Below are positions 1 to 59,545 of a stretch of 59,545 nucleotides of DNA, piece by piece; positions within the stretch are counted from its first letter, which is position 1, and each line of letters begins with the position of its first letter. The stretch is from assembly GCA_946804195.1 (NCBI GenBank), contig CAMPEU010000026.1:1-59545 (forward strand). The letters are read 5' to 3'. The DNA is from an uncultured Candidatus Saccharibacteria bacterium. Lineage in GTDB: Bacteria; Patescibacteriota; Saccharimonadia; Saccharimonadales; Saccharimonadaceae. The notes below the pieces were generated by a model that was not told the origin of the DNA, made no database searches, and saw only the letters and a program-made list of their open reading frames with translations. Both the position numbers and the translations under genes were made by a program.

Positions 1-696
1 GTCCATATGGAAGGGAACGGCCCCGCACTCGCTCAACGCTTGCGCAAATACACCACAGGAACGTTCGCCGGAATCTTTAGCCAACAATCAAATATTGATA
101 TCGATAATCAGTTGGTTGTCTTTAATATTCGTGATCTCGAAGACGAACTACGGCCAGTCGCGATGTATATTGTCCTATCGCATATTTGGAATGTTACACG
201 AAGCCACTTGAAAAAACGCATGCTCATCGTTGACGAGGCATGGCAATTAATGAAATACGAAGACAGTGCGAACTTCTTGTTCAGCCTGGCTAAACGCGCC
301 CGAAAATATTATCTCGGCGTCACCACAATCAGCCAAGACGTCGAAGACTTTATGGCCAGCAAAATGGGTCGAGCAATCGTCGCCAACAGCTCTATGCAAT
401 TACTACTCAAACAATCTCCGAGTGCCGTCGATGTGCTCGCAGACGTGTTTAAACTCACCGACGAAGAACGCAAACGTCTATCCAACTTTCCTGTCGGACA
501 AGGGTTGTTCTTTGCAGGAGCTAATCACGTGCACGTCCAAGTCGTTGCCTCACGAACTGAACACCAACTAGTCACAACGAGTCCCGTACAAATGATGCAG
601 CAACAAGAAGAAAGAAGAATGCAAGCCGAAGCGGACAAGCGTCAAAAAGAACAAGACGATGCAACACCACCCAAACAAGGACAAGCTGGGGGTTGA
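1..696 (+). CDS. VirB4/TraC-like conjugation ATPase, C-terminal part
   Basis: The reading frame is open to the window edge, so the gene starts upstream and only about 230 C-terminal residues are seen. A Walker B strand (MLIVDEAW) is followed by an AKRARKYYLGVTTISQD segment and a KQSPSAVDVL segment, the arrangement of the VirB4/TraC RecA-like ATPase core. VirB4 powers type IV secretion at the inner face of the membrane. The tail after about residue 195 is a charged Gln/Glu/Lys-rich extension. It sits 6 nt before the next gene, which encodes a membrane protein with a wall hydrolase domain, so the two probably share an operon. The Walker A motif must lie outside the window. Family assignment is firm; whether the system moves DNA or protein cannot be told. 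Confidence 0.88.
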   Translation, partial: VHMEGNGPALAQRLRKYTTGTFAGIFSQQSNIDIDNQLVVFNIRDLEDELRPVAMYIVLSHIWNVTRSHLKKRMLIVDEAWQLMKYEDSANFLFSLAKRARKYYLGVTTISQDVEDFMASKMGRAIVANSSMQLLLKQSPSAVDVLADVFKLTDEERKRLSNFPVGQGLFFAGANHVHVQVVASRTEHQLVTTSPVQMMQQQEERRMQAEADKRQKEQDDATPPKQGQAGG

Positions 697-702
697 TAGG
701 CT

Positions 703-3684
703 ATGGCCCTCAGAACAAGCGAACGACCTTCTACGGATGACTCTGAGTCCGAGGAGCCAAATGCAATAGACTGGACAAATTCATCTGATGATCTAAATCC
801 CGTTGATGATTTTTACAAGAAAAAATTAGGTTCTCATGAAACTGCACAAGAATTACAAAATGCCGAAAATGCTAGTAGCGACAACTCGGTAGATGGTGAG
901 GATGTCGGCGAACAAGAAAGTAACCCCGATCCAGTACCGAGTAATAAAAGAAAAAAGGGCAAAACAAGATTCAATCGTCTGCAAAATGCATACAAAAAAG
1001 GTGGACCGACCGCAGGGATTATTGGGTTAATTATAGGTACGTTCGGATTAAGTTCGATTATTCTAGGACCGGCTAGCTTACTTGTTAATGTATCCGATTT
1101 ACTGACAAATCATTCCGACAATAGCAAGAGGCTCTTCGTCAAAACCGGTACATCATATGTCCGAGCCTTTTTAACTGGACAAACACGTGACTGTAGTGGA
1201 AAAATTAAATGTAAATTTGCAACTATTAGCGAAAATCGCCTCAAGCAATGGGAAAATAGAAACGTAAAAGTCGTTGCCGAAAAAACGATAACAGGACGAT
1301 ATAAGGTTCGTTATCTCGAATATAAAGGGCATAAGATAACAAATGTCTTTGATTATAAAGCCCTCCGTTACACAAATCCCGAATTTAATAGCCTCTTAAA
1401 ACGTTTTCCGATAAAGGCAAGTTATCTGAATACAAAAAGTACATTGAATAAATCCCTGACAAAATTCGGTAAAGATATTGCGAACAAATTTGTATCTAGT
1501 AAGGACAAAGAGAAAGAGGAGCGTAAAAAGCAAAACGCCGAAAAAATGAATAAACAAACCGGAGCTGAAGTTGGTGATAATAATAAGGTTACACGAGCCG
1601 GAGTAGATAAGAAGGCTAAGGGCAAAATTGAAGCCGCAGCGAAAGCGCCATCCGATAAGGCAAAGAGTGTGAAGAAGGCATTTGCGGCTGCGGATGGCAT
1701 ATCGACCGCCGCTGTTGCCGCGTGTATGTATTATGATGTAGTGCGCGCAGCTCAGGCGGCAACGGTTATCGTCTGGCATAGTGAGCTTATTGCTTTTGCA
1801 CTGCCGTTTCTTCAGGCCGGCGCTCAAGCCAAAGAGGTCGGTGTTAATGGGGGGTTAGACTGGGAAACGGTGGAATATTTTGGTGATCGATTAACAACCC
1901 CCGTCACCCAAAAGGATGTTGATGAAAGTCCAGAACTGTACACGCAAGACATGATTGGCAAGACAATGATGGACTCCAAGGGCATGGGTGCTGCCTTACA
2001 CGGAGACCATGCATCGCTAAAAGATTATGCAGGTCACTATACGGGTTGGGCGCCTAATGTCTGGGGAATAGGTGTAATAAATGAATTACAAAAAAACTTC
2101 GGTAAAGACAACATACGAAATACCTGCAACGGAGCAAAAGTCGCTAATGTACTAACAAGTGTTGCAACATGTGCCGCAAGTGCTCCTAAATGTCTCGCTA
2201 TGGCATCGGCATTTGCTTTAGTCGCTCAAGTCTGGGGGGATGATATTGTTGAATTCTTAATTAAACAAATCCAGGAACCGGCACTCAAGGCAATAACAGA
2301 GGCTAATCTCTCAGACTCATTAATTGGACCGCCCGGTGGTGAGGCTCTCGTTGGAGCCGCGGGGGTACTGGCAAGTTACCAAGACAGGGCTGCGGGTTTT
2401 GCCGCCGCAGGTGATGACGAGCAGGCATACCAGGCATATAACTCTACGATCCATGATGAAGATTACCAAAAAATAAAGATATCAGAAGCAAAATTAGCAG
2501 CATCAAAGAATCAGCTTGACCCTAAGAATCCGTATTCATTTGTCGGACAGTTCTCGGCACGGATCGTTACCAGCCAATGGGACGGGTCACTCTTCTCGGT
2601 CTTTTCGAATATGATGCATACCGTTGGAATGATTCCAAAGATCGGTACGGCATATGCCGCAAAAGAGGGTGCGTATATGCCTATAGAAATTTATGATACT
2701 AGAGAAAGTTTCCAGGGTGCACTCGATAACTGCGAAGATCCTGGCTTGCGGGATGTTGGAATACCGTGTGCAGGTGAGTCGGGTAGACCAATACCCTACA
2801 TCCTACCAGTAGTAGAGAAATGTCTGGATGATGAGGCTAGCGGTAGCGCAAGGATTTGTATAGAAGAAGCAATAGAGTATCTGAAGAATAAAGAATATGA
2901 AAATGATGACGGTAAAGATCTACCGTATATAGATGGAGATACCGGAGAGCCGAGTGAATTTAGTAGTTACAAGAAAGATGAGATTAATTATAAAAATCCC
3001 TTCCTTATGTTCATGCGACACTGTGGAGCCGATAGAGCATATCCATTAGGATATACAGATCAAAGTATTGAAGAAGGTAAGGAAAAGGACGATTGGTATA
3101 TTGGAGCCCGATGTACGGCTGGCAAGGTAAAAGAATACGACGAAGACCTCGCTTGGATGTCTTACTACTACAATATGTGTATCGCATTGTACGCCAGTGA
3201 AGAAGACATCGATTACTGCTGGGAGGATACAAAAACACCAACAAAAACTACGAGCAGTGGTGGCGATTGGATGATCCCAACGAGTGGACCATGCCTATCG
3301 CCATATGGTCCAAGATGGGGGTCTTTGCATGCGGGTATAGACCTCTCACCACCTACAGGAACGGATATTGTCGCCCCTACTGATATGACAATTACTTTCG
3401 CGGGCTTTAACAGCGGCGGCTACGGGAATATGGTTACAGGTAAAGCGACGGATGGTTCAGAATACAGCTTCCGCTTTGGTCATATGCAAAATACCCCACC
3501 CGTACATACCGGCGATCAAGTGAGTAAGGGAACCGTCCTAGGTAGCGTAGGATCGACAGGTGACTCAACTGGGCCACACCTTCATTTTGAGGTCTTTCCA
3601 CCCGGCGGTAATCCTGCAACTTACTCGGGTGCTATTGACCCGGTTCCAGTACTGGCCGAGCGAGGGGTGCAGGTCTCATGCTAG
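703..3684 (+). CDS. Large membrane protein with C-terminal M23 peptidase domain (T4SS-associated)
   Basis: 993 residues. An acidic N-terminus (about 1-95) leads to a hydrophobic segment near 105-130 (GIIGLIIGTFGLSSIILGPA), a Lys-rich stretch near 255-325, and further hydrophobic stretches around 330-370 and 485-515. The last 130 residues form an M23 (LytM-type) metalloendopeptidase: a histidine and aspartate in HAGIDLSPPTG and the HLHFE metal-binding motif are both present, so the domain looks active. M23 enzymes cut peptide cross-bridges of peptidoglycan. It lies directly after virB4 and overlaps the next gene by 7 bp, so it is probably the wall-opening component of the secretion apparatus. 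The middle region resembles nothing I can name; a VirB6/TrbL-like channel role is possible but unproven. Confidence 0.75.
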   Translation: MALRTSERPSTDDSESEEPNAIDWTNSSDDLNPVDDFYKKKLGSHETAQELQNAENASSDNSVDGEDVGEQESNPDPVPSNKRKKGKTRFNRLQNAYKKGGPTAGIIGLIIGTFGLSSIILGPASLLVNVSDLLTNHSDNSKRLFVKTGTSYVRAFLTGQTRDCSGKIKCKFATISENRLKQWENRNVKVVAEKTITGRYKVRYLEYKGHKITNVFDYKALRYTNPEFNSLLKRFPIKASYLNTKSTLNKSLTKFGKDIANKFVSSKDKEKEERKKQNAEKMNKQTGAEVGDNNKVTRAGVDKKAKGKIEAAAKAPSDKAKSVKKAFAAADGISTAAVAACMYYDVVRAAQAATVIVWHSELIAFALPFLQAGAQAKEVGVNGGLDWETVEYFGDRLTTPVTQKDVDESPELYTQDMIGKTMMDSKGMGAALHGDHASLKDYAGHYTGWAPNVWGIGVINELQKNFGKDNIRNTCNGAKVANVLTSVATCAASAPKCLAMASAFALVAQVWGDDIVEFLIKQIQEPALKAITEANLSDSLIGPPGGEALVGAAGVLASYQDRAAGFAAAGDDEQAYQAYNSTIHDEDYQKIKISEAKLAASKNQLDPKNPYSFVGQFSARIVTSQWDGSLFSVFSNMMHTVGMIPKIGTAYAAKEGAYMPIEIYDTRESFQGALDNCEDPGLRDVGIPCAGESGRPIPYILPVVEKCLDDEASGSARICIEEAIEYLKNKEYENDDGKDLPYIDGDTGEPSEFSSYKKDEINYKNPFLMFMRHCGADRAYPLGYTDQSIEEGKEKDDWYIGARCTAGKVKEYDEDLAWMSYYYNMCIALYASEEDIDYCWEDTKTPTKTTSSGGDWMIPTSGPCLSPYGPRWGSLHAGIDLSPPTGTDIVAPTDMTITFAGFNSGGYGNMVTGKATDGSEYSFRFGHMQNTPPVHTGDQVSKGTVLGSVGSTGDSTGPHLHFEVFPPGGNPATYSGAIDPVPVLAERGVQVSC

Positions 3685-4961
3685 GTAAAAGAATAGTGAT
3701 GTATTTTGGAATTTCTGTTATTGTCCTTTCTGTTTTTAGCAACATTACAGCCACCAGAGTATCCGCCGTCTCAACACTTTTTTGTGAAACGAACTCTGTC
3801 TTGTACGGTGGGTGTATTAGTCCATGCACCGCTGAAAGTAATAGTGGTGGTGCAAAATCGGATTCTCAGGCATCAACCGGAAATTGGGACGGTAGCGCGT
3901 CGGACGGATTAACCGACGAGCAGGCGGCATTCGTCGATGAAAATCGCGAGATAGCCCAAAAACTCAGCGTTGAGTACGGGATTCCCTGGGAAACAGTAGT
4001 AGCACAAGGTATCCTGGAAAGTGGAGCTGGCACTAGTGAATACGCCAGAGAACGCAACAACTTTTTTGGAATTGGCGCGTTTGATGCTAATCCCGATAAC
4101 GCCTATTCATTTGCGACACCAGAAGAAGGTTGGCGTGGATATTATCAAAATATCGTCGATACACCTACATATCGCAATCACGGGGTTTTTCAAGGTAACA
4201 CCGTAACGGATCCATACGCTTACGCTCAAGCTATCAAAGATGCAGGATATGCAACCGATCCAGACTATGTATCAAAGGTGTCTAAATTCGTTCGCGCGGT
4301 AGAAGTTCGCTCTGGCGAGAAAGGCTGGGAAAGTTCGGCCGATCTAGCAAAAAAGAATCCCGGTATGCTAAGTAGCGCAGAAAAGAATGCCGCCGGCGCA
4401 AGTTCATCGTCAGGTCCAACGCAAACAGGTGGTAGTACTTCTACCAGCTTTGGTTGTTCGAGTGGCTCGGGCAACGGTCCGGTATTGTCTGCAGAATGCA
4501 AAGAAGTTGTAGACAAAATGAATGAACTGATAGGGAGTGGAGTGATAAATATCACAGAAGAATCAACCAATAAGGATCTTGAAAATTGCAATAATGATTT
4601 TATCGCCAACTGTACACCCGGCGCTCGTGCGACAACTCTACGAGGTATCATAGCTGGTGCGCAAAATTCAGGTGTTGGAACTATTGATGTATGGAATATC
4701 AACGAAGCGCACGGCTGTGACCAGTACGACCATCCGAACGGATTAGCTACGGATATCGGCGCTTGCGGCGGACAAGCGGCGAATAGTGATTCAGAAGAGT
4801 GTAAAAAACTTTTTGACTACTATATCGCACACATGGAAGAACTAGGTATAAAGTACATTATCTGGAATGGGTCGTACTGTCAAAACGCAGCGGCAACAAA
4901 AGAGCATGTGTCCTGTAGGGGTGACCATAGTGACCACATTCATGTGAGTTTTAAGGGGTAA
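3678..4961 (+). CDS. Secreted glucosaminidase with C-terminal M15-like domain
   Basis: 427 residues with an N-terminal hydrophobic signal or anchor segment (about 4-26). Residues about 90-205 form a glucosaminidase (mannosyl-glycoprotein endo-beta-N-acetylglucosaminidase-like) domain; the catalytic Glu is likely the one in GILESGAGTSEYA, followed by NNFFGIGAF. A Ser/Gly/Thr linker leads to a cysteine-containing C-terminal domain (about 275-427) with HPNGLATDIG and a terminal DHSDHIHVSF, the His/Asp pattern of D-Ala-D-Ala carboxypeptidase-like (M15 type) folds. The protein could therefore cut both glycan and peptide parts of peptidoglycan. It overlaps the M23 gene by 7 bp, implying translational coupling and joint use with the secretion ATPase. 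Confidence 0.8.
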   Translation: MLGKRIVMYFGISVIVLSVFSNITATRVSAVSTLFCETNSVLYGGCISPCTAESNSGGAKSDSQASTGNWDGSASDGLTDEQAAFVDENREIAQKLSVEYGIPWETVVAQGILESGAGTSEYARERNNFFGIGAFDANPDNAYSFATPEEGWRGYYQNIVDTPTYRNHGVFQGNTVTDPYAYAQAIKDAGYATDPDYVSKVSKFVRAVEVRSGEKGWESSADLAKKNPGMLSSAEKNAAGASSSSGPTQTGGSTSTSFGCSSGSGNGPVLSAECKEVVDKMNELIGSGVINITEESTNKDLENCNNDFIANCTPGARATTLRGIIAGAQNSGVGTIDVWNINEAHGCDQYDHPNGLATDIGACGGQAANSDSEECKKLFDYYIAHMEELGIKYIIWNGSYCQNAAATKEHVSCRGDHSDHIHVSFKG

Positions 4962-4967
4962 ATCAAT

Positions 4968-6545
4968 ATGAGCTGGGATGAAGTAATTATAGAACTAACG
5001 AAAATAGTCTGGAGTAAGAGAAAGGTGATTTTTCTAATTATCATTCCTATCATTCTAGCAATAGCTACTGTTATCTTTTTTAGCAACTTTGCCGTTCTAG
5101 ATATTAAAATTTCATCAAAAATTTCGGGGAAAGATATTTCTATCTACACCAGTTCCGACCAGGGAATAAACAAAATTGGTAGTGCCGGTATCGTTATCGT
5201 ACCACGTGACACAACCAGTATTATCGCCAGTTCTAGTGTACAAAATCGCACGCAATCTCGCGTGGCTATTCCATGGTATGGTTTTTTAGCAAAACAAATG
5301 AAATTAGCGCCTGACAAGGATGCAGAAAAAGTAGCATTTCGAAGTTCAAAAGGTGACGAATGTGCAACGTATGCAAAAAATATCAAAAGCCTACTGTACT
5401 ACGGCTGTGATAATGCACGTAATTTAACCCAATACATCACACCCAGTAGCGGTCTATGGCGTGAAAAAAATATTGCAACATTATCATACACGGGTAACAG
5501 AGCAACCCCCTACATGGGAGGCCTTCTCGGCGTATCGTATTTACCAGCAACCGACAAAACAAAAATATCAGATATAACCCACGTAACATCGAGCGGAAAG
5601 TTCATTAGTTTTGATGCGCCAAAGGGCGTGGGAAAATCACAATTGTTAAATTCTAGAATATTTACAGATAGCGATACTGGTAATAAACGCTTTATTTTTG
5701 TTAGTCGTAGCGGGGATACTTTTCTTGCGACGCCAAGCTCTAATTTCGCAAGTATTGCGTACACAAAAATCCCCGCTCCGGATCGCTACGATGACAATTA
5801 TAATCAAACCCTTTGTACGTTAAACGATGCGAATGTATACTGCCTCTATACGCGACAAGTACTGGGCGACTTATCTTCATCATTTGACTGGAATACGGTT
5901 GCGGCGCCATCTGTAATCAAAGCTTCTTTCGACAATGATACCGTCGACACATCCAGCCTCGATCCAGTAGTGGAAACGTTGGATGGTTTTTATGCAACAA
6001 ACAGCGGAGACCTATTTACGCTTCGACATAGACAGCTCGACTTCTTGCGAAGCACGACTGATGGCTATAAACCCATAAACATATCCCACACCGTCGACAC
6101 CGCGTCGGGTGGCAACAGATTACTCTACGTGCAGGAGAAAGGTGTTTTCGAGGTCAACTTGCCTATGCTTGATGCATATCAAGTCTTTTACTCATCGAAC
6201 ATCGATGCAAAGTCTATTTACCAAACAGAGGATAGTGTATTTATCATCGGCAGTACCGGAAGTGAAAAATCTGATTCATTTACATACGCATACCAGCTAC
6301 TCGAACGTGATAATCCGGGGAATCGACCTATCGACAAGCTGCCATTCGAGAGTAGTAAAGTTGACTTGATTCTCACGAACGACTTTATCGGTAACACTTT
6401 TTTTGCCAGAATCTATACACCGTTCAAGCCACCGTCATCAATTCGCGGCGTTGATGCTGGATTGATTTCAAAAATAAAAAATGACTTACGAGATTATTTA
6501 CTTGGTATTGGCGTAAATATCGATAAGATTCAACTCAGTCTTTAG
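4968..6545 (+). CDS. Membrane-anchored protein of unknown function (T4SS operon)
   Basis: 525 residues with one N-terminal transmembrane segment (about 19-41, VIFLIIIPIILAIATVIFF) and a large presumably extracellular part rich in beta-type sequence, including strings such as FIFVSRSGDTF and VFIIGSTGSEKS that could be propeller-like blades. No family is recognised. It starts 6 nt after the glucosaminidase gene with AAGGGG upstream of the ATG, so it belongs to the secretion-like operon. Its stop codon directly abuts the convergent recF stop, leaving no space for a terminator. Confidence 0.6.
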   Translation: MSWDEVIIELTKIVWSKRKVIFLIIIPIILAIATVIFFSNFAVLDIKISSKISGKDISIYTSSDQGINKIGSAGIVIVPRDTTSIIASSSVQNRTQSRVAIPWYGFLAKQMKLAPDKDAEKVAFRSSKGDECATYAKNIKSLLYYGCDNARNLTQYITPSSGLWREKNIATLSYTGNRATPYMGGLLGVSYLPATDKTKISDITHVTSSGKFISFDAPKGVGKSQLLNSRIFTDSDTGNKRFIFVSRSGDTFLATPSSNFASIAYTKIPAPDRYDDNYNQTLCTLNDANVYCLYTRQVLGDLSSSFDWNTVAAPSVIKASFDNDTVDTSSLDPVVETLDGFYATNSGDLFTLRHRQLDFLRSTTDGYKPINISHTVDTASGGNRLLYVQEKGVFEVNLPMLDAYQVFYSSNIDAKSIYQTEDSVFIIGSTGSEKSDSFTYAYQLLERDNPGNRPIDKLPFESSKVDLILTNDFIGNTFFARIYTPFKPPSSIRGVDAGLISKIKNDLRDYLLGIGVNIDKIQLSL

Positions 6546-7583
6546 CTATCGTAATTTGACGATTTTAGCATTTTTCAGCGTCTTTGGCGCCGTCACACTC
6601 GTCATAACTATTTGATGATTTTTAAAATTTGTCACTAATTGTGTCTGTCGGCTTTCATCAAGTTCACTAAAAACATCATCCAGCAGTATGATAGGTTTTT
6701 TATCGAGTACCTCTTCTAATAGCTCTACTTCTATAAACTTCAATGCCAGAATCATAGTCCTCACTTCGCCACGGGACGCGTCGCGCATCGCTAGCGTACT
6801 ATTTAGTGATATATGTACGTCATGGCGATGAGGTCCCGCACTGGTATAGCCAACTATTAAATCTCTTTGAATCTGGTTTTCTAACTCGTTAAGTAGTGTC
6901 TGCTCTGTATTTACACCTACGTTATGCGAATAGGTGATAGTAACTTCATCCGCTGTTTTTGCAATCGTCTTATACACTTCATCAAAACGCCCTCGCAATC
7001 TATCGACAAGCCTGGATCTAACCTCGATTATTTGAGCACCGTACTTTGCGAGTCCAATATTCCAGGCAAATAATTGATCCTTGCTGGCATCACTCTTGAG
7101 TAGTCTATTTCGCTGCTGAAGGTTCTTTTCGTACCTGCTAAGGACCTGTGCATAGCCCGGATACAGCTGAGCCGCTAATTTATCAATGTACGCACGTCGA
7201 CGCACAGGAGACCCATGAATCAGGCGTAAATCATCCGGTTCAAACAAAACGACTGGATATCTATGCATACTTGATAAGCGTGCGGTTGTTTTTCCATTTA
7301 TATCAAAAGTTTTCTCTTTTTTGCTGTCGGATTGTCTATATTTAATAACCCGCTCTTGGTCGTCTAACGTAATATCAATACGCCACCAATCGGCATCGTG
7401 ACGCAATAATTCACCATCCGTCCCCTTGAACGATTTACCTACGAGGGCAACGGTAATTGCTTCGAGTAATGATGTTTTTCCACTACCGTTCTTGCCTATG
7501 ATTATCGTCGTTTGATTTGGTAGCTGGGTTGAAAAAGACTGGTGAGTCCTGATATTTTCAACTTTGAGCGACCGAATAATCAT
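6546..7583 (-). CDS. recF: DNA replication and repair protein RecF
   Basis: 345 residues, close to the usual RecF length. Walker A is GKNGSGKT at residues 30-37. An ABC-type signature region (SRGEVRTMILALKFIE) and Walker B (IILLDDVFSELDESRQ) lie in the C-terminal third, as in the SMC-like RecF family. RecF loads RecA at gaps through RecOR. The ATG lies 1 nt after the dnaN stop, so expression is probably coupled to dnaN. The gene faces the T4SS-like operon with no gap between the two stop codons. Confidence 0.95.
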   Translation of the reverse strand: MIIRSLKVENIRTHQSFSTQLPNQTTIIIGKNGSGKTSLLEAITVALVGKSFKGTDGELLRHDADWWRIDITLDDQERVIKYRQSDSKKEKTFDINGKTTARLSSMHRYPVVLFEPDDLRLIHGSPVRRRAYIDKLAAQLYPGYAQVLSRYEKNLQQRNRLLKSDASKDQLFAWNIGLAKYGAQIIEVRSRLVDRLRGRFDEVYKTIAKTADEVTITYSHNVGVNTEQTLLNELENQIQRDLIVGYTSAGPHRHDVHISLNSTLAMRDASRGEVRTMILALKFIEVELLEEVLDKKPIILLDDVFSELDESRQTQLVTNFKNHQIVMTSVTAPKTLKNAKIVKLR

Positions 7584-7584
7584 C

Positions 7585-8688
7585 CTAACTCTTGAGGGGC
7601 ATAATTATATGTTGATAATCGCTATCTTTTTGATCTGCAGACAATACGCATGGTGACAATTTTCCACTAAATCGAAATATGACAGTTTCACCTTCGAGTA
7701 CATTTAGAGCTTCAATTAAATATCGGGAATTTAATGTTACTTGGCCATCGGCGGTAACATTCGCCGTTGCCTCCGAAGTATTCTCACCCAATTCACTCGC
7801 AATAGAGTGGAGTGATAGCTTACTCTTTGCTTCATCGGCAGTTATTGTTACGCTCCCCCCTGATTCACGCGCGAACAATCCTGCGACTTTGGTAATTTGC
7901 GTAAAGTCCGAGCGGGGTAGAGTGATCGTTGATTCGGACTTTGCCGGAATGAGCTGGCGATAGTCGGGAAAACTACCATCGATTAGTCGACTCGTTATTT
8001 CGGCATCGCTAATTCTGAAACGAACTTGTGTCTCGTCAAATAATATTTCGATTTCATTGATATCATCATTTACCGTTCGCAAAACTTCTTGCAATGTCGA
8101 CGTTGGAATAATTGCCGATACTTCGCTTTTTGTTGCTGCCACCAACTTCTTTTCAGACAACCTATATCCGTCAGTTGCCGCTAGGTAAAGTGCACCCTCG
8201 TGAGAGTGCCAATAAACGCCCGTTAAAACAGGCCTCGTTGAATCATTGCTAGCGGTAAGTATCGTCTGGCCAATTGCTTGCTTTAATAATCCCGTATCAA
8301 TACTGTAACTAACGGCAGTTTTTTCGTTAATTGTCGGTAGCTCAGGGAAGTCATCAGCCAAAATACCATTGATTGTCGATACGTATCCATCGGCTTTAAT
8401 ACTTAATTTATTATCCGTAACCTTTATCTTGACCGTTGTCTTTGGTAGGTTTGATACAAATTCAGTAATCAATCGTGCAGGAATAGTTATAGCACCTTCA
8501 TTGACGATCTTTGCTCCAATTAATTGCGATGTAGCGATTTCCAAGTTGGTTGCGGCGATCATTAGTCGATGGCCTTCCGTCCTTAGTAGTATATTACTGA
8601 GAATCGGAAGTTGCGTCTTTGTACTTGCAACACGTGATGCTGCACTAAGTGCTCGCGCTAAGTTTTCTTGTGTGACGGATAGTTCCAT
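7585..8688 (-). CDS. dnaN: DNA polymerase III beta subunit (sliding clamp)
   Basis: 367 residues, the standard clamp length, with three repeated clamp folds. The start MELSVTQENLARALSAASRV and the end YQHIIMPLKS are typical of DnaN, the terminal MP-L being part of the partner-binding pocket. The clamp encircles DNA and tethers DNA polymerase III. The start is preceded by AAGGAGTATG, a good ribosome binding site. It is transcribed away from oriC together with recF. Confidence 0.97.
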   Translation of the reverse strand: MELSVTQENLARALSAASRVASTKTQLPILSNILLRTEGHRLMIAATNLEIATSQLIGAKIVNEGAITIPARLITEFVSNLPKTTVKIKVTDNKLSIKADGYVSTINGILADDFPELPTINEKTAVSYSIDTGLLKQAIGQTILTASNDSTRPVLTGVYWHSHEGALYLAATDGYRLSEKKLVAATKSEVSAIIPTSTLQEVLRTVNDDINEIEILFDETQVRFRISDAEITSRLIDGSFPDYRQLIPAKSESTITLPRSDFTQITKVAGLFARESGGSVTITADEAKSKLSLHSIASELGENTSEATANVTADGQVTLNSRYLIEALNVLEGETVIFRFSGKLSPCVLSADQKDSDYQHIIMPLKS

Positions 8689-9113
8689 TAGACATACTCC
8701 TTAGTAATTTTATAAGTTAAAAATTGATCAAGATTGTTCATAATCCAGGATTTGTGACAAAGTGTAATTATTATTACGCTGCGAAGCAAATCGTTGAGTA
8801 TGGGCAATCTTGGTAATTTTTGTATTGTGAAATTATTTAAGAGCATGTCTATTATTACCTTTCAAATAAATTTAAATTAGTAGTACTTATAGTAGGCATA
8901 GTGGAAACTGTGAAGAAGTGCAATTTAACAGATTGATTTTGTAAAAAATGCTGTGGAGAACTTGGTGAATAAAATGGGTAAGTAATTGGTGATAAACCCC
9001 ACTTATTCACACGTAGGCGGGCTGATGCTACAAAGAAATACACAGGCCGTCGCATTACGTCCATAGGTAACAAACAGGAAGTGCGCATGATAGTCACAAT
9101 TTTTCCCCAGATT
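8689..9113. other. Probable chromosomal replication origin (oriC)
   Basis: This 425-bp gap between dnaN and dnaA holds no convincing gene. DnaA-box-like 9-mers are TTATTCACA on + at 9003-9011, and on - TTATTCACC (8964-8972), TTCTCCACA (8952-8960), TTCTTCACA (8909-8917) and the weak GTTTCCACT (8900-8908). Next to the last lies a run of trinucleotides (8878-8895) that reads CTACTATAAGTACTACTA on the minus strand, then AT-rich DNA (about 8840-8877). This box/trio/AT-rich order matches the DnaA-trio unwinding module described for Bacillus subtilis, read on the minus strand. Location and motifs make the call strong; unwinding was not tested. Confidence 0.8.
8878..8895 (-). promoter_or_regulatory. 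DnaA-trio-like element beside the unwinding region
   Basis: On the plus strand the six triplets are TAG TAG TAC TTA TAG TAG; on the minus strand four of six are exact CTA. In B. subtilis such 3'-GAT-5' repeats on one strand bind a DnaA filament and promote strand opening. Here they lie between a weak DnaA box (8900-8908) and an AT-rich run (8855-8877). Confidence 0.6.
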
Positions 9114-10472
9114 TTAGACATATAAACGCTCCCTTATTTCCGCGACTTGTTCACGAATCATCATATCTAGCTTTATAGACTTCTCTATTTTTTCTATCGA
9201 ATGAATCGCTGTTGTGTGATCTTTTCGACCTAGTTCATTCGCAATCTTTGGAAAGCTCAGATGAAGCTCGCTACGAAGCAAGTACATAGCAATCTGACGC
9301 GGTGTAACGATATGTTTGTCGCGTTGAGCACTGCAAATCTCGGTAGACGAAAGCGAAAAGTACTTTGCCGTCTTGTCGATGATTTGCTTTGAGGTGACAT
9401 GCTGTGGACGGGAACGACGAACATTCCCCAGCAACCCTTCGGCCGTTGTTATGTCTGGAGTAATTCCGCGCATTTCAGAATACGCTAGTAGCTGGTTTAA
9501 TGCTCCTTCGAGTTCACGGATGTTCGTCTTTACGTTATTTGCTAGGTATTCAATCGTTTCACGTTCTAACTCAACACCAGATAGCGAGGCTTTGACTTCG
9601 ATAATCGCACAGCGTGTTTCAAAGTCTGGCATTTGGATATCAATAGGCATACCCATTTCGAACCTACTACGTAAACGTTCTGTTAACGTCGGTATGCTTC
9701 GAGGTGGTTTATCGCTGGTGATGATAATTTGTTTATTGTTTTGATGGAGGGCGTTAAACGTATGAAAGAATTCTTCCTGAGTCTTCTCTTTGTTCGCAAT
9801 AAATTGCATGTCATCAATAATCAAGACATCGACATTGCGATATTTGTCCGAGAAACCTTTCTTTTTGAAACGAATACTTTCTAGGAATTCCTTTACGAAT
9901 GTTTCGGAGCTAATATAGACGACACGTGCATCCGGTTGTTTCTTTACTATTTCATTACCAACAGCTTGCGCCAAGTGTGTCTTACCTAGGCCTACGCCAC
10001 CATACAAAAAGAGCGGATTATATTTGGTACCAGGATATTGAGCAACGGCCTGACATGCGGTGTAAGCGAGGTCATTACTGGATCCAACAATAAAGTTAGA
10101 GAAAGTATAGCGCGGATTCAAGCTACCCGCCTTTGCGGACGATGACGAGGGCGACTTGGAAAGTAGCCGATCCGTAGCATCTGATTGATGGGTTGCAGTT
10201 GTTTCTCGATTCGATGTGATTTTGCGTCCACCAGTTTTTACGACAAAATCAATATGCTTTGGTGTAATGCCATGCTTTGCGAGTACTTGTTGGATTTGGT
10301 CCGCGAATTTCACTTGGAATTGCCTGACGGCAAATATATTAGGAACGGCGATAGTAGCTAGTTCATCATTCGTCTCCAAAAGCTCGGTGTTTTTGAACCA
10401 CGTGACAAAAGTGGCATGCGGAACCGTCAATTCGATTTCACCCAAGACACTTTGCCATAACGAATGTTGCAC
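9114..10472 (-). CDS. dnaA: Chromosomal replication initiator DnaA
   Basis: 452 residues, all four DnaA domains present: N-terminal helicase-loading domain (1-80), variable linker (about 85-120), AAA+ core with Walker A GGVGLGKTHL and Walker B VLIIDDMQF, and a C-terminal DNA-binding domain ending in the DnaA signature GRKDHTTAIHSIEKIE. The start is a GTG at 10472-10470 preceded by GAGGGG. DnaA binds boxes in the flanking gaps and melts the origin. DnaA boxes also occur upstream of the gene (10552-10646), which would allow autoregulation. Confidence 0.98.
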   Translation of the reverse strand: MQHSLWQSVLGEIELTVPHATFVTWFKNTELLETNDELATIAVPNIFAVRQFQVKFADQIQQVLAKHGITPKHIDFVVKTGGRKITSNRETTATHQSDATDRLLSKSPSSSSAKAGSLNPRYTFSNFIVGSSNDLAYTACQAVAQYPGTKYNPLFLYGGVGLGKTHLAQAVGNEIVKKQPDARVVYISSETFVKEFLESIRFKKKGFSDKYRNVDVLIIDDMQFIANKEKTQEEFFHTFNALHQNNKQIIITSDKPPRSIPTLTERLRSRFEMGMPIDIQMPDFETRCAIIEVKASLSGVELERETIEYLANNVKTNIRELEGALNQLLAYSEMRGITPDITTAEGLLGNVRRSRPQHVTSKQIIDKTAKYFSLSSTEICSAQRDKHIVTPRQIAMYLLRSELHLSFPKIANELGRKDHTTAIHSIEKIEKSIKLDMMIREQVAEIRERLYV

Positions 10473-10740
10473 TATTTTCCCCTCAAACTTCCCTTGCGGT
10501 ATCGTAAATAACGACGACCTTTACTGGTATTAACTATAAGTGAGCACTGACTTTTCCACAAGCTATAAAATAAACAACAACTGTAAAGTTGATAGGTGAG
10601 CTACTTTTCCACAATTTAGCTCCACCACTGGTAAATGTGTGGATAAAAGCGTGCAAAAAGTGGAAAACAAAACAATGATAAGTAGTGAATAGTGTCAGAG
10701 CCTTGATAAAAAGACCAAAATAAGTTAAAATACTCGAGAT
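10473..10740. promoter_or_regulatory. dnaA-rpmH divergent gap with second DnaA-box cluster
   Basis: The region separates divergent dnaA and rpmH. It holds a perfect DnaA box on the minus strand (TTATCCACA, 10638-10646) and two TTTTCCACA variants on plus (10552-10560 and 10605-10613), plus a weaker box-like AGTGGAAAA at 10660-10668. The cluster may be a second origin lobe, as in bipartite Gram-positive origins, or a DnaA autoregulatory site. The rpmH promoter lies at its right end. Confidence 0.6.
10703..10731 (+). promoter_or_regulatory. rpmH promoter
   Basis: TTGATA (10703-10708), a 17-bp spacer and TAAAAT (10726-10731) make a near-consensus sigma-70-type promoter. The expected start of transcription is about 2-3 nt before the rpmH ATG at 10741, so the mRNA would be almost leaderless. 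Confidence 0.8.
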
Positions 10741-10878
10741 ATGCCAAAAAGAACACACCAACCACATACTCGTCATCGCGCAAGGACACATGGCTTTCGA
10801 GCACGTATTGCGACAAAGGCGGGACGTGCATTACTGAAACGTCGTCGCACAAAAGGACGAGCAAAGATTTCGATCTAA
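10741..10878 (+). CDS. rpmH: 50S ribosomal protein L34
   Basis: A 45-residue, extremely basic protein beginning [19 protein letters not shown], with the family pattern of an N-terminal PK-RT-QP and a C-terminal [12 protein letters not shown]34 is a small structural protein of the large ribosomal subunit. It has its own promoter and is followed at once by a strong terminator. It occupies the position next to rnpA that is usual near bacterial origins. Confidence 0.96.
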
Positions 10879-10909
10879 AAAAATCCCGGTAACGTTACCG
10901 GGATTTTTT
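10877..10909 (+). terminator. Rho-independent terminator after rpmH
   Basis: AAAATCCCGGTAAC is followed at once by its complement GTTACCGGGATTTT, making a perfect inverted repeat with a run of T at its end. It lies directly at the rpmH stop codon and only 17 nt before the rnpA start, so rnpA is reached by readthrough or by a separate promoter. Confidence 0.9.
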
Positions 10910-10925
10910 GTTGTATTCTAAATAT

Positions 10926-11273
10926 ATGTTAGCTTTTAGAAATCGTTTTCATGGTCATGGCAGTTTGAAGTATGTATACACTCATGGTAAAGCTATTCGA
11001 TCGCGACTCGTCACCCTAAAATATACGACTCACCCAAAGCGCAAAGATCAGCGTATTGCTGTTGTTGTGAGTAAAAAAGTAGTTAAAGGTGCTGTAGGAC
11101 GAAATCGAATCAGGCGGCGCATTTATGAAGTAGTGCGACATGAGTTACCTAATGTTCAACCGAGCAAAGATTTGGTGTTGATTGTTTTTTCCGCCGAGCT
11201 ACTTACGATTACCCATGAAGAATTAGTGAGTACGATTCAGCAATTATTCAAGGACGCCGGCGTCTACCGATAA
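10926..11273 (+). CDS. rnpA: Ribonuclease P protein component
   Basis: 115 residues. The diagnostic RNR motif is present in VSKKVVKGAVGRNRIRRRIYEVVR, as is the N-terminal aromatic/basic LAFRNRFHGHG segment. It binds the RNase P RNA and helps mature the 5' ends of tRNAs. I choose ATG 10926 rather than the in-frame TTG at 10908, which lies inside the rpmH terminator. The rnpB RNA gene is not seen in this window. Confidence 0.93.
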   Translation: MLAFRNRFHGHGSLKYVYTHGKAIRSRLVTLKYTTHPKRKDQRIAVVVSKKVVKGAVGRNRIRRRIYEVVRHELPNVQPSKDLVLIVFSAELLTITHEELVSTIQQLFKDAGVYR

Positions 11274-11297
11274 ATAGCAATCAGTCCTAAGAAGTGA

Positions 11298-11303
11298 TAT
11301 AAT
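11298..11303 (+). promoter_or_regulatory. Extended -10 element upstream of yidC
   Basis: TGATATAAT (11295-11303) fits the extended -10 form TGnTATAAT. It lies 41 nt before the yidC ATG, so this mRNA would have a normal leader, unlike many other operons here. Confidence 0.55.
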
Positions 11304-11344
11304 AAAGAAAATCACCATATTACCTACGTGGAGTAGTAAGAAAC

Positions 11345-12301
11345 ATGAATATTTTTGAGTTTTTAATCGTACAACCCCTGTTTAACTTGTTAATGGCATT
11401 ATATAATGTCATCCCTGGCGGAGACTTTGGTGTTAGTATTGTTATCTTTACGATCTTGTTGCGCATTGTCATGTATCCGCTAGTAAAAAAGCAATTACAT
11501 CAGACAAAGCTGATGAGAAAATTGCAGCCAGAGCTAGAACGAATTAAAAAACAAACCAAGGGAAATCGACAATTGCAGGGAATTCAGATGATGGAACTCT
11601 ACAAGAGTCGTGGCGTTAGCCCGTTTCGCTCAATTGGGATTTTGCTTGTACAACTTCCAATATTCATAGCACTTTATCTTGTGATTCAGGTGTTTGTTCA
11701 CCGAGCGGAGTTTGCTAAATATACATATGATTTTTTGGAAAATCTTCCATCAATAAAACACATCGTAGATAACCCGCAATTATTTAACGAGACGTTCCTA
11801 GGCGTCGTCAACTTGACGCAATCAGCATTCGCTAATGGCAATGTCAATCTCGTCCTTGTTGCTTTGGCGATTGCGGCAGCTGTTGGACAATTCTACCAAT
11901 CACGACAGGTAATGCCACAGGATCCATCAAAGAACCGTCGTCTACGTGACATCATGAGTGACGCGGCAAGCGGCAAGGAAGCTGATCAATCAGAAATCAA
12001 TGGCGCGATAATGGGCAAGATGATTTACGTGCTACCTTTTTTCATGCTGTTCATTATGCTCAGCTTGCCGGGTGCTATTGCGCTCTACTATGCAACATCA
12101 ACCTTCGTTGCGCTTATTCAACAAACGCATATCCTCAAACAGGACGAAGAAGAGATGGAAGAAATTATCGATCATCCAGTGAAGAAATCTGGCAAAAAGG
12201 CGACTGCAAAAGCACGGGCAAAGCAAGCAAGTGATGCAACCGTAACTCGAATCGTGGCAAAATCATCAAAAAAGAACAAGAGTACCAAGGGAGGTAAATG
12301 A
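11345..12301 (+). CDS. yidC: Membrane protein insertase YidC/Oxa1
   Basis: 318 residues, the short form typical of monoderm bacteria without the large periplasmic domain. Hydrophobic segments are seen near 5-20, 28-50, 95-120, 160-185 and 225-255, with the conserved helix SIVIFTILLRIVMYPLVKKQ and a basic C-terminal tail (about 275-318) that may contact ribosomes. YidC inserts membrane proteins alone or with Sec. The stop overlaps the start of the Jag-like gene. Confidence 0.93.
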   Translation: MNIFEFLIVQPLFNLLMALYNVIPGGDFGVSIVIFTILLRIVMYPLVKKQLHQTKLMRKLQPELERIKKQTKGNRQLQGIQMMELYKSRGVSPFRSIGILLVQLPIFIALYLVIQVFVHRAEFAKYTYDFLENLPSIKHIVDNPQLFNETFLGVVNLTQSAFANGNVNLVLVALAIAAAVGQFYQSRQVMPQDPSKNRRLRDIMSDAASGKEADQSEINGAIMGKMIYVLPFFMLFIMLSLPGAIALYYATSTFVALIQQTHILKQDEEEMEEIIDHPVKKSGKKATAKARAKQASDATVTRIVAKSSKKNKSTKGGK

Positions 12302-12762
12302 TGAGTAGCGAAGAAGCAGTAGAATTTGCAAAAAAATATCTCACAGATATCCTGTCATTCTATGGGGTAAATGTAGATATTGATGCAAGTGTAGACGAGA
12401 ATACAATTGAACTTTCGGTCCCTTCGACAGAATTTAACAGTCTTCTTATCGGTCGAAATGCCGAGACACTTCGTAGTATGCAATTGATTCTAACAACAGC
12501 ACTTCGCAGTAAGGATGCTGACGTTGCACGTGTAAATATAGATATCGCTGATTACAAAAAACAGCGTGCCGAAAAGATCGCCGCACAGGCTCGTGAATGG
12601 ATCGAAGAAGTACGTAGTTCTGGTGATTCAAAAGTTGTTAGTATGAATGCGGCTGATAGGCGTATTGTTCACGGTGTTGCCGGTGAATATTCGGACATAG
12701 AGACATTTTCCGAGGGCGAAGGTCGTGATCGCAAAATTGTCATAGCTCAGCAGAGTTCTTAG
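12298..12762 (+). CDS. jag: Jag/SpoIIIJ-associated RNA-binding protein (KH-R3H)
   Basis: 154 residues. A KH-like domain (about 35-95, with SLLIGRNAETLRSMQLI) is followed by an R3H domain (about 95-150, with MNAADRRIVHGVAGE), the domain order of the Jag/KhpB family of RNA-binding proteins encoded next to yidC. The start ATG-ATG overlaps the yidC stop and is preceded by GGGAGGT; either ATG is possible. The usual N-terminal Jag-N domain is absent or very short. Its TAG stop overlaps the stop of the convergent glycosyltransferase gene in the shared TTAG at 12759-12762. Confidence 0.88.
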   Translation: MMSSEEAVEFAKKYLTDILSFYGVNVDIDASVDENTIELSVPSTEFNSLLIGRNAETLRSMQLILTTALRSKDADVARVNIDIADYKKQRAEKIAAQAREWIEEVRSSGDSKVVSMNAADRRIVHGVAGEYSDIETFSEGEGRDRKIVIAQQSS

Positions 12763-13859
12763 TTCTTTGCGTCTTTGAGCGCCTCGTTGTAGACTTCTAA
12801 TGTTTGTTTAGCCATTCTGTCCCATGAATATTTTTTCACCTGCTCCTGCCCTTTTTTTCGTAATTCATTTCGCAGATCTTTGTCATCAAGGATTCGAGAA
12901 ATTTTATCCACCATATCGTCCGTGTCCGTAGGGTCAAAGTATAGCGCCGCATCACCTAAGACTTCAGGTAAGCAAGTGGTGTTGCTACTAGCAACAGGTG
13001 CACCGTACTGCATTGCTTCTAGTGGCGGGAGGCCAAATCCTTCCATGAGTGATGGGAATATATATGCTTTGCAGTTCTGATATAGCCATGCCAATTGTGC
13101 GTCTGACATGAATCCGACGAAGTCCACGTTGGTATAATCTTTGTCCCGGACCCATTCCATATCACTTAATCGTAGTTTGTCTTTTGAGCCAACAATAACG
13201 AGTCGAAGATCGGGGTGCTGCACTAAAAGCTCTTGATGTGCTTTGATAAGGGTGCGATTGTTTTTGTATGATTCAGCTCGGCCAACATACATTATGTAGT
13301 CACGATTTTTGAATTGTTTTATGGTTTCAGGGTATTCACTAAACTGTTCTGCAGCGGGGTATGCGACAGTTATTTTGTTGGTGTTAATATGTACAAAATG
13401 CAAAATGTCCTTTTTGCTATAGTTACTAATGGTGATAACATGCTTACTGCGTTGTGCAACTTTTTTTAGTAAACCTGCGAATATATATTTTTTTATTTTT
13501 AGCTCGATACTATTCATATCATTACTGTCTATGCGCAATAAGTTCAGATCTAAAATAGAAGTGACTGACAGTCCTTTATATAGCAGCGGTTGTTGTGGCA
13601 TGCAAAAATGAACAAGATCCGGGTTTAGCTTTTTTAAAAATGTATTAAACCCTAACTGTTCATCAAGGGAATAATTTTCAAAATCAGCAATAATAACCTT
13701 AAAATTTTTTGTAGTTGGCTTCCAGTATTCTTTATCTTTTTTACGTACTAATACACTAAATTTATGGGGTGAGTCCAGCTTTTCCAAATGCGTTAATAAA
13801 CGCTCAATATAACGCCCCGTTCCACTACTAATGATGCGTGCGTCGATAGCAATGTGCAT
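12759..13859 (-). CDS. GT4-family glycosyltransferase
   Basis: 366 residues with two Rossmann-like halves. The N-terminus MHIAIDARIISSGTGRYIERLL carries the acceptor-side Gly-rich loop; the C-terminal half has YIMYVGRAESYKNN and the E-x7-E type motif MEGFGLPPLEAMQYGAPVASS typical of GT4 retaining transferases. It probably uses a nucleotide sugar at the cytoplasmic membrane face. Its start shares one base with the stop of the upstream GT2 gene (TAATG), so the two are translationally coupled. Confidence 0.87.
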   Translation of the reverse strand: MHIAIDARIISSGTGRYIERLLTHLEKLDSPHKFSVLVRKKDKEYWKPTTKNFKVIIADFENYSLDEQLGFNTFLKKLNPDLVHFCMPQQPLLYKGLSVTSILDLNLLRIDSNDMNSIELKIKKYIFAGLLKKVAQRSKHVITISNYSKKDILHFVHINTNKITVAYPAAEQFSEYPETIKQFKNRDYIMYVGRAESYKNNRTLIKAHQELLVQHPDLRLVIVGSKDKLRLSDMEWVRDKDYTNVDFVGFMSDAQLAWLYQNCKAYIFPSLMEGFGLPPLEAMQYGAPVASSNTTCLPEVLGDAALYFDPTDTDDMVDKISRILDDKDLRNELRKKGQEQVKKYSWDRMAKQTLEVYNEALKDAKN

Positions 13860-14803
13860 TATTTTTTAACCTTTGGTTTATGGTATTTATCAATAAAATA
13901 TAAAGGACGCTTCTTTGTTTCGTTGAAAATTCTACCCACGTATTCACCGATGATACCTAATGATATTAATTGTACACCACCCAGGAATAGAATCGCAGCC
14001 ATGATTGAAGGGTATCCTGCTAGATCGCTACCGAATAACATAGTTCGAATGACTAAGTACAGGATATACATAAATGCAAATAGTGATACTATCATTCCTA
14101 TTCCAGTTGAAAAACGCAAAGGAGTGGTCGTGAATGAAACGATACCATCAATAGCCAAGTTAACTAATTTGAAATAATTCCATTTTGTCTTGCCCGCAAT
14201 ACGAGGCTCTCGAATGTAGGTAATTTCATGCTTATTATAACCAATCCAGCTAAACAGACCCTTGGTATATCGTTCGTGTTCACGCAGTTGTTTTAGCGCA
14301 TCAATACATCGTCTGTCTAATAGGCGAAAATCCCCAGCATCACGTTGTATTGGAATTTCCGTGGACCGCTGTAATAACCGATAAAAAACTGACGCCGTTA
14401 TACGTTTTAGCCAAGATTCGCCTTGTCGATCAGTACGTCGAGCATAGATATCGTCATAACCTTGCTCCCAAAGTCTTAGCATGTCAGCAATTAATTCCGG
14501 CGGATCCTGTAAGTCTGCATCGATGATAATTAGAGCATCAGACTCAACACGGTCTATGCCTGCAATCATTGCTATTTCTTTGCCAAAATTTCGGGATAAA
14601 TTAATATAGCCAACTCGCCCGTCCTTCTCAGCCAATTTCTTTATAATAGTTAAAGTGTTATCGTGACTGCCATCGTTAACAAATAAAAATTCAAAATTGT
14701 AGTTAGTTGCGGTTTGTGACATTTTTTTCAAACGGCTATAAAGTTTAGGCACAGTTAATTCTTCGTTAAATGTAGGAATGAGTACCGTGATTGATTGTGT
14801 CAT
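13859..14803 (-). CDS. GT2-family polyprenyl-phosphate glycosyltransferase
   Basis: 314 residues. An N-terminal GT-A domain has VLIPTFNEELTVPKL, the VNDGSHDNT and DADLQDPPE acidic motifs and a QRDAGDFRLLDRR segment. Two C-terminal transmembrane helices (about 225-255 and 262-290) follow. This is the DPM1/GtrB/ArnC layout, whose members load a sugar onto undecaprenyl phosphate. I choose the ATG at 14803 over the in-frame TTG at 14809: an extended -10 ends 8 nt before this ATG, giving a leaderless transcript. Confidence 0.88.
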   Translation of the reverse strand: MTQSITVLIPTFNEELTVPKLYSRLKKMSQTATNYNFEFLFVNDGSHDNTLTIIKKLAEKDGRVGYINLSRNFGKEIAMIAGIDRVESDALIIIDADLQDPPELIADMLRLWEQGYDDIYARRTDRQGESWLKRITASVFYRLLQRSTEIPIQRDAGDFRLLDRRCIDALKQLREHERYTKGLFSWIGYNKHEITYIREPRIAGKTKWNYFKLVNLAIDGIVSFTTTPLRFSTGIGMIVSLFAFMYILYLVIRTMLFGSDLAGYPSIMAAILFLGGVQLISLGIIGEYVGRIFNETKKRPLYFIDKYHKPKVKK

Positions 14804-14811
14804 ATGCAATT

Positions 14812-14820
14812 AGTATAACA
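14812..14820 (-). promoter_or_regulatory. Extended -10 for leaderless GT2 operon
   Basis: The minus strand reads TGTTATACT, with the -10 TATACT at 14812-14817. It ends 8 nt before the ATG at 14803, and no Shine-Dalgarno sequence lies between. Confidence 0.6.
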
Positions 14821-14893
14821 TTATCTATAAGAGGTGATTTGCCAATTTCTTTATTGGAAGGATATAATATATCGAGAAAATCAAGGAGGTGTT

Positions 14894-15442
14894 ATGTCCG
14901 AGCTTCACCGGCATTTGAAATCAATAAATGATCAGAATTTTTCTGAAAAAAGTAAAGTCGTTCAAGATATAAGGCAATCCCTGAAATCCGGGGGTTATGA
15001 AATAGTAGAGTCGGTAGATAGTAAACCATGGGGTGCATATTTTCGTATAAATAGTGATTTAGCTGGAAAATTCATTGAAGAGTTTTTCCCCGGCTTATCG
15101 CTAGAAGAGGCGCAGCTCGGCATAGAGAATGCCGAGCTTAGTCCAAAAATTCTCCTTGTACAACAAGAACAGCGTCTTAGTTGGCAATATCACGATAGGC
15201 GAGCGGAGAGATGGATCTTTCTAACAGGAGGTGGATACCACAAGAGTAAAAATAATGAACAAGGCGAATTAATTTCTGCTCAACCTGGTGACTGGGTTCA
15301 GTTTGAAAAAGGTGAGCGTCATAGGTTGGTAGGATCGACTGGTATTTGGACGGTTGTCGCTGAGATTTGGCAACACACCGATTCAGTAAATCCTTCAAAT
15401 GAGGAAGATATTGTGCGAGTCGCTGATGACTATCAGCGCTAA
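14894..15442 (+). CDS. Cupin protein resembling type II mannose-6-phosphate isomerase domain
   Basis: 182 residues. A KPWGAYFRI segment (about 44-52) and the cupin motif LSWQYHDRRAERWIFLTGGG, followed later by GDWVQFEKGERHRLVG, match the C-terminal isomerase domain of bifunctional ManC/PMI enzymes; the Gln, His, Glu and second His that bind metal are present. Fructose-6-P to mannose-6-P conversion is the expected reaction. The ATG at 14894 is set by a perfect AAGGAGGTG. It stands just before gmd, and the ManC at 40648 lacks this domain, so it may supply it. The N-terminal 40 residues are of unknown role. Confidence 0.7.
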   Translation: MSELHRHLKSINDQNFSEKSKVVQDIRQSLKSGGYEIVESVDSKPWGAYFRINSDLAGKFIEEFFPGLSLEEAQLGIENAELSPKILLVQQEQRLSWQYHDRRAERWIFLTGGGYHKSKNNEQGELISAQPGDWVQFEKGERHRLVGSTGIWTVVAEIWQHTDSVNPSNEEDIVRVADDYQR

Positions 15443-15498
15443 TCTTGTGTATAATAATAACTAGTTGATTATCAAAAAAATACGAGGATTTAAACAAC

Positions 15499-16497
15499 AT
15501 GTCTGACACGAATAAAAGAGCACTTATCACTGGAATCACTGGACAAGACGGGGGTCATCTTGCTGCTTTGTTGCACGAAAAGGGATATGAAGTTTTCGGG
15601 ATTATTAGAGGCCAGCATAATCCAAGGAGGCAAATCACGCAACAAGAGTTTCCGTATGTTAATTTGATTGATGCTGATTTGACAGATCAATCTTCGCTCG
15701 TACGGGCAATGCAATTGGCGAAACCGGACGAAGTATATAATCTTGCAGCTATTAGCCATGTAGGTTATTCCTTTAAAAATCCACAGCTGACGGCAGATGT
15801 AACGGGTAAAGGTGTTTTAAATATGCTTGAAGCGGTTCGGCTTACGGACAAAGATAGAAACGTTCGTTTTTACCAAGCTTCTACTTCAGAAATGTTTGGT
15901 GGCCTCGACTATAATCGACCCGAAAAAGGTTATGACGAAAATTCACATTTTCACCCCCGTAGCCCGTATGGTGTTGCAAAACTATATGGTCACTGGATAA
16001 CAAAGAATTATCGTGAAAGTTACGATATGTACAATGTTTCGGGAATATTATTCAATCATGAAGGCGAACGACGAGGCGTGGAGTTTGTTACGCGCAAAAT
16101 TACACATGCAGTTGCTCGAATTAAGCTAGGGCTTCAGGATCATATTGAATTGGGCGATTTATGGCCAAAGCGTGACTGGGGTTACGCGGGTGACTATGTC
16201 GAAGGAATGTGGCGTATGTTGCAACAAGATAAACCTGATGACTATGTGCTTGCCACGGGTGAAACTCACACAATCGAAGAGTTTCTCGACCTTGCATTTA
16301 AAGAAATTGGTATCGAAGATTGGAAGCCATATGTTAAGCAAAACCCAGCGTTTATGCGTCCTGCTGAAGTAGATATACTTTTAGGAAATCCAGAAAAAGC
16401 CGAAAAAGTACTCGGCTGGGAACGCAAGGTTGATTTCCCTGGTTTGGTTAAATTAATGGTAGAGCACGACCTAACGATTGAAGAGACGAAAATCTAG
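15499..16497 (+). CDS. gmd: GDP-mannose 4,6-dehydratase
   Basis: 332 residues of the short-chain dehydrogenase fold. The NADP-binding loop is TGITGQDGGHLA; the catalytic Thr/Ser-Glu region is STSEMFGG, and the Tyr-x3-Lys pair is in SPYGVAKLYGHW. The family signature NHEGERRGVEFVTRKITHAVARI is clear. It makes GDP-4-keto-6-deoxy-mannose. With rmd at 17009 it would yield GDP-D-rhamnose. A TATAAT at 15450-15455 and an ACGAGG site give an ordinary 5' leader. Confidence 0.95.
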   Translation: MSDTNKRALITGITGQDGGHLAALLHEKGYEVFGIIRGQHNPRRQITQQEFPYVNLIDADLTDQSSLVRAMQLAKPDEVYNLAAISHVGYSFKNPQLTADVTGKGVLNMLEAVRLTDKDRNVRFYQASTSEMFGGLDYNRPEKGYDENSHFHPRSPYGVAKLYGHWITKNYRESYDMYNVSGILFNHEGERRGVEFVTRKITHAVARIKLGLQDHIELGDLWPKRDWGYAGDYVEGMWRMLQQDKPDDYVLATGETHTIEEFLDLAFKEIGIEDWKPYVKQNPAFMRPAEVDILLGNPEKAEKVLGWERKVDFPGLVKLMVEHDLTIEETKI

Positions 16498-17006
16498 TGC
16501 CACAAGGCTATCTAACCGACGAAGACTACAAGCTCGTTACAAATTCAGTCCCAATTATTTGCGTGGATATCTTACCAGTAATGCAAGATGAGATGGGTGC
16601 CTGGAAAGTTGGAGTAATTAAACGTGCTACGGGATCACAAGTCGGAAAGCTGACAATTCTAGGTGGGCGTATCTTTCACTCTGAGACCGTAGGAGAATCT
16701 ATTCATCGACATCTTCGGACCGACCTGCAAATCGGTTCATTTGCCTATTGCGAGGGTATATCCGAAGATGCGCCATTCATGGTTCAGCAGTATTTTCAAA
16801 AAGATTCGAGTGATTCGGATACGTATGGCTTTGATCCAACTAAACACGCTCTTGCCTTAACATACCTGATAGAGATTAAAGAAACGCCGAATCCAGTTAA
16901 TGAAGCATCGGAATTTCAATGGATCGATAGCATTAGCGAGAAAGTTTTTGGCTTTAATCAGCAGTTAGTTGTAGTGCGAGCGTTAGACTATTTATCTAGT
17001 CACTAG
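16497..17006 (+). CDS. Nudix-like protein with degenerate Nudix box
   Basis: 169 residues. Overall order (LTILGGRIFHSETVGESIHRHLRTDLQIG, then WIDSIS) resembles Nudix hydrolases, especially the GDP-mannose hydrolase branch found beside GDP-sugar genes. The REUXEE core is replaced by RHLRTDL, so the usual metal-binding glutamates are missing and catalysis is doubtful. It starts with GTG sharing the G of the gmd stop (TAGTG), hence translation is probably coupled to gmd. A sugar-nucleotide sensor or a non-standard hydrolase are both possible. Confidence 0.6.
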   Translation: MPQGYLTDEDYKLVTNSVPIICVDILPVMQDEMGAWKVGVIKRATGSQVGKLTILGGRIFHSETVGESIHRHLRTDLQIGSFAYCEGISEDAPFMVQQYFQKDSSDSDTYGFDPTKHALALTYLIEIKETPNPVNEASEFQWIDSISEKVFGFNQQLVVVRALDYLSSH

Positions 17007-17008
17007 TA

Positions 17009-17923
17009 TTATGAAACCGAGTTAACGAAGTCGGCAATTGTTTGAGACGCGCTGATTTCTGGATGCCAGCCTAACTCATCCTGTATGCGAGAACTGTCGC
17101 CGGTAATTTCTGGAATATCAGTCGGTCGAACTAATCGAGGGTCAACTTCAAAGGTAATTTCATTACGTCCCATCGTTGATTTGAGGATGCCCAAAAGCTC
17201 CTTACCAGATAGGCTTTTTCCTGAACAAACATTATATATTGGTAACTTTAGTTTCGGTGCTAATACTAGCTTCGTATATGCTCGTGCGATATCGCGAACG
17301 TCAGTGTAATCACGCTTAGTCTCGATATTTCCGACAGAAATAACATCTCCACTTGTACTAGATATTCGATCATAAAAATCAGGTAATATAAATCCTTTTG
17401 CCTGACCTGGACCGATATGGTTGAATGGTCGGGCGACAACACAGTCCAGCCCTCGTTGACGGTAGTAGATAATCTGGTTTTCAGTCAGGACCTTACTGAC
17501 CACATACGGCGATGTTAAGCCAAGCTCTCCATCTTCGCTAATTGGCAATGATTGATTAGGACTATAAATAGCACCACTACTCACGATGACGATCCTAGGG
17601 TGTTGTTCCTGTTTTTGATAATATTCACATAAGTTTGTAACGATTGCACTATTCATGTTGATATAGCGTTGCGGATCATCAAAAGATGGGCCGACGGCGG
17701 CAAGTCCAGCTAAATTTATAACGCCATCAACTTCTCCTGTTTCCGGCCAAGCAGCAACAAGATCTTGCTTGTAGTATTCTTCCACGACATCAGCTAAGTC
17801 GCTACTGACCTCAGGCTCGTGACCAACTCCGATGACGGAGACATTATTTTTTATCAGTTCACGGGCAAGGTGGTGTCCGACAAATCCATTTATTCCAGTA
17901 ACAACTACGCGTTTTTTTGACAT
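17009..17923 (-). CDS. rmd: NAD-dependent epimerase/reductase, probable GDP-6-deoxy-D-mannose reductase
   Basis: 304 residues of the extended SDR family. Nucleotide-binding loop TGINGFVGHHLA, catalytic SSGAIY and Tyr-x3-Lys in YVVSKVLTENQ are present, followed by RPFNHIGPGQAKGFI, which is characteristic of Rmd-type reductases. It would reduce the Gmd product to GDP-D-rhamnose. It converges on the gmd-Nudix pair with a 2-nt gap. A GDP-fucose synthase or another 4-reductase cannot be excluded from motifs alone. Confidence 0.78.
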   Translation of the reverse strand: MSKKRVVVTGINGFVGHHLARELIKNNVSVIGVGHEPEVSSDLADVVEEYYKQDLVAAWPETGEVDGVINLAGLAAVGPSFDDPQRYINMNSAIVTNLCEYYQKQEQHPRIVIVSSGAIYSPNQSLPISEDGELGLTSPYVVSKVLTENQIIYYRQRGLDCVVARPFNHIGPGQAKGFILPDFYDRISSTSGDVISVGNIETKRDYTDVRDIARAYTKLVLAPKLKLPIYNVCSGKSLSGKELLGILKSTMGRNEITFEVDPRLVRPTDIPEITGDSSRIQDELGWHPEISASQTIADFVNSVS

Positions 17924-17929
17924 AAACTT

Positions 17930-17938
17930 ATTATAACA
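17930..17938 (-). promoter_or_regulatory. Extended -10 for leaderless rmd
   Basis: TGTTATAAT on the minus strand, with TATAAT at 17930-17935. It ends 6 nt before the rmd ATG, which would itself be the first transcribed base. Confidence 0.7.
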
Positions 17939-17991
17939 GGCCCGTAGACTGGCCGGGTTCTTAAACTGTACGCAACGGTAGTCGGATAAGG

Positions 17992-17997
17992 TATAAT
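17992..17997 (+). promoter_or_regulatory. -10 element of the ABC exporter operon
   Basis: TATAAT ends 10 nt before the chosen ATG at 18008. An earlier in-frame ATG (17996) lies inside this hexamer and is rejected as the start. Confidence 0.6.
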
Positions 17998-18007
17998 GGT
18001 TGTAAGT

Positions 18008-18820
18008 ATGGAAAAATTTAAACAGCGTTATCGCTATTCATTTATCCTTTTATACCAGCTGGTTGTAACTGACTTTAAGTTACGCTATCAAGGCTCGGCT
18101 CTTGGTTATATCTGGACGTTATTACGACCGCTATTTATGTTTGTAATTTTGTATCTGGTATTTGGTGTTGTGTTTAACGCGGGTGCTAGTGTGCCGCACT
18201 ATCCTGTTTATTTATTACTAGGTATATTGTTGTGGAACTATTTTTCTGAAGTGACAAATAACGGCATCCAGGCGATATCAAGCAAGGGTGATCTGTTGCG
18301 TAAACTCAACTTTCCAAAATATGTTATCATTCTCGCTGGTTCTATATCGGCATTTATTAATTTAGTTATCAATTTCTTTGTTTTAATAGCATTTATGGCA
18401 TTCGCAGGGGTTGAGGTTTATTGGCATGCATCACTCTTTCTGCTAATTCTGGCCGAGTTATTCGTATTAGCAATTGGCATGGCTTTTTTGCTTAGTGCTT
18501 TATATGTTAAGTTTCGTGATATTGGGTATATATGGGAGATCATCATGCAGGCGGGATTCTACTTTACCCCAATTCTTTACCCAATTACGCTGGTTATCGA
18601 CAGGGCGCCTGCGATAGCACAGATTCAAATGTTTAATCCAATGGCACAGATCATTCAAGATGCTCGCTACCTCTTAATCACACCGAAAACATCGACCTTC
18701 GAGCAGATATTTTCAACTGGTTGGTATCGTCTGTGGCCGATAGTAGCTGTTGTCCTATTCACGGTTTTGGCAGCTTGGTATTTTCGTCGACAATCACCAA
18801 ATTTTGCGGAGGATATTTAG
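18008..18820 (+). CDS. wzm: Polysaccharide ABC exporter, permease (Wzm type)
   Basis: 270 residues, about six transmembrane helices of the ABC-2 type. The N-terminal KLRYQGSALGYIWTLLRPLFMFVILYLVFG is the hallmark of the TagG/Wzm/KpsM family, and helical hairpins follow to residue 260. It moves lipid-linked glycan (O-antigen or teichoic type) across the cytoplasmic membrane. It is followed 1 nt later by its ATPase gene. Confidence 0.92.
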   Translation: MEKFKQRYRYSFILLYQLVVTDFKLRYQGSALGYIWTLLRPLFMFVILYLVFGVVFNAGASVPHYPVYLLLGILLWNYFSEVTNNGIQAISSKGDLLRKLNFPKYVIILAGSISAFINLVINFFVLIAFMAFAGVEVYWHASLFLLILAELFVLAIGMAFLLSALYVKFRDIGYIWEIIMQAGFYFTPILYPITLVIDRAPAIAQIQMFNPMAQIIQDARYLLITPKTSTFEQIFSTGWYRLWPIVAVVLFTVLAAWYFRRQSPNFAEDI

Positions 18821-18821
18821 T

Positions 18822-20042
18822 ATGGATGACGACATAGCAATTAAGGTTGATGGTGTTTATAAAAACTTTAAATTGCCTCATGAAAAAACAAATTCGTTGA
18901 AGTCGCTCTTTATGAACATCGGCAAAAAACGTAAAAAAGGCTACGAAGTTCAACATGCGTTAAAAGATGTTTCATTTGAAGTTAAAAAAGGTGAATTTTT
19001 TGGCATTGTTGGGCGAAACGGTAGCGGCAAAAGCACGTTACTCAAAATTATTGCTGAAATTTATCAGCCAACAAAAGGTAAAGTGCAAAAGAGCGGTAGA
19101 CTCGTGCCTTTTATTGAGTTAGGGGTTGGCTTCAATCCTGAACTTACTGGTCGTGAAAACATTTATCTAAATGGTGGGCTACTTGGGTTTTCAAAGAAGG
19201 AGGTGGACGTAATGTACGATGATATCGTCACTTTCGCAGAGCTAGAGAAGTTCATGGACCAAAAGTTAAAGAACTATTCGTCCGGTATGCAGGTACGCCT
19301 GGCTTTTTCTATGGCAACCAGAGCAAACGCAGATATACTAGTTCTCGATGAAGTTCTAGCTGTTGGCGATGAAGCGTTTCAGCGAAAATGTGATGAATAT
19401 TTTAAAATCATAAAAGAGGATAAAACCAAAACCGTAATACTAGTGACGCATAGTATGGATGCGGTTCGTCGTTTCTGCGATAGAGCGTTATTCATACAAG
19501 ATACTGTCGTAAAGGCTATTGGATCAAAAGAGGATATCGCAAATAAATATACACTAGAGAATCTCAAAATGCCAAGTGATATGATAGCCAAAAAAGGCGA
19601 AGATTATCCCGATGGATTAAGCGAAAGAGTTCCTTTTTTTGAAATTACTACAAACGCAAACAAATTGCTATCAAATAGTGACATGTTAAATTTTAAAATC
19701 AGCTATAAAATTACCGATAATACTCCGATAAACACGAAGATTTCAATATTAGACGAAAGTCGAGGTGGTTACCCAATAGTTCAGAACGGGGCAGGAGCGA
19801 TTGCTAAAAAGGGCATGAATTCATTAGAATATGAATTTCCGCTAACCTTATATAATGACACCAGTCTTCACATAATAGCCACCTTAGATGAAGAAAAAAC
19901 ACAAAAACGCATAGCATTTACTAATGAGGGGAATTCCCTGAGGGTTGTTGTTCGTAATTCGGGTAGAATGAGCGGGAGTGCCTTGTTGAGACGTGAAGGG
20001 GAATATTATGGAAGGTGGAAAAATGGCCAAGCTGACTTATAA
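18822..20042 (+). CDS. wzt: Polysaccharide ABC exporter, ATPase with Wzt-type C-terminal domain
   Basis: 406 residues. The ATPase half has Walker A GRNGSGKST, signature YSSGMQVRLAFSMA, Walker B ADILVLDEVLAVGD and the switch His in VTHSMD. From about residue 260 a beta-rich domain resembles the glycan-binding domain of Wzt, which in O9a-type systems recognises a modified chain end. This suggests that a terminal modification gates export; the methyltransferase genes that follow could supply it. The ATG at 18822 is set by GCGGAGGA. The 3' end overlaps the next gene. Confidence 0.9.
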   Translation: MDDDIAIKVDGVYKNFKLPHEKTNSLKSLFMNIGKKRKKGYEVQHALKDVSFEVKKGEFFGIVGRNGSGKSTLLKIIAEIYQPTKGKVQKSGRLVPFIELGVGFNPELTGRENIYLNGGLLGFSKKEVDVMYDDIVTFAELEKFMDQKLKNYSSGMQVRLAFSMATRANADILVLDEVLAVGDEAFQRKCDEYFKIIKEDKTKTVILVTHSMDAVRRFCDRALFIQDTVVKAIGSKEDIANKYTLENLKMPSDMIAKKGEDYPDGLSERVPFFEITTNANKLLSNSDMLNFKISYKITDNTPINTKISILDESRGGYPIVQNGAGAIAKKGMNSLEYEFPLTLYNDTSLHIIATLDEEKTQKRIAFTNEGNSLRVVVRNSGRMSGSALLRREGEYYGRWKNGQADL

Positions 20043-21765
20043 AAGCTATGCTGATTTAGCAAAAACTATACATAACAGCCTACCCCGGATCGCCGATGGT
20101 AGCTTTGATTTAATTGTCGGAATACCACGCAGTGGGATGGTTCCTGCATATATGATCGGTCAAGATTTGAATATATCAGTGTGCTCATTCGATGAATTGA
20201 TCAATAACAACTCAACATCACGAGGCAATCGTATTACTAAAAATATGGCCGTTAAAACAACTCATGATGCAAAAAAGATATTAGTAGTAGAGGATGCGTA
20301 TGGTGGTGGACATCGTTTTATGGCAAAAATCGCTTCACTTCCCCACTCAATACGCAAAAAAGTAACAACGCTTGCGATATACTCAGCCACCGAATCGCCA
20401 ACGGTAGATATGTATTTTGAACTTGTTCCATATCCGAGGGTTTTTGAATGGAATATACTTCATCACGACACCTATACGGGACAATCGTGCTACGACATGG
20501 ACGGTGTTTTATGTGAAGATCCAACCACAGAGCAGAACGATGACGGTTCTAAATACTTAAAATTTATAATGAACGCACAGCCTAAGTACGTACCTACTTA
20601 TATGATAAAAACTATTATCACTTCACGATTAGAAAAATACAGGAAACCTACCGAGGCATGGCTTAAAAAACATGGTGTTGAATTTGAGAAGCTCGTAATG
20701 CTCGATGGTTACTCTGCAGAAGAACGATTAAAATCTGGCATTCATGGTCGGTTTAAGGCCCAAGAATACGCAAAAGACGACTACGCTTTATTTGTGGAAA
20801 GTAATTACAATCAGGCATTCGAGATTAATCACCTGACGGGTAAGCCGGTCTATTGTGTTGACGATAACATTCTAATAGATAACCCGAAAGTTGAGATTGA
20901 AAGGGTGCAGGATAAAATTGCAAAGTTGAAAACGATTGCAAAAAGCAATGTTTTGTTACGAACGGCTTCAAGCATACCTTATAGAGTAGCAAGAAAAACC
21001 TATCGTTTTTATAAAGAACATCGCAATGATCGAAGTAAAGGTAGTGATATCTACAAGCAGATATTTCCCACTCAAAAACTCGATAAGCGCGTGAAAGTTA
21101 TTAGTACTGGATTTGGAGATGATGGAAATGAATATGCTCTTGCCAGTAAGGCCGTAGATCATTCTAATAATGATAACTTTATCGTCTTCAGTGCAGGAAT
21201 ATTTGATGATATAGAATTCGAGAAGTTTATGATAGACAGGTTTAATGCTACTGTTTATAGTTTTGACCCAACCCCATTTTCAAGAAAATTTGTCGATTTC
21301 CAGATTAAAAGTAGAGCGGTGAGTAAGAAAAAACTCGTTCATACCATGTGCGGAGTTGAATCATACGATGGTATTACGGAGTTTAATGTAACGGACGGCG
21401 GTGACGGTGGCGTAGGAAGTAGCGCAATCGATAGAGTCGATGAGAACGGAAAATACTATCCCAGGAAAATAAAGGTTAAAATGAAAACGGTAAAAACGCT
21501 CATGAAACAAAAAGGCATAGATCATATCGATTGCATGAAATTAGACATAGAAGGTTCGGAGTTTGCAGTCATTCAGGATGTTTTTGGGATTGGTGAGCCA
21601 ATAAAAATACCCAATATAATTATTGAATTTCATGAACGTTTCTTTGAAGATGGTGTTGCAAGAATGGAGCAGGCTTTTCAAACCATGCGTGACTCTGGGT
21701 ATGTTCATGTGTGGACATCAAAACTCGGGATAGAATGCTTATTTGTCCACAAAGATTATTTATAG
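20008..21765 (+). CDS. Three-domain fusion: phosphoribosyltransferase-like, HAD-like, FkbM methyltransferase
   Basis: 585 residues. Residues about 1-145 look like a type I phosphoribosyltransferase: LIVGIPRSGMVPAYMIG, then ILVVEDAYGGG in the place of the PRPP loop. Residues about 155-300 look like a HAD phosphatase: YDMDGVLCEDP as motif I, then IITSRLEKYR. Residues about 360-585 form an FkbM-type methyltransferase (MKLDIEGSEFAVIQDV, IIIEFHERF). It overlaps wzt, so it belongs to the export operon. A PRTase plus HAD pair recalls capsule enzymes that add ribose phosphate from PRPP and then remove the phosphate; methylation would follow. Start choices are 19993 (GTG), 20008 or 20023; AAGGGG favours 20008. 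Function is inferred. Confidence 0.72.
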   Translation: MEGGKMAKLTYKSYADLAKTIHNSLPRIADGSFDLIVGIPRSGMVPAYMIGQDLNISVCSFDELINNNSTSRGNRITKNMAVKTTHDAKKILVVEDAYGGGHRFMAKIASLPHSIRKKVTTLAIYSATESPTVDMYFELVPYPRVFEWNILHHDTYTGQSCYDMDGVLCEDPTTEQNDDGSKYLKFIMNAQPKYVPTYMIKTIITSRLEKYRKPTEAWLKKHGVEFEKLVMLDGYSAEERLKSGIHGRFKAQEYAKDDYALFVESNYNQAFEINHLTGKPVYCVDDNILIDNPKVEIERVQDKIAKLKTIAKSNVLLRTASSIPYRVARKTYRFYKEHRNDRSKGSDIYKQIFPTQKLDKRVKVISTGFGDDGNEYALASKAVDHSNNDNFIVFSAGIFDDIEFEKFMIDRFNATVYSFDPTPFSRKFVDFQIKSRAVSKKKLVHTMCGVESYDGITEFNVTDGGDGGVGSSAIDRVDENGKYYPRKIKVKMKTVKTLMKQKGIDHIDCMKLDIEGSEFAVIQDVFGIGEPIKIPNIIIEFHERFFEDGVARMEQAFQTMRDSGYVHVWTSKLGIECLFVHKDYL

Positions 21766-21781
21766 AAAGGTAAGATTACAA

Positions 21782-22558
21782 GTGAGTATATCCGCAAAAA
21801 GAATATTTAAAGCAATCGCTCCACATGGTGCCGTAGTTCTGTATCGGAAGCATAGGCATGAAAACACGCTTAACTACTGCCCGATTTGTAAGAGCGAGGG
21901 CAGGTTTAACGCTGCGATGTCTGCAGGCGTGAGGGGTAGGCCAAGTGCCGTATGCCCAAGCTGTGGTTCATTAGAAAGACATCGTCTTATATGGCTTCTT
22001 ATGGAAAAAGAAGTTGGAGTTAATAATATAAATAAGAAGCGCACCATGCTACACATAGCCCCTGAAGCTTCATTAAGGCAAAAGTTTTCAGAACTGCTAG
22101 GAATAAACTATTTATCGGCTGACATGTATGAGGATGATGTCGATATTAAAATGGATATTACAAACATAAAATATCCCGATTCATCATTTGATTTTGTAAT
22201 AGCGAATCATGTTCTTGAACACGTCAGCGATGATATAAAAGCCATGAAGGAGCTGTATAGAATACAGAAAAAAAACGGATGGTCGATACTTTTGGTGCCA
22301 ATAGCGAAATCACCTAAAACCTATGAAGACCCCAGGATAACTTCAAAGAAAGGCCGCCTAGAGGCATTTGGACAAGCTGATCATGTAAGAAAGTATGGCT
22401 ATGATTATATAAAAAGACTCAAGAGCGTTGGCTATAGGGTAAAAGTATATAGACTAAAAGATTTAGCTTCAAAACAAGAAATAAGGAGGATGTCATTAAA
22501 AGAAAAGGGTGATATCGGGGATTTTACTCAGTCTGAAATTTACTTCTGTACGAAATAG
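21782..22558 (+). CDS. SAM-dependent methyltransferase with N-terminal zinc ribbon
   Basis: 258 residues. Two Cys pairs (CPIC near residue 32, CPSC near 60, the latter in CPSCGSLERHR) suggest a zinc-binding knuckle. A class I methyltransferase domain follows, with MLHIAPEASLRQ, the acidic end YLSADMYEDDVDIKMDI and FDFVIANHVLEHV. It likely methylates a glycan or a lipid-linked precursor. The GTG at 21782, preceded by AGAAAGGTAAG, is preferred over an earlier frame overlapping the fusion gene. It directly follows the FkbM fusion gene. Confidence 0.75.
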   Translation: MSISAKRIFKAIAPHGAVVLYRKHRHENTLNYCPICKSEGRFNAAMSAGVRGRPSAVCPSCGSLERHRLIWLLMEKEVGVNNINKKRTMLHIAPEASLRQKFSELLGINYLSADMYEDDVDIKMDITNIKYPDSSFDFVIANHVLEHVSDDIKAMKELYRIQKKNGWSILLVPIAKSPKTYEDPRITSKKGRLEAFGQADHVRKYGYDYIKRLKSVGYRVKVYRLKDLASKQEIRRMSLKEKGDIGDFTQSEIYFCTK

Positions 22559-22571
22559 GTAGTATTACTGA

Positions 22572-22577
22572 TAAAAT
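22572..22577 (+). promoter_or_regulatory. Extended -10 for leaderless GT8 gene
   Basis: TGATAAAAT (22569-22577) ends 8 nt before the ATG at 22586; there is no Shine-Dalgarno sequence. Confidence 0.5.
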
Positions 22578-22585
22578 AATAGAGT

Positions 22586-23662
22586 ATGAAGATGAATATA
22601 ATCTTTGCAGTCGATAATAATGGCTTCGATATGATGGCAGTGGCTATGTACTCAGTCATCAAAAATAATCAGATGCATGAATTAGACATCTACTTATTTC
22701 ATAGAAGTATTTCAAAGAATAATATTGCACGACTAAAGATATTTGAGAAAAAATTCCCCAATATCTCTATAAAGATTTCTATTGTAGATAAAAATCGCTT
22801 TAAAGACGTAGAGGTTAATAACAAAAACGTAACGACTGAAGCATACTATCGATATTTAGCTCCAGAGATATTGACAAGAGAAAAGAAAGCGTTATATCTG
22901 GATTATGACATGCTTTGTCTAACGGATCTAGGCGAGCTGTATAATACAAAACTAGGAGAGAATTATATAGGAGCGGTGCCTGATTATATTGTTGAACACA
23001 GTACGAGTTTCGCTGGATTTAAGTCGGGTATTGAATTCAAAGATGAGGAGATTTATGCAAACTCAGGATTACTACTATTAGATATCGAGAAATTACGCAG
23101 TAGTAAAATAATGGATCTATTCTGGAGAAACCTGCAAGAAAAAGACATGATTATCAGGAAAGAATTTAATATTTTTGCTGACCAGACGGTGGCGAACATT
23201 ACATTTAAGGGAAAGATAAAGTTCCTGAATCCAAGATACAATGCCTTCACAACAGTGCTGAGGGAAACCAGGCAGAAAGATCCTGCCATTATTCATTTCA
23301 CGGGATCATATAAGCCATTCACCTACAGAAATAAATACACAAAAATTTACGACGAGGCTTACTATGAGTATTATCGGGAGTGCCTCGAAATAATAGGTGG
23401 TGATGATTATGGTTTGCTATTGAAGAGCGCGGCCAAGAGATTGAGCCGAGAGATTGAAAACATCACCGATAGCCAAAAAGACAAGGACAGACGGCTCGAG
23501 GAGGCGCGGGCTCATATTCGTGATTTAGAAAAGCGGCTTAAGTTACAAGATATGCACATACACACTCAGGAAAATCAACTCAATAGCATAGCTAGTTCAC
23601 AGAAGCGAGTGCTTAAGTTGATTGTGAACAAGGCAAAGAGGGGTAAAGTTGGAAGTCAATAG
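22586..23662 (+). CDS. GT8-family glycosyltransferase with C-terminal coiled coil
   Basis: 358 residues. The N-terminal half is typical of GT8: INIIFAVDNNGF-like start, TTEAYYRYLAPEIL, the DxD-type metal site LYLDYDMLCLTDL and YANSGLLLLDIEKLR. GT8 enzymes are retaining galactosyl- or glucosyltransferases. From about residue 280 the sequence becomes charged and heptad-like (SQKDKDRRLEEARAHIRDLE), suggesting a coiled coil for oligomerisation. Its stop lies 3 nt from the stop of the convergent GT4 gene. Confidence 0.85.
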   Translation: MKMNIIFAVDNNGFDMMAVAMYSVIKNNQMHELDIYLFHRSISKNNIARLKIFEKKFPNISIKISIVDKNRFKDVEVNNKNVTTEAYYRYLAPEILTREKKALYLDYDMLCLTDLGELYNTKLGENYIGAVPDYIVEHSTSFAGFKSGIEFKDEEIYANSGLLLLDIEKLRSSKIMDLFWRNLQEKDMIIRKEFNIFADQTVANITFKGKIKFLNPRYNAFTTVLRETRQKDPAIIHFTGSYKPFTYRNKYTKIYDEAYYEYYRECLEIIGGDDYGLLLKSAAKRLSREIENITDSQKDKDRRLEEARAHIRDLEKRLKLQDMHIHTQENQLNSIASSQKRVLKLIVNKAKRGKVGSQ

Positions 23663-23665
23663 AAT

Positions 23666-24862
23666 TTAACCGGTAAGTTCTTCTAGCAGTTCGTTCACAT
23701 GTTTGGTCCAAGAGAATCGTTTCGAGAAGTCGACACCCGGCCCAGTGTTGGGAGGGTTGTAGATGAAGTTCTTGATACCCTTTGCAACCTCTAAATAGTC
23801 GCCAGACCTTACGAGCAAAACGGAATCACTAGAAACCTCCGGCATAGATGAATTGTTATATGCGATCACCGGACAACCCTCGGACTGAGCCTCGAGTACG
23901 GGTAGTCCAAACCCTTCGAACTTGGAACAGAAGACAAATGCAGACGCATTTTTGTATAGACCTCTTTTTTGTCCATCCGTGATGAAGCCGACAGTACGGA
24001 TGTCGGACGCGTATGGACTCGCTAGTATGGCATTGCGTCCGGCGACATCGGGAATATTATCGACATTCTTGAATTCATTCCCAGCTAGGACCAGAGCGAC
24101 ATCCGTACCTCTTCCGCGCGCTATATTGTATGAAGCGACTAAATCTGTTAGTGATTTTCGCTTGTCGGTTCCGCCTATATAGAAGAGATAAGGCTTTTTG
24201 ATGCTCTTTGCAATACCTTCTTCTATGTCGGCATTGTTTGCTACGGCTGCTAGGTAGGACACTGCGAGCCGAGATTTTTTGACGCCTAGTAGTTTATGAA
24301 ACGATTCCGCGCTCGCCTGGGAGATACAAACAATCCTGTCTGCGCGTTTATAGGCTCGGTAGTGCAGCCGGTGCCGAAATTGATAATAGAGTGAACGGAC
24401 AATGGTTTTGATCTTTTGCTTCTTCCCGGGAGTATGATTCCATGCATATCGCATGCTAGGTAGATAATCATTTCTCATAATGAAGGGTATCAGATCATAG
24501 CCTATTATGACTTTTCTAACTCCTCGCCATCGGGGCAACCCTAACATGAAGTCAAATTGCACGAAGGCATCAGGCTTCAAATCACGAAGCGGACCAAACC
24601 GATGAAAAACTAATTTCGGTATATTTAGCAGGCTGTCAAATGAGCTGATAGATGTATCGATGGTAGGGGTCTGTACGATTTTATAACTCACCTTTGTCTC
24701 GATCCCGAGTTTCTCGATAGGATTGTTCTTGTCGAAGCAATAAAAGAGGTATCGGTCATCGCTCTCCGGGAGGTTTTCTAGGACACTACGTATATGCATA
24801 CCTATGCCACGATTCTGATGGCCTATTTGTAGTGCTCGCAGGTCCATGCATATGGTTTTCAT
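23666..24862 (-). CDS. GT4-family glycosyltransferase
   Basis: 398 residues. Begins MKTICMDLRALQIGHQNRGIGMHIRSVL and carries YLFYIGGTDKRKSLTDLVASY and the donor-site motif FEGFGLPVLEAQSEGCPVIAYNNSSMPEV. The insert around residues 75-160 is basic and may touch the membrane. Its ATG overlaps the stop of the upstream GT4 gene (ATGA), so the pair is coupled. Substrate is unknown. Confidence 0.87.
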   Translation of the reverse strand: MKTICMDLRALQIGHQNRGIGMHIRSVLENLPESDDRYLFYCFDKNNPIEKLGIETKVSYKIVQTPTIDTSISSFDSLLNIPKLVFHRFGPLRDLKPDAFVQFDFMLGLPRWRGVRKVIIGYDLIPFIMRNDYLPSMRYAWNHTPGKKQKIKTIVRSLYYQFRHRLHYRAYKRADRIVCISQASAESFHKLLGVKKSRLAVSYLAAVANNADIEEGIAKSIKKPYLFYIGGTDKRKSLTDLVASYNIARGRGTDVALVLAGNEFKNVDNIPDVAGRNAILASPYASDIRTVGFITDGQKRGLYKNASAFVFCSKFEGFGLPVLEAQSEGCPVIAYNNSSMPEVSSDSVLLVRSGDYLEVAKGIKNFIYNPPNTGPGVDFSKRFSWTKHVNELLEELTG

Positions 24863-26016
24863 TTGCGCCCAACTTTGATTAATAGTTCTAGAAGTTTTCG
24901 GGCCTCGTGATTCCAGGAGTATTTATCGGCTTGTTCAAATCCTTGTGCGCGCATTTTTTCCTGTAACCTCTCATCACCCAAGACCGCCTGGATCATGTCT
25001 GACAGCACACCTGCGTCTTCTGCATCAACAGTCTTTGCGGCGTCTCCTACAGCCTCAGGCAACGAAGAGTTGTTGCTCGCTATGGTTGGTACGCCACATG
25101 CCATAGCCTCGACGGGCGGTATGCCAAAGCCTTCGTACAAACTAGGATATACGAACAGCGACGCACCACTATACAGCGCCGCACGATCTTCATCTTTCAC
25201 ATAACCTTGCGGTTGTTGAATGCGATTGCCGGCAATACGCAGGCGTTCGATGATGTCGAATATTTCGTCATCCAACCATCCACGTGCACCGACGAGTAGT
25301 ATCGAGTACTCCTTGCGGACGCCGGTCGGCATTTTTTCATAGGCTAGTAGTAGTGTCTTTAGATTCTTGCGAGGCTCCAGGTTACCTACGTATAGGATGT
25401 ACTTGCCGAATACCCCATATCGAGCTTTGACTTTTTCGACTTCTTCTGCGGGCCATCGGAAAAACTGAGACTGATCGATACCAGGGTAAACTATTTCGAT
25501 ATCATTTGGCTTGGTGCCGTAATAATCCACGATCTCTTGTTTGCTATTTGTAGATATTGTCACGATCTTTTCTGCCCAATCGGCCGATTTCTTCACATTA
25601 TCGCTCAAAAACTGTTGATTCCGTGGATCGGCGAACTGCGGGAATTTTTCGAACGACAGGTCGTAGATGATAGGGACCGATTTCGAAAACAGTAGCGGCC
25701 ATGAGGTGAAATTTGGAAAAACATATATTTTTTTACCAAAAAGAACATCCCAGTATATTTGTAGCCCTCTAATTTTTAAAGCATTTGAAATACGAAGTGG
25801 GAAGGGTGTACGTTTGTAGTGAAAGTTTCTAAATTGATAACTTTTAATCTTACGGATATGTTTAAAATAAATACCAAGCGTTATGTTGATATCATCACGC
25901 CCCTCGATCTGTTTATCTAGCGCACGTAATAGCTCTAGAGTGTAGTGGCCAATGCCACTAAAATGGGGTACGACTAACACTTCAGCATCAATGAAAACTT
26001 TTATTTTTTTTGACAT
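24859..26016 (-). CDS. GT4-family glycosyltransferase
   Basis: 385 residues, similar in plan to its neighbour: IKVFIDAEVLVVPHFSGIGHYTLELLRAL at the N-terminus, YILYVGNLEPRKNLKTLLLAY and YEGFGIPPVEAMACGVPTIASNNSSLPEAVG in the donor half. The resemblance to mannosyl- and rhamnosyltransferases of O-antigen loci is general only. It is first in a two-gene minus-strand operon; a TATGAT on the minus strand ends 5 nt before its ATG. Confidence 0.88.
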   Translation of the reverse strand: MSKKIKVFIDAEVLVVPHFSGIGHYTLELLRALDKQIEGRDDINITLGIYFKHIRKIKSYQFRNFHYKRTPFPLRISNALKIRGLQIYWDVLFGKKIYVFPNFTSWPLLFSKSVPIIYDLSFEKFPQFADPRNQQFLSDNVKKSADWAEKIVTISTNSKQEIVDYYGTKPNDIEIVYPGIDQSQFFRWPAEEVEKVKARYGVFGKYILYVGNLEPRKNLKTLLLAYEKMPTGVRKEYSILLVGARGWLDDEIFDIIERLRIAGNRIQQPQGYVKDEDRAALYSGASLFVYPSLYEGFGIPPVEAMACGVPTIASNNSSLPEAVGDAAKTVDAEDAGVLSDMIQAVLGDERLQEKMRAQGFEQADKYSWNHEARKLLELLIKVGRK

Positions 26017-26090
26017 CTATTATCATATTTTATACTACCCACGTGCAGATAGCTATTCTTGACTAAGCACTAAATATTGTGATTTAGGCG

Positions 26091-26108
26091 AGAACCATGA
26101 ATGGTTCT
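26091..26108. repeat. Inverted repeat at the 3' end of the lectin gene
   Basis: AGAACCATGAATGGTTCT folds into a 7-bp stem with a TGAA loop and overlaps the lectin stop codon. No T-run follows on the minus strand, so it is not a standard terminator; it may stabilise the 3' end or stop transcription weakly. Confidence 0.4.
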
Positions 26109-28140
26109 ATTTGTTCGTCCAGGTCGCCCAAGTAAAACCACCATTATTTCTGTAGATTACTAGATTTCCATCAGACTGTAGCCGCAATCTAGAGTGTCCG
26201 GTTCCTTGTGTCCAGCTAGCCCAAACCGGCCTATTGTCTGCTGTGTAAATAACAAGATTACCATCACCTTGCAGGACGACACGGTCAGCGGCCTGATCGT
26301 AAGTCTTCGTGTGCCACAAGGGCTTCTTGTTTTTGTTGTATAATACTAAATTGCCATCATTTTGAAACGATAAGAAGTAAGCGCCTCCGCCCGCTATAAG
26401 GGTATCCCCTTTTTTAAGGGACTGGCCATACTGAAGTATGGGTACCGTGTCGCTGACAGTAATGTTCATATTTAATTTTGATATATCCGCCCAGGCTATT
26501 CCTTCGATAACTAGACCAAACTCATCTGTATAATCTCCATTTAAGACGGGCCCCTGAAGGATAGATACGAATGAAGCAATCTCACCAGTAGCTATAGACG
26601 ATTCTGATGCACGAACAACACGCGTTGGACTATTCCAAGTAGCATCAATAAACGGACTTGTCGCATGGTCGCGTGGACTTGTTGGGGCGAGCTTTAGGAG
26701 GTTCCCTGCGACAGTATTTGAGCCAAGATTTTTGAACCAGGCCTTTAGGTAGAGTTTTTGATTTGGTCTAATACCAAATCTAGCTGGCGTTTTGGCTTTC
26801 ATTTCTGGGTCATAATATAATTCATAATTAACAAGGTTGGCATCGTATAGTTTGTTGGGGCTAATGTTTATCTTAAGGTTAATGGAGTCTTTGCTCATCC
26901 AAAGCCGCTGTTCAGCAACGACACCAAAGTTTTCTGTGAAATTTCCAACATCACGAGGTGTCGTTATGCTGACTAAGAAAGTGCCGGTATTGTTTGGTGC
27001 GAGTACGTCTTCTTCTAGCTCAGCTACTCTTGCATGTGTTAACCAGCTATCATTCCTAAAGACACTTGATCTATCAGTAGGGCTTGTTGTACCGATTCTT
27101 GTGAAACTTCTGTCGAGATTATTTGAGCCAACGTTTTTCACATATATAGCTCCATAGATTGTTTGATCGGGTGATAAATCGTAGGTACCGTTCTCGGATG
27201 GAGTAAGGGGAGATGTGCGTGATGCGTCTGAATACCAAGTCACTTCAGTTACCTCTGTGTCATATGCAGTTGTAGTGCTGCTGAACCAATCACTAAAATA
27301 TAACCAGAAATTACGATTACCGTAAGCACTACATCCATTCCCTGTGCCATACCCGGCATTTAGCGCGGCCGTGTTTGGTCGATAAGGCGTGTAATTATAT
27401 AAAGCTTGAGTGGCACGATTTAGTATATTGACAGTACTATAGCCACAGGCTGCCGTATTTGGATGCCAGGGAATTGAATTGTTACCAAGTTCGTATGGCG
27501 TATACCACGTGGGTGAATCGTTCATGATTGCTCGAAACATAGTCGCTGCCCATTTAACCTGATTTTTAAATCCGTAATACTCAGTATCACAAGGTGCAGT
27601 ATCGGGGCAACCATAGCCAGTAGCGCTCCGGTACTGTAAATTCAGAGGCCACGTATCGGTGACCAGCCCCTGTTCCTTTTGCAGGAGTACGATTATTACC
27701 TTAGGACTTATGGAGTAACTTTGTGCGTAATCATAAATAATTCTTGCTGCTGATTTCCCCCCCTCTGTATAATTTCGTAAACATTTGAAAGTGGTTTGGT
27801 TGTATTTTTTCTTTGCCCATTCCCAGCGTTGAATGGTACCGTTGCCATTGTAATCTGGTATGCCCGACTGACTGAATCCTCCGTCGAGAGGTTGTGATCC
27901 GTTAGAGTCGCAGGCGGCAACCTTGCTGTTTAGAAAGTTTTGAATGCTTTGCGCGGACATGGAGTTTTTATCAGTAAAGACTGAGTCACTGATTATGTTT
28001 CCGGCCTTAAAGCTAGAGGGGCTTACCGCATGTGAAGGAGCCACTAAAAAAAAGAACGAAACAATAAAGGACAGGGTTACAATAAATGCAAATGATAGTG
28101 AAATCCTTCTTCTTTCGATAATGATATTAATGGTTTTCAT
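26107..28140 (-). CDS. Secreted lysozyme-like protein with bulb-type lectin domain
   Basis: 677 residues. A signal segment (about 14-38, ending APSHA) is followed by a domain (about 50-290) with IQRWEWAKKKYNQTTFKCL and VIIVLLQKEQGLVT, whose Glu could be catalytic in a lysozyme or transglycosylase fold. Two related beta-sandwich repeats follow (about 295-430 and 435-560, each ending in an EFGLVIEG-like strand). The C-terminus is a bulb-type mannose lectin with three QxDGNLVxY sites (QNDGNLVLY, QGDGNLVIY, QSDGNLVIY). I choose the second ATG (28140), since AAAGGA lies 6 nt before it. The protein is likely surface-exposed and could bind mannose-rich glycans. The lysozyme call is inference. Confidence 0.75.
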   Translation of the reverse strand: MKTINIIIERRRISLSFAFIVTLSFIVSFFFLVAPSHAVSPSSFKAGNIISDSVFTDKNSMSAQSIQNFLNSKVAACDSNGSQPLDGGFSQSGIPDYNGNGTIQRWEWAKKKYNQTTFKCLRNYTEGGKSAARIIYDYAQSYSISPKVIIVLLQKEQGLVTDTWPLNLQYRSATGYGCPDTAPCDTEYYGFKNQVKWAATMFRAIMNDSPTWYTPYELGNNSIPWHPNTAACGYSTVNILNRATQALYNYTPYRPNTAALNAGYGTGNGCSAYGNRNFWLYFSDWFSSTTTAYDTEVTEVTWYSDASRTSPLTPSENGTYDLSPDQTIYGAIYVKNVGSNNLDRSFTRIGTTSPTDRSSVFRNDSWLTHARVAELEEDVLAPNNTGTFLVSITTPRDVGNFTENFGVVAEQRLWMSKDSINLKINISPNKLYDANLVNYELYYDPEMKAKTPARFGIRPNQKLYLKAWFKNLGSNTVAGNLLKLAPTSPRDHATSPFIDATWNSPTRVVRASESSIATGEIASFVSILQGPVLNGDYTDEFGLVIEGIAWADISKLNMNITVSDTVPILQYGQSLKKGDTLIAGGGAYFLSFQNDGNLVLYNKNKKPLWHTKTYDQAADRVVLQGDGNLVIYTADNRPVWASWTQGTGHSRLRLQSDGNLVIYRNNGGFTWATWTNK

Positions 28141-28150
28141 CTGCATTCCT

Positions 28151-28723
28151 TTATTTTTCTATATTCGTAGTTATTGTAGCCATGCCTTCTACTAAAGAGT
28201 CCTTGAACCTAATGTTGATGTTCCATTGACCACTAGATAATGATGAGGTATTGACACTAAAGCCCTTACAGGTTGAATAGTCGGATAGTGCCTGAGTGCC
28301 GACCGGTGGGAAGTGTTTTACATTATCCCCTTTGGTCATGATTAGAGTACAGGTTCCGGCATTTGTTATCTTATCTATGTTCGTTTGGATTCTTAGAACG
28401 CCATTATTCACGATGACGGTAGCGGTTAACTTGATCGCGCCAGATTCTGGCGGCGACGAGTCATCGCTACTATTTTTCACCGAGTTACTTTTTGTATCTT
28501 CACCTGCTTGAACTTGCTCCGTTGAAGGCTCTCTTAGGTCGGTCGCAGACTCGGATGCGTCAGTAGAAGGGTTTGCTCGCGTGGAACTATCTGAACCAAA
28601 CCAGCTTAAGGATTCACTGTTTGCTTGATACGCGTAATAACAGGTCCCGAGCAATACAAACGTTAAAATAACGACAATTACTCTAAGCATCTTCTTATTT
28701 TTTTTGGCTTTATTTATTTTCAT
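28151..28723 (-). CDS. Small membrane-anchored protein with beta domain, unknown function
   Basis: 190 residues. One N-terminal transmembrane segment (about 13-31), a long Ser/Thr/Asp-rich linker (about 35-95) and a C-terminal compact beta-type domain with two Cys (CTLIMTKGD and STCKGFS) that may pair. No family is recognised. It precedes the lectin gene on the same strand, and its stop lies only a few bases before the lectin start, so the two are probably co-expressed and may act together at the cell surface. Confidence 0.6.
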   Translation of the reverse strand: MKINKAKKNKKMLRVIVVILTFVLLGTCYYAYQANSESLSWFGSDSSTRANPSTDASESATDLREPSTEQVQAGEDTKSNSVKNSSDDSSPPESGAIKLTATVIVNNGVLRIQTNIDKITNAGTCTLIMTKGDNVKHFPPVGTQALSDYSTCKGFSVNTSSLSSGQWNINIRFKDSLVEGMATITTNIEK

Positions 28724-28792
28724 ACTGCTTATATTTATATTTTACAAGTTCCACATTCTCCTGTCAATTAATACACTATCAAATCACTGTGG

Positions 28793-28798
28793 TATATT
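28793..28798 (+). promoter_or_regulatory. Extended -10 for leaderless GT-C-like gene
   Basis: TGGTATATT (28790-28798) ends 8 nt before the ATG at 28807. Confidence 0.5.
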
Positions 28799-28806
28799 GG
28801 TTCTAG

Positions 28807-30264
28807 ATGAGGGAATTCAACATGCTTGCAATAAGAATTTTTGAAAATAAAAACTTTTTTATTTTTATCTTAGCTATCGTAATCTTTCAGGGTCTTTGGT
28901 ACGCTCTAAGTTTTGGTCCGTTTCTTTTTGATGAAAGCAGGCATTTTACCTTTATAAGTCTTTATTCTGAACACCTAAACCCAATTATTTCAATACAAAC
29001 GCCCGCAGTAGACGCTTTAGGACAGGTCGCGAGAGAGCCTTCGTATCTTTACTACTATATAATGAGCATCCCCCTGAGAATCATCAAATTGTTTACCGCA
29101 GATCCAACCATTCATCTGATTTTGTTAAGATGCATCAATCTGTCAATTTTCGTAGGGGCGATTATTTTATATAAAAAAGCGTTTCTAAAAATGGGCATCA
29201 AGGAAGCGGTTGTAAATATAGCGCTTTTATTTTTTATATTAATACCTTCAGTCGCACCACTCGCAGGAGTTGTTAGTTACGACGTAGGTGCATTAATACT
29301 ACTCGCAATAATATTAATGATAAGTGCCCGTATGTATAGAAGAAAAAATCTTGTTATTACTGATGTTGTTTTATTTTTATCCACCGCATTTCTGTCGTCA
29401 GTTATAAAATATACTGTCCTTCCATTTATCCTGGGCATCGGAATTGCGCTTGTGTTAAGGCTGTACTCTTCTGGTATAAAGAGCCAGGCGATATCGTTAA
29501 GAAAATCTTTTATCGCAACAAAAACTGGATATCGTATAGCCCTTGGGGGACTCCTCCTTTTTTCAATAGTAGTTTTTGTTGAGCGCCCCGTTCAAAACCT
29601 CATTCAGTATAAATCTTTAAATCCGAGCTGTTTTGAGACGCTACCAAAACAAACTGCACAGGATAGATGTACGAAAAATTATGTTTATGAACGGAATGTA
29701 AAGTTCCTTGCCGCCAAACCGGCAACTTTCAAGCCCGCTAATCCAATTGATTATTTTCTGGGTACTTGGGTGCCGGGTATGGTTGTGAGCTCAACCAGAC
29801 AAGTCCCAGCGGTTCCATTTTTGCCCGTTGTGACAGGATTTTTCTATACGGCATTAATATTTAGTGTTGTAGTGGTATTATTGGCGGCCAGAGAGATCCT
29901 GTCAAGGAATAGGGTAGTTTGGATAATGATTATCACGTCGATTGTGTATATAGGTGCTGTATACTACTCAAATTACACTGGCTATGTCAGGCTAGGTCAA
30001 CCCGTCGCCGTAAGTGCCCGTTATCTTATGCCGATCATTCCACTCGTATTGATACTTGTTGCACTTTCTGTGCAAGCCTTATTTCCACGCTTTAAAAATT
30101 ACTTCTCGTTACTCGTGTTGGTGATCGTGATTGTTCTTACTCAAGGGGGTGGACTCGTAGGATATGTATTGCATATGCAAGATACATATTACCTAAAGGG
30201 CAACCTTATGCATGGAATAAATCACAATACACAGAAGGTGCTAAGACACCTAGTAAAGGAGTAG
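28807..30264 (+). CDS. Multi-spanning membrane protein, GT-C/DUF2142-like
   Basis: 485 residues with about 10-12 hydrophobic helices. A DE pair directly after the first helix (FGPFLFDESRHFTF) and a long loop between helices near residues 265-325 are features of GT-C membrane glycosyltransferases that use polyprenyl-phosphate sugars on the outer face. It precedes a GT4 gene by 1 nt. The GT-C assignment rests on topology and the DE motif only. Confidence 0.6.
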   Translation: MREFNMLAIRIFENKNFFIFILAIVIFQGLWYALSFGPFLFDESRHFTFISLYSEHLNPIISIQTPAVDALGQVAREPSYLYYYIMSIPLRIIKLFTADPTIHLILLRCINLSIFVGAIILYKKAFLKMGIKEAVVNIALLFFILIPSVAPLAGVVSYDVGALILLAIILMISARMYRRKNLVITDVVLFLSTAFLSSVIKYTVLPFILGIGIALVLRLYSSGIKSQAISLRKSFIATKTGYRIALGGLLLFSIVVFVERPVQNLIQYKSLNPSCFETLPKQTAQDRCTKNYVYERNVKFLAAKPATFKPANPIDYFLGTWVPGMVVSSTRQVPAVPFLPVVTGFFYTALIFSVVVVLLAAREILSRNRVVWIMIITSIVYIGAVYYSNYTGYVRLGQPVAVSARYLMPIIPLVLILVALSVQALFPRFKNYFSLLVLVIVIVLTQGGGLVGYVLHMQDTYYLKGNLMHGINHNTQKVLRHLVKE

Positions 30265-30265
30265 G

Positions 30266-31363
30266 ATGAAATCATCATCTGCAAAAGTCTTATTTATTGC
30301 ACGACGTTTTCCACCGTCGGTGGGAGGTATGGAGAGATTCGCCCATGATTTATCAACTTCATTATCTCAAAAAATAACCTTGAGCAAGATTACGTGGGGT
30401 GGATCTAATAAATGGTTACCCCTTGTTTTTATTTTATTTTTTTTTCGTGCTTCATGGATATTATTGACCGATAAGCAAATAAAAATCATTCATATTCAGG
30501 ACGGAGTTCAGGCACCTATAGGCTGGCTACTGAGTAAGATTTATCGAAAACCATTTTTGATTGTAGCGCACGGTTTAGATGTTACGTATGAGAAGCTTTA
30601 TTATCAAAAGTTTGTGTTACCTTTTGTTCGTCGTGCCGATATAGTTATTTCTATTAGTACCGCTACTCAAGTTGAGGTACTAAAGAGGGGTGTTGACAAC
30701 AACAAGGCGCGAGTCATAACGATTGGTACGACTGATGATTACGGCAATCCGCGACCAAATAAGGAAAAACTATCCACATCGATAAATAAAAACCTGAAGG
30801 ATAGGTTATTGCTTTTGACCACTGGAAGACTCGTAAAAAGGAAGGGCGTAGCTTGGTTTGTTGAAAACGTACTTCCTGAATTAACTGAAACAAAGCCAGA
30901 GATTTTATATTTAGTTGCTGGAACTGGCAGTGAAAAAGAAAATATCCAGGCCGCAATTGATAAGAAAAATCTAGCTAACCATGTTGTTATGCTTGGGCGA
31001 GTGGATGATGATGTGCGAGCATTACTCTATCAGTCGTGCGATGTTTTCGTCATGCCGAACATTGTGGTACGTGGTGATATGGAAGGTTTTGGCATTGTGG
31101 CACATGAGGCAGCGAGTGCGGGTTTGCCGGTTGTAGCAAGTAACCTAGAGGGCATAACTGACGCGCTTCGTAATGACAAGAATGGTATTCTCGTTGCAAC
31201 AAAAGATAATATGGCGTTCAAGGATGAAATACTGAAGTTATTAAATAACGAGAAGGCCCGAAGGAGTTTTGGCAAAAAAGCACGTGAGTATACATTGAAG
31301 GAATATGGCTGGGAGAATATTGCAGAACAGTATATGCAAGTATATGAGTCGATGGTTAAATAG
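30266..31363 (+). CDS. GT4-family glycosyltransferase
   Basis: 365 residues. SSAKVLFIARRFPPSVGGMERFAHDL is the typical acceptor-side start; RLLLLTTGRLVKRKGVAWFVENVLPEL and DMEGFGIVAHEAASAGLPVVASNLEGITDAL form the donor side. A hydrophobic insert near residues 48-65 could anchor it at the membrane. AAGGAGTAGG precedes the ATG. Confidence 0.88.
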   Translation: MKSSSAKVLFIARRFPPSVGGMERFAHDLSTSLSQKITLSKITWGGSNKWLPLVFILFFFRASWILLTDKQIKIIHIQDGVQAPIGWLLSKIYRKPFLIVAHGLDVTYEKLYYQKFVLPFVRRADIVISISTATQVEVLKRGVDNNKARVITIGTTDDYGNPRPNKEKLSTSINKNLKDRLLLLTTGRLVKRKGVAWFVENVLPELTETKPEILYLVAGTGSEKENIQAAIDKKNLANHVVMLGRVDDDVRALLYQSCDVFVMPNIVVRGDMEGFGIVAHEAASAGLPVVASNLEGITDALRNDKNGILVATKDNMAFKDEILKLLNNEKARRSFGKKAREYTLKEYGWENIAEQYMQVYESMVK

Positions 31364-31385
31364 TAAGTATTGGAGAGAAGGAAAT

Positions 31386-31784
31386 ATGAAGAAAGTTATT
31401 ACATACGGTACGTTTGATTTGTTACATTATGGTCACCTTGAGCTTTTTCGTCGCGCGCGAGAAAAGGGGGACTATTTAGTCGTTGGCTTATCGACAGATG
31501 AATTTAATCAAGGCAAGGGCAAGGAATCACATTTTAATTATGAGAAACGTGCCGAAATGTTGAAAGCTATTCGATACATTGATGAGGTTATTCCAGAAAG
31601 TAATTGGGAACAAAAGGCCGAGGATATAAAGAAACATGATATAGACGTATTTGTTATGGGTGGTGACTGGGAGGGAAAATTCGATGAGCTAAAAGAACTT
31701 TGTGATGTTGTTTACTTGCCACGTACACCGGATATATCATCTTCAGCAATTAAAAAAATTAAAGAAAATAAGCATGAAGGTTGA
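31386..31784 (+). CDS. tagD: Glycerol-3-phosphate cytidylyltransferase (TagD type)
   Basis: 132 residues, the length of TagD/GCT. The nucleotidyl-transfer motif GTFDLLHYGHLELFRRAREKG contains the HxGH signature, and the C-terminal S-S-S/T-I pattern is present in RTPDISSSAIKKIK. It would make CDP-glycerol from glycerol-3-phosphate and CTP. GGAGAGAAGGAA sets the ATG. It overlaps a TagB/TagF-like gene by 11 bp, which supports teichoic-type polyol phosphate synthesis. Confidence 0.9.
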   Translation: MKKVITYGTFDLLHYGHLELFRRAREKGDYLVVGLSTDEFNQGKGKESHFNYEKRAEMLKAIRYIDEVIPESNWEQKAEDIKKHDIDVFVMGGDWEGKFDELKELCDVVYLPRTPDISSSAIKKIKENKHEG

Positions 31785-32937
31785 GAGGAATAAGTTATCA
31801 CACTGGTTATTGCTATTAATCAGTGGGTTGAATATTATGTTATCTATTCCATTTCGTGTGTTTAAGAAAAAGGGAACAAGACGAGTTATTTTTTTCTATC
31901 AAATGCACGGTAACATAGGTGCGTTAGCTGATTATATAGCCAAACAAGATACTACTATTGAAATGTATTTTTTGGCGTTTCCAGAGTATTTGAGCATATA
32001 CAAGGGTAAGCACAAGTTGCAAACACTCAATATGTTAAATCCCCTGGATATGATAAAGGTTGCGCAGAGTGACGTGGTTGTAACGAATTACGGTGCACTA
32101 ACACTTGTCTATTACGCAAAACTAACGAGTTTAAAATTTGTTGATGTATGGCATGGCCTACCGATGCTCAAAAATCAGACGCCAAAGATTATGGACTATC
32201 TTAATTATTATACCGAGATATGGCTATCATCAGAAGCGATGAAGAAGTTTTATAAAACAAAATATAGATTACGCTCAAAGCTAATAGTTACTGGATATGG
32301 CAGAACGGATAAGCTTTTTAACGGTGACTACAATAAGGACATGGTTTGCGAGAAATATAGTTTGCCAAAAGACAAAAAAATACTACTTATTGCACCGACT
32401 TGGAAGCACAATAATCCGAACAGAAATGAACTGCCTTTTGGTTTATCTCAAAAACGTTTTATTACCGAACTAAATAGCTTCGCAGAACAAACTGATTGCT
32501 GCATTGTTTTCCGTGCGCATATGTTAAGTAATGATCTAGGAGCTGCGGGAAAGAACATTAAAGCACTCTCGTCGCATGACTATCCAGATACCGAAGAAAT
32601 TATTTCGGTGGCGGACCTATTGGTGACAGATTGGTCGTCAATTGCATATGACTTCATGGCAACAAAAAGACCGATCATTTTTATAGATGCACAGACACCG
32701 TTTGTTGGTGATGAGCTAAAGAACAGATGTACGCCCGGTAATAGATTCGGGCCAATAATCGGCGATGTAAGCGAGTTTAAGAAAGTTGCAAAGCGTTATT
32801 TATCAAAACCCGAGCTATATTTAATAGAGAACGAAGAGGACATTAATCGTATTGAGAAAATTGCTTACGGGGGTACGCTTGACGGAAAGGCAACCAAAAG
32901 ATACTTTGATAATTTAATTGAATTGTTTAATGGCTAA
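31774..32937 (+). CDS. CDP-glycerol glycerophosphotransferase-like protein (TagB/TagF family)
   Basis: 387 residues. The family pattern is clear: VVTNYGALTLVYYAKLTSLKFVDVWHGLPML, LIVTGYGRTD, ILLIAPTWKHN, VFRAHML and VADLLVTDWSSIAYDFMATKRPIIF. Such enzymes add glycerol phosphate from CDP-glycerol to a lipid-linked acceptor on the cytoplasmic side. It overlaps tagD. Its length fits a primase or short polymerase without an extra N-terminal domain. The TAA stop shares CTAA (32934-32937) with the convergent sulfotransferase gene. Confidence 0.87.
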   Translation: MKVERNKLSHWLLLLISGLNIMLSIPFRVFKKKGTRRVIFFYQMHGNIGALADYIAKQDTTIEMYFLAFPEYLSIYKGKHKLQTLNMLNPLDMIKVAQSDVVVTNYGALTLVYYAKLTSLKFVDVWHGLPMLKNQTPKIMDYLNYYTEIWLSSEAMKKFYKTKYRLRSKLIVTGYGRTDKLFNGDYNKDMVCEKYSLPKDKKILLIAPTWKHNNPNRNELPFGLSQKRFITELNSFAEQTDCCIVFRAHMLSNDLGAAGKNIKALSSHDYPDTEEIISVADLLVTDWSSIAYDFMATKRPIIFIDAQTPFVGDELKNRCTPGNRFGPIIGDVSEFKKVAKRYLSKPELYLIENEEDINRIEKIAYGGTLDGKATKRYFDNLIELFNG

Positions 32938-33845
32938 CTCCATTCATTCCAGGGTATTTTTATTCCACTAACTTTTTCAAGTAACCTTACATCTTTTTCA
33001 AAATGACTTAGAAGTTTCTTATAGGCATCACCTTTGCTATCTAGTTTTGAACTATCATTTTTTATATTCCAGCGTGTAATTCGCATGAATAACCTTTTCC
33101 GAAGCTTAATAGGTACAACTCCCTTCCATAAAAAATTTAACACAGGATGCTTTTTGAGAAATCCGGGTGTTAAAAATGCAACCCTTGCCTTTCCGCTCCC
33201 TACATGACTATGCCTGTTTATGTCTTTTGGCGTGTAATCCGTGCTAACATCCAGAAAGTCGAAGACATCCTTAAGGGCTTTTCGTGGATCATTTTCCAAA
33301 TCATTGGTGTATAAAATCAGTATATTTTCCTTCGGGAAAATATTGTAGTAATACGATAAGATTCTACCATACTCACTTGCGAACAAAAACATATTTGAAT
33401 GATCTATTCTTTGTCTTTCCTTGTTTAGATTTTTTTTGAGTAACGAATTCACCGATCGATCAAACGAGCTTGTAACAAATCCATATCGTTTATGCATTTT
33501 GTGCTGGGAAAAACTGCGCTCAATCGGATGACGAAGAAGAGCGATTATTTTTACTTGAGGGAGTTGCTTTTTTATTCTGTCAGCAATTTGCTCCGATGAG
33601 TTTGATTTATAGCCAGACATGTACTGCGGGGTCAGTGTTCCGATTTTTTGACCATTGTTTGCATTAGGAAAGAATGTTTTCATGTACCATTTCCAGCCTT
33701 TTTGGTAGACTTCATCGTCATTAAAAAAAGGAACCTCTTTTTCGGGAGGAATATAAATCTCGGGGTGCTCCCTTAAGAGTTCGAATAGAGTACTGGTTGC
33801 CGCCTTCGGTGCTCCAATACATATGAAATCAATATTCTTTGCCAC
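32934..33845 (-). CDS. PAPS-dependent sulfotransferase
   Basis: 303 residues. The 5'-phosphosulfate loop is in FICIGAPKAATSTLFELLREHPEIYIPPEKEVPFF; the 3'-phosphate site is in IIALLRHPIERSFSQHKMHKRYG. This is the pattern of carbohydrate (heparan-type) sulfotransferases. The donor PAPS can be made by the bifunctional enzyme at 35284, and the by-product PAP removed by CysQ at 37003. It lies 3 nt after a Wzx-like flippase gene, so the sulfated product is probably a surface glycan. Confidence 0.87.
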   Translation of the reverse strand: MAKNIDFICIGAPKAATSTLFELLREHPEIYIPPEKEVPFFNDDEVYQKGWKWYMKTFFPNANNGQKIGTLTPQYMSGYKSNSSEQIADRIKKQLPQVKIIALLRHPIERSFSQHKMHKRYGFVTSSFDRSVNSLLKKNLNKERQRIDHSNMFLFASEYGRILSYYYNIFPKENILILYTNDLENDPRKALKDVFDFLDVSTDYTPKDINRHSHVGSGKARVAFLTPGFLKKHPVLNFLWKGVVPIKLRKRLFMRITRWNIKNDSSKLDSKGDAYKKLLSHFEKDVRLLEKVSGIKIPWNEWS

Positions 33846-33848
33846 GCG

Positions 33849-35198
33849 TTACTTCCTTTCTATCAATGTAGACATCCATGATCGTATTCCTGCATAAGGT
33901 AAAAGCCATGCGTTTAAATATTTTTTTACTAACATAACCAAAACGAGGTTACTTATGACGATAGTCAACGAAGTTGCAATACTTGCTCCGATAACACCGA
34001 TCCTAGGTATGAGTATTATGCCTAGAATTAAGTTTCCGAATAATGCCACGGCCATAGTTACAGCAAGTGAACGCTCGTGATTAGTCATGCCTAATGCAAA
34101 TATTGTTGATCCAACACTGACATTTACGAATTGTCCGATTCCCAAGATGATTAATGGCCAAACACCAACCGTAAATTCATTGCCGAAAAGTCCTAATAGG
34201 AATGTTGGAAATGTAATGATAGATAGCAACAACGGTAACCCCCACAAAGCTCCGAGCGCACTAGTTTTACTAAGTAGCGTAGATAACTCTTTATATTTCT
34301 TTGCATGATAAAGCTCTGATATTTTAGTGGCCGTTATTACGGTGATAGCCGCTAGAATAAGGGACATAAGCATAGAGATCTTTAATGCAATATTAAAGAT
34401 ACCAACATCGGATGCGCTCGAGAAAATACCGAGTAGCAGTACACTCGCCTGACCATTCATTTGTGTAGCGAAGGTAACAAACAATAACGGCCCAGCGACC
34501 ATAAGTAGACGTGACTTGTTGAAAGGCTGTGCTTGATGAGGAGAGGTCAAGTGACGACGAACGAGTATTGAACCAAGGATGGCTGTAATAAAGCATGCAA
34601 ATGTAAAACCGATGACAACGCCCTCTAATCCGTACAGCACGCTTGACGTCAGGATAGCAATTATACCAATAGCGTAGATAGAGATTCTTTCAAGGAATAA
34701 TGATGAGGTGGTGTGCTTTAGACCCCTTAGCACGCCAGAATAAATGTATGATAATGCAAACGGGGGTATCGCGAACGCAAATGTCTTTAGGTAGTTATTT
34801 AGCTCCGGTACGTTAAATACATTATTGGCCAGAAAGTCTGAACCGATAAATAATATTATTGATACTGGAATTGTAAAGTAGAGCGATAACCGCACTACTG
34901 TATTAGTAAGCCCTCGAGCTAAGTGCGTTTGCTTTTGACGGATGAGGTCGGGCATGAAGCGTATAACGGCACGATCCAAGCCGAGCCTGCCGATTAGAGC
35001 GAGGGTCATTAGTAGTGAGAATCCAAGATAGAACACACCATAGCCGTGGGCGCCAAATCGCTGAGCAAGTAAGAGATCAAAAGTGAATTGAATCCCTGTC
35101 GCTGCTATAAGTATGATGAACGCAAAAGCTGAGTGACGAAGAACTTCGGCAAAATCAACATCACCAGTCTTAATAACACTTTTTAATCTTAACTTCAT
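33849..35198 (-). CDS. Wzx-like polysaccharide flippase (MATE/MVF superfamily)
   Basis: 449 residues with about 12-14 transmembrane helices and the N-terminal hallmark FAFIILIAATGIQFTFDLLLAQRFGAHGYGVFYLGFSL of the polysaccharide_synt family. It would flip lipid-linked oligosaccharide. With a Wzy-like protein (50589) and a PNPT initiator (49097) it could form a Wzx/Wzy route separate from the ABC exporter. Confidence 0.85.
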   Translation of the reverse strand: MKLRLKSVIKTGDVDFAEVLRHSAFAFIILIAATGIQFTFDLLLAQRFGAHGYGVFYLGFSLLMTLALIGRLGLDRAVIRFMPDLIRQKQTHLARGLTNTVVRLSLYFTIPVSIILFIGSDFLANNVFNVPELNNYLKTFAFAIPPFALSYIYSGVLRGLKHTTSSLFLERISIYAIGIIAILTSSVLYGLEGVVIGFTFACFITAILGSILVRRHLTSPHQAQPFNKSRLLMVAGPLLFVTFATQMNGQASVLLLGIFSSASDVGIFNIALKISMLMSLILAAITVITATKISELYHAKKYKELSTLLSKTSALGALWGLPLLLSIITFPTFLLGLFGNEFTVGVWPLIILGIGQFVNVSVGSTIFALGMTNHERSLAVTMAVALFGNLILGIILIPRIGVIGASIATSLTIVISNLVLVMLVKKYLNAWLLPYAGIRSWMSTLIERK

Positions 35199-35206
35199 AT
35201 TTCTTT

Positions 35207-35215
35207 ATTTTAACA
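35207..35215 (-). promoter_or_regulatory. Extended -10 for leaderless flippase-sulfotransferase operon
   Basis: TGTTAAAAT on the minus strand (TAAAAT at 35207-35212) ends 8 nt before the ATG at 35198. Confidence 0.6.
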
Positions 35216-35283
35216 CCCCAAGGTGTTTAATGGCCTAGTGTATAATAGTATATAACAGAATATTTGCGAGAAAAGGGAGAACC

Positions 35284-36999
35284 ATGTCTAAAAATGGCGC
35301 TCTGCACAAGGAGCAATTGGTCAATTTGATGGTCGGTACAAAACGCGCCAAAGAGTTGAAAAAGGAAAGTGTAAGTTTGAAAAGTTGGGATCTGACATCC
35401 CGACAGATTTGCGACACAGAACTGTTGATTAATGGGGGGTTTTCGCCATTAGAAGGTTTTTTGGGTCAGAAAGATTACGATAGTGTTTGCAAGAACATGC
35501 GTTTGGGCGACGGGAAACTTTGGCCAATACCTGTCACATTGGATGTTGACGAAAAGTTTGCAAAGGATTTAAAGCAAGGCGAACGCATTGCACTGCGTGA
35601 TCAAGAAGGCGTTGTGTTGGCTATTATGACAATTAGCGACGTCTGGAAACCGAATAAAGCAAAAGAAGCGAAGTTGGTCTTTGGCAAAGACGATAAAGCA
35701 CACCCATCTGTTTCATACCTACACGGTACTGCCGGTGAATACTATGTCGGTGGAAAGCTAGAGGGTTTAGAACTACCTCGCTACTATGACTTTAATGAGC
35801 TGCGTTATACACCTCAAGAATTGCGTGATCATATTAAAAAGATGGGTTGGGCAAAGATCGTTGCGTTTCAAACTCGTAATCCTATGCACCGTAATCACGC
35901 AGAGGCGGTGTTACGTGCTGCCAAGGAGTCCGAAGCTGCGGTACTGATTCATCCGTCGGTTGGCATGACAAAACCCGGCGACGTTGATCACTATACGCGC
36001 GTAAGAGTATATAAAGCGGTCATTGATCGTTTTCCGGCATCAACTGCTATGATTTCCCTATTACCACTTGCGATGCGCATGGGGGGCCCTCGTGAGGCTA
36101 TCTGGCACGCGATTATTCGTAAAAATTATGGCGCAACACACTTTATTGTTGGCCGTGATCATGCCGGTCCGGGCAAGGACTCTGACGGTAATGATTTTTA
36201 TGACCCTTTGGCCGCTATGGCGCTGGCCCGAAAGCATGCCGACGAAATAGGTATAGAGATTATGGAAGCCGGTTTTTTGTCATACGTAAAGGACCTCGAT
36301 AAATACATGGAGTCCAAAGAAGTACCCGAAGGTATGGAGGTTATGAATATCTCGGGCACTCAATTGCGCGCACGTCTTGCTGAGGGGCTCGAATTACCCG
36401 AGTGGTTTACGTATCCCGAGGTTGCAACCGAGCTTCGCCGTACATATAAACCACGACACCAGCAGGGATTTACAGTATTCTTTACAGGGTTATCTGGATC
36501 GGGTAAGTCAACAATCGCAAATGCATTAATGGTCAAATTGATGGAACAAGGCGGACGAACTGCTACATTGCTAGATGGAGATATCGTGCGTAAACACTTA
36601 TCAAGTGAGTTAGGTTTTTCAAAGGAACACAGAAATCTTAACGTATCACGCATTGGTTATGTTGCTTCTGAAATTGCAAAGCACGGGGGTATTGCTATTT
36701 GTGCGCCAATTGCACCGTACGATGATGTGCGCAAAAAGGTACGAGAGATGGTTTCGAATAATGGCGGTGTGTTTGTATTGGTTCATGTCGCGACACCGCT
36801 AGACGTGTGCGAGGATCGAGATCGCAAAGGTTTATATGCTGCCGCAAGGGAAGGTAAGATAAAAGAATTCACTGGAATTTCCGACCCCTACGAAGAGCCA
36901 ACGGATGCGGATATAACACTACAAACAACAAAACATAGTCCCGAAGAACTTGCTAATCAAATATTATTACATTTAGAAAAAAAGGGATTATTACAGTAA
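35284..36999 (+). CDS. Bifunctional sulfate adenylyltransferase / APS kinase
   Basis: 571 residues. Residues about 1-390 are ATP sulfurylase (AFQTRNPMHRNHAEAVL with the HxxH site, and FIVGRDHAGPGKDS). Residues about 395-571 are APS kinase (VFFTGLSGSGKSTIANALM, DGDIVRKHLSSELGFSKEHRNLNVSRIGYVA). Together they make PAPS from sulfate and ATP. An ordinary leader is present: TATAAT at 35241-35246 and AAAGGGAG before the ATG. It is followed by cysQ and DUF2061 in one operon. No PAPS reductase or sulfite reductase is present nearby, so PAPS probably feeds sulfation rather than cysteine synthesis. Confidence 0.95.
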   Translation: MSKNGALHKEQLVNLMVGTKRAKELKKESVSLKSWDLTSRQICDTELLINGGFSPLEGFLGQKDYDSVCKNMRLGDGKLWPIPVTLDVDEKFAKDLKQGERIALRDQEGVVLAIMTISDVWKPNKAKEAKLVFGKDDKAHPSVSYLHGTAGEYYVGGKLEGLELPRYYDFNELRYTPQELRDHIKKMGWAKIVAFQTRNPMHRNHAEAVLRAAKESEAAVLIHPSVGMTKPGDVDHYTRVRVYKAVIDRFPASTAMISLLPLAMRMGGPREAIWHAIIRKNYGATHFIVGRDHAGPGKDSDGNDFYDPLAAMALARKHADEIGIEIMEAGFLSYVKDLDKYMESKEVPEGMEVMNISGTQLRARLAEGLELPEWFTYPEVATELRRTYKPRHQQGFTVFFTGLSGSGKSTIANALMVKLMEQGGRTATLLDGDIVRKHLSSELGFSKEHRNLNVSRIGYVASEIAKHGGIAICAPIAPYDDVRKKVREMVSNNGGVFVLVHVATPLDVCEDRDRKGLYAAAREGKIKEFTGISDPYEEPTDADITLQTTKHSPEELANQILLHLEKKGLLQ

Positions 37000-37002
37000 T
37001 CT

Positions 37003-37797
37003 ATGGCTTTTAACTCGACCGACTTACTAGAAGATTTGATTCGCATCTCACACCTGGCTGGTAATGTAATTATGGATGTTTACGGATCGGATAATTTCGA
37101 TGTCGTGACAAAGCATAGTGATGATTTTGATTCGCCACTGACGCGCGCAGACAAAGCCGCCCATAATGTTATCGTTGACGAATTGGCAAAAATTAGCGAA
37201 TACGATATTGTGTCCGAAGAAGGTGAAAGTCACATTCCTAAAACTGATCCGTACTGGTTAGTTGATCCACTGGATGGTACCAAAGAGTTTGTGAAACGTA
37301 ATGGTGAATTTACTGTTAATATTGCGCTAATGAGTAAGGATAGACCGGTTTTGGGCGTAGTATATGCGCCGGCACTAGATGTGTATTATTGTGGCGATGC
37401 CGCAAACGAGCATGCGTTTAAGATAGAAAAAGGCGAAAGAAAAGATATCCGTGCAGAATCGAGCACGAGTATACCAAAGATTGTTGTGAGTCGGTCGCAC
37501 AAGGATGAAAGGACACACCAATTATTGAATTCAATCGGTAAGCACGAAGAGGTAGCAATGGGATCATCACTCAAGCTGTGCTTGGTTGCGGAAGGATCTG
37601 CGTCGCTATATCCACGGCTAGGTCCAACGTCGCTATGGGATACTGCAGCGGCCGATGCAGTAGTGACTGCGGCGGGCGGTAGCGTACTGACGTTTGACGG
37701 CCAATCTCTTCCATATAATCCAAAGAAAGAGATACTAAATCCATTTTTTGTTGTTGAGGGTATTAATAAGCCAGTTAAATGGAGACTAATGGCGTAA
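37003..37797 (+). CDS. cysQ: 3'(2'),5'-bisphosphate nucleotidase
   Basis: 264 residues of the inositol monophosphatase-like family. The metal motifs are EEGE, DPLDGTKEF and WDTAAADAVV, as in CysQ. It turns PAP, left over after sulfotransfer, into AMP. It begins 3 nt after the PAPS synthase gene and its stop overlaps the following DUF2061 gene (TAATG). Confidence 0.92.
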   Translation: MAFNSTDLLEDLIRISHLAGNVIMDVYGSDNFDVVTKHSDDFDSPLTRADKAAHNVIVDELAKISEYDIVSEEGESHIPKTDPYWLVDPLDGTKEFVKRNGEFTVNIALMSKDRPVLGVVYAPALDVYYCGDAANEHAFKIEKGERKDIRAESSTSIPKIVVSRSHKDERTHQLLNSIGKHEEVAMGSSLKLCLVAEGSASLYPRLGPTSLWDTAAADAVVTAAGGSVLTFDGQSLPYNPKKEILNPFFVVEGINKPVKWRLMA

Positions 37798-38282
37798 TGG
37801 CATCGCGTGCAAGACATTTGATAAAGGCACTGACATGGCGCGTCGTTGCTACGACGGATACGACTATATTGGCATGGATTTTTACTGGCAATCCGTTAAC
37901 GGGTTTCAAGATTGGCATAACGGAGATTATTACAAAAACAGGACTGTACTATTTGCATGAACGTGTGTGGTTCAAAGTAAACAGACAGCGCTTTAGGGGG
38001 CTAATGCACAGCCATATACGTCATTTAGTAAAGACGGTTACGTGGCGATTTTTTGGCACGATAGATACAATAATCATCGCAACTATTTTTACGGGTGATC
38101 CCTTGGTTGCTCTAAAGATTGGCTCGGCAGAGCTAGTTACAAAGATGGTTCTATACTATATACACGAGCGAGTGTGGCATCACAATCGATTTGGTCTGGT
38201 AAAGCAAGAGCAAGACACTGAAGAACTAGACGAACATCCAACGGAAAAGAAAAAGACCCGTGGTGTTATTGACTATGACTGA
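37797..38282 (+). CDS. Tandem DUF2061 membrane protein
   Basis: 161 residues made of two similar halves of about 65 residues: RHLIKALTWRVVATTDTTIL...GLYYLHERVW and RHLVKTVTWRFFGTIDTIII...VLYYIHERVW. Each half has two hydrophobic helices, giving four helices in all. DUF2061 proteins commonly accompany sulfate activation genes, as here. The role is unknown; transport or membrane recruitment of sulfur compounds is only a guess. ATG 37797 shares a base with the cysQ stop, suggesting coupling. Confidence 0.85.
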   Translation: MASRARHLIKALTWRVVATTDTTILAWIFTGNPLTGFKIGITEIITKTGLYYLHERVWFKVNRQRFRGLMHSHIRHLVKTVTWRFFGTIDTIIIATIFTGDPLVALKIGSAELVTKMVLYYIHERVWHHNRFGLVKQEQDTEELDEHPTEKKKTRGVIDYD

Positions 38283-38289
38283 TGTTCCG

Positions 38290-39231
38290 CTATTTTTTGT
38301 ACTGAACTTCTTTGATTCGTTCTAATTGATCTTCGAGTAAGATTCGATTAGTGCGCAGTAGGTCAGCGATGACCACGAGTGCAAATGACAATAATGACCC
38401 AACTAGCATTGCGCTACCAAAAATCAGTGACTGTAGATGCCCTTCGCCCTCTCCCTGTAAAAAGAAGATAGCAAAGCGGATAAACGGTACTGCACTAGCC
38501 AAAAGTAACACGAGACCCAACGTGACAAAGACCACATGCGGGCGGTACATGATGTAACTGCGCATGATGGCCTTGCCTGATTGCAACATGTGTTGCCAGA
38601 TATTGTTGAATAGCCGTGACTCACGCGTTTTTTTATTTGTCTGAATGGGTATGCTGACGATCTCAAGGCGCTTATTGCCCGCTTGGATGATTGTCTCCAT
38701 ACAGTAGCTAAATTTTGTTACGATGTTTAGCTTCATTAGTGAGTTTCGCGAATAGGCCCGAAAACCGCTAGCCGCATCAGGCAATTCGGTACCAGCTGCA
38801 AAGTTTACAACGTCGCTACCAACACGTTGCATCAGTTTTTTGAAGGGTGAAAAGTGCGCAACCTTACTAGTTTGACGGTCGCCAATAACAATATCGGCTT
38901 TACCATCGACGATTGGTTTGATTAGGTCGGCAATTCGATCTTGCGGATATTGATTGTCGCCGTCGGTATTTACGACGATATCGGCACCATGTTTTAGTGC
39001 ATAATCTACACCGTCGCGAAAACTACGTGCCAGGCCCATCTTTTTACGATGATGTACAAAGTGGTGTACGCCTAGCTTTTTTGCAACATCAACTGTTTTG
39101 TCGGTCGAACCGTCATCAATAATGAGCCATTCAACCTCATCTGCATAGGGGAGTTTTTTGGGCATGCTCTCAAAAACAAGCGGTAATGTCTTTTCTTCGT
39201 TTAGGCAGGGGATTTGAATAAATACTTTCAT
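38290..39231 (-). CDS. GT2-family glycosyltransferase with two C-terminal membrane helices
   Basis: 313 residues. FIQIPCLNEEKTLPLVFESM, IIDDGSTDKTVDVAKKLG and VNTDGDNQYP mark the GT-A fold, with the acidic metal site. Two hydrophobic helices follow (about 230-255 and 265-290). This is a polyprenyl-phosphate-sugar synthase type plan. The ATG at 39231 has TACAAT ending 6 nt upstream. Confidence 0.86.
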   Translation of the reverse strand: MKVFIQIPCLNEEKTLPLVFESMPKKLPYADEVEWLIIDDGSTDKTVDVAKKLGVHHFVHHRKKMGLARSFRDGVDYALKHGADIVVNTDGDNQYPQDRIADLIKPIVDGKADIVIGDRQTSKVAHFSPFKKLMQRVGSDVVNFAAGTELPDAASGFRAYSRNSLMKLNIVTKFSYCMETIIQAGNKRLEIVSIPIQTNKKTRESRLFNNIWQHMLQSGKAIMRSYIMYRPHVVFVTLGLVLLLASAVPFIRFAIFFLQGEGEGHLQSLIFGSAMLVGSLLSFALVVIADLLRTNRILLEDQLERIKEVQYKK

Positions 39232-39237
39232 ATCTCT

Positions 39238-39243
39238 ATTGTA
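39238..39243 (-). promoter_or_regulatory. -10 for leaderless GT2 gene
   Basis: TACAAT on the minus strand, with exactly 6 nt between it and the ATG at 39231, predicts transcription starting at the A of ATG. Confidence 0.6.
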
Positions 39244-39245
39244 GC

Positions 39246-40601
39246 CTATGAATGGCCAACTCCGATATAAGTAAGGCCTGCATTGATCGCCTCTGATGCG
39301 CTATATTGATTAACTGCGTCCATCAGTATCACGCCGTGCATGTTGGTTGCGATTTTAGAAGCTGGGAATTCAAGAATTTCCGGCCATTCTGTGGCGATAA
39401 CTGTGATGTCAGCCCCTTCAATAGCTTCTTTGATTGTGTCTGCCTGTTTAATTTCTTGTCGCAGGTCTGTAGCGGCTTCTTCGCTTGCCTGGGGATCATA
39501 AGTGATAACGCTTGCGCCAGCCTCTGCTAGTAGGTTGGCTAGTGAAACACCTGGTGATTTGCGGACATCGCTCGTACCGGCCTTGAATGCCAATCCTAGG
39601 ACAGCAACCTTTTTACCCGCTAATTCACCACTAATTGTGTCCTGAAGTTTGTCAACAATATAGCCTGGCATGTATTGGTTTTGGGCTTGTGCGGCCTGCA
39701 TAATTTTCAGATCAACTCCATATTCTAGTCCACTAGAGATGAGACCGCTGACGTCTTTTGGAAAGCATCCGCCACCATAACCACGTCCTGCATTCAAGAA
39801 TGCCCGACCGATTCGATTATCTGCGCCAACCGCATCCATAACTTCGATGACATCAGCATCGGACTTGTCTGCCAAGATAGCAATAGAGTTTGCGAAGGAT
39901 ATTTTGAGTGCCAAGAATGCATTTGCTGTTACCTTGATCAGTTCGGCGCTGTTGAGGCCGGTAGCGATATACTGATCGCCGCGCGGACCGACTGGCACGC
40001 TGGCAATGTGCGCTATATGATCACGGAACCTCTCGAGGCGTATGTAGATGTCGATAATTGCATCGACAGCATTTTTGTCATCACCGCCAACGACAACCCG
40101 ATCAAAGTACAGCGTGTCATAAACAGCCGTCCCTTCACGAAGGAATTCGGGGTTAGATACGTAGCTGATTTTTTTGTTTAGTTTTTTGAACAACGCCTCA
40201 ACTTTTTTACCAGTTCCAACCGGGACGGTACTTTTTTGCACATAGATAACGCCCGATTTCGCGTGTTTTGCTGCTTCAGTGGCGGCGTTAAAGATATACG
40301 TTAGATTAGAGCTACCGTCAGGATTATCGGGGGTACCGACGCACGAAAAGACAACGTCACTACTGGAAACGGCCTTTTCGTATGAAGTAGTCGGGATGAG
40401 GTCACCAGAATCTATAGCTAATTTGATAATAGGGTCCAGGCCATCTTCATAAAAGAATGAGCGACCTTGTTTAATAACATCTAAGCGCTCTTTGTTTGGT
40501 TCGATTAAATAAATCTTGTATCCGCAGTGTGCTAATAGTGCCGCAGTCGTCAGACCAACGTAGCCAGCGCCGAGAACGGTAATTGCAATTTGTTTATCCA
40601 T
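39246..40601 (-). CDS. UDP-glucose/GDP-mannose 6-dehydrogenase family
   Basis: 451 residues. The NAD-binding loop is LGAGYVGLTTAALLAHCGY; the catalytic Cys is in GRGYGGGCFPKDVSGLI, and the C-terminal domain has LGLAFKAGTSDVRKSP. Such enzymes oxidise a nucleotide hexose at C6 to the uronic acid. The neighbour ManC on the opposite strand leaves open whether UDP-glucose or GDP-mannose is the substrate; the general look is closer to UDP-glucose dehydrogenase. Confidence 0.88.
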   Translation of the reverse strand: MDKQIAITVLGAGYVGLTTAALLAHCGYKIYLIEPNKERLDVIKQGRSFFYEDGLDPIIKLAIDSGDLIPTTSYEKAVSSSDVVFSCVGTPDNPDGSSNLTYIFNAATEAAKHAKSGVIYVQKSTVPVGTGKKVEALFKKLNKKISYVSNPEFLREGTAVYDTLYFDRVVVGGDDKNAVDAIIDIYIRLERFRDHIAHIASVPVGPRGDQYIATGLNSAELIKVTANAFLALKISFANSIAILADKSDADVIEVMDAVGADNRIGRAFLNAGRGYGGGCFPKDVSGLISSGLEYGVDLKIMQAAQAQNQYMPGYIVDKLQDTISGELAGKKVAVLGLAFKAGTSDVRKSPGVSLANLLAEAGASVITYDPQASEEAATDLRQEIKQADTIKEAIEGADITVIATEWPEILEFPASKIATNMHGVILMDAVNQYSASEAINAGLTYIGVGHS

Positions 40602-40607
40602 ACGACT

Positions 40608-40613
40608 ATTTTA
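40608..40613 (-). promoter_or_regulatory. -10 for leaderless sugar dehydrogenase gene
   Basis: TAAAAT on the minus strand ends 6 nt before the ATG at 40601. It lies back to back with the manC promoter. Confidence 0.6.
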
Positions 40614-40635
40614 CACGGAAATTCTTCATCCACGT

Positions 40636-40641
40636 TATAAT
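40636..40641 (+). promoter_or_regulatory. -10 for leaderless manC
   Basis: TATAAT ends 6 nt before the ATG at 40648. A weak TTACAC lies 19 bp upstream of it. Confidence 0.65.
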
Positions 40642-40647
40642 AGGTGC

Positions 40648-41682
40648 ATGATTACCGTTATTATTGCAGGAGGGTCGGGCACTCGTTTGTGGCCACTGTC
40701 GACTCAGCATAAACCAAAACAACTATTATCACTTACGAACGATAAGTCGATGGTGCAGAATACATACGCGCGTACGAAATTATTAAGCAAAGACGTTTAT
40801 GTTGTTCCTGACACTAGTCATGCCGATGCTTTAAAGGCGCAATTACCAGAATTAGACGAGGATCATTTCGTTATTGAGCCAGGAAGACGCGGCACGGCAA
40901 ACTGTATCGTTGCTGCCTTAGCACATGTCTCGAAGAGACATGATCCCGATGAACCGGTTGCATTCGTGCATGCTGATCACCATATCCGTGATTCGAAGGG
41001 TTTTAGATTATGTTTTAAGGAAGCAGCAAAAGCTTCGGAAAGAACCGGTGAAATAGCTTTAATTGGGATTGAACCTACTTATCCCGCTACGGGTTTTGGC
41101 TATATTGAGCGAAACGGAGAAGTAGAAGGTCTAGAGGGTGTGTTTAGAGTGCAGAGCTTTAAGGAAAAACCAGACTTCAGAACGGCAAGGAAATACATGG
41201 CGAGTGGTAATTATTTATGGAATTGCGGTTATTTTGTTGGTTCAGTTAATACTTTCTTGAAAGCAATGGATCAGTATGCTCCGGAGTTGAAGGAGAGTTT
41301 CGAGAAACTTAAGAATATTTCAAACCCAGAAGAGTATAAAAGCACCTACTTATCATTCGAGAATGAAGTTATCGACATTGCTTTAATCGAAAAATCAAAA
41401 TCATTAATTGTTGTTCCTGCCGGCTTTGACTGGATGGATGTAGGTAGCTTTAAGGATTTACATGAGGCGAATCAGTCCGATGAACAGAACAATTATTTGT
41501 TGGGTGAGAATATTCATACTATCGAAGTAGAGAATGCATTTATTCGCAACGAAGAACCTGATAAGCATATTGCCGTTATCGGACTAGATAATGTTGTTGT
41601 AGTGAATACGCCGGACGGGTTATTGGTTGCTCGTAAAGACCTTAGTCATCGCGTCGGTGAAGTTGCGAAAAAGATTCAATAA
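40648..41682 (+). CDS. manC: Mannose-1-phosphate guanylyltransferase
   Basis: 344 residues, the single-domain form. The pyrophosphorylase signature GGSGTRLWPLSTQHKPKQLL, FVHADHHI, GFGYIERNGE, FKEKPDFRTA and NYLWNCGYFVG are all present. It makes GDP-mannose, the substrate for Gmd at 15499. The C-terminal isomerase domain of bifunctional ManC is absent. The first transcribed base is predicted to be at the ATG. Confidence 0.93.
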   Translation: MITVIIAGGSGTRLWPLSTQHKPKQLLSLTNDKSMVQNTYARTKLLSKDVYVVPDTSHADALKAQLPELDEDHFVIEPGRRGTANCIVAALAHVSKRHDPDEPVAFVHADHHIRDSKGFRLCFKEAAKASERTGEIALIGIEPTYPATGFGYIERNGEVEGLEGVFRVQSFKEKPDFRTARKYMASGNYLWNCGYFVGSVNTFLKAMDQYAPELKESFEKLKNISNPEEYKSTYLSFENEVIDIALIEKSKSLIVVPAGFDWMDVGSFKDLHEANQSDEQNNYLLGENIHTIEVENAFIRNEEPDKHIAVIGLDNVVVVNTPDGLLVARKDLSHRVGEVAKKIQ

Positions 41683-41738
41683 AAAAGATTGATGTAAACA
41701 AAACACCACTCAATTTTTATACATCGGTATCCATTATT

Positions 41739-41761
41739 ATTCAGTTTGCGCTGAATTTTTT
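41739..41761 (+). terminator. Probable terminator after manC
   Basis: ATTCAG, a TTTGCG loop and CTGAAT, followed by six T. The stem is short and AT-rich, so the call is moderate. Confidence 0.55.
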
Positions 41762-41829
41762 AATTGCTCATGTTTGTAAAAACAATATTTGGAAGATACA
41801 TTCGAGTGAATATAAGCGAGGGAAATCGA

Positions 41830-42954
41830 ATGAAAGCGCAACGACTACACTATGTGTTTATAACAGTATTGTTTATTTTAGGTAGCCTGTTGGGTCCGGT
41901 TGCTCAAGTAAGCGCCGGAAGTGGCGACAATTATCCGTGGAAAGCACAGACTAATTGGGAGCAATGCCAATCTGATGATTGGCAGTATTGTCAGCGTTGG
42001 TGTACGTCATGGGTTGCATGGGCACTACACGATAGGAATGATTTTGAAATTCCAAGCGGTCTAGGTAGTGCAAAAAACTGGTGCGGTTGGGCAAGGGACA
42101 ATGGCTATGATGTCGATATGAGTCCAAAGGTTGGATCTGTTGCATAGTGGACGTCAAATCACGTTGCATGGGTACAAGCTGTTAATTCCGATAACACGGT
42201 CACTGTTGAAGAGTATAACTACGGATATACAGGTAACTACAATACTCGTAATATTTCTAAGAGCAGCGTGTCTGGGTATATTCATTTCAAGGACATTGCA
42301 AATCAACCAAGTTTTACTAACGGAACTTATATTAAAAAGTCAGGTTCGGCAACTGTTTATGTAGTTGCGGGAGGTGCTCCAATTCCCGTTCCTAGCTGGA
42401 CATCGGTAGGTGGTGGCAAGAAAACTGTAACCATACCGTCAGGATCAATTAAGAAACGCCCGTTTAACGAGTATCCCGCTAGCGGCACGTATGTGCGAGA
42501 ATACGGCAAATTGACGGTATATATAATCGCAGGTGGCGCTCCAATTCCTCTGCCCAGCTGGGCGTCTGTTGGTGGTGGTAAGAAGTTCACATCGATTCCG
42601 GTAGGCTCTATCAATTTTTCGATGTTTAAAGACTATCCCGTCAACCAGACATACGTACGTGAACACGGTAGTCAAACTGTATATGTTGTAGCTGGTGGTG
42701 CTTTGATGCCGATATCCAGTTGGGCGTCTGTTGGTGGTGGTAAGAAGTTCACATCGATTCCCAGTGGATCAACCAAGTTCGCAATATTTAACAAGTATCC
42801 TATTGATGGTACATACGTTCGGGGGCATGCAACACGCAACCTTTATCTAGTTGATAAGGGTACGGCGCATTTAACGAACTGGTTACAGGCGGGGGTAACG
42901 TTTACGGACGTTGATCAAAAAGCAATCGATACAATATTGATGTTCAATAAGTAA
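41830..42954 (+). pseudogene. Secreted CHAP-like protein with four repeats, interrupted by in-frame TAG
   Basis: A signal peptide (YVFITVLFILGSLLGPVAQVSA) leads to a CHAP-like amidase domain: WCTSWVAWAL with the Cys, then VGSVA, an in-frame TAG at 42145-42147 (codon 106), then WTSNHVAWVQAV with the His. The frame stays open after the stop to 42954. The rest consists of 54-residue repeats (GTYVREYG...TVYIIAGGAPIPLPSWASVGGGKKFTSIP), three good copies and one degenerate, period 162 bp. A 41-bp identity joins 42559-42599 and 42721-42761. The stop splits the catalytic domain, so the product is dead unless the stop is read through or is a sequencing error. ATG 41830 has GAGGGAAA upstream. Confidence 0.8.
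42316..42850 (+). repeat. 162-bp tandem repeats in the CHAP-like gene
   Basis: About 3.3 copies with a 162-bp period, encoding 54-residue units. Copies two and three share 41 identical bases (42559-42599 and 42721-42761), which suggests recent duplication or gene conversion. Confidence 0.8.
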
Positions 42955-42988
42955 TTCGTCTCAACTAAATAAACATTACGCAAAAGGT

Positions 42989-42994
42989 TATAAT
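42989..42994 (+). promoter_or_regulatory. -10 for the mini-ORF/glmS operon
   Basis: TATAAT ends 8 nt before the ATG at 43003. Confidence 0.55.
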
Positions 42995-43002
42995 AAGCGT
43001 AG

Positions 43003-43083
43003 ATGCCCAGACAAAAACTATCAGAATATAGCGCCAAAAGAAATGTGTTGGAACGGCTGAGCATTTCGGTCTATTCGATATGA
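43003..43083 (+). CDS. Possible 26-residue mini-protein upstream of glmS
   Basis: MPRQKLSEYSAKRNVLERLS and six further residues. It has a correctly placed -10 element (leaderless) and its TGA overlaps the ATG of the next mini-ORF (ATGA). It may be real, or the 5' half of one gene of about 60 residues broken by a frameshift. No family is recognised. Confidence 0.35.
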   Translation: MPRQKLSEYSAKRNVLERLSISVYSI

Positions 43084-43184
43084 AACACGAAGGCAAGGCG
43101 TGGCAGAGATATATCACGATGGCACACGACGAAGGGTTGTTTAGATTAGGACCAGAAGACGTTAGATATATGGAGGATAAATAG
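43080..43184 (+). CDS. Possible 34-residue mini-protein directly before glmS
   Basis: Begins MKHEGKAWQRYITMAHDEGL and ends EDVRYMEDK. It overlaps the previous mini-ORF by ATGA and stops 1 nt before the glmS ATG; the glmS ribosome binding site GGAGGA is inside it. The frame is open from about 43032, so it could be the second half of a frameshifted gene. Function unknown. Confidence 0.4.
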   Translation: MKHEGKAWQRYITMAHDEGLFRLGPEDVRYMEDK

Positions 43185-43185
43185 T

Positions 43186-45000
43186 ATGTGCGGAATAGTT
43201 GGATATGTTGGTAACAGAAAAGCACAAGATGTGTTGTTGGAAGGCCTGCAACGCCTAGAATATCGAGGATACGACAGCGCTGGAATCGTGACCATGGGCG
43301 AGTCTGCGACGCTACTACGAGCAAATGGAAAAGTAGCAGAATTAGAAGCAGTTGTTGCGAAAAAAGCAACAGGAGACACTATTGGCATAGGACATACGCG
43401 CTGGGCAACTCATGGTGAACCTTCCGAGGTTAATGCGCACCCTCACCGCGCAGGCGATGTCTATTTGGTTCATAACGGTATTATTGAAAACTACAAAGAG
43501 TTAAAGATGCAGCTGAAAGATCACGAATTTGTTAGCAAGACCGATAGTGAGGTACTGGCTGCGTTGATAGATTCGCTGTACGACGACAGCACAACACTTG
43601 AATCGGCGGTTGGTCAGTCGTTAAAGCTTGTTGAAGGAACGTACGGAATTGCAGTCGTATCAATGCGCGAGCCGGGTACGGTTGTCGTTGCACGAAAAGG
43701 CAGTCCATTGATTATTGGCATCGGAGAAGGTGAAACAATTATTGCGAGTGATGCATCGGCCCTGGTTGGTCACACCGAAAAGGCGATTTATCTGAATGAT
43801 GGTGAGTTGGCAGTGTGTACTGCAGATAATGTCGATGTGAAGGACCATGCGTCAAAAAAATTGAGTCCAAAGGTTGAAAAAATAGAAGCTAATATGGCGG
43901 CTATTCAAAAGCAAGGTTACGATCACTTTTTGCTAAAAGAAATCATGGAGCAACCAACTAGCTTGCGACAAACACTTCGTGGACGTGTAATACCCGCAGA
44001 GAATCGAGCGCATTTGGGCGGTTTGAATATGTCCGATAAGGAATTAAAATCGATTGAACATGTTGTTATTGTTGGTTGCGGAACTGCCTCGTATGCGGGG
44101 ATGTTAGCTTCTTATTACATAGAGCAACTTGTTGATGGCTTGACTGTTCAGGTAGAGACCGCATCGGAATTTCGTTATCGCTCTTTTCACCTACCCCAAA
44201 ATACAGTTGCGTTAATTGTTAGCCAGTCGGGTGAGACAGCCGATACGTTAGCTTGTTTGCGCGAGATAAAAAGTCGTGGAATCAGGACACTGGGCGTGGT
44301 AAACGCTGTTGGGTCGACGATTGCACGCGAAGTAGATGGTGGCGTATATGTTCATGCTGGTCCCGAAATCTCTGTTGCCAGCACAAAGGCGTTTACGAGT
44401 CAGGTTGCAGCGATGGTGATATTTGGTATTCAGATGGCAAATGCAAAAAAGACCAACGACAAAGAGCTAGATAGCTATATAAATGAACTAGCGCAATTAC
44501 CTGATGAGATAGAGAAATCATTGCAGGAATTGAAGCCTGAAGTAGAAAAGATAGCAAAAAAATATGCACAATACGAACATGCGTTTTTCTTGGGCCGCGA
44601 TGTGTTGTATCCAACTGCGCTCGAAGGAGCATTAAAGCTAAAAGAAGTTAGCTATATTCATGCTGAAGGTCAGGCGGGGGGCGAGTTGAAACATGGATCC
44701 CTCGCACTCGTTGACGATCGGTTTTTTGAGGTAGTATTGCTACACGATACGTGGCTATTAGACAAAAGTCTCAGCAATCTCGCAGAAGTAAATGCGCGCG
44801 GTGGCCACGTGGTCGCAATTACAAATAGTGATCGTGACATCGATGCCGAGACGGTACTGCGGGTGTCGACAAAACTAAGGATCTTTACGCCGCTCATCTT
44901 TAACGTCGCTCAACAATTGCTGGCGTATTATGTTGCTGTCGCTCGCGGTACGGATGTAGACCAGCCCCGCAACCTGGCGAAAAGTGTCACTGTTGAATAG
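43186..45000 (+). CDS. glmS: Glutamine-fructose-6-phosphate aminotransferase (isomerizing)
   Basis: 604 residues, normal length. MCGIVGYVG gives the N-terminal catalytic Cys of the glutaminase domain; GHTRWATHGEPSEVNAHPH follows. Two SIS domains come next (VIVGCGTASYAGMLASYYIEQL, SQSGETADTL, EISVASTKAFTSQ), with a C-terminal DQPRNLAKSVTVE. It makes glucosamine-6-phosphate, the first step toward UDP-GlcNAc for peptidoglycan and glycans. Confidence 0.97.
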   Translation: MCGIVGYVGNRKAQDVLLEGLQRLEYRGYDSAGIVTMGESATLLRANGKVAELEAVVAKKATGDTIGIGHTRWATHGEPSEVNAHPHRAGDVYLVHNGIIENYKELKMQLKDHEFVSKTDSEVLAALIDSLYDDSTTLESAVGQSLKLVEGTYGIAVVSMREPGTVVVARKGSPLIIGIGEGETIIASDASALVGHTEKAIYLNDGELAVCTADNVDVKDHASKKLSPKVEKIEANMAAIQKQGYDHFLLKEIMEQPTSLRQTLRGRVIPAENRAHLGGLNMSDKELKSIEHVVIVGCGTASYAGMLASYYIEQLVDGLTVQVETASEFRYRSFHLPQNTVALIVSQSGETADTLACLREIKSRGIRTLGVVNAVGSTIAREVDGGVYVHAGPEISVASTKAFTSQVAAMVIFGIQMANAKKTNDKELDSYINELAQLPDEIEKSLQELKPEVEKIAKKYAQYEHAFFLGRDVLYPTALEGALKLKEVSYIHAEGQAGGELKHGSLALVDDRFFEVVLLHDTWLLDKSLSNLAEVNARGGHVVAITNSDRDIDAETVLRVSTKLRIFTPLIFNVAQQLLAYYVAVARGTDVDQPRNLAKSVTVE

Positions 45001-45044
45001 AGTTGCTTTTTTATCAAGTTTATGCTAATATTATATCTGTTAAC

Positions 45045-45050
45045 TAATAT
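45045..45050 (+). promoter_or_regulatory. -10 for leaderless unknown gene
   Basis: TAATAT ends 8 nt before the ATG at 45059; there is no Shine-Dalgarno sequence. Confidence 0.4.
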
Positions 45051-45058
45051 AGATAAAC

Positions 45059-46156
45059 ATGCACGATAAACAAAAAACATATTTAAACAAAACAACAAAA
45101 GCCGAAAGGTTTCAGATTGATATTGGCGAGCAAGATAAAATCGCAGATATCATTCGTGAAAAACACCCAAGTTGGCCAAAAATTGAACTCACCTTTTTCT
45201 TTAATATGCACGACACGATAGAAGATATGCGAGGCGTCGAACAGTTGATACGCGAGAACGATATTGTGCTGTACGAGGAATTCGGCAAGAATACGGCTCT
45301 GATAGATTTTTTTTCTAGTCTAAGCGATCAGCCAGATCGGGACGTAGAGGAGTATCTAGATATACCAAAATTTGGCACGAGGAATACGATATTTGAACCA
45401 ATTGTACGGTCCCTATATGGACAGAAAAAAGGTGTTGGTGTTATTGATATAGGCGAAAAGCCCGAAGAGAAAGAGTTAATAGGCGCTTTTGTAAAGCGTT
45501 CCAGAGATAGACAGCCCTCCGGCTTACCTCTTGATGAAGCTGTATCATTTTATAATGCAAAAGAGGCAGATCTGGCTCATCTTCAAAACCGACGCGAGGA
45601 TATGATTCCATTGAACCTTGAACCGGAATTAGAGAAGATCTTTAAAAATCACAAAGAAATACAAGATCAGGAAAAAGTAGATGTGCTACTAATCATGGGC
45701 TCGTACCACACGCGCTTACGACATGTGTTTGGTGAACATGGTATAGATACAGAGGGGCACTTTAGCGATGGAGATACTCATATCTATGGCTATGGTGATG
45801 AATTACTTCGAGCGCATGCATTTAATAAGGAGCCATCCGCTGATTTGCAGAAGCGTGCATATATAGAATCTTTGTTGATGTTGCCTTTAGCAATAGCTCT
45901 CCGACGCAGTAGCGTATCGAGTGATGAGCAAGTGATTTACTTGCGTAATGCAGTTTCAAAACTGAATAAAGAGGATATGGACACAATATACAAACTTTCC
46001 GAAAAAAACTGGTTGAGTCTCAATAAACTGGATGAAATCTTTGAACATAGAGGATTGGGCGGTTTGCCTAGGAGTGAAGCTGAAATCAAAACAAAAAACG
46101 ATACGACTTACAAGGTTGTCATGCGCCGAGTTGGTGACAAGGCAATCCGCACCTAG
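45059..46156 (+). CDS. Conserved-looking soluble protein of unknown function
   Basis: 365 residues, no signal peptide or membrane segment, charged and mostly helical in appearance. Two stretches, FFNMHDTIEDMRGVEQLIRENDIVLYEEFG and VDVLLIMGSYHTRLRHVFGEHG, faintly resemble the two halves of TraB/TIKI-type metal-dependent proteins, which use a Gly-His near the N-terminus, a glutamate after a strand, and a later G-x-x-H. The match is too weak to assign a function. The gene stands alone between glmS and a beta-rich surface protein. Confidence 0.6.
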   Translation: MHDKQKTYLNKTTKAERFQIDIGEQDKIADIIREKHPSWPKIELTFFFNMHDTIEDMRGVEQLIRENDIVLYEEFGKNTALIDFFSSLSDQPDRDVEEYLDIPKFGTRNTIFEPIVRSLYGQKKGVGVIDIGEKPEEKELIGAFVKRSRDRQPSGLPLDEAVSFYNAKEADLAHLQNRREDMIPLNLEPELEKIFKNHKEIQDQEKVDVLLIMGSYHTRLRHVFGEHGIDTEGHFSDGDTHIYGYGDELLRAHAFNKEPSADLQKRAYIESLLMLPLAIALRRSSVSSDEQVIYLRNAVSKLNKEDMDTIYKLSEKNWLSLNKLDEIFEHRGLGGLPRSEAEIKTKNDTTYKVVMRRVGDKAIRT

Positions 46157-46311
46157 GAGAAAAAGCACTACTCGCCACACTACGGATATTCCTATACATA
46201 AAGCGACGTACGCTAAATTTAAAGTAATGAGGGTCTTCTTAATAAGAAAGATTTGAAACATCTTGCCAATATGTTTTTTAAAGCTTATAGTTAAAAAAAG
46301 AATTATCACAC

Positions 46312-47979
46312 ATGGAAGAAAATCAAGATCAACCAAGCCGTAAAGGCGACGTAAATACCGGGGTCAAAGAACACGGCGTATCGCGGTGGTCTGCATTTTT
46401 GTTCGGTTCACGTAAGCGAAAATTTACAACTTCAGTTGTTCTCGTCGCTGTTATCGTGGCGGGAATTATTGCAATACCGCAGGCACGCTATGCAGCTTTT
46501 GGTTTATTTATTAAGAAAGATGTCAGTGTCGTAATTCAGGACACTGCAACTAAGAGCGTAGTTATTGACGCGGAAGTTACCATTGGTGATAAAACGGCTG
46601 TAACGAATGATGAGGGCAAGGCAATCATTCGCGAAGTACCCGTCGGTGACTATGTGATTATGATAAAAAAGCGCTATTACAGTGATGGTGAACAGAACTA
46701 CAACGTTCCAATTATCGGTGATACTAAAAAATTAGAAATATCTATGGATGCAACTGGCCGGCAAGTACCTATTTCGGTAACGGACAAAATAAGCCACGAC
46801 TTATTAGATAATGTAAAAATTACAATTGGAGACTCGTCTGCAGTTACCGACAAGGATGGATTGGCGACAGTGGTGTTGCCTACGGGTAAAAAGGAGCTAA
46901 CGGGCGACCTAGAGCTCGATGGTTATAACAAACTAGAAGTAAAAGTTGTTGTTACCGAAGAAAAAGACATTAATAAATTTTCAATTGTTCCTGTTGGACG
47001 AATTTATTACCTTAGTAAACTGACGGGCAAGATTAATGTGATGAGTGCAAATCTTGACGGCAGTGATTCAAAGATTATTGTCAAAGGAACCGGAAATGAA
47101 AGCGACAGAAAGACGGTATTATTGGCGTCCACGGACTGGAGATACTTGGCATTATCTGCGGATAGGGACCCTAAAATCAGCGGAGAACTATATATTATTG
47201 ACACAAAATCAGGCAAAATGAGCACTATGGACCAGGGCAACGCAGACTTTAGTCTCGTTGGCTGGTCGGGACATAAGTTCGTCTATGTAGTGGATCGGAA
47301 TGATGTTGATTACTATGAACCAAAACGCCAAGCATTAAAGAGTTATGATGCCGAAGTAGAAAAGATTGTCACATTAGATCAAACCCAGGCAGAGGGCAGC
47401 CTTTCAGACACCTATATATTTGGAGACGACGTTGCTTACGTACGGCAGCAAACCGATGGCAAGAATCAATTGGTCGTAACTGGTGTCGATAAATCTCAGG
47501 TAAAGATAATTAAAAGCTTTAATTCATGGGTGTCCGTAGAGCCCGATGGGCCATGTGAGTTATATATTCAGTCTTACGATGATAATACCGATTCGTATAA
47601 ATACTATAGATATATGTACGAGGACACCAAAGCCGAATTGATTGATGAGATTGATGATTTTGGTGGGAAATATTATCCAACATACTTAATATCACCCACT
47701 GGAAAGAATGTTCTTTGGCACGATCCTCGAGATGGAAAGAACGTGATCCTTATTGGTGATAACGAGGGTGAGAACGAAAAAACTATCGCTCGTCTTTCAG
47801 ACTATTCGACATATGGCTGGTATACGGATGATTACATACTTTTGACAAAAGATGGTAGTGAGCTATACATAGCACCATCAAATACACTCTTAAAGGACGT
47901 AGAGCCTCTAAAAATCACCAATTATCACAAACCGGCTATTACTTTCTCTGGCTATGGTTCGGGCTACGGCGGTCTTTAA
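46312..47979 (+). CDS. Membrane-anchored protein with PEGA/CnaB-like domains and a beta-propeller-like region
   Basis: 555 residues. One transmembrane segment (about 42-62), then two carboxypeptidase-regulatory/CnaB-like beta-sandwich repeats (about 72-145 and 150-225, each with a VT(I/N)DEGKA- or VTDKDGLA-type turn). A TolB/WD40-like region follows, with repeated RIYYLSKLTGKINVM and LYIIDTKSGKMS strands. The end GYGSGYGGL is Gly-rich. Likely a surface protein for adhesion or sensing; no enzyme motif is seen. Its stop shares TTAA (47976-47979) with the convergent glycosyltransferase. Confidence 0.65.
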   Translation: MEENQDQPSRKGDVNTGVKEHGVSRWSAFLFGSRKRKFTTSVVLVAVIVAGIIAIPQARYAAFGLFIKKDVSVVIQDTATKSVVIDAEVTIGDKTAVTNDEGKAIIREVPVGDYVIMIKKRYYSDGEQNYNVPIIGDTKKLEISMDATGRQVPISVTDKISHDLLDNVKITIGDSSAVTDKDGLATVVLPTGKKELTGDLELDGYNKLEVKVVVTEEKDINKFSIVPVGRIYYLSKLTGKINVMSANLDGSDSKIIVKGTGNESDRKTVLLASTDWRYLALSADRDPKISGELYIIDTKSGKMSTMDQGNADFSLVGWSGHKFVYVVDRNDVDYYEPKRQALKSYDAEVEKIVTLDQTQAEGSLSDTYIFGDDVAYVRQQTDGKNQLVVTGVDKSQVKIIKSFNSWVSVEPDGPCELYIQSYDDNTDSYKYYRYMYEDTKAELIDEIDDFGGKYYPTYLISPTGKNVLWHDPRDGKNVILIGDNEGENEKTIARLSDYSTYGWYTDDYILLTKDGSELYIAPSNTLLKDVEPLKITNYHKPAITFSGYGSGYGGL

Positions 47980-49097
47980 CTCTTGGTTGTTTGGTCGCTA
48001 ACAACTTTTCGGATTTTTGTGAGGAACAAGGATTTTTCGAAGCGTCTTGCTTTGCGATTGCATGTTGCGGGCAGGAATGTTGATGTGTCAGCCTGTTCGA
48101 TTGCATTTGCGACCGCTTGAACGGATTGTTCATGAAACAACACGCCACAATCACTGCTGACAATATCACGTGAACCACCGCGATCGAACGCTATGACGGG
48201 TGCACCGGCTGCTAGGGCTTCAATGGCGACGATACCAAAATCCTCTTCGCTGGGGAAAATAAAACCCTTTGCATTGTTGAGGGCTTCGGTAACTGCATCG
48301 TCAGATGCATTTCCGGTACGATCGTTATAAAATTCGACAGTTGGTCCGGCCGCATCAATCAAGTGCTGATGCTCGCTACCATTTCCATAAACCTGTAGAG
48401 GCATGCCTAGTTTGGTAGCCGCCTTCACCGCTAGGTCTATGCGTTTGTATGGAACTTGACGGCCTATTGTTACGTAGAAATCGCTTCGTTCGCGCGATGG
48501 TTCGAAACGGTTAGTATCAACTGGAGGGTGGATGACCGTGGATGGTTTGCCATAATATTTTTTGATACGTTTTTGTACTTCGGTGCTGTTTGCAATAAAT
48601 ACATCAACATTTTGTGCAGCCTTGTAGTCCGAGCGACGCAGAGATGGTACAAGAAGCGGAATTGCGAGCTTTATGAGCCAATTCAGCTTACCAAACCCTG
48701 GGTCGCGCTTGTATTCATCATAGTGTGACCAATAATAGCGGATAGGCGTGTGGCAATAACAAATGTGAATTTGGTCTGGACGCGTTTTGCGCACTTGTTT
48801 TGCCTCGGCGCTGGAACTGCTGATGATAATGTCATAATCTGACAAATCAAGTTTGCGGAAAGCTCGACCACGCATGTGTGGAAAGAATTTGTGCAGCTTG
48901 CGAAACGGTCCCGGTAGGTTTTGCAGGTACGTTGTGCGTATATCGAGATCGTTGAATAATGGAACGGCTTCCGGTGCGTATGTACTGGTATAAATTGGTG
49001 CATCGGGAAAGGCTTCATGGAGAGCTAGTACCACTCGTTCGGCACCGCCCATGGTTGTTAGCCAATCCGCAACAATCGCAATTTTCGGCACTGGCAT
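47976..49097 (-). CDS. GT4-family glycosyltransferase
   Basis: 373 residues. KIAIVADWLTTMGGAERVVLALHEAFPDAPIYTS is typical of the WbaZ/GT4 group often seen as mannosyl- or rhamnosyltransferases. ICYCHTPIRYYWSHYDEY is another hallmark of this subgroup. The donor site is GFIFPSEEDFGIVAIEALAAGAPVIAFDRGGSRDIV. It starts within the stop of the PNPT gene, so they are coupled and may act in sequence on the same lipid carrier. Confidence 0.9.
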   Translation of the reverse strand: MPVPKIAIVADWLTTMGGAERVVLALHEAFPDAPIYTSTYAPEAVPLFNDLDIRTTYLQNLPGPFRKLHKFFPHMRGRAFRKLDLSDYDIIISSSSAEAKQVRKTRPDQIHICYCHTPIRYYWSHYDEYKRDPGFGKLNWLIKLAIPLLVPSLRRSDYKAAQNVDVFIANSTEVQKRIKKYYGKPSTVIHPPVDTNRFEPSRERSDFYVTIGRQVPYKRIDLAVKAATKLGMPLQVYGNGSEHQHLIDAAGPTVEFYNDRTGNASDDAVTEALNNAKGFIFPSEEDFGIVAIEALAAGAPVIAFDRGGSRDIVSSDCGVLFHEQSVQAVANAIEQADTSTFLPATCNRKARRFEKSLFLTKIRKVVSDQTTKS

Positions 49098-50536
49098 TAT
49101 TTTGCCCCAGTCCGACGAAATACAACTGCGATTGTTTTGAACAGAATTTTGATGTCCAACCAGAATGACCAGTTGCGTGCATAAAATAACTCTAGTTCGA
49201 TGCGCTCATCGAATGATAAATTATTGCGACCACTGACCTGCCACAGTCCTGTAACACCTGATTTTACGCTATGGAGGAGTGCCGTTTTGATAGGCGAGAA
49301 CTTTGCCTCGGCAGGCATGATCGGGCGTGGTCCAACTAGGCTGAGGTCGCCACGAAGAACGCTAAAAATTTGCGGAAGTTCATCGAGCGACGTGTCACGG
49401 AGGAACTGACCAAACTTAGTAACGCGTGGGTCATGTTCGACTTTGTGATTTTTTTCGTATTCTAATGCCAGGTCTTCACGATTCATTTGACGAAACTCAT
49501 CAGCGGCGTTGAGGTGTGCATTTGGTCGATCGCGCATACTGCGAAATTTAGTAAGGCCGATCGGTTGGCTAAATCGACTGAGACGTTTATGTGTGTAAAA
49601 AATCGGTCCTGGGTTAAAGAGCTTTTGCAGGATAATAATAATCAAGAATACGGGCGATAATATAACCAATAGAATGAGCGCACTAATTCGATCAAAGACC
49701 CCTTTTGCGATTGCACCCCATCCGATTAAAGGTGTCTCACTCACTGTAATCATTGGATAGCCGAGGAACACGTCGACAGTGTTCTTGCCTGCATAAAACT
49801 CCGTTTCTCCGGGAATAAAACTGTAGTTAATGTGATTTGTTTGTGCAGCATTTAGAATGCGTTGATTACGTTCAGAACTATCGTACAGGTCGGTTTGAAT
49901 AATCGTGCTGATACGCATGTTTTTGATCTCTTTGAGCGCGGATTCAACAGTTGAATAATGATGAATACCCAAGCCCTCTGGCACGACTTTGGCCGGTCCT
50001 GCAACGGCGACAATTTGGTAGCCACTGTTACGTGTATCGGCGAGATTATAGGCTATATCATGTGTTGCATCACTATTTCCAATGACAAGCACCCGACGGA
50101 TGCCTCGTCCAAATCGAAAGAGTAAACTACGTATGAACCTTAGGAACTCGCGTTCAAAAAGTAATAGGAGGAATGATCCCAAAAAGGCGTATGCAACGAC
50201 AAGCCTGGCGGGAAAAATATGCTTTTCGGTGATGTATTCCCATCCAATAACGACGAGGATTCCTATAAATGCACCAAGTGCGATTTTACTCCACTCAACG
50301 AGGCGCCTGTTGTATGTATTTGAATTGTACAGGCCTAACGAGGCAAAGATCAGCACCCAAATTGGAACAATAAATAAGGACGCTTGAAGGTAATCGATTG
50401 CATAAACGTTTGCGACCAATGGACGATGATCAATTTGTACGCGGAGAATGTATGCCAGAGTAAAGGCAATTGTAAGTACAAATATATCAGCTAGGACGAG
50501 AATTAGGCTGTAGAGTTTTGTATTTTTTGTTGGCAT
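49097..50536 (-). CDS. Polyprenyl-phosphate sugar-1-phosphate transferase (WbaP/WcaJ type)
   Basis: 479 residues. Four or five N-terminal helices (to about 130), a Rossmann-like middle domain (RRVLVIGNSDATHDIAYNL) and the catalytic bacterial sugar transferase domain: a helix near 275-300, then FYTHKRLSRFSQPIGLTKFRSM, RDTSLDELPQIFSVLRGDLSLVGPRP and GVTGLWQVSGRNNLSFDERIELELFYA. It starts glycan assembly by placing a sugar phosphate on undecaprenyl phosphate. The ATG at 50548 lies inside the -10 hexamer, so the ATG at 50536 is used. Confidence 0.93.
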   Translation of the reverse strand: MPTKNTKLYSLILVLADIFVLTIAFTLAYILRVQIDHRPLVANVYAIDYLQASLFIVPIWVLIFASLGLYNSNTYNRRLVEWSKIALGAFIGILVVIGWEYITEKHIFPARLVVAYAFLGSFLLLLFEREFLRFIRSLLFRFGRGIRRVLVIGNSDATHDIAYNLADTRNSGYQIVAVAGPAKVVPEGLGIHHYSTVESALKEIKNMRISTIIQTDLYDSSERNQRILNAAQTNHINYSFIPGETEFYAGKNTVDVFLGYPMITVSETPLIGWGAIAKGVFDRISALILLVILSPVFLIIIILQKLFNPGPIFYTHKRLSRFSQPIGLTKFRSMRDRPNAHLNAADEFRQMNREDLALEYEKNHKVEHDPRVTKFGQFLRDTSLDELPQIFSVLRGDLSLVGPRPIMPAEAKFSPIKTALLHSVKSGVTGLWQVSGRNNLSFDERIELELFYARNWSFWLDIKILFKTIAVVFRRTGAK

Positions 50537-50546
50537 GTGTACGCTC

Positions 50547-50555
50547 ATTATAGCA
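50547..50555 (-). promoter_or_regulatory. Extended -10 of the PNPT operon
   Basis: TGCTATAAT on the minus strand (TATAAT at 50547-50552) ends 10 nt before the ATG at 50536. It lies back to back with the wzy-like promoter. Confidence 0.65.
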
Positions 50556-50575
50556 CCTTACTCTGTTAAATAGCG

Positions 50576-50581
50576 TATACT
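50576..50581 (+). promoter_or_regulatory. -10 for leaderless wzy-like gene
   Basis: TATACT ends 7 nt before the ATG at 50589. Confidence 0.55.
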
Positions 50582-50588
50582 AGGGCAT

Positions 50589-51890
50589 ATGAAGCTGAGT
50601 GTGGCAGAGCGTCTATTTGCGGGGGCATTATTGACTATTGCATTTGGAATTGTGGTGCATACGCCTTTGACGGTTTGGTTATCCACGATGCATCCAGATT
50701 TAGAGTTGGTCCTAAAATCTTGGAAAGAGCTAGTGATGGGCGTTGCGATGTTTTTATTTATTGCTATTGTGTGGCAAAGGAAGCTCTTTACCAAATTTTT
50801 TCACGATCGAATTGTTCAGATTTCCTTAGGGTATGCGGCCCTGCATATAATGATGATGGTCGCCTATCGTAATGATATCGAAGCGATGTCGGCTGGACTA
50901 TTGATTGATTTACGATATGTTTTGTACTTTGTGTTGGTCTATGGTGCGGCAAAATTATTGCCTAATTTCCGTACTATATTCTTGAAGCTAATTTTTGCAG
51001 GTGCGGCGGTGGTATTGGGCTTTGCATTATTGCAAATGTTTATTACTCCCCGTGATGTATTGTCATCGATCGGATACAGTACAAATACGATTGCGCCGTA
51101 TCTAACTGTCGATGATAACGAGGCATACGTCAGAATCAATAGTACACTGCGCGGACCTAATCCTCTTGGTGCATACGCGGTTATCGTATTCGCACTGACC
51201 ATGGCGGCTGCAATGAAGTTTGGGCGTAGGTTCAAGAATGACCAACATGTTGTCGCGGGAATCGCCGTTGCTGTGTCATTATTGATGCTCGGTGTTTCTT
51301 ATTCGAGGAGTGCATTGCTGGGTTTGATGCTGGCGGTTGGCATAATAATCATGATTCGCGCAAAGCCATCGATGCGTCGACGTCTAATACTTGTTCTAGG
51401 GGGCATCGTTGTTGGATTTGGAGCTATTTTATTGATGGCACGTGCTGATCCAACAATTTCACATATTGTGTGGCACGACGATCCGAGTGGTGTTTCAGAA
51501 ATTGATTCAAACGCGGGGCATGCCGAATCGTTGGTTGATGGTACGTGGCGTATGATTAGGCAACCGTTTGGTGGTGGTGTTGGTAGTACGGGTTCGGCAT
51601 CATTGCTTACTAATAAACCGCTGATTATTGAAAATCAATATTTGCACACAGCTCACGAGGTCGGATGGCTCGGGTTCGGGTTGTTTATATGGTTGTTTGT
51701 CGAGATTATGCGTAGATTGTGGCAAAGGCGTCGTGGTGCATTAAGCTTGGGTGTATTTGCCAGCGGATGTGCATTGGCGGTTGTTGGGCTGTTGCTCCCT
51801 GTGTGGGTTGATGATACCGTGAGTATAATATGGTGGGGCTTGGCGGGTCTCGCCGCGGGAGGGACATATCGTGCGCGACAGAACAACTAA
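50589..51890 (+). CDS. O-antigen ligase/polymerase-like membrane protein (Wzy/WaaL family)
   Basis: 433 residues with about 11 hydrophobic helices. The helix LLMLGVSYSRSALLGLMLAVGIIIMI carries the family Arg-Ser motif; a long outer loop (about 290-355) follows and ends in ENQYLHTAHEVGWLGFGLFIWLF, with the conserved His of WaaL-type ligases. It probably polymerises or ligates lipid-linked repeat units on the outer face. It is divergent from the PNPT gene and overlaps the LexA-like gene by 20 bp. Confidence 0.82.
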   Translation: MKLSVAERLFAGALLTIAFGIVVHTPLTVWLSTMHPDLELVLKSWKELVMGVAMFLFIAIVWQRKLFTKFFHDRIVQISLGYAALHIMMMVAYRNDIEAMSAGLLIDLRYVLYFVLVYGAAKLLPNFRTIFLKLIFAGAAVVLGFALLQMFITPRDVLSSIGYSTNTIAPYLTVDDNEAYVRINSTLRGPNPLGAYAVIVFALTMAAAMKFGRRFKNDQHVVAGIAVAVSLLMLGVSYSRSALLGLMLAVGIIIMIRAKPSMRRRLILVLGGIVVGFGAILLMARADPTISHIVWHDDPSGVSEIDSNAGHAESLVDGTWRMIRQPFGGGVGSTGSASLLTNKPLIIENQYLHTAHEVGWLGFGLFIWLFVEIMRRLWQRRRGALSLGVFASGCALAVVGLLLPVWVDDTVSIIWWGLAGLAAGGTYRARQNN

Positions 51891-52212
51891 AAAACAGCAA
51901 GAATTATTTCAGTTCATTAGTGATTTTTTGGGAGAGCATAACTATGCCCCTAGCTATCGCGAGATTATGCGGGCACTTGATTATAAATCGGTATCAACCG
52001 TAGCGGTTCATGTGGATGGATTGATTGCAAAAAATTACCTCAAAAAATCTGAGAAATCAGCCAGATCAATCCGAGTTGTAACAGTAGCAGGTTCAGTTGA
52101 TAATAACCACCTTGCGTGGCTAAGGACGGAAGTCACAAAACGTGAGGCTGATGGGTCGCAACAGTCAGAGATTGATACGCTCAAGAGCGCCATAGACATT
52201 CTAGAAAAATGA
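51871..52212 (+). CDS. LexA-like DNA-binding domain protein without protease domain
   Basis: 113 residues. The LexA-type winged helix is clear: TKKQQELFQFISDFLGEHNYAPSYREIMRALDYKSVSTVAVHVDGLIAKNYL, with the recognition helix near residues 35-50. The S24 self-cleavage domain is missing; a short helical tail (about 80-113) replaces it. Start is GTG, with GGGAGGG upstream, overlapping the wzy-like gene. It cannot be cleaved in the LexA manner, so it may be a constitutive or ligand-free regulator of surface or stress genes. Confidence 0.78.
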   Translation: MRDRTTKKQQELFQFISDFLGEHNYAPSYREIMRALDYKSVSTVAVHVDGLIAKNYLKKSEKSARSIRVVTVAGSVDNNHLAWLRTEVTKREADGSQQSEIDTLKSAIDILEK

Positions 52213-52218
52213 TATAAT
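52213..52218 (+). promoter_or_regulatory. Extended -10 for leaderless serine hydrolase gene
   Basis: TGATATAAT (52210-52218) ends 6 nt before the ATG at 52225, so the ATG would be the first transcribed codon. Confidence 0.7.
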
Positions 52219-52224
52219 AATATT

Positions 52225-53952
52225 ATGAAACTTCAACGGTTCGGACACGTCCGTTCGTTCGTCGAAAAACACAGGGTACAATCTGGTGTGTTTGTGGTGG
52301 CTGGTATTTGTGCGGTCATTATTATCATTCAGCTGGTTTATCCGTGGGACAAATTACCGCTTTACACAGTTATCGATAGCGTTGCAGTTGGTGGGAAATC
52401 AAACGACGAAGTCGTCGATATCATGAATAAAAAATACGCTGATGTATCGCTGCAATTATATTTTGGCGACGGTGCTCGACCGTATCGGGAGCCTCAGCCT
52501 GCGGATATAGGGCTGTCAATTGATAGCAGTAAACAAATTCAAACCAGTCAATACGAGTGGTGGCAGCGTTTAATTCCAACGTCGCTATGGTGGGCGCATC
52601 TACTAAATAATGACAAAGAAAAGCCAACATATAAAAATAATTCCGAAAAGGCACTTGCCTATATACAAAAGGAATTTGGCAAAGAATGCACAATACATCC
52701 TAGGAACGCGACACTGAAATACGACAACGATCGTTTGATGGTTGTATCTGCAATTGACGGCGGTACGTGTCAAACGGATGATGTATTAAAGTTATTAAAA
52801 AATGCAAAACCAACGCTCAACGACGCTGCAATAAAAATATCAATTAAACCAGAACCTGCAACAATTACGGATGTTGATGCCGGAAAGTTCGCATCAAAGA
52901 TTGAAGATAGAACGGCAACAGGTTTGACGATTGCGGTATTTGGAAATGCCGTAACTGTTGATCGACCAACTCTATTATCTTGGCTCGATTTTACCTCGCC
53001 CAATAGTGGAATGAAGGTGAGTGTTAATACAAAACGTGCGAATAAGTTTTTTGCAAATTCGATTTCGCCCAAAGTCACAAAATCAGCGGGAACAAGTCTT
53101 GTTACAACGCTCGATTTCACGATTATTTCACAGCAAACGGGGATTAGTGGGCAAGAGCTGAATATAGATGCAACTATCAAGGCGGTTGAAGATTGGTTGA
53201 CGGGATCAAAAGATGTTGTGAGCGCTCAAGTCAGTGCGGTTGCTCCGAATATTATCTATACGCGTAAATATAGTGCAACCGACACGGGTATCACTGCATT
53301 AATTACACAATTCGCTCAGTCACATTCGGGCAGTTTCGGTGTCAGTTTTATCGAACTGGATGGTCAAAAACGACGTGCGGTTTATCAGGACGGCAAGTTA
53401 TTTAGGACGGCAAGTACATATAAATTATTTGTGGCATATAGTACGCTCAAGCGTATAGAATCTGGCAAATGGAAGTGGTCGGATCAGATACAGGGTGGAC
53501 GCAATTTGGCGCAATGCTTTGACGATATGATTGTTAAATCTGATAATGCATGTGCAGAGGCATTGCTGTACAAAATTGGCTTTCGGGCGGTCACAGATGA
53601 AATTCATTCGATAGGTTTGAGTAATAGTTCGTTCATGAATGAACATATCGAGACAACAGCCGGTGATTTAACGACGTTTGTCGGCGCGCTATATGCAGGA
53701 CAAATACTGTCAAAGACGAGTACGAACACGCTATTGTCCGCAATGGAGAGAAATATTTTTCGTCAGGGTATTCCTGCGGGTGCAAAAGGAACAGTCGCGG
53801 ACAAGGTCGGCTTTTTGGAAGATTATTTGAATGACGCTGCGATTGTGTATAGTCCGACGGGCACGTATGCATTAACGATTATGACAAAGGGCAGCAGTTG
53901 GGGAACAATTGCAGAATTGACGCGACAGATTGAAGCTTTGCGTACGAAGTGA
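52225..53952 (+). CDS. Membrane-anchored class A beta-lactamase-fold serine hydrolase
   Basis: 575 residues. One transmembrane segment (about 18-38), then two peptidoglycan-binding/VanW-like (PG_binding_4) domains (about 45-330), then a beta-lactamase class A/PBP-type domain from about 350. The catalytic Ser397-x-x-Lys400 is in RTASTYKLF, the SDN motif is Ser439-Asp440-Asn441, and KVG stands in the KTG position. It may be a D,D-carboxypeptidase, an endopeptidase or a beta-lactamase. A diverged paralog lies downstream. Confidence 0.82.
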   Translation: MKLQRFGHVRSFVEKHRVQSGVFVVAGICAVIIIIQLVYPWDKLPLYTVIDSVAVGGKSNDEVVDIMNKKYADVSLQLYFGDGARPYREPQPADIGLSIDSSKQIQTSQYEWWQRLIPTSLWWAHLLNNDKEKPTYKNNSEKALAYIQKEFGKECTIHPRNATLKYDNDRLMVVSAIDGGTCQTDDVLKLLKNAKPTLNDAAIKISIKPEPATITDVDAGKFASKIEDRTATGLTIAVFGNAVTVDRPTLLSWLDFTSPNSGMKVSVNTKRANKFFANSISPKVTKSAGTSLVTTLDFTIISQQTGISGQELNIDATIKAVEDWLTGSKDVVSAQVSAVAPNIIYTRKYSATDTGITALITQFAQSHSGSFGVSFIELDGQKRRAVYQDGKLFRTASTYKLFVAYSTLKRIESGKWKWSDQIQGGRNLAQCFDDMIVKSDNACAEALLYKIGFRAVTDEIHSIGLSNSSFMNEHIETTAGDLTTFVGALYAGQILSKTSTNTLLSAMERNIFRQGIPAGAKGTVADKVGFLEDYLNDAAIVYSPTGTYALTIMTKGSSWGTIAELTRQIEALRTK

Positions 53953-53961
53953 TACTCCGGA

Positions 53962-53990
53962 GTGACAAAAGCACAAGCGTAATTTATACT
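53962..53990 (+). promoter_or_regulatory. Promoter of the second beta-lactamase-fold gene, with palindrome
   Basis: GTGACA (53962-53967), a 17-bp spacer and TATACT (53985-53990), which ends 8 nt before the ATG. The 10-bp palindrome ACTCCGGAGT (53954-53963) touches the -35 and could be an operator. Confidence 0.6.
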
Positions 53991-53998
53991 GTTAGAGT

Positions 53999-55786
53999 AT
54001 GAATGCACTAGAGATTAACTACTGGCTAAAGTCTAATTGGAAACTCATCGTTGCGATTGTGGCCGCGCTTTTCATTCTCGGACAAACAGTTTATCAAATA
54101 GTGTACCCTAGTAGTCGACTTTTGCCGGGGGTTGTCGTTGACGGCGTGTCGCTTGGTGGCATGAAGTACGAAGAAGCGTCTAAAAAATTGGATGGACTTT
54201 ATGGAGGGCTAGAACTCGAAATTTACTTTGGCAAGAACGAGGCGGCATTTCAAAAACCAAAAATGAAAGATGTTGGGATTGGTGTCGATAACGAGGCTCG
54301 TTTGAGCACGATCACTTATCCGTTCTTTTTACGATTTGTACCTGGGTCAATGTGGTGGGTTCCGGGTGCTAGCAAGGTCGGCGATATCAAGTATGTGTAC
54401 GACAAGAATAAGATTTCTCAGTACACGACCGGACAGGTTGGTGAGGATTGTAGCATTCCACCACAAAATGCAACGTTAAAGCTTGTCGACAGCAAACTCC
54501 AACTAGTACCCTCTATCGCTGGTGGAGAATGTGACATTACGGAATTGCAACAAGCGCTCGCTGAGGTAAAGCCTGACTCGGACAAAGTTAATACGGTGAG
54601 AATTGCGATTGATGAAACACCGGCACCGATTACCGATGATATTGCGCGGAAGCTTGCCGCAAAATTGAATAGCCGCATGGCAGTTCCGATGCCGATTACC
54701 GTAGACAAAAAGACGGATACTATACCTGGTCGCGTAGTATTGGGTTGGTTGGATTTTGTTGCTGATGTTCCCGAGAAGCGCATTGATAGCGTGGCAAGTG
54801 AGTTTGCTCGCCTACTATTTAACGTGAACGAAACCAGGATGGAAGCATATTTGAACCAGGGTATTGCTTCACAACTAATCATTGAACCCGGAGTGAGCAA
54901 AGTGTCTACTTTGGATTTTAAAGAGACATCACGAGTGAATGGCAAGAATGGACGTGCTATTGATATGCCGCGCGCATCACAATCGGTTGAGGATTATATA
55001 AATAGCAAGCTTGATAGCGCCGTGGGAGCAACAAAAGTCGTTGGTCCAACAACTGATTTTACGCGTGACTACAGTCCAACGAGCGTCGGATTTTCGGCAT
55101 TATTGTCTCAATATGCTCACGACAATGAAGGTACCTACGGTATAGCATTCCAAGAACTTAGCGGTGTTAAAAGCCCCCGCAGTGCAACATATCGAGGCGA
55201 TGCTCAGATGCCCGCTGCTGGTATTCACGCACTGTATCTTGCCTATACGGATATTATGGAACAGCATGCTGGCACTTCGCGCTCCGTTGACATAATTACG
55301 GGTGATACGAATGCGACAGAGTGCTTCAAAGATATGCTGCAAAAGTTTGATTATGATTGTCGGGTTGGTTTTTATGAACATTTTGGTCATGCTACCTTGA
55401 AATCCCGGGCAGATGAATTGGGTCTGCAGAACACTATCTTTGTTGGGGAAGAAACGATTACGTCTGCGAATGATTTGCAAAAGTTATTCATTGGTTTGTA
55501 CAAAAACAAGATTGCTCGGATTGAAGGCGGTCAAAAGATACTCAGCACCATGCGTTCGATACGTTCTAACGAGGGCATACCTGCCGGCGTTGCGAGCGGT
55601 ACATTTACTCATGTAATTGGCGAGGAAGAAGCCGTGCACAATGATGCCGGGATTGTATATAGCACGAATAAGGGTGCCTATGCGTTAACTATACTTTCAG
55701 AGGGAACAGAATGGAGTCATATTAAGGGCCTTGTTCAAAAGATCGAAGCTCTCAAGTCGAAGGAAATTCCAAAGGACGCAACATAA
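53999..55786 (+). CDS. Paralog of the preceding protein with lost catalytic residues
   Basis: 595 residues with the same plan as its neighbour: anchor (about 16-36), PG_binding_4-like domains, then a beta-lactamase fold. The similarity is clear (VVDGVSLGGMKYEEASKKL, DAGIVYSTNKGAYALTIL). The nucleophile motif is AAGIHALY, so Gly408 and Ala411 stand where Ser and Lys should be; the SDN motif is FDY and KTG is VIG. All three motifs are lost, so this is probably a non-enzymatic wall-binding or regulatory protein. The frame is intact over 595 codons, so it is not simple decay. Confidence 0.8.
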   Translation: MNALEINYWLKSNWKLIVAIVAALFILGQTVYQIVYPSSRLLPGVVVDGVSLGGMKYEEASKKLDGLYGGLELEIYFGKNEAAFQKPKMKDVGIGVDNEARLSTITYPFFLRFVPGSMWWVPGASKVGDIKYVYDKNKISQYTTGQVGEDCSIPPQNATLKLVDSKLQLVPSIAGGECDITELQQALAEVKPDSDKVNTVRIAIDETPAPITDDIARKLAAKLNSRMAVPMPITVDKKTDTIPGRVVLGWLDFVADVPEKRIDSVASEFARLLFNVNETRMEAYLNQGIASQLIIEPGVSKVSTLDFKETSRVNGKNGRAIDMPRASQSVEDYINSKLDSAVGATKVVGPTTDFTRDYSPTSVGFSALLSQYAHDNEGTYGIAFQELSGVKSPRSATYRGDAQMPAAGIHALYLAYTDIMEQHAGTSRSVDIITGDTNATECFKDMLQKFDYDCRVGFYEHFGHATLKSRADELGLQNTIFVGEETITSANDLQKLFIGLYKNKIARIEGGQKILSTMRSIRSNEGIPAGVASGTFTHVIGEEEAVHNDAGIVYSTNKGAYALTILSEGTEWSHIKGLVQKIEALKSKEIPKDAT

Positions 55787-55790
55787 GCCA

Positions 55791-55799
55791 TGCTATAAT
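55791..55799 (+). promoter_or_regulatory. Extended -10 promoter of metK
   Basis: TGCTATAAT (TATAAT at 55794-55799). Transcription from about 55806 would include the whole riboswitch, an exception to the leaderless pattern that fits the need for a leader. Confidence 0.7.
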
Positions 55800-55820
55800 G
55801 CATAAGTACATTAATTAATT

Positions 55821-55913
55821 ACGTATCCAGAGTGCAGTGAGAGATCTAGCTCTACGACCTGCCAGCAACCGGTTTAATTCGGTGCTCCTTCTAGCCTATA
55901 TGGAAAGATGAAG
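55821..55913 (+). promoter_or_regulatory. SAM riboswitch aptamer (SAM-I clan)
   Basis: The region contains the SAM-I-like blocks CCAGAGTGCAGTGAGAGA, GACCTGCCAGCAACCGG, CGGTGCTCCTTCTAGCC and GGAAAGATGAAG in the right order. The GCAACC block and the GGTGCT...GAAAGATGA end are characteristic. It stands directly before metK, the gene expected to be repressed by its own product SAM. Whether it is SAM-I, SAM-IV or an intermediate form needs a covariance model. Confidence 0.8.
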
Positions 55914-55915
55914 AA

Positions 55916-55968
55916 AACTCCTTTGTCTTTTCGGACGGCCGAAGAGATGCGTGAAAGGAGTTATTTTT
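55916..55968 (+). promoter_or_regulatory. Expression platform: hairpin hiding the metK ribosome binding site
   Basis: AACTCCTTT (55916-55924) pairs with AAAGGAGTT (55954-55962), and inside it TCTTTTCGG (55926-55934) pairs with CCGAAGAGA (55939-55947). The pairing covers the Shine-Dalgarno AAAGGAG. A T-rich run (55961-55968) follows, so the hairpin could also act as a terminator. Confidence 0.75.
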
Positions 55969-56943
55969 ATGTCAAAATTTAAAACAGCCGAGTCAGTGAG
56001 CCCTAAGCACCCAGACAAGATATGCGATCAGATATCAGACGCTATCTTGGATGCTCATTTGCAACAAGACAAACATGCTCGTGTAGCGATTGATGTTGCG
56101 GGTGGCCATGGAACGGTTTTTGTAACGGGCGAAGTGACATCGAAAGCAAAAAATATTGATGTTGCGGGAATTGTACGCCGCATTGCAGGTGATGTCGAAG
56201 TCGTTGAACATGTTGCTGCACAAAGTCACGAGATTGCGCGAGGTGTTGATACTGGCGGTGCTGGTGACCAAGGTATTATGGTTGGTTATGCATGTAGCGA
56301 AACAAAAGAACTATTACCACTCGAGGTTGTATTGTCACGCAAACTTAATCAATATTTGTATAAAAAATGGCCATATGATGGCAAGACGCAAGTTACGCTC
56401 AAAGACGGTATTATCGTGTCTGTTGTCGCAAGTTTTCAGCATGCTCCATCTAACCAATTAAGAAAAGCTGTGGCAACATGGCTAGATAAAGAATCGAATG
56501 CGACAATAGCAAAAGATGTTGAATTTCATGTGAATCCATCGGGTGACTGGGCGCAGGGTGGTTTTGATGCGGATGCTGGGCTGACCGGTCGTAAATTAGT
56601 TGTTGATAACTATGGGCCGCGAATTCCAATTGGAGGCGGTGCGTTTAGCGGCAAGGATCCTAGTAAGGTTGATCGATCGGCGGCTTATGCGGCTCGTCGT
56701 GTCGCTGTTGATTATCTGAAAAAAGAAAACGCGAGCGAAGTGTTTGTATACCTGGCTTATGCGATTGGACACAATCAGCCACTTGAGGCAACGGTTGTTG
56801 TTGATGGTCAAGAACGATGCGTAGAAGGATATGATTTATCGCCAAGAGGTATCGTGGACTTGCTCGACCTAAAGCAACCAATATACGAAAAAACGGCGCA
56901 ATATGGACATTTTGGTCATTCTGACTTTTCGTGGGAGAGCTGA
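55969..56943 (+). CDS. metK: S-adenosylmethionine synthetase, short form
   Basis: 324 residues, shorter than the usual 380-400. Core motifs are intact: ESVSPKHPDKICDQISDAILD, GGAGDQGIMVGYA, GGGAFSGKDPSKVDRSAAYAAR. The shortening lies in loops and the C-terminal third. It makes SAM from methionine and ATP, needed by the FkbM and zinc-ribbon methyltransferases in this window. ATG 55969 is chosen over the GTG at 55951, because AAAGGAG lies 8 nt before it. Confidence 0.94.
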   Translation: MSKFKTAESVSPKHPDKICDQISDAILDAHLQQDKHARVAIDVAGGHGTVFVTGEVTSKAKNIDVAGIVRRIAGDVEVVEHVAAQSHEIARGVDTGGAGDQGIMVGYACSETKELLPLEVVLSRKLNQYLYKKWPYDGKTQVTLKDGIIVSVVASFQHAPSNQLRKAVATWLDKESNATIAKDVEFHVNPSGDWAQGGFDADAGLTGRKLVVDNYGPRIPIGGGAFSGKDPSKVDRSAAYAARRVAVDYLKKENASEVFVYLAYAIGHNQPLEATVVVDGQERCVEGYDLSPRGIVDLLDLKQPIYEKTAQYGHFGHSDFSWES

Positions 56944-56982
56944 GATTTCATAAACCACTAGCGGTATAGTAAAATAACTCTA

Positions 56983-59196
56983 GTGGTAAAACATCAAAAA
57001 ACGACCAAAAAGCACGCGTCGCATGAACGGCATGTTACCTTGCACCACCACCATCACAAGCCATATCGCAAACGACATCTTGGTTTGTTTGTCGGTTCGT
57101 TGGTTGGATTAATTATAGTACTCACATTACTCGTGCAATACAGGGACATTGTTATGACGGGTATAGCTGGCAGCCGTAATTTTATCTCGGATTTTGTTGG
57201 AACGAACGTTGATTATGATAAGACAATTCAATCATCGTATGGTTTTGCGGCAACGTTTGATTCCCGGTCACTCTATGCCAATGCCGTTGATGGCGAAACA
57301 GGTAAGATTTTTCAGGATAGAGAGTTATTGAGCAAGCGAGCATATTCAAAAATGCAGTTTGCACCGTTGTCACAACAGAATGTTACAGATCAATCGGCTG
57401 TTAGCATTAGCTATCATCCAGAAATAAGTGGTGAGCTATCATCCGAGGCATTGATTGATCTTGTCTTTGACGGCGGTAGTGTCAAAAAGGACAAAGTTAC
57501 CAAAGTATCAACAGAAAATGAAAAAATAGGCGGTCTTGTCTTTGAAAAGTCTGTTTGGCGTACCGCACAGTCAGTTGGTCCGTTGAACAATCTATATATT
57601 AGCTATAGTATTTACACCTCTAATATAAACGGTCATCCGCTTGTCATTACGGTAAACGAGGGATTTGTTGATATTCCGGGTATGCATCCACAATACGATG
57701 ATTTGATTAATTCGTTAGAGTTTACACCACAAACAGCCCGTGTAAATGATCAGCATGTAGCAAGGGTTCCGTCGGGTCTCGGTGATTCTTTGCTCGACAC
57801 ATTGCTCATGGCCAGAACTGCCGCGGCGGCAACGACCGATAAGGTAACTAGTACGTCGGAGCGAATTGCGGCACTTTATAGTCCTGCTGTTGTCAGAGTT
57901 TATAACTCGTATTGTATGGACGTAGAGTTTGATAAGGATACTTTATTACGGGACGCTTGTTTATCCAGTGCTGGTTCGGGATTTTTTGTAGGTCAAGACG
58001 GCTACATTGCGACGAACGGTCATGTTGTTTCGATGGACCCTCAGGACACGAGTGTATATAACGCGTTTGTTTATGCGATAGCAGGTGATACTAGACTGGT
58101 CAATCGCCTTGCTATTGCGGCGGGCTTCAAGCAATCTGATGTACCTACGGGTTCGTCACAGACTGAGGCGTTAGCTATCATTGCGGACAAACTATATGAA
58201 CTGGACAAGTCTCGCTTTGGCGAAACCAACGCCGTACATAATTTACTGGTTGCAACGGGTAGTCAAAAACCCGACACAAAGAAATTATTATCTGATACAC
58301 AGGCTCGGAAAAAGCACGTGTCTGACGCATCGATTCAAGCGGCAGTCGTTAAAGCAACGGACTTTCGTCTGATTGATGGCATAAACGGTTTTCATAATTC
58401 AGATGTCGCAATTATAAAGATTGATGGCAAGAACTTCCCTATTGCCAAGCTAGGTAGTATTGATGATGTGTCACAAGGTGGAGAATTATCTATTTTGGGA
58501 TTTCCGGGCAATGCAAACGAAAACGGGCTTGTTGATTCAGAAACATCGACAGTAACACTCACGACCGGCAAAGTTTCGTCAATAAAAAATGCAGACGGTA
58601 GCGATAATCGTTTGATAGAAACGGATACAACGATTGGTCACGGCAATAGTGGCGGCCCGGCATTTAGCAATAGCGAAGAGGTTATCGGTATCGCGACGTA
58701 TACGCTGGATGGTTCCGGCAGTGGTGATGGCGTTTACAATTATGTTAGGGACGTTCAGGATCTTATTGATTTGGCCAAAGCGTCTGATATTTCATTTGAT
58801 CAAAACAGCGTAACCCAGGAACAGTGGGAGGAGGGCATCGAGTTTTTCTATACCGCTCATTACTCAAAAGCTTTGCAGAATTTTCAAAAGGTCAAGGAGC
58901 TGTACCCATCTCATAATAAGGTTGCCGAGTTTATCGCGACATCTAAAAAGCGTATTGCCAATGGTGAAGATGTTCAAGATTTCCCTGTCGAAATAGCCAT
59001 TGTTAGTGCCATAGTTTTGCTTGGCGGAGTTATGGGCGGCTTGTTTATGATTATTCATCATCACAAAAAGCATAAGGTATATATTGCCGGTGTCGCGCAA
59101 GGTACGGTTGCACCCTACGCAAAGGGTGAAACGGCGCCATTACAACATATTAGCGTATCGAATCCAACCGTTCAGCCATACGATAAAATCAGATAA
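56983..59196 (+). CDS. HtrA-like trypsin-fold protease with two membrane segments
   Basis: 737 residues. A His-rich cytoplasmic start (HVTLHHHHHKPYRKRH) precedes a transmembrane segment (about 33-50). A unique domain (about 60-290) follows, then the protease: His347 in IATNGHVVS, Asp474 in NSDVAIIKID, Ser556 in GHGNSGGPAF. The gap between His and Asp is 127 residues, against about 30 in classic HtrA, because of a helical insertion. There is no PDZ domain; a C-terminal helix pair and a second transmembrane segment (about 665-688) end in a basic cytoplasmic tail. Start is GTG, with TAAAAT (56970-56975) ending 7 nt before it. Likely an extracytoplasmic quality-control or processing protease. Confidence 0.82.
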   Translation: MVKHQKTTKKHASHERHVTLHHHHHKPYRKRHLGLFVGSLVGLIIVLTLLVQYRDIVMTGIAGSRNFISDFVGTNVDYDKTIQSSYGFAATFDSRSLYANAVDGETGKIFQDRELLSKRAYSKMQFAPLSQQNVTDQSAVSISYHPEISGELSSEALIDLVFDGGSVKKDKVTKVSTENEKIGGLVFEKSVWRTAQSVGPLNNLYISYSIYTSNINGHPLVITVNEGFVDIPGMHPQYDDLINSLEFTPQTARVNDQHVARVPSGLGDSLLDTLLMARTAAAATTDKVTSTSERIAALYSPAVVRVYNSYCMDVEFDKDTLLRDACLSSAGSGFFVGQDGYIATNGHVVSMDPQDTSVYNAFVYAIAGDTRLVNRLAIAAGFKQSDVPTGSSQTEALAIIADKLYELDKSRFGETNAVHNLLVATGSQKPDTKKLLSDTQARKKHVSDASIQAAVVKATDFRLIDGINGFHNSDVAIIKIDGKNFPIAKLGSIDDVSQGGELSILGFPGNANENGLVDSETSTVTLTTGKVSSIKNADGSDNRLIETDTTIGHGNSGGPAFSNSEEVIGIATYTLDGSGSGDGVYNYVRDVQDLIDLAKASDISFDQNSVTQEQWEEGIEFFYTAHYSKALQNFQKVKELYPSHNKVAEFIATSKKRIANGEDVQDFPVEIAIVSAIVLLGGVMGGLFMIIHHHKKHKVYIAGVAQGTVAPYAKGETAPLQHISVSNPTVQPYDKIR

Positions 59197-59219
59197 ACTG
59201 ATCGTTATCTGCTAGTATC

Positions 59220-59248
59220 TTGACGAATTGACCGGTATTTTGTACAAT
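59220..59248 (+). promoter_or_regulatory. tRNA-Asn promoter
   Basis: TTGACG (59220-59225), a 17-bp spacer, TACAAT (59243-59248). The distance to the tRNA is 11 nt. Confidence 0.8.
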
Positions 59249-59259
59249 TACCCCTGTAT

Positions 59260-59334
59260 TCCGGGGTGGCTCAGCGGTAGAGCGGGGCGCTGTTAACGCC
59301 TAGGTCGCGGGTTCGAATCCCGCCCCCGGAGCCA
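59260..59334 (+). tRNA. tRNA-Asn (GTT)
   Basis: The acceptor arm TCCGGGG pairs with CCCCGGA, followed by discriminator G and an encoded CCA. The D-arm GGCTCAGCGGTAGAGC, the anticodon loop CTGTTAA with anticodon GTT, and the T-arm CGGGTTCGAATCCCG are all present. 75 nt including CCA. Confidence 0.97.
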
Positions 59335-59352
59335 AGCTCAGCATCAACAGGG

Positions 59353-59390
59353 GTAGACCAGGTTCCTAGACCGGGTCTACTTTTATTTTT
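59353..59390 (+). terminator. Terminator after tRNA-Asn
   Basis: GTAGACC (59353-59359) pairs with GGTCTAC (59374-59380), followed by TTTTATTTTT. It is flanked by a second, perfect inverted repeat, CAACAGGGGT (59345-59354) and ACCCCTGTTG (59412-59421). Confidence 0.8.
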
Positions 59391-59545
59391 GAACATACTC
59401 TTTAAAAAATCACCCCTGTTGCAAGTACGAATCCAGTCGCCGATTGCACAAAAATGTTGGAACCGTGAGAATAGACAGATTTGTGTCTATTACCTCTGTC
59501 GCGTGGTACTAAAAGTGACCAGTCACCATTATGGCAAACAAGTAG
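59391..59545. other. Window end without recognised gene
   Basis: No convincing coding region, tRNA or known RNA is seen. The only feature is the right arm of the inverted repeat at 59412-59421. Confidence 0.5.

Follow-up and report, generated by a model that had tools for sequence, protein, structure and literature searches.

EnvC, NlpD and ActS are degenerate LytM proteins that activate amidases. They resemble the protein considered here, P2, in being catalytically dead relatives of wall hydrolases that serve regulatory or adaptor roles, although they activate an unrelated enzyme family and their fold is unlike that of P2. CspC and CspA of C. difficile differ from P2 in having a subtilisin fold and in acting in spore germination. 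The likeness lies in their being conserved pseudoproteases kept for a non-catalytic role (PMC12880746). In H. pylori, the LytM paralogs Csd1 and Csd2, one active and the other degenerate, form a heterodimer (PMC5053510). Like Csd1-Csd2, P2 and its paralog P1 are a homologous wall-peptidase pair with one active site intact and one degenerate. However, Csd1-Csd2 are of the M23 zinc peptidase type, with another fold and chemistry, and P2 persists apart from P1.

Among penicillin-recognising proteins, PBP-A of Thermosynechococcus (TLL2115, 2J7V) is the best solved relative of P1 by sequence and one of the top fold matches of P2; LRA-5, 3CJM and 4EWF, class A-like proteins related to PBP-A, are grouped with it as the nearest known. 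Unlike this group, P2 is without SxxK, SxN and KxG and carries a transmembrane helix and a PG_binding_4-type ectodomain in the same chain. The ectodomain recalls the peptidoglycan-binding domain of E. faecium Ldtfm (1ZAT/2HKL), which, unlike those of P1 and P2, is joined to an L,D-transpeptidase. No described case of a conserved pseudoenzyme in the penicillin-recognising superfamily was found in the open literature searched, and the main text of the 2023 Cell paper on Patescibacteria Tn-seq (PMC10633639) mentions neither lactamase nor penicillin.

Identity and fold of P1 and P2

The window, that is the whole stretch of 59,545 nucleotides analysed, encodes P1 and P2 as intact open reading frames on the same strand, 46 bp apart.

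52225..53952, + strand: P1, 575 aa, the paralog that keeps the motifs; closest solved relative by sequence PBP-A (2J7V)
53413..53424, + strand: P1 S397-T-Y-K400 (SxxK), from the motif alignment
53539..53547, + strand: P1 S439-D-N441 (SDN), from the motif alignment
53803..53811, + strand: P1 K527-V-G529 (KVG), from the motif alignment
53999..55786, + strand: P2, the pseudoenzyme paralog, 595 aa; predicted membrane helix and ectodomain, then a degenerate class A beta-lactamase/PBP-A-like domain
54038..54103, + strand: P2 predicted membrane helix, residues 14-35 (a helix in the model, hydrophobic in sequence)
54110..55090, + strand: P2 PG_binding_4-type ectodomain, residues 38-364 (PF12229, weak Foldseek match to Ldtfm, constraint analysis)
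55091..55768, + strand: P2 degenerate penicillin-recognising domain, residues 365-590 (Pfam, model, Foldseek, motif alignment)
55220..55231, + strand: P2 G408-I-H-A411 in place of SxxK, from the motif alignment
55346..55354, + strand: P2 F450-D-Y452 in place of SDN, from the motif alignment
55613..55621, + strand: P2 V539-I-G541 in place of KVG, from the motif alignment

The two proteins align over their full length (BLASTP, 577 columns, 31% identity, 50% positives, E 1e-94) and have in common an N-terminal hydrophobic helix, a PG_binding_4-type ectodomain and a Beta-lactamase2 domain (PF13354). The Pfam match to the latter is 3.8e-31 for P1 and 3.6e-13 for P2, over profile positions 96-213 only in P2, which scores 49.8 bits against a cut-off of 22. 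Against PF12229, P1 scores 26.8 bits and P2 24.3 bits, both above the cut-off of 22.1. The ectodomain of the P2 model gives a weak Foldseek match to Ldtfm (2HKL/1ZAT; E 8.5e-3, TM 0.23), which supports, though it does not prove, a peptidoglycan-binding domain. Given this layout, P2 is presumably membrane-anchored and wall-facing. In the genome from which the window comes (0.99 Mb, 99.8% complete), P1 and P2 are the sole PF13354 proteins found; it also encodes three PF00905 transpeptidases and one VanY-type peptidase.

Judging by its sequence, a PBP of the DD-peptidase type is a likelier identity for P1 than an efficient beta-lactamase, because its best solved relative by profile is PBP-A (2J7V, 6.9e-10) and because its alignment with PBP-A leaves a gap in P1 at the omega loop, the site of the deacylating Glu166 in class A enzymes. 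P1 thus has the SxxK, SDN and KxG of PBP-A-like DD-peptidases and, like them, is without Glu166. Against NF033103, for which class A beta-lactamases proper score above 200 bits and carry Glu166, P1 reaches 56 bits and P2 has no match.

The AlphaFold model of P2 has a mean pLDDT of 88.5, and Foldseek matches it to LRA-5, PBP-A and class A enzymes with E of about 1e-12 to 1e-14 (LRA-5, 1.2e-14). In the model, therefore, the class A beta-lactamase/PBP-A-like fold is retained, as the sequence-only reading had proposed. The same reading had Ser-x-x-Lys, SDN and KVG of the upstream protein replaced downstream by Gly/Ala, FDY and VIG, and the aligned positions of P1 and P2 agree with it. Across 17 P2 orthologs, all with open reading frames, the nucleophile position is Gly in every one, Lys is absent from the aligned SxxK and KxG positions throughout, and none retains SxN; all three motifs are kept throughout 23 P1-type proteins. 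Taken together, these counts indicate that the motif loss is neither a sequencing error nor a chance effect. P2 of genus g59 has a Lys or Arg two residues ahead of the KxG position, and a local misalignment could thus mask a basic residue at that site; the serine is Gly in these proteins as well.

Conservation across the 17 P2 proteins was searched for a replacement catalytic residue. None is conserved at the former active site, and at this level the alternative Ser/Lys pair that would have overturned the earlier interpretation is not seen either. It might be supposed that P2 has gained a new activity, or another nucleophile within the old pocket, given that most P2 proteins have Glu or His at the former Tyr position of STYK. 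Members of the penicillin-recognising superfamily have repeatedly changed substrate, which lends this idea some background. However, the position is variable (E10, H5, Y1, Q1). In or near the former motif positions, no Ser, Lys, His, Cys or Tyr is conserved clade-wide beyond two cysteines that are also found in P1, and a new activity is very improbable. P2 has none of the sequence marks of a serine beta-lactamase or DD-peptidase (SxxK; S-x-N; K-[TSV]-G). Combining homology to enzymes with lost catalytic residues and purifying selection across species, P2 is, on its residues, a true pseudoenzyme and presumably inactive.

The retained fold could also be read as that of a decoy or sensor that binds beta-lactams without hydrolysing them, the decoy having been suggested earlier. 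Covalent capture requires the lost serine, and since the acylated residue is Gly in all 17 orthologs the covalent form is unlikely. The ligand-holding SxN and KxG positions are likewise gone and are conserved as nothing else, and a decoy or sensor of any kind is hardly to be expected.

Age and spread of the motif loss

Querying a contig collection with the single sequence returned no relatives, while an alignment query returned matches named Candidatus Saccharibacteria or Saccharimonadia, for example CP011211.1 of Ca. Saccharibacteria GW2011_GWC2_44_17. A wider family search covered 295 genomes and was followed by reading of the motifs. The 17 P2-type proteins form one clade with support of 100/100 and come from at least seven genera of the same Saccharibacteria family, which answers the earlier call to look at conservation in relatives. 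Of the 10 genomes in the window's genus, 9 carry a P2 ortholog, which in two cases is truncated at a contig end; in the tenth, G006, neither P2 nor a LexA-like match was found.

Given the adjacency of the two genes, a genus-specific or recent tandem duplication was first considered, and it was rejected (p-AU 1.8e-6). The earlier description of P2 as an intact tandem copy holds as to its intactness, but the copy is old rather than young. By this phylogeny, the loss of the motifs is itself old, one event in the common ancestor of several Saccharibacteria genera.

Other degenerate copies were noted in the family. In G030 (L049 6818-8620, minus strand), a copy with DGVGR, NDV and ATG in place of the motifs adjoins a T4SS_pilin-type gene and is placed beside the P2 clade, on a long branch, in a larger tree. 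Further relatives with degraded motifs occur in G012, G092 and G042 (L060 5970-7628, L124 1045-2721 and L067 4906-5859, respectively), the copy in G042 lying directly before an intact one. Only the G030 copy grouped with P2 in the larger tree, and catalysis may have been lost more than once in this family. G006 (L039) and G007 (L041) have a divergent active paralog with S-A-N for S-D-N, beside a YchF-type GTPase-like open reading frame.

Locus context and the relation of P2 to P1

Three further features belong to this locus.

50589..51890, + strand: Wzy_C (O-antigen ligase/polymerase-type) protein, a conserved upstream neighbour
51871..52212, + strand: LexA-type winged-helix DNA-binding protein, 113 aa, without a peptidase domain, directly upstream of P1
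53962..53990, + strand: promoter-like site of P2 itself, GTGACA-17-TATACT, 8 nt before the ATG, with a similar site before P2 in relatives

The stretch 38290-50548, adjoining the pair, encodes glycosyltransferases, a UDP-glucose dehydrogenase-type protein, a nucleotidyl transferase, a SIS/glutamine amidotransferase (GlmS-type) protein and a bacterial sugar transferase. By their predicted products, the genes upstream of P1 and P2 are of surface-polysaccharide type. The LexA-type protein holds its position before P1 or P2 in many genera.

A promoter-like site similar to that of P2 lies upstream of P2 in most aligned relatives, G004 and G007 included, and from its distance to the ATG the P2 transcript is probably leaderless. 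The motif does not look like a widespread element, as no second copy was found in the window at up to three mismatches.

P2 could have its operon neighbour P1 as sole target, activating it, inhibiting it or forming half of a heterodimer with it. The tandem occurs in at least five genera (g1 and those of G071, G075, G079 and G090, in the latter four genomes downstream of Wzy_C and LexA-like genes), the branching orders of the P1 and P2 clades partly match, and Csd1-Csd2 (PMC5053510) provides a precedent for an active/degenerate pair. However, in g59 (G067, G110, G130, G142) and g55 (G063, G108) the P2-type gene follows the LexA-like gene alone and stays at this locus while active PF13354-type paralogs sit elsewhere in the genome; in G067, P1 is 473 kb away, and G108 has, besides P2, only an active paralog of a different subfamily. 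In G004, the LexA-like gene is followed by P2 on one contig with P1 not found between them, and no active paralog was found in this genome, which is 81% complete. G007 has the same order without P1 between, as weaker evidence given that contigs break in the region. Because P2 persists where P1 is elsewhere or is not found between, and has a promoter-like site of its own, an action on P1 alone is improbable. Regulation of the neighbour, as first suggested, is thus not the whole story; P2 may regulate an active paralog in trans.

Constraint on P2 and its probable role

Even the closest pair, G000-G008, has reached saturation at synonymous sites (pS about 0.75-0.8), and dN/dS therefore has no reliable value. 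In that pair, with pS so saturated, the pN/pS of P2 is 0.16 (ectodomain) and 0.15 (C-domain). The two paralogs differ in where they are conserved: mean identity is 0.39 in the ectodomain and 0.65 in the C-domain of P1, and 0.51 and 0.43, respectively, in P2. Of 66 genome pairs, which are not independent of one another, 63 show stronger conservation of the ectodomain in P2 than in P1, and all 66 show weaker conservation of the C-domain; the direction is the same in five of five phylogenetically separate pairs. Given this contrast between the paralogs, it seems to be chiefly the wall-binding-type half through which selection acts on P2, with the dead domain still kept. Only T479 and T488 are specifically conserved in the P2 C-domain, which also keeps C442 and C454, a cysteine pair that P1 has too.

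Decay towards loss would account for the missing motifs and for the failure to find P2 in G006. Against it, frames are open in all orthologs across several genera, purifying selection is evident, the promoter-like site is conserved and within the window's genus P2 evolves no faster than P1; that P2 is a pseudogene awaiting loss is extremely unlikely. The proposal of a retained non-catalytic role, by contrast, is well borne out by the single old loss, the purifying selection, the spread over at least seven genera and the promoter-like site.

Among the roles proposed earlier, wall anchoring fits best, since it is in the PG_binding_4-type ectodomain that P2 is conserved, though binding itself is predicted from the domain type. 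P2 might then be purely a structural wall anchor or attachment protein, independent of P1, with the dead domain as a tolerated remnant or spacer. Consistent with that, the ectodomain is under the strongest constraint, the C-domain is relaxed and P2 stays behind at loci from which P1 has gone; as the faster-evolving half, the C-domain may be a spacer rather than a docking module. However, the low pN/pS of the C-domain in the closest pair points to continued purifying selection, and its fold and both cysteines are kept and it has been deleted in 0 of 17 orthologs. We regard a pure anchor as possible but on balance unlikely.

We lean instead, with moderate confidence, towards P2 having descended from a PBP-A-like DD-peptidase to become a non-catalytic wall scaffold or adaptor, anchored in the membrane and probably partnering an active paralog. 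Under this scenario, an old duplication of the P1-type DD-peptidase gave rise to P2, which would have lost its acyl-transfer machinery once, in the common ancestor of several genera, and been retained as a structural adaptor. Its PG_binding_4-type ectodomain would hold peptidoglycan or a wall glycopolymer, as the domain type suggests. The dead penicillin-fold domain would provide docking, perhaps as one half of a heterodimer or as an allosteric partner, and would thereby place or modulate an active DD-peptidase, for instance P1 or a different PBP; both the partner and the direction of regulation are hypothetical. Csd1-Csd2 and EnvC/NlpD make such a pairing with an active paralog plausible by analogy.

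In several other genera, P2-type proteins begin with a cytoplasmic Pro/Gln/Tyr-rich tail of about 25-130 residues before the membrane helix (L107, L108, L109, L112, L114, L116, L118, L120, L121, L035 7030-8901 and L043). This tail, not seen in P1, could connect P2 to cytoplasmic machinery. It is mostly lost in the window's genus, where G002 and G009 have a short Gly/Pro-rich segment. A broader and rather doubtful extension is that tail, helix, wall-binding ectodomain and pseudo-DD-peptidase head make up a family-wide dead PBP-A-like transenvelope scaffold, which would organise wall or surface-polysaccharide assembly, and hence the attachment surface, in host-dependent ultrasmall Saccharibacteria.

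The genomes of Saccharibacteria are very small, yet several genera retain a protein of 600-700 residues with a long-lost enzyme centre. Given this retention, and a rate of change within the genus no faster than that of its active sister, P2 is a candidate envelope adaptor in epibiotic bacteria. For resistome surveys, matches to 'class A beta-lactamase' in these genomes include proteins unable to act on beta-lactams by the known mechanism.
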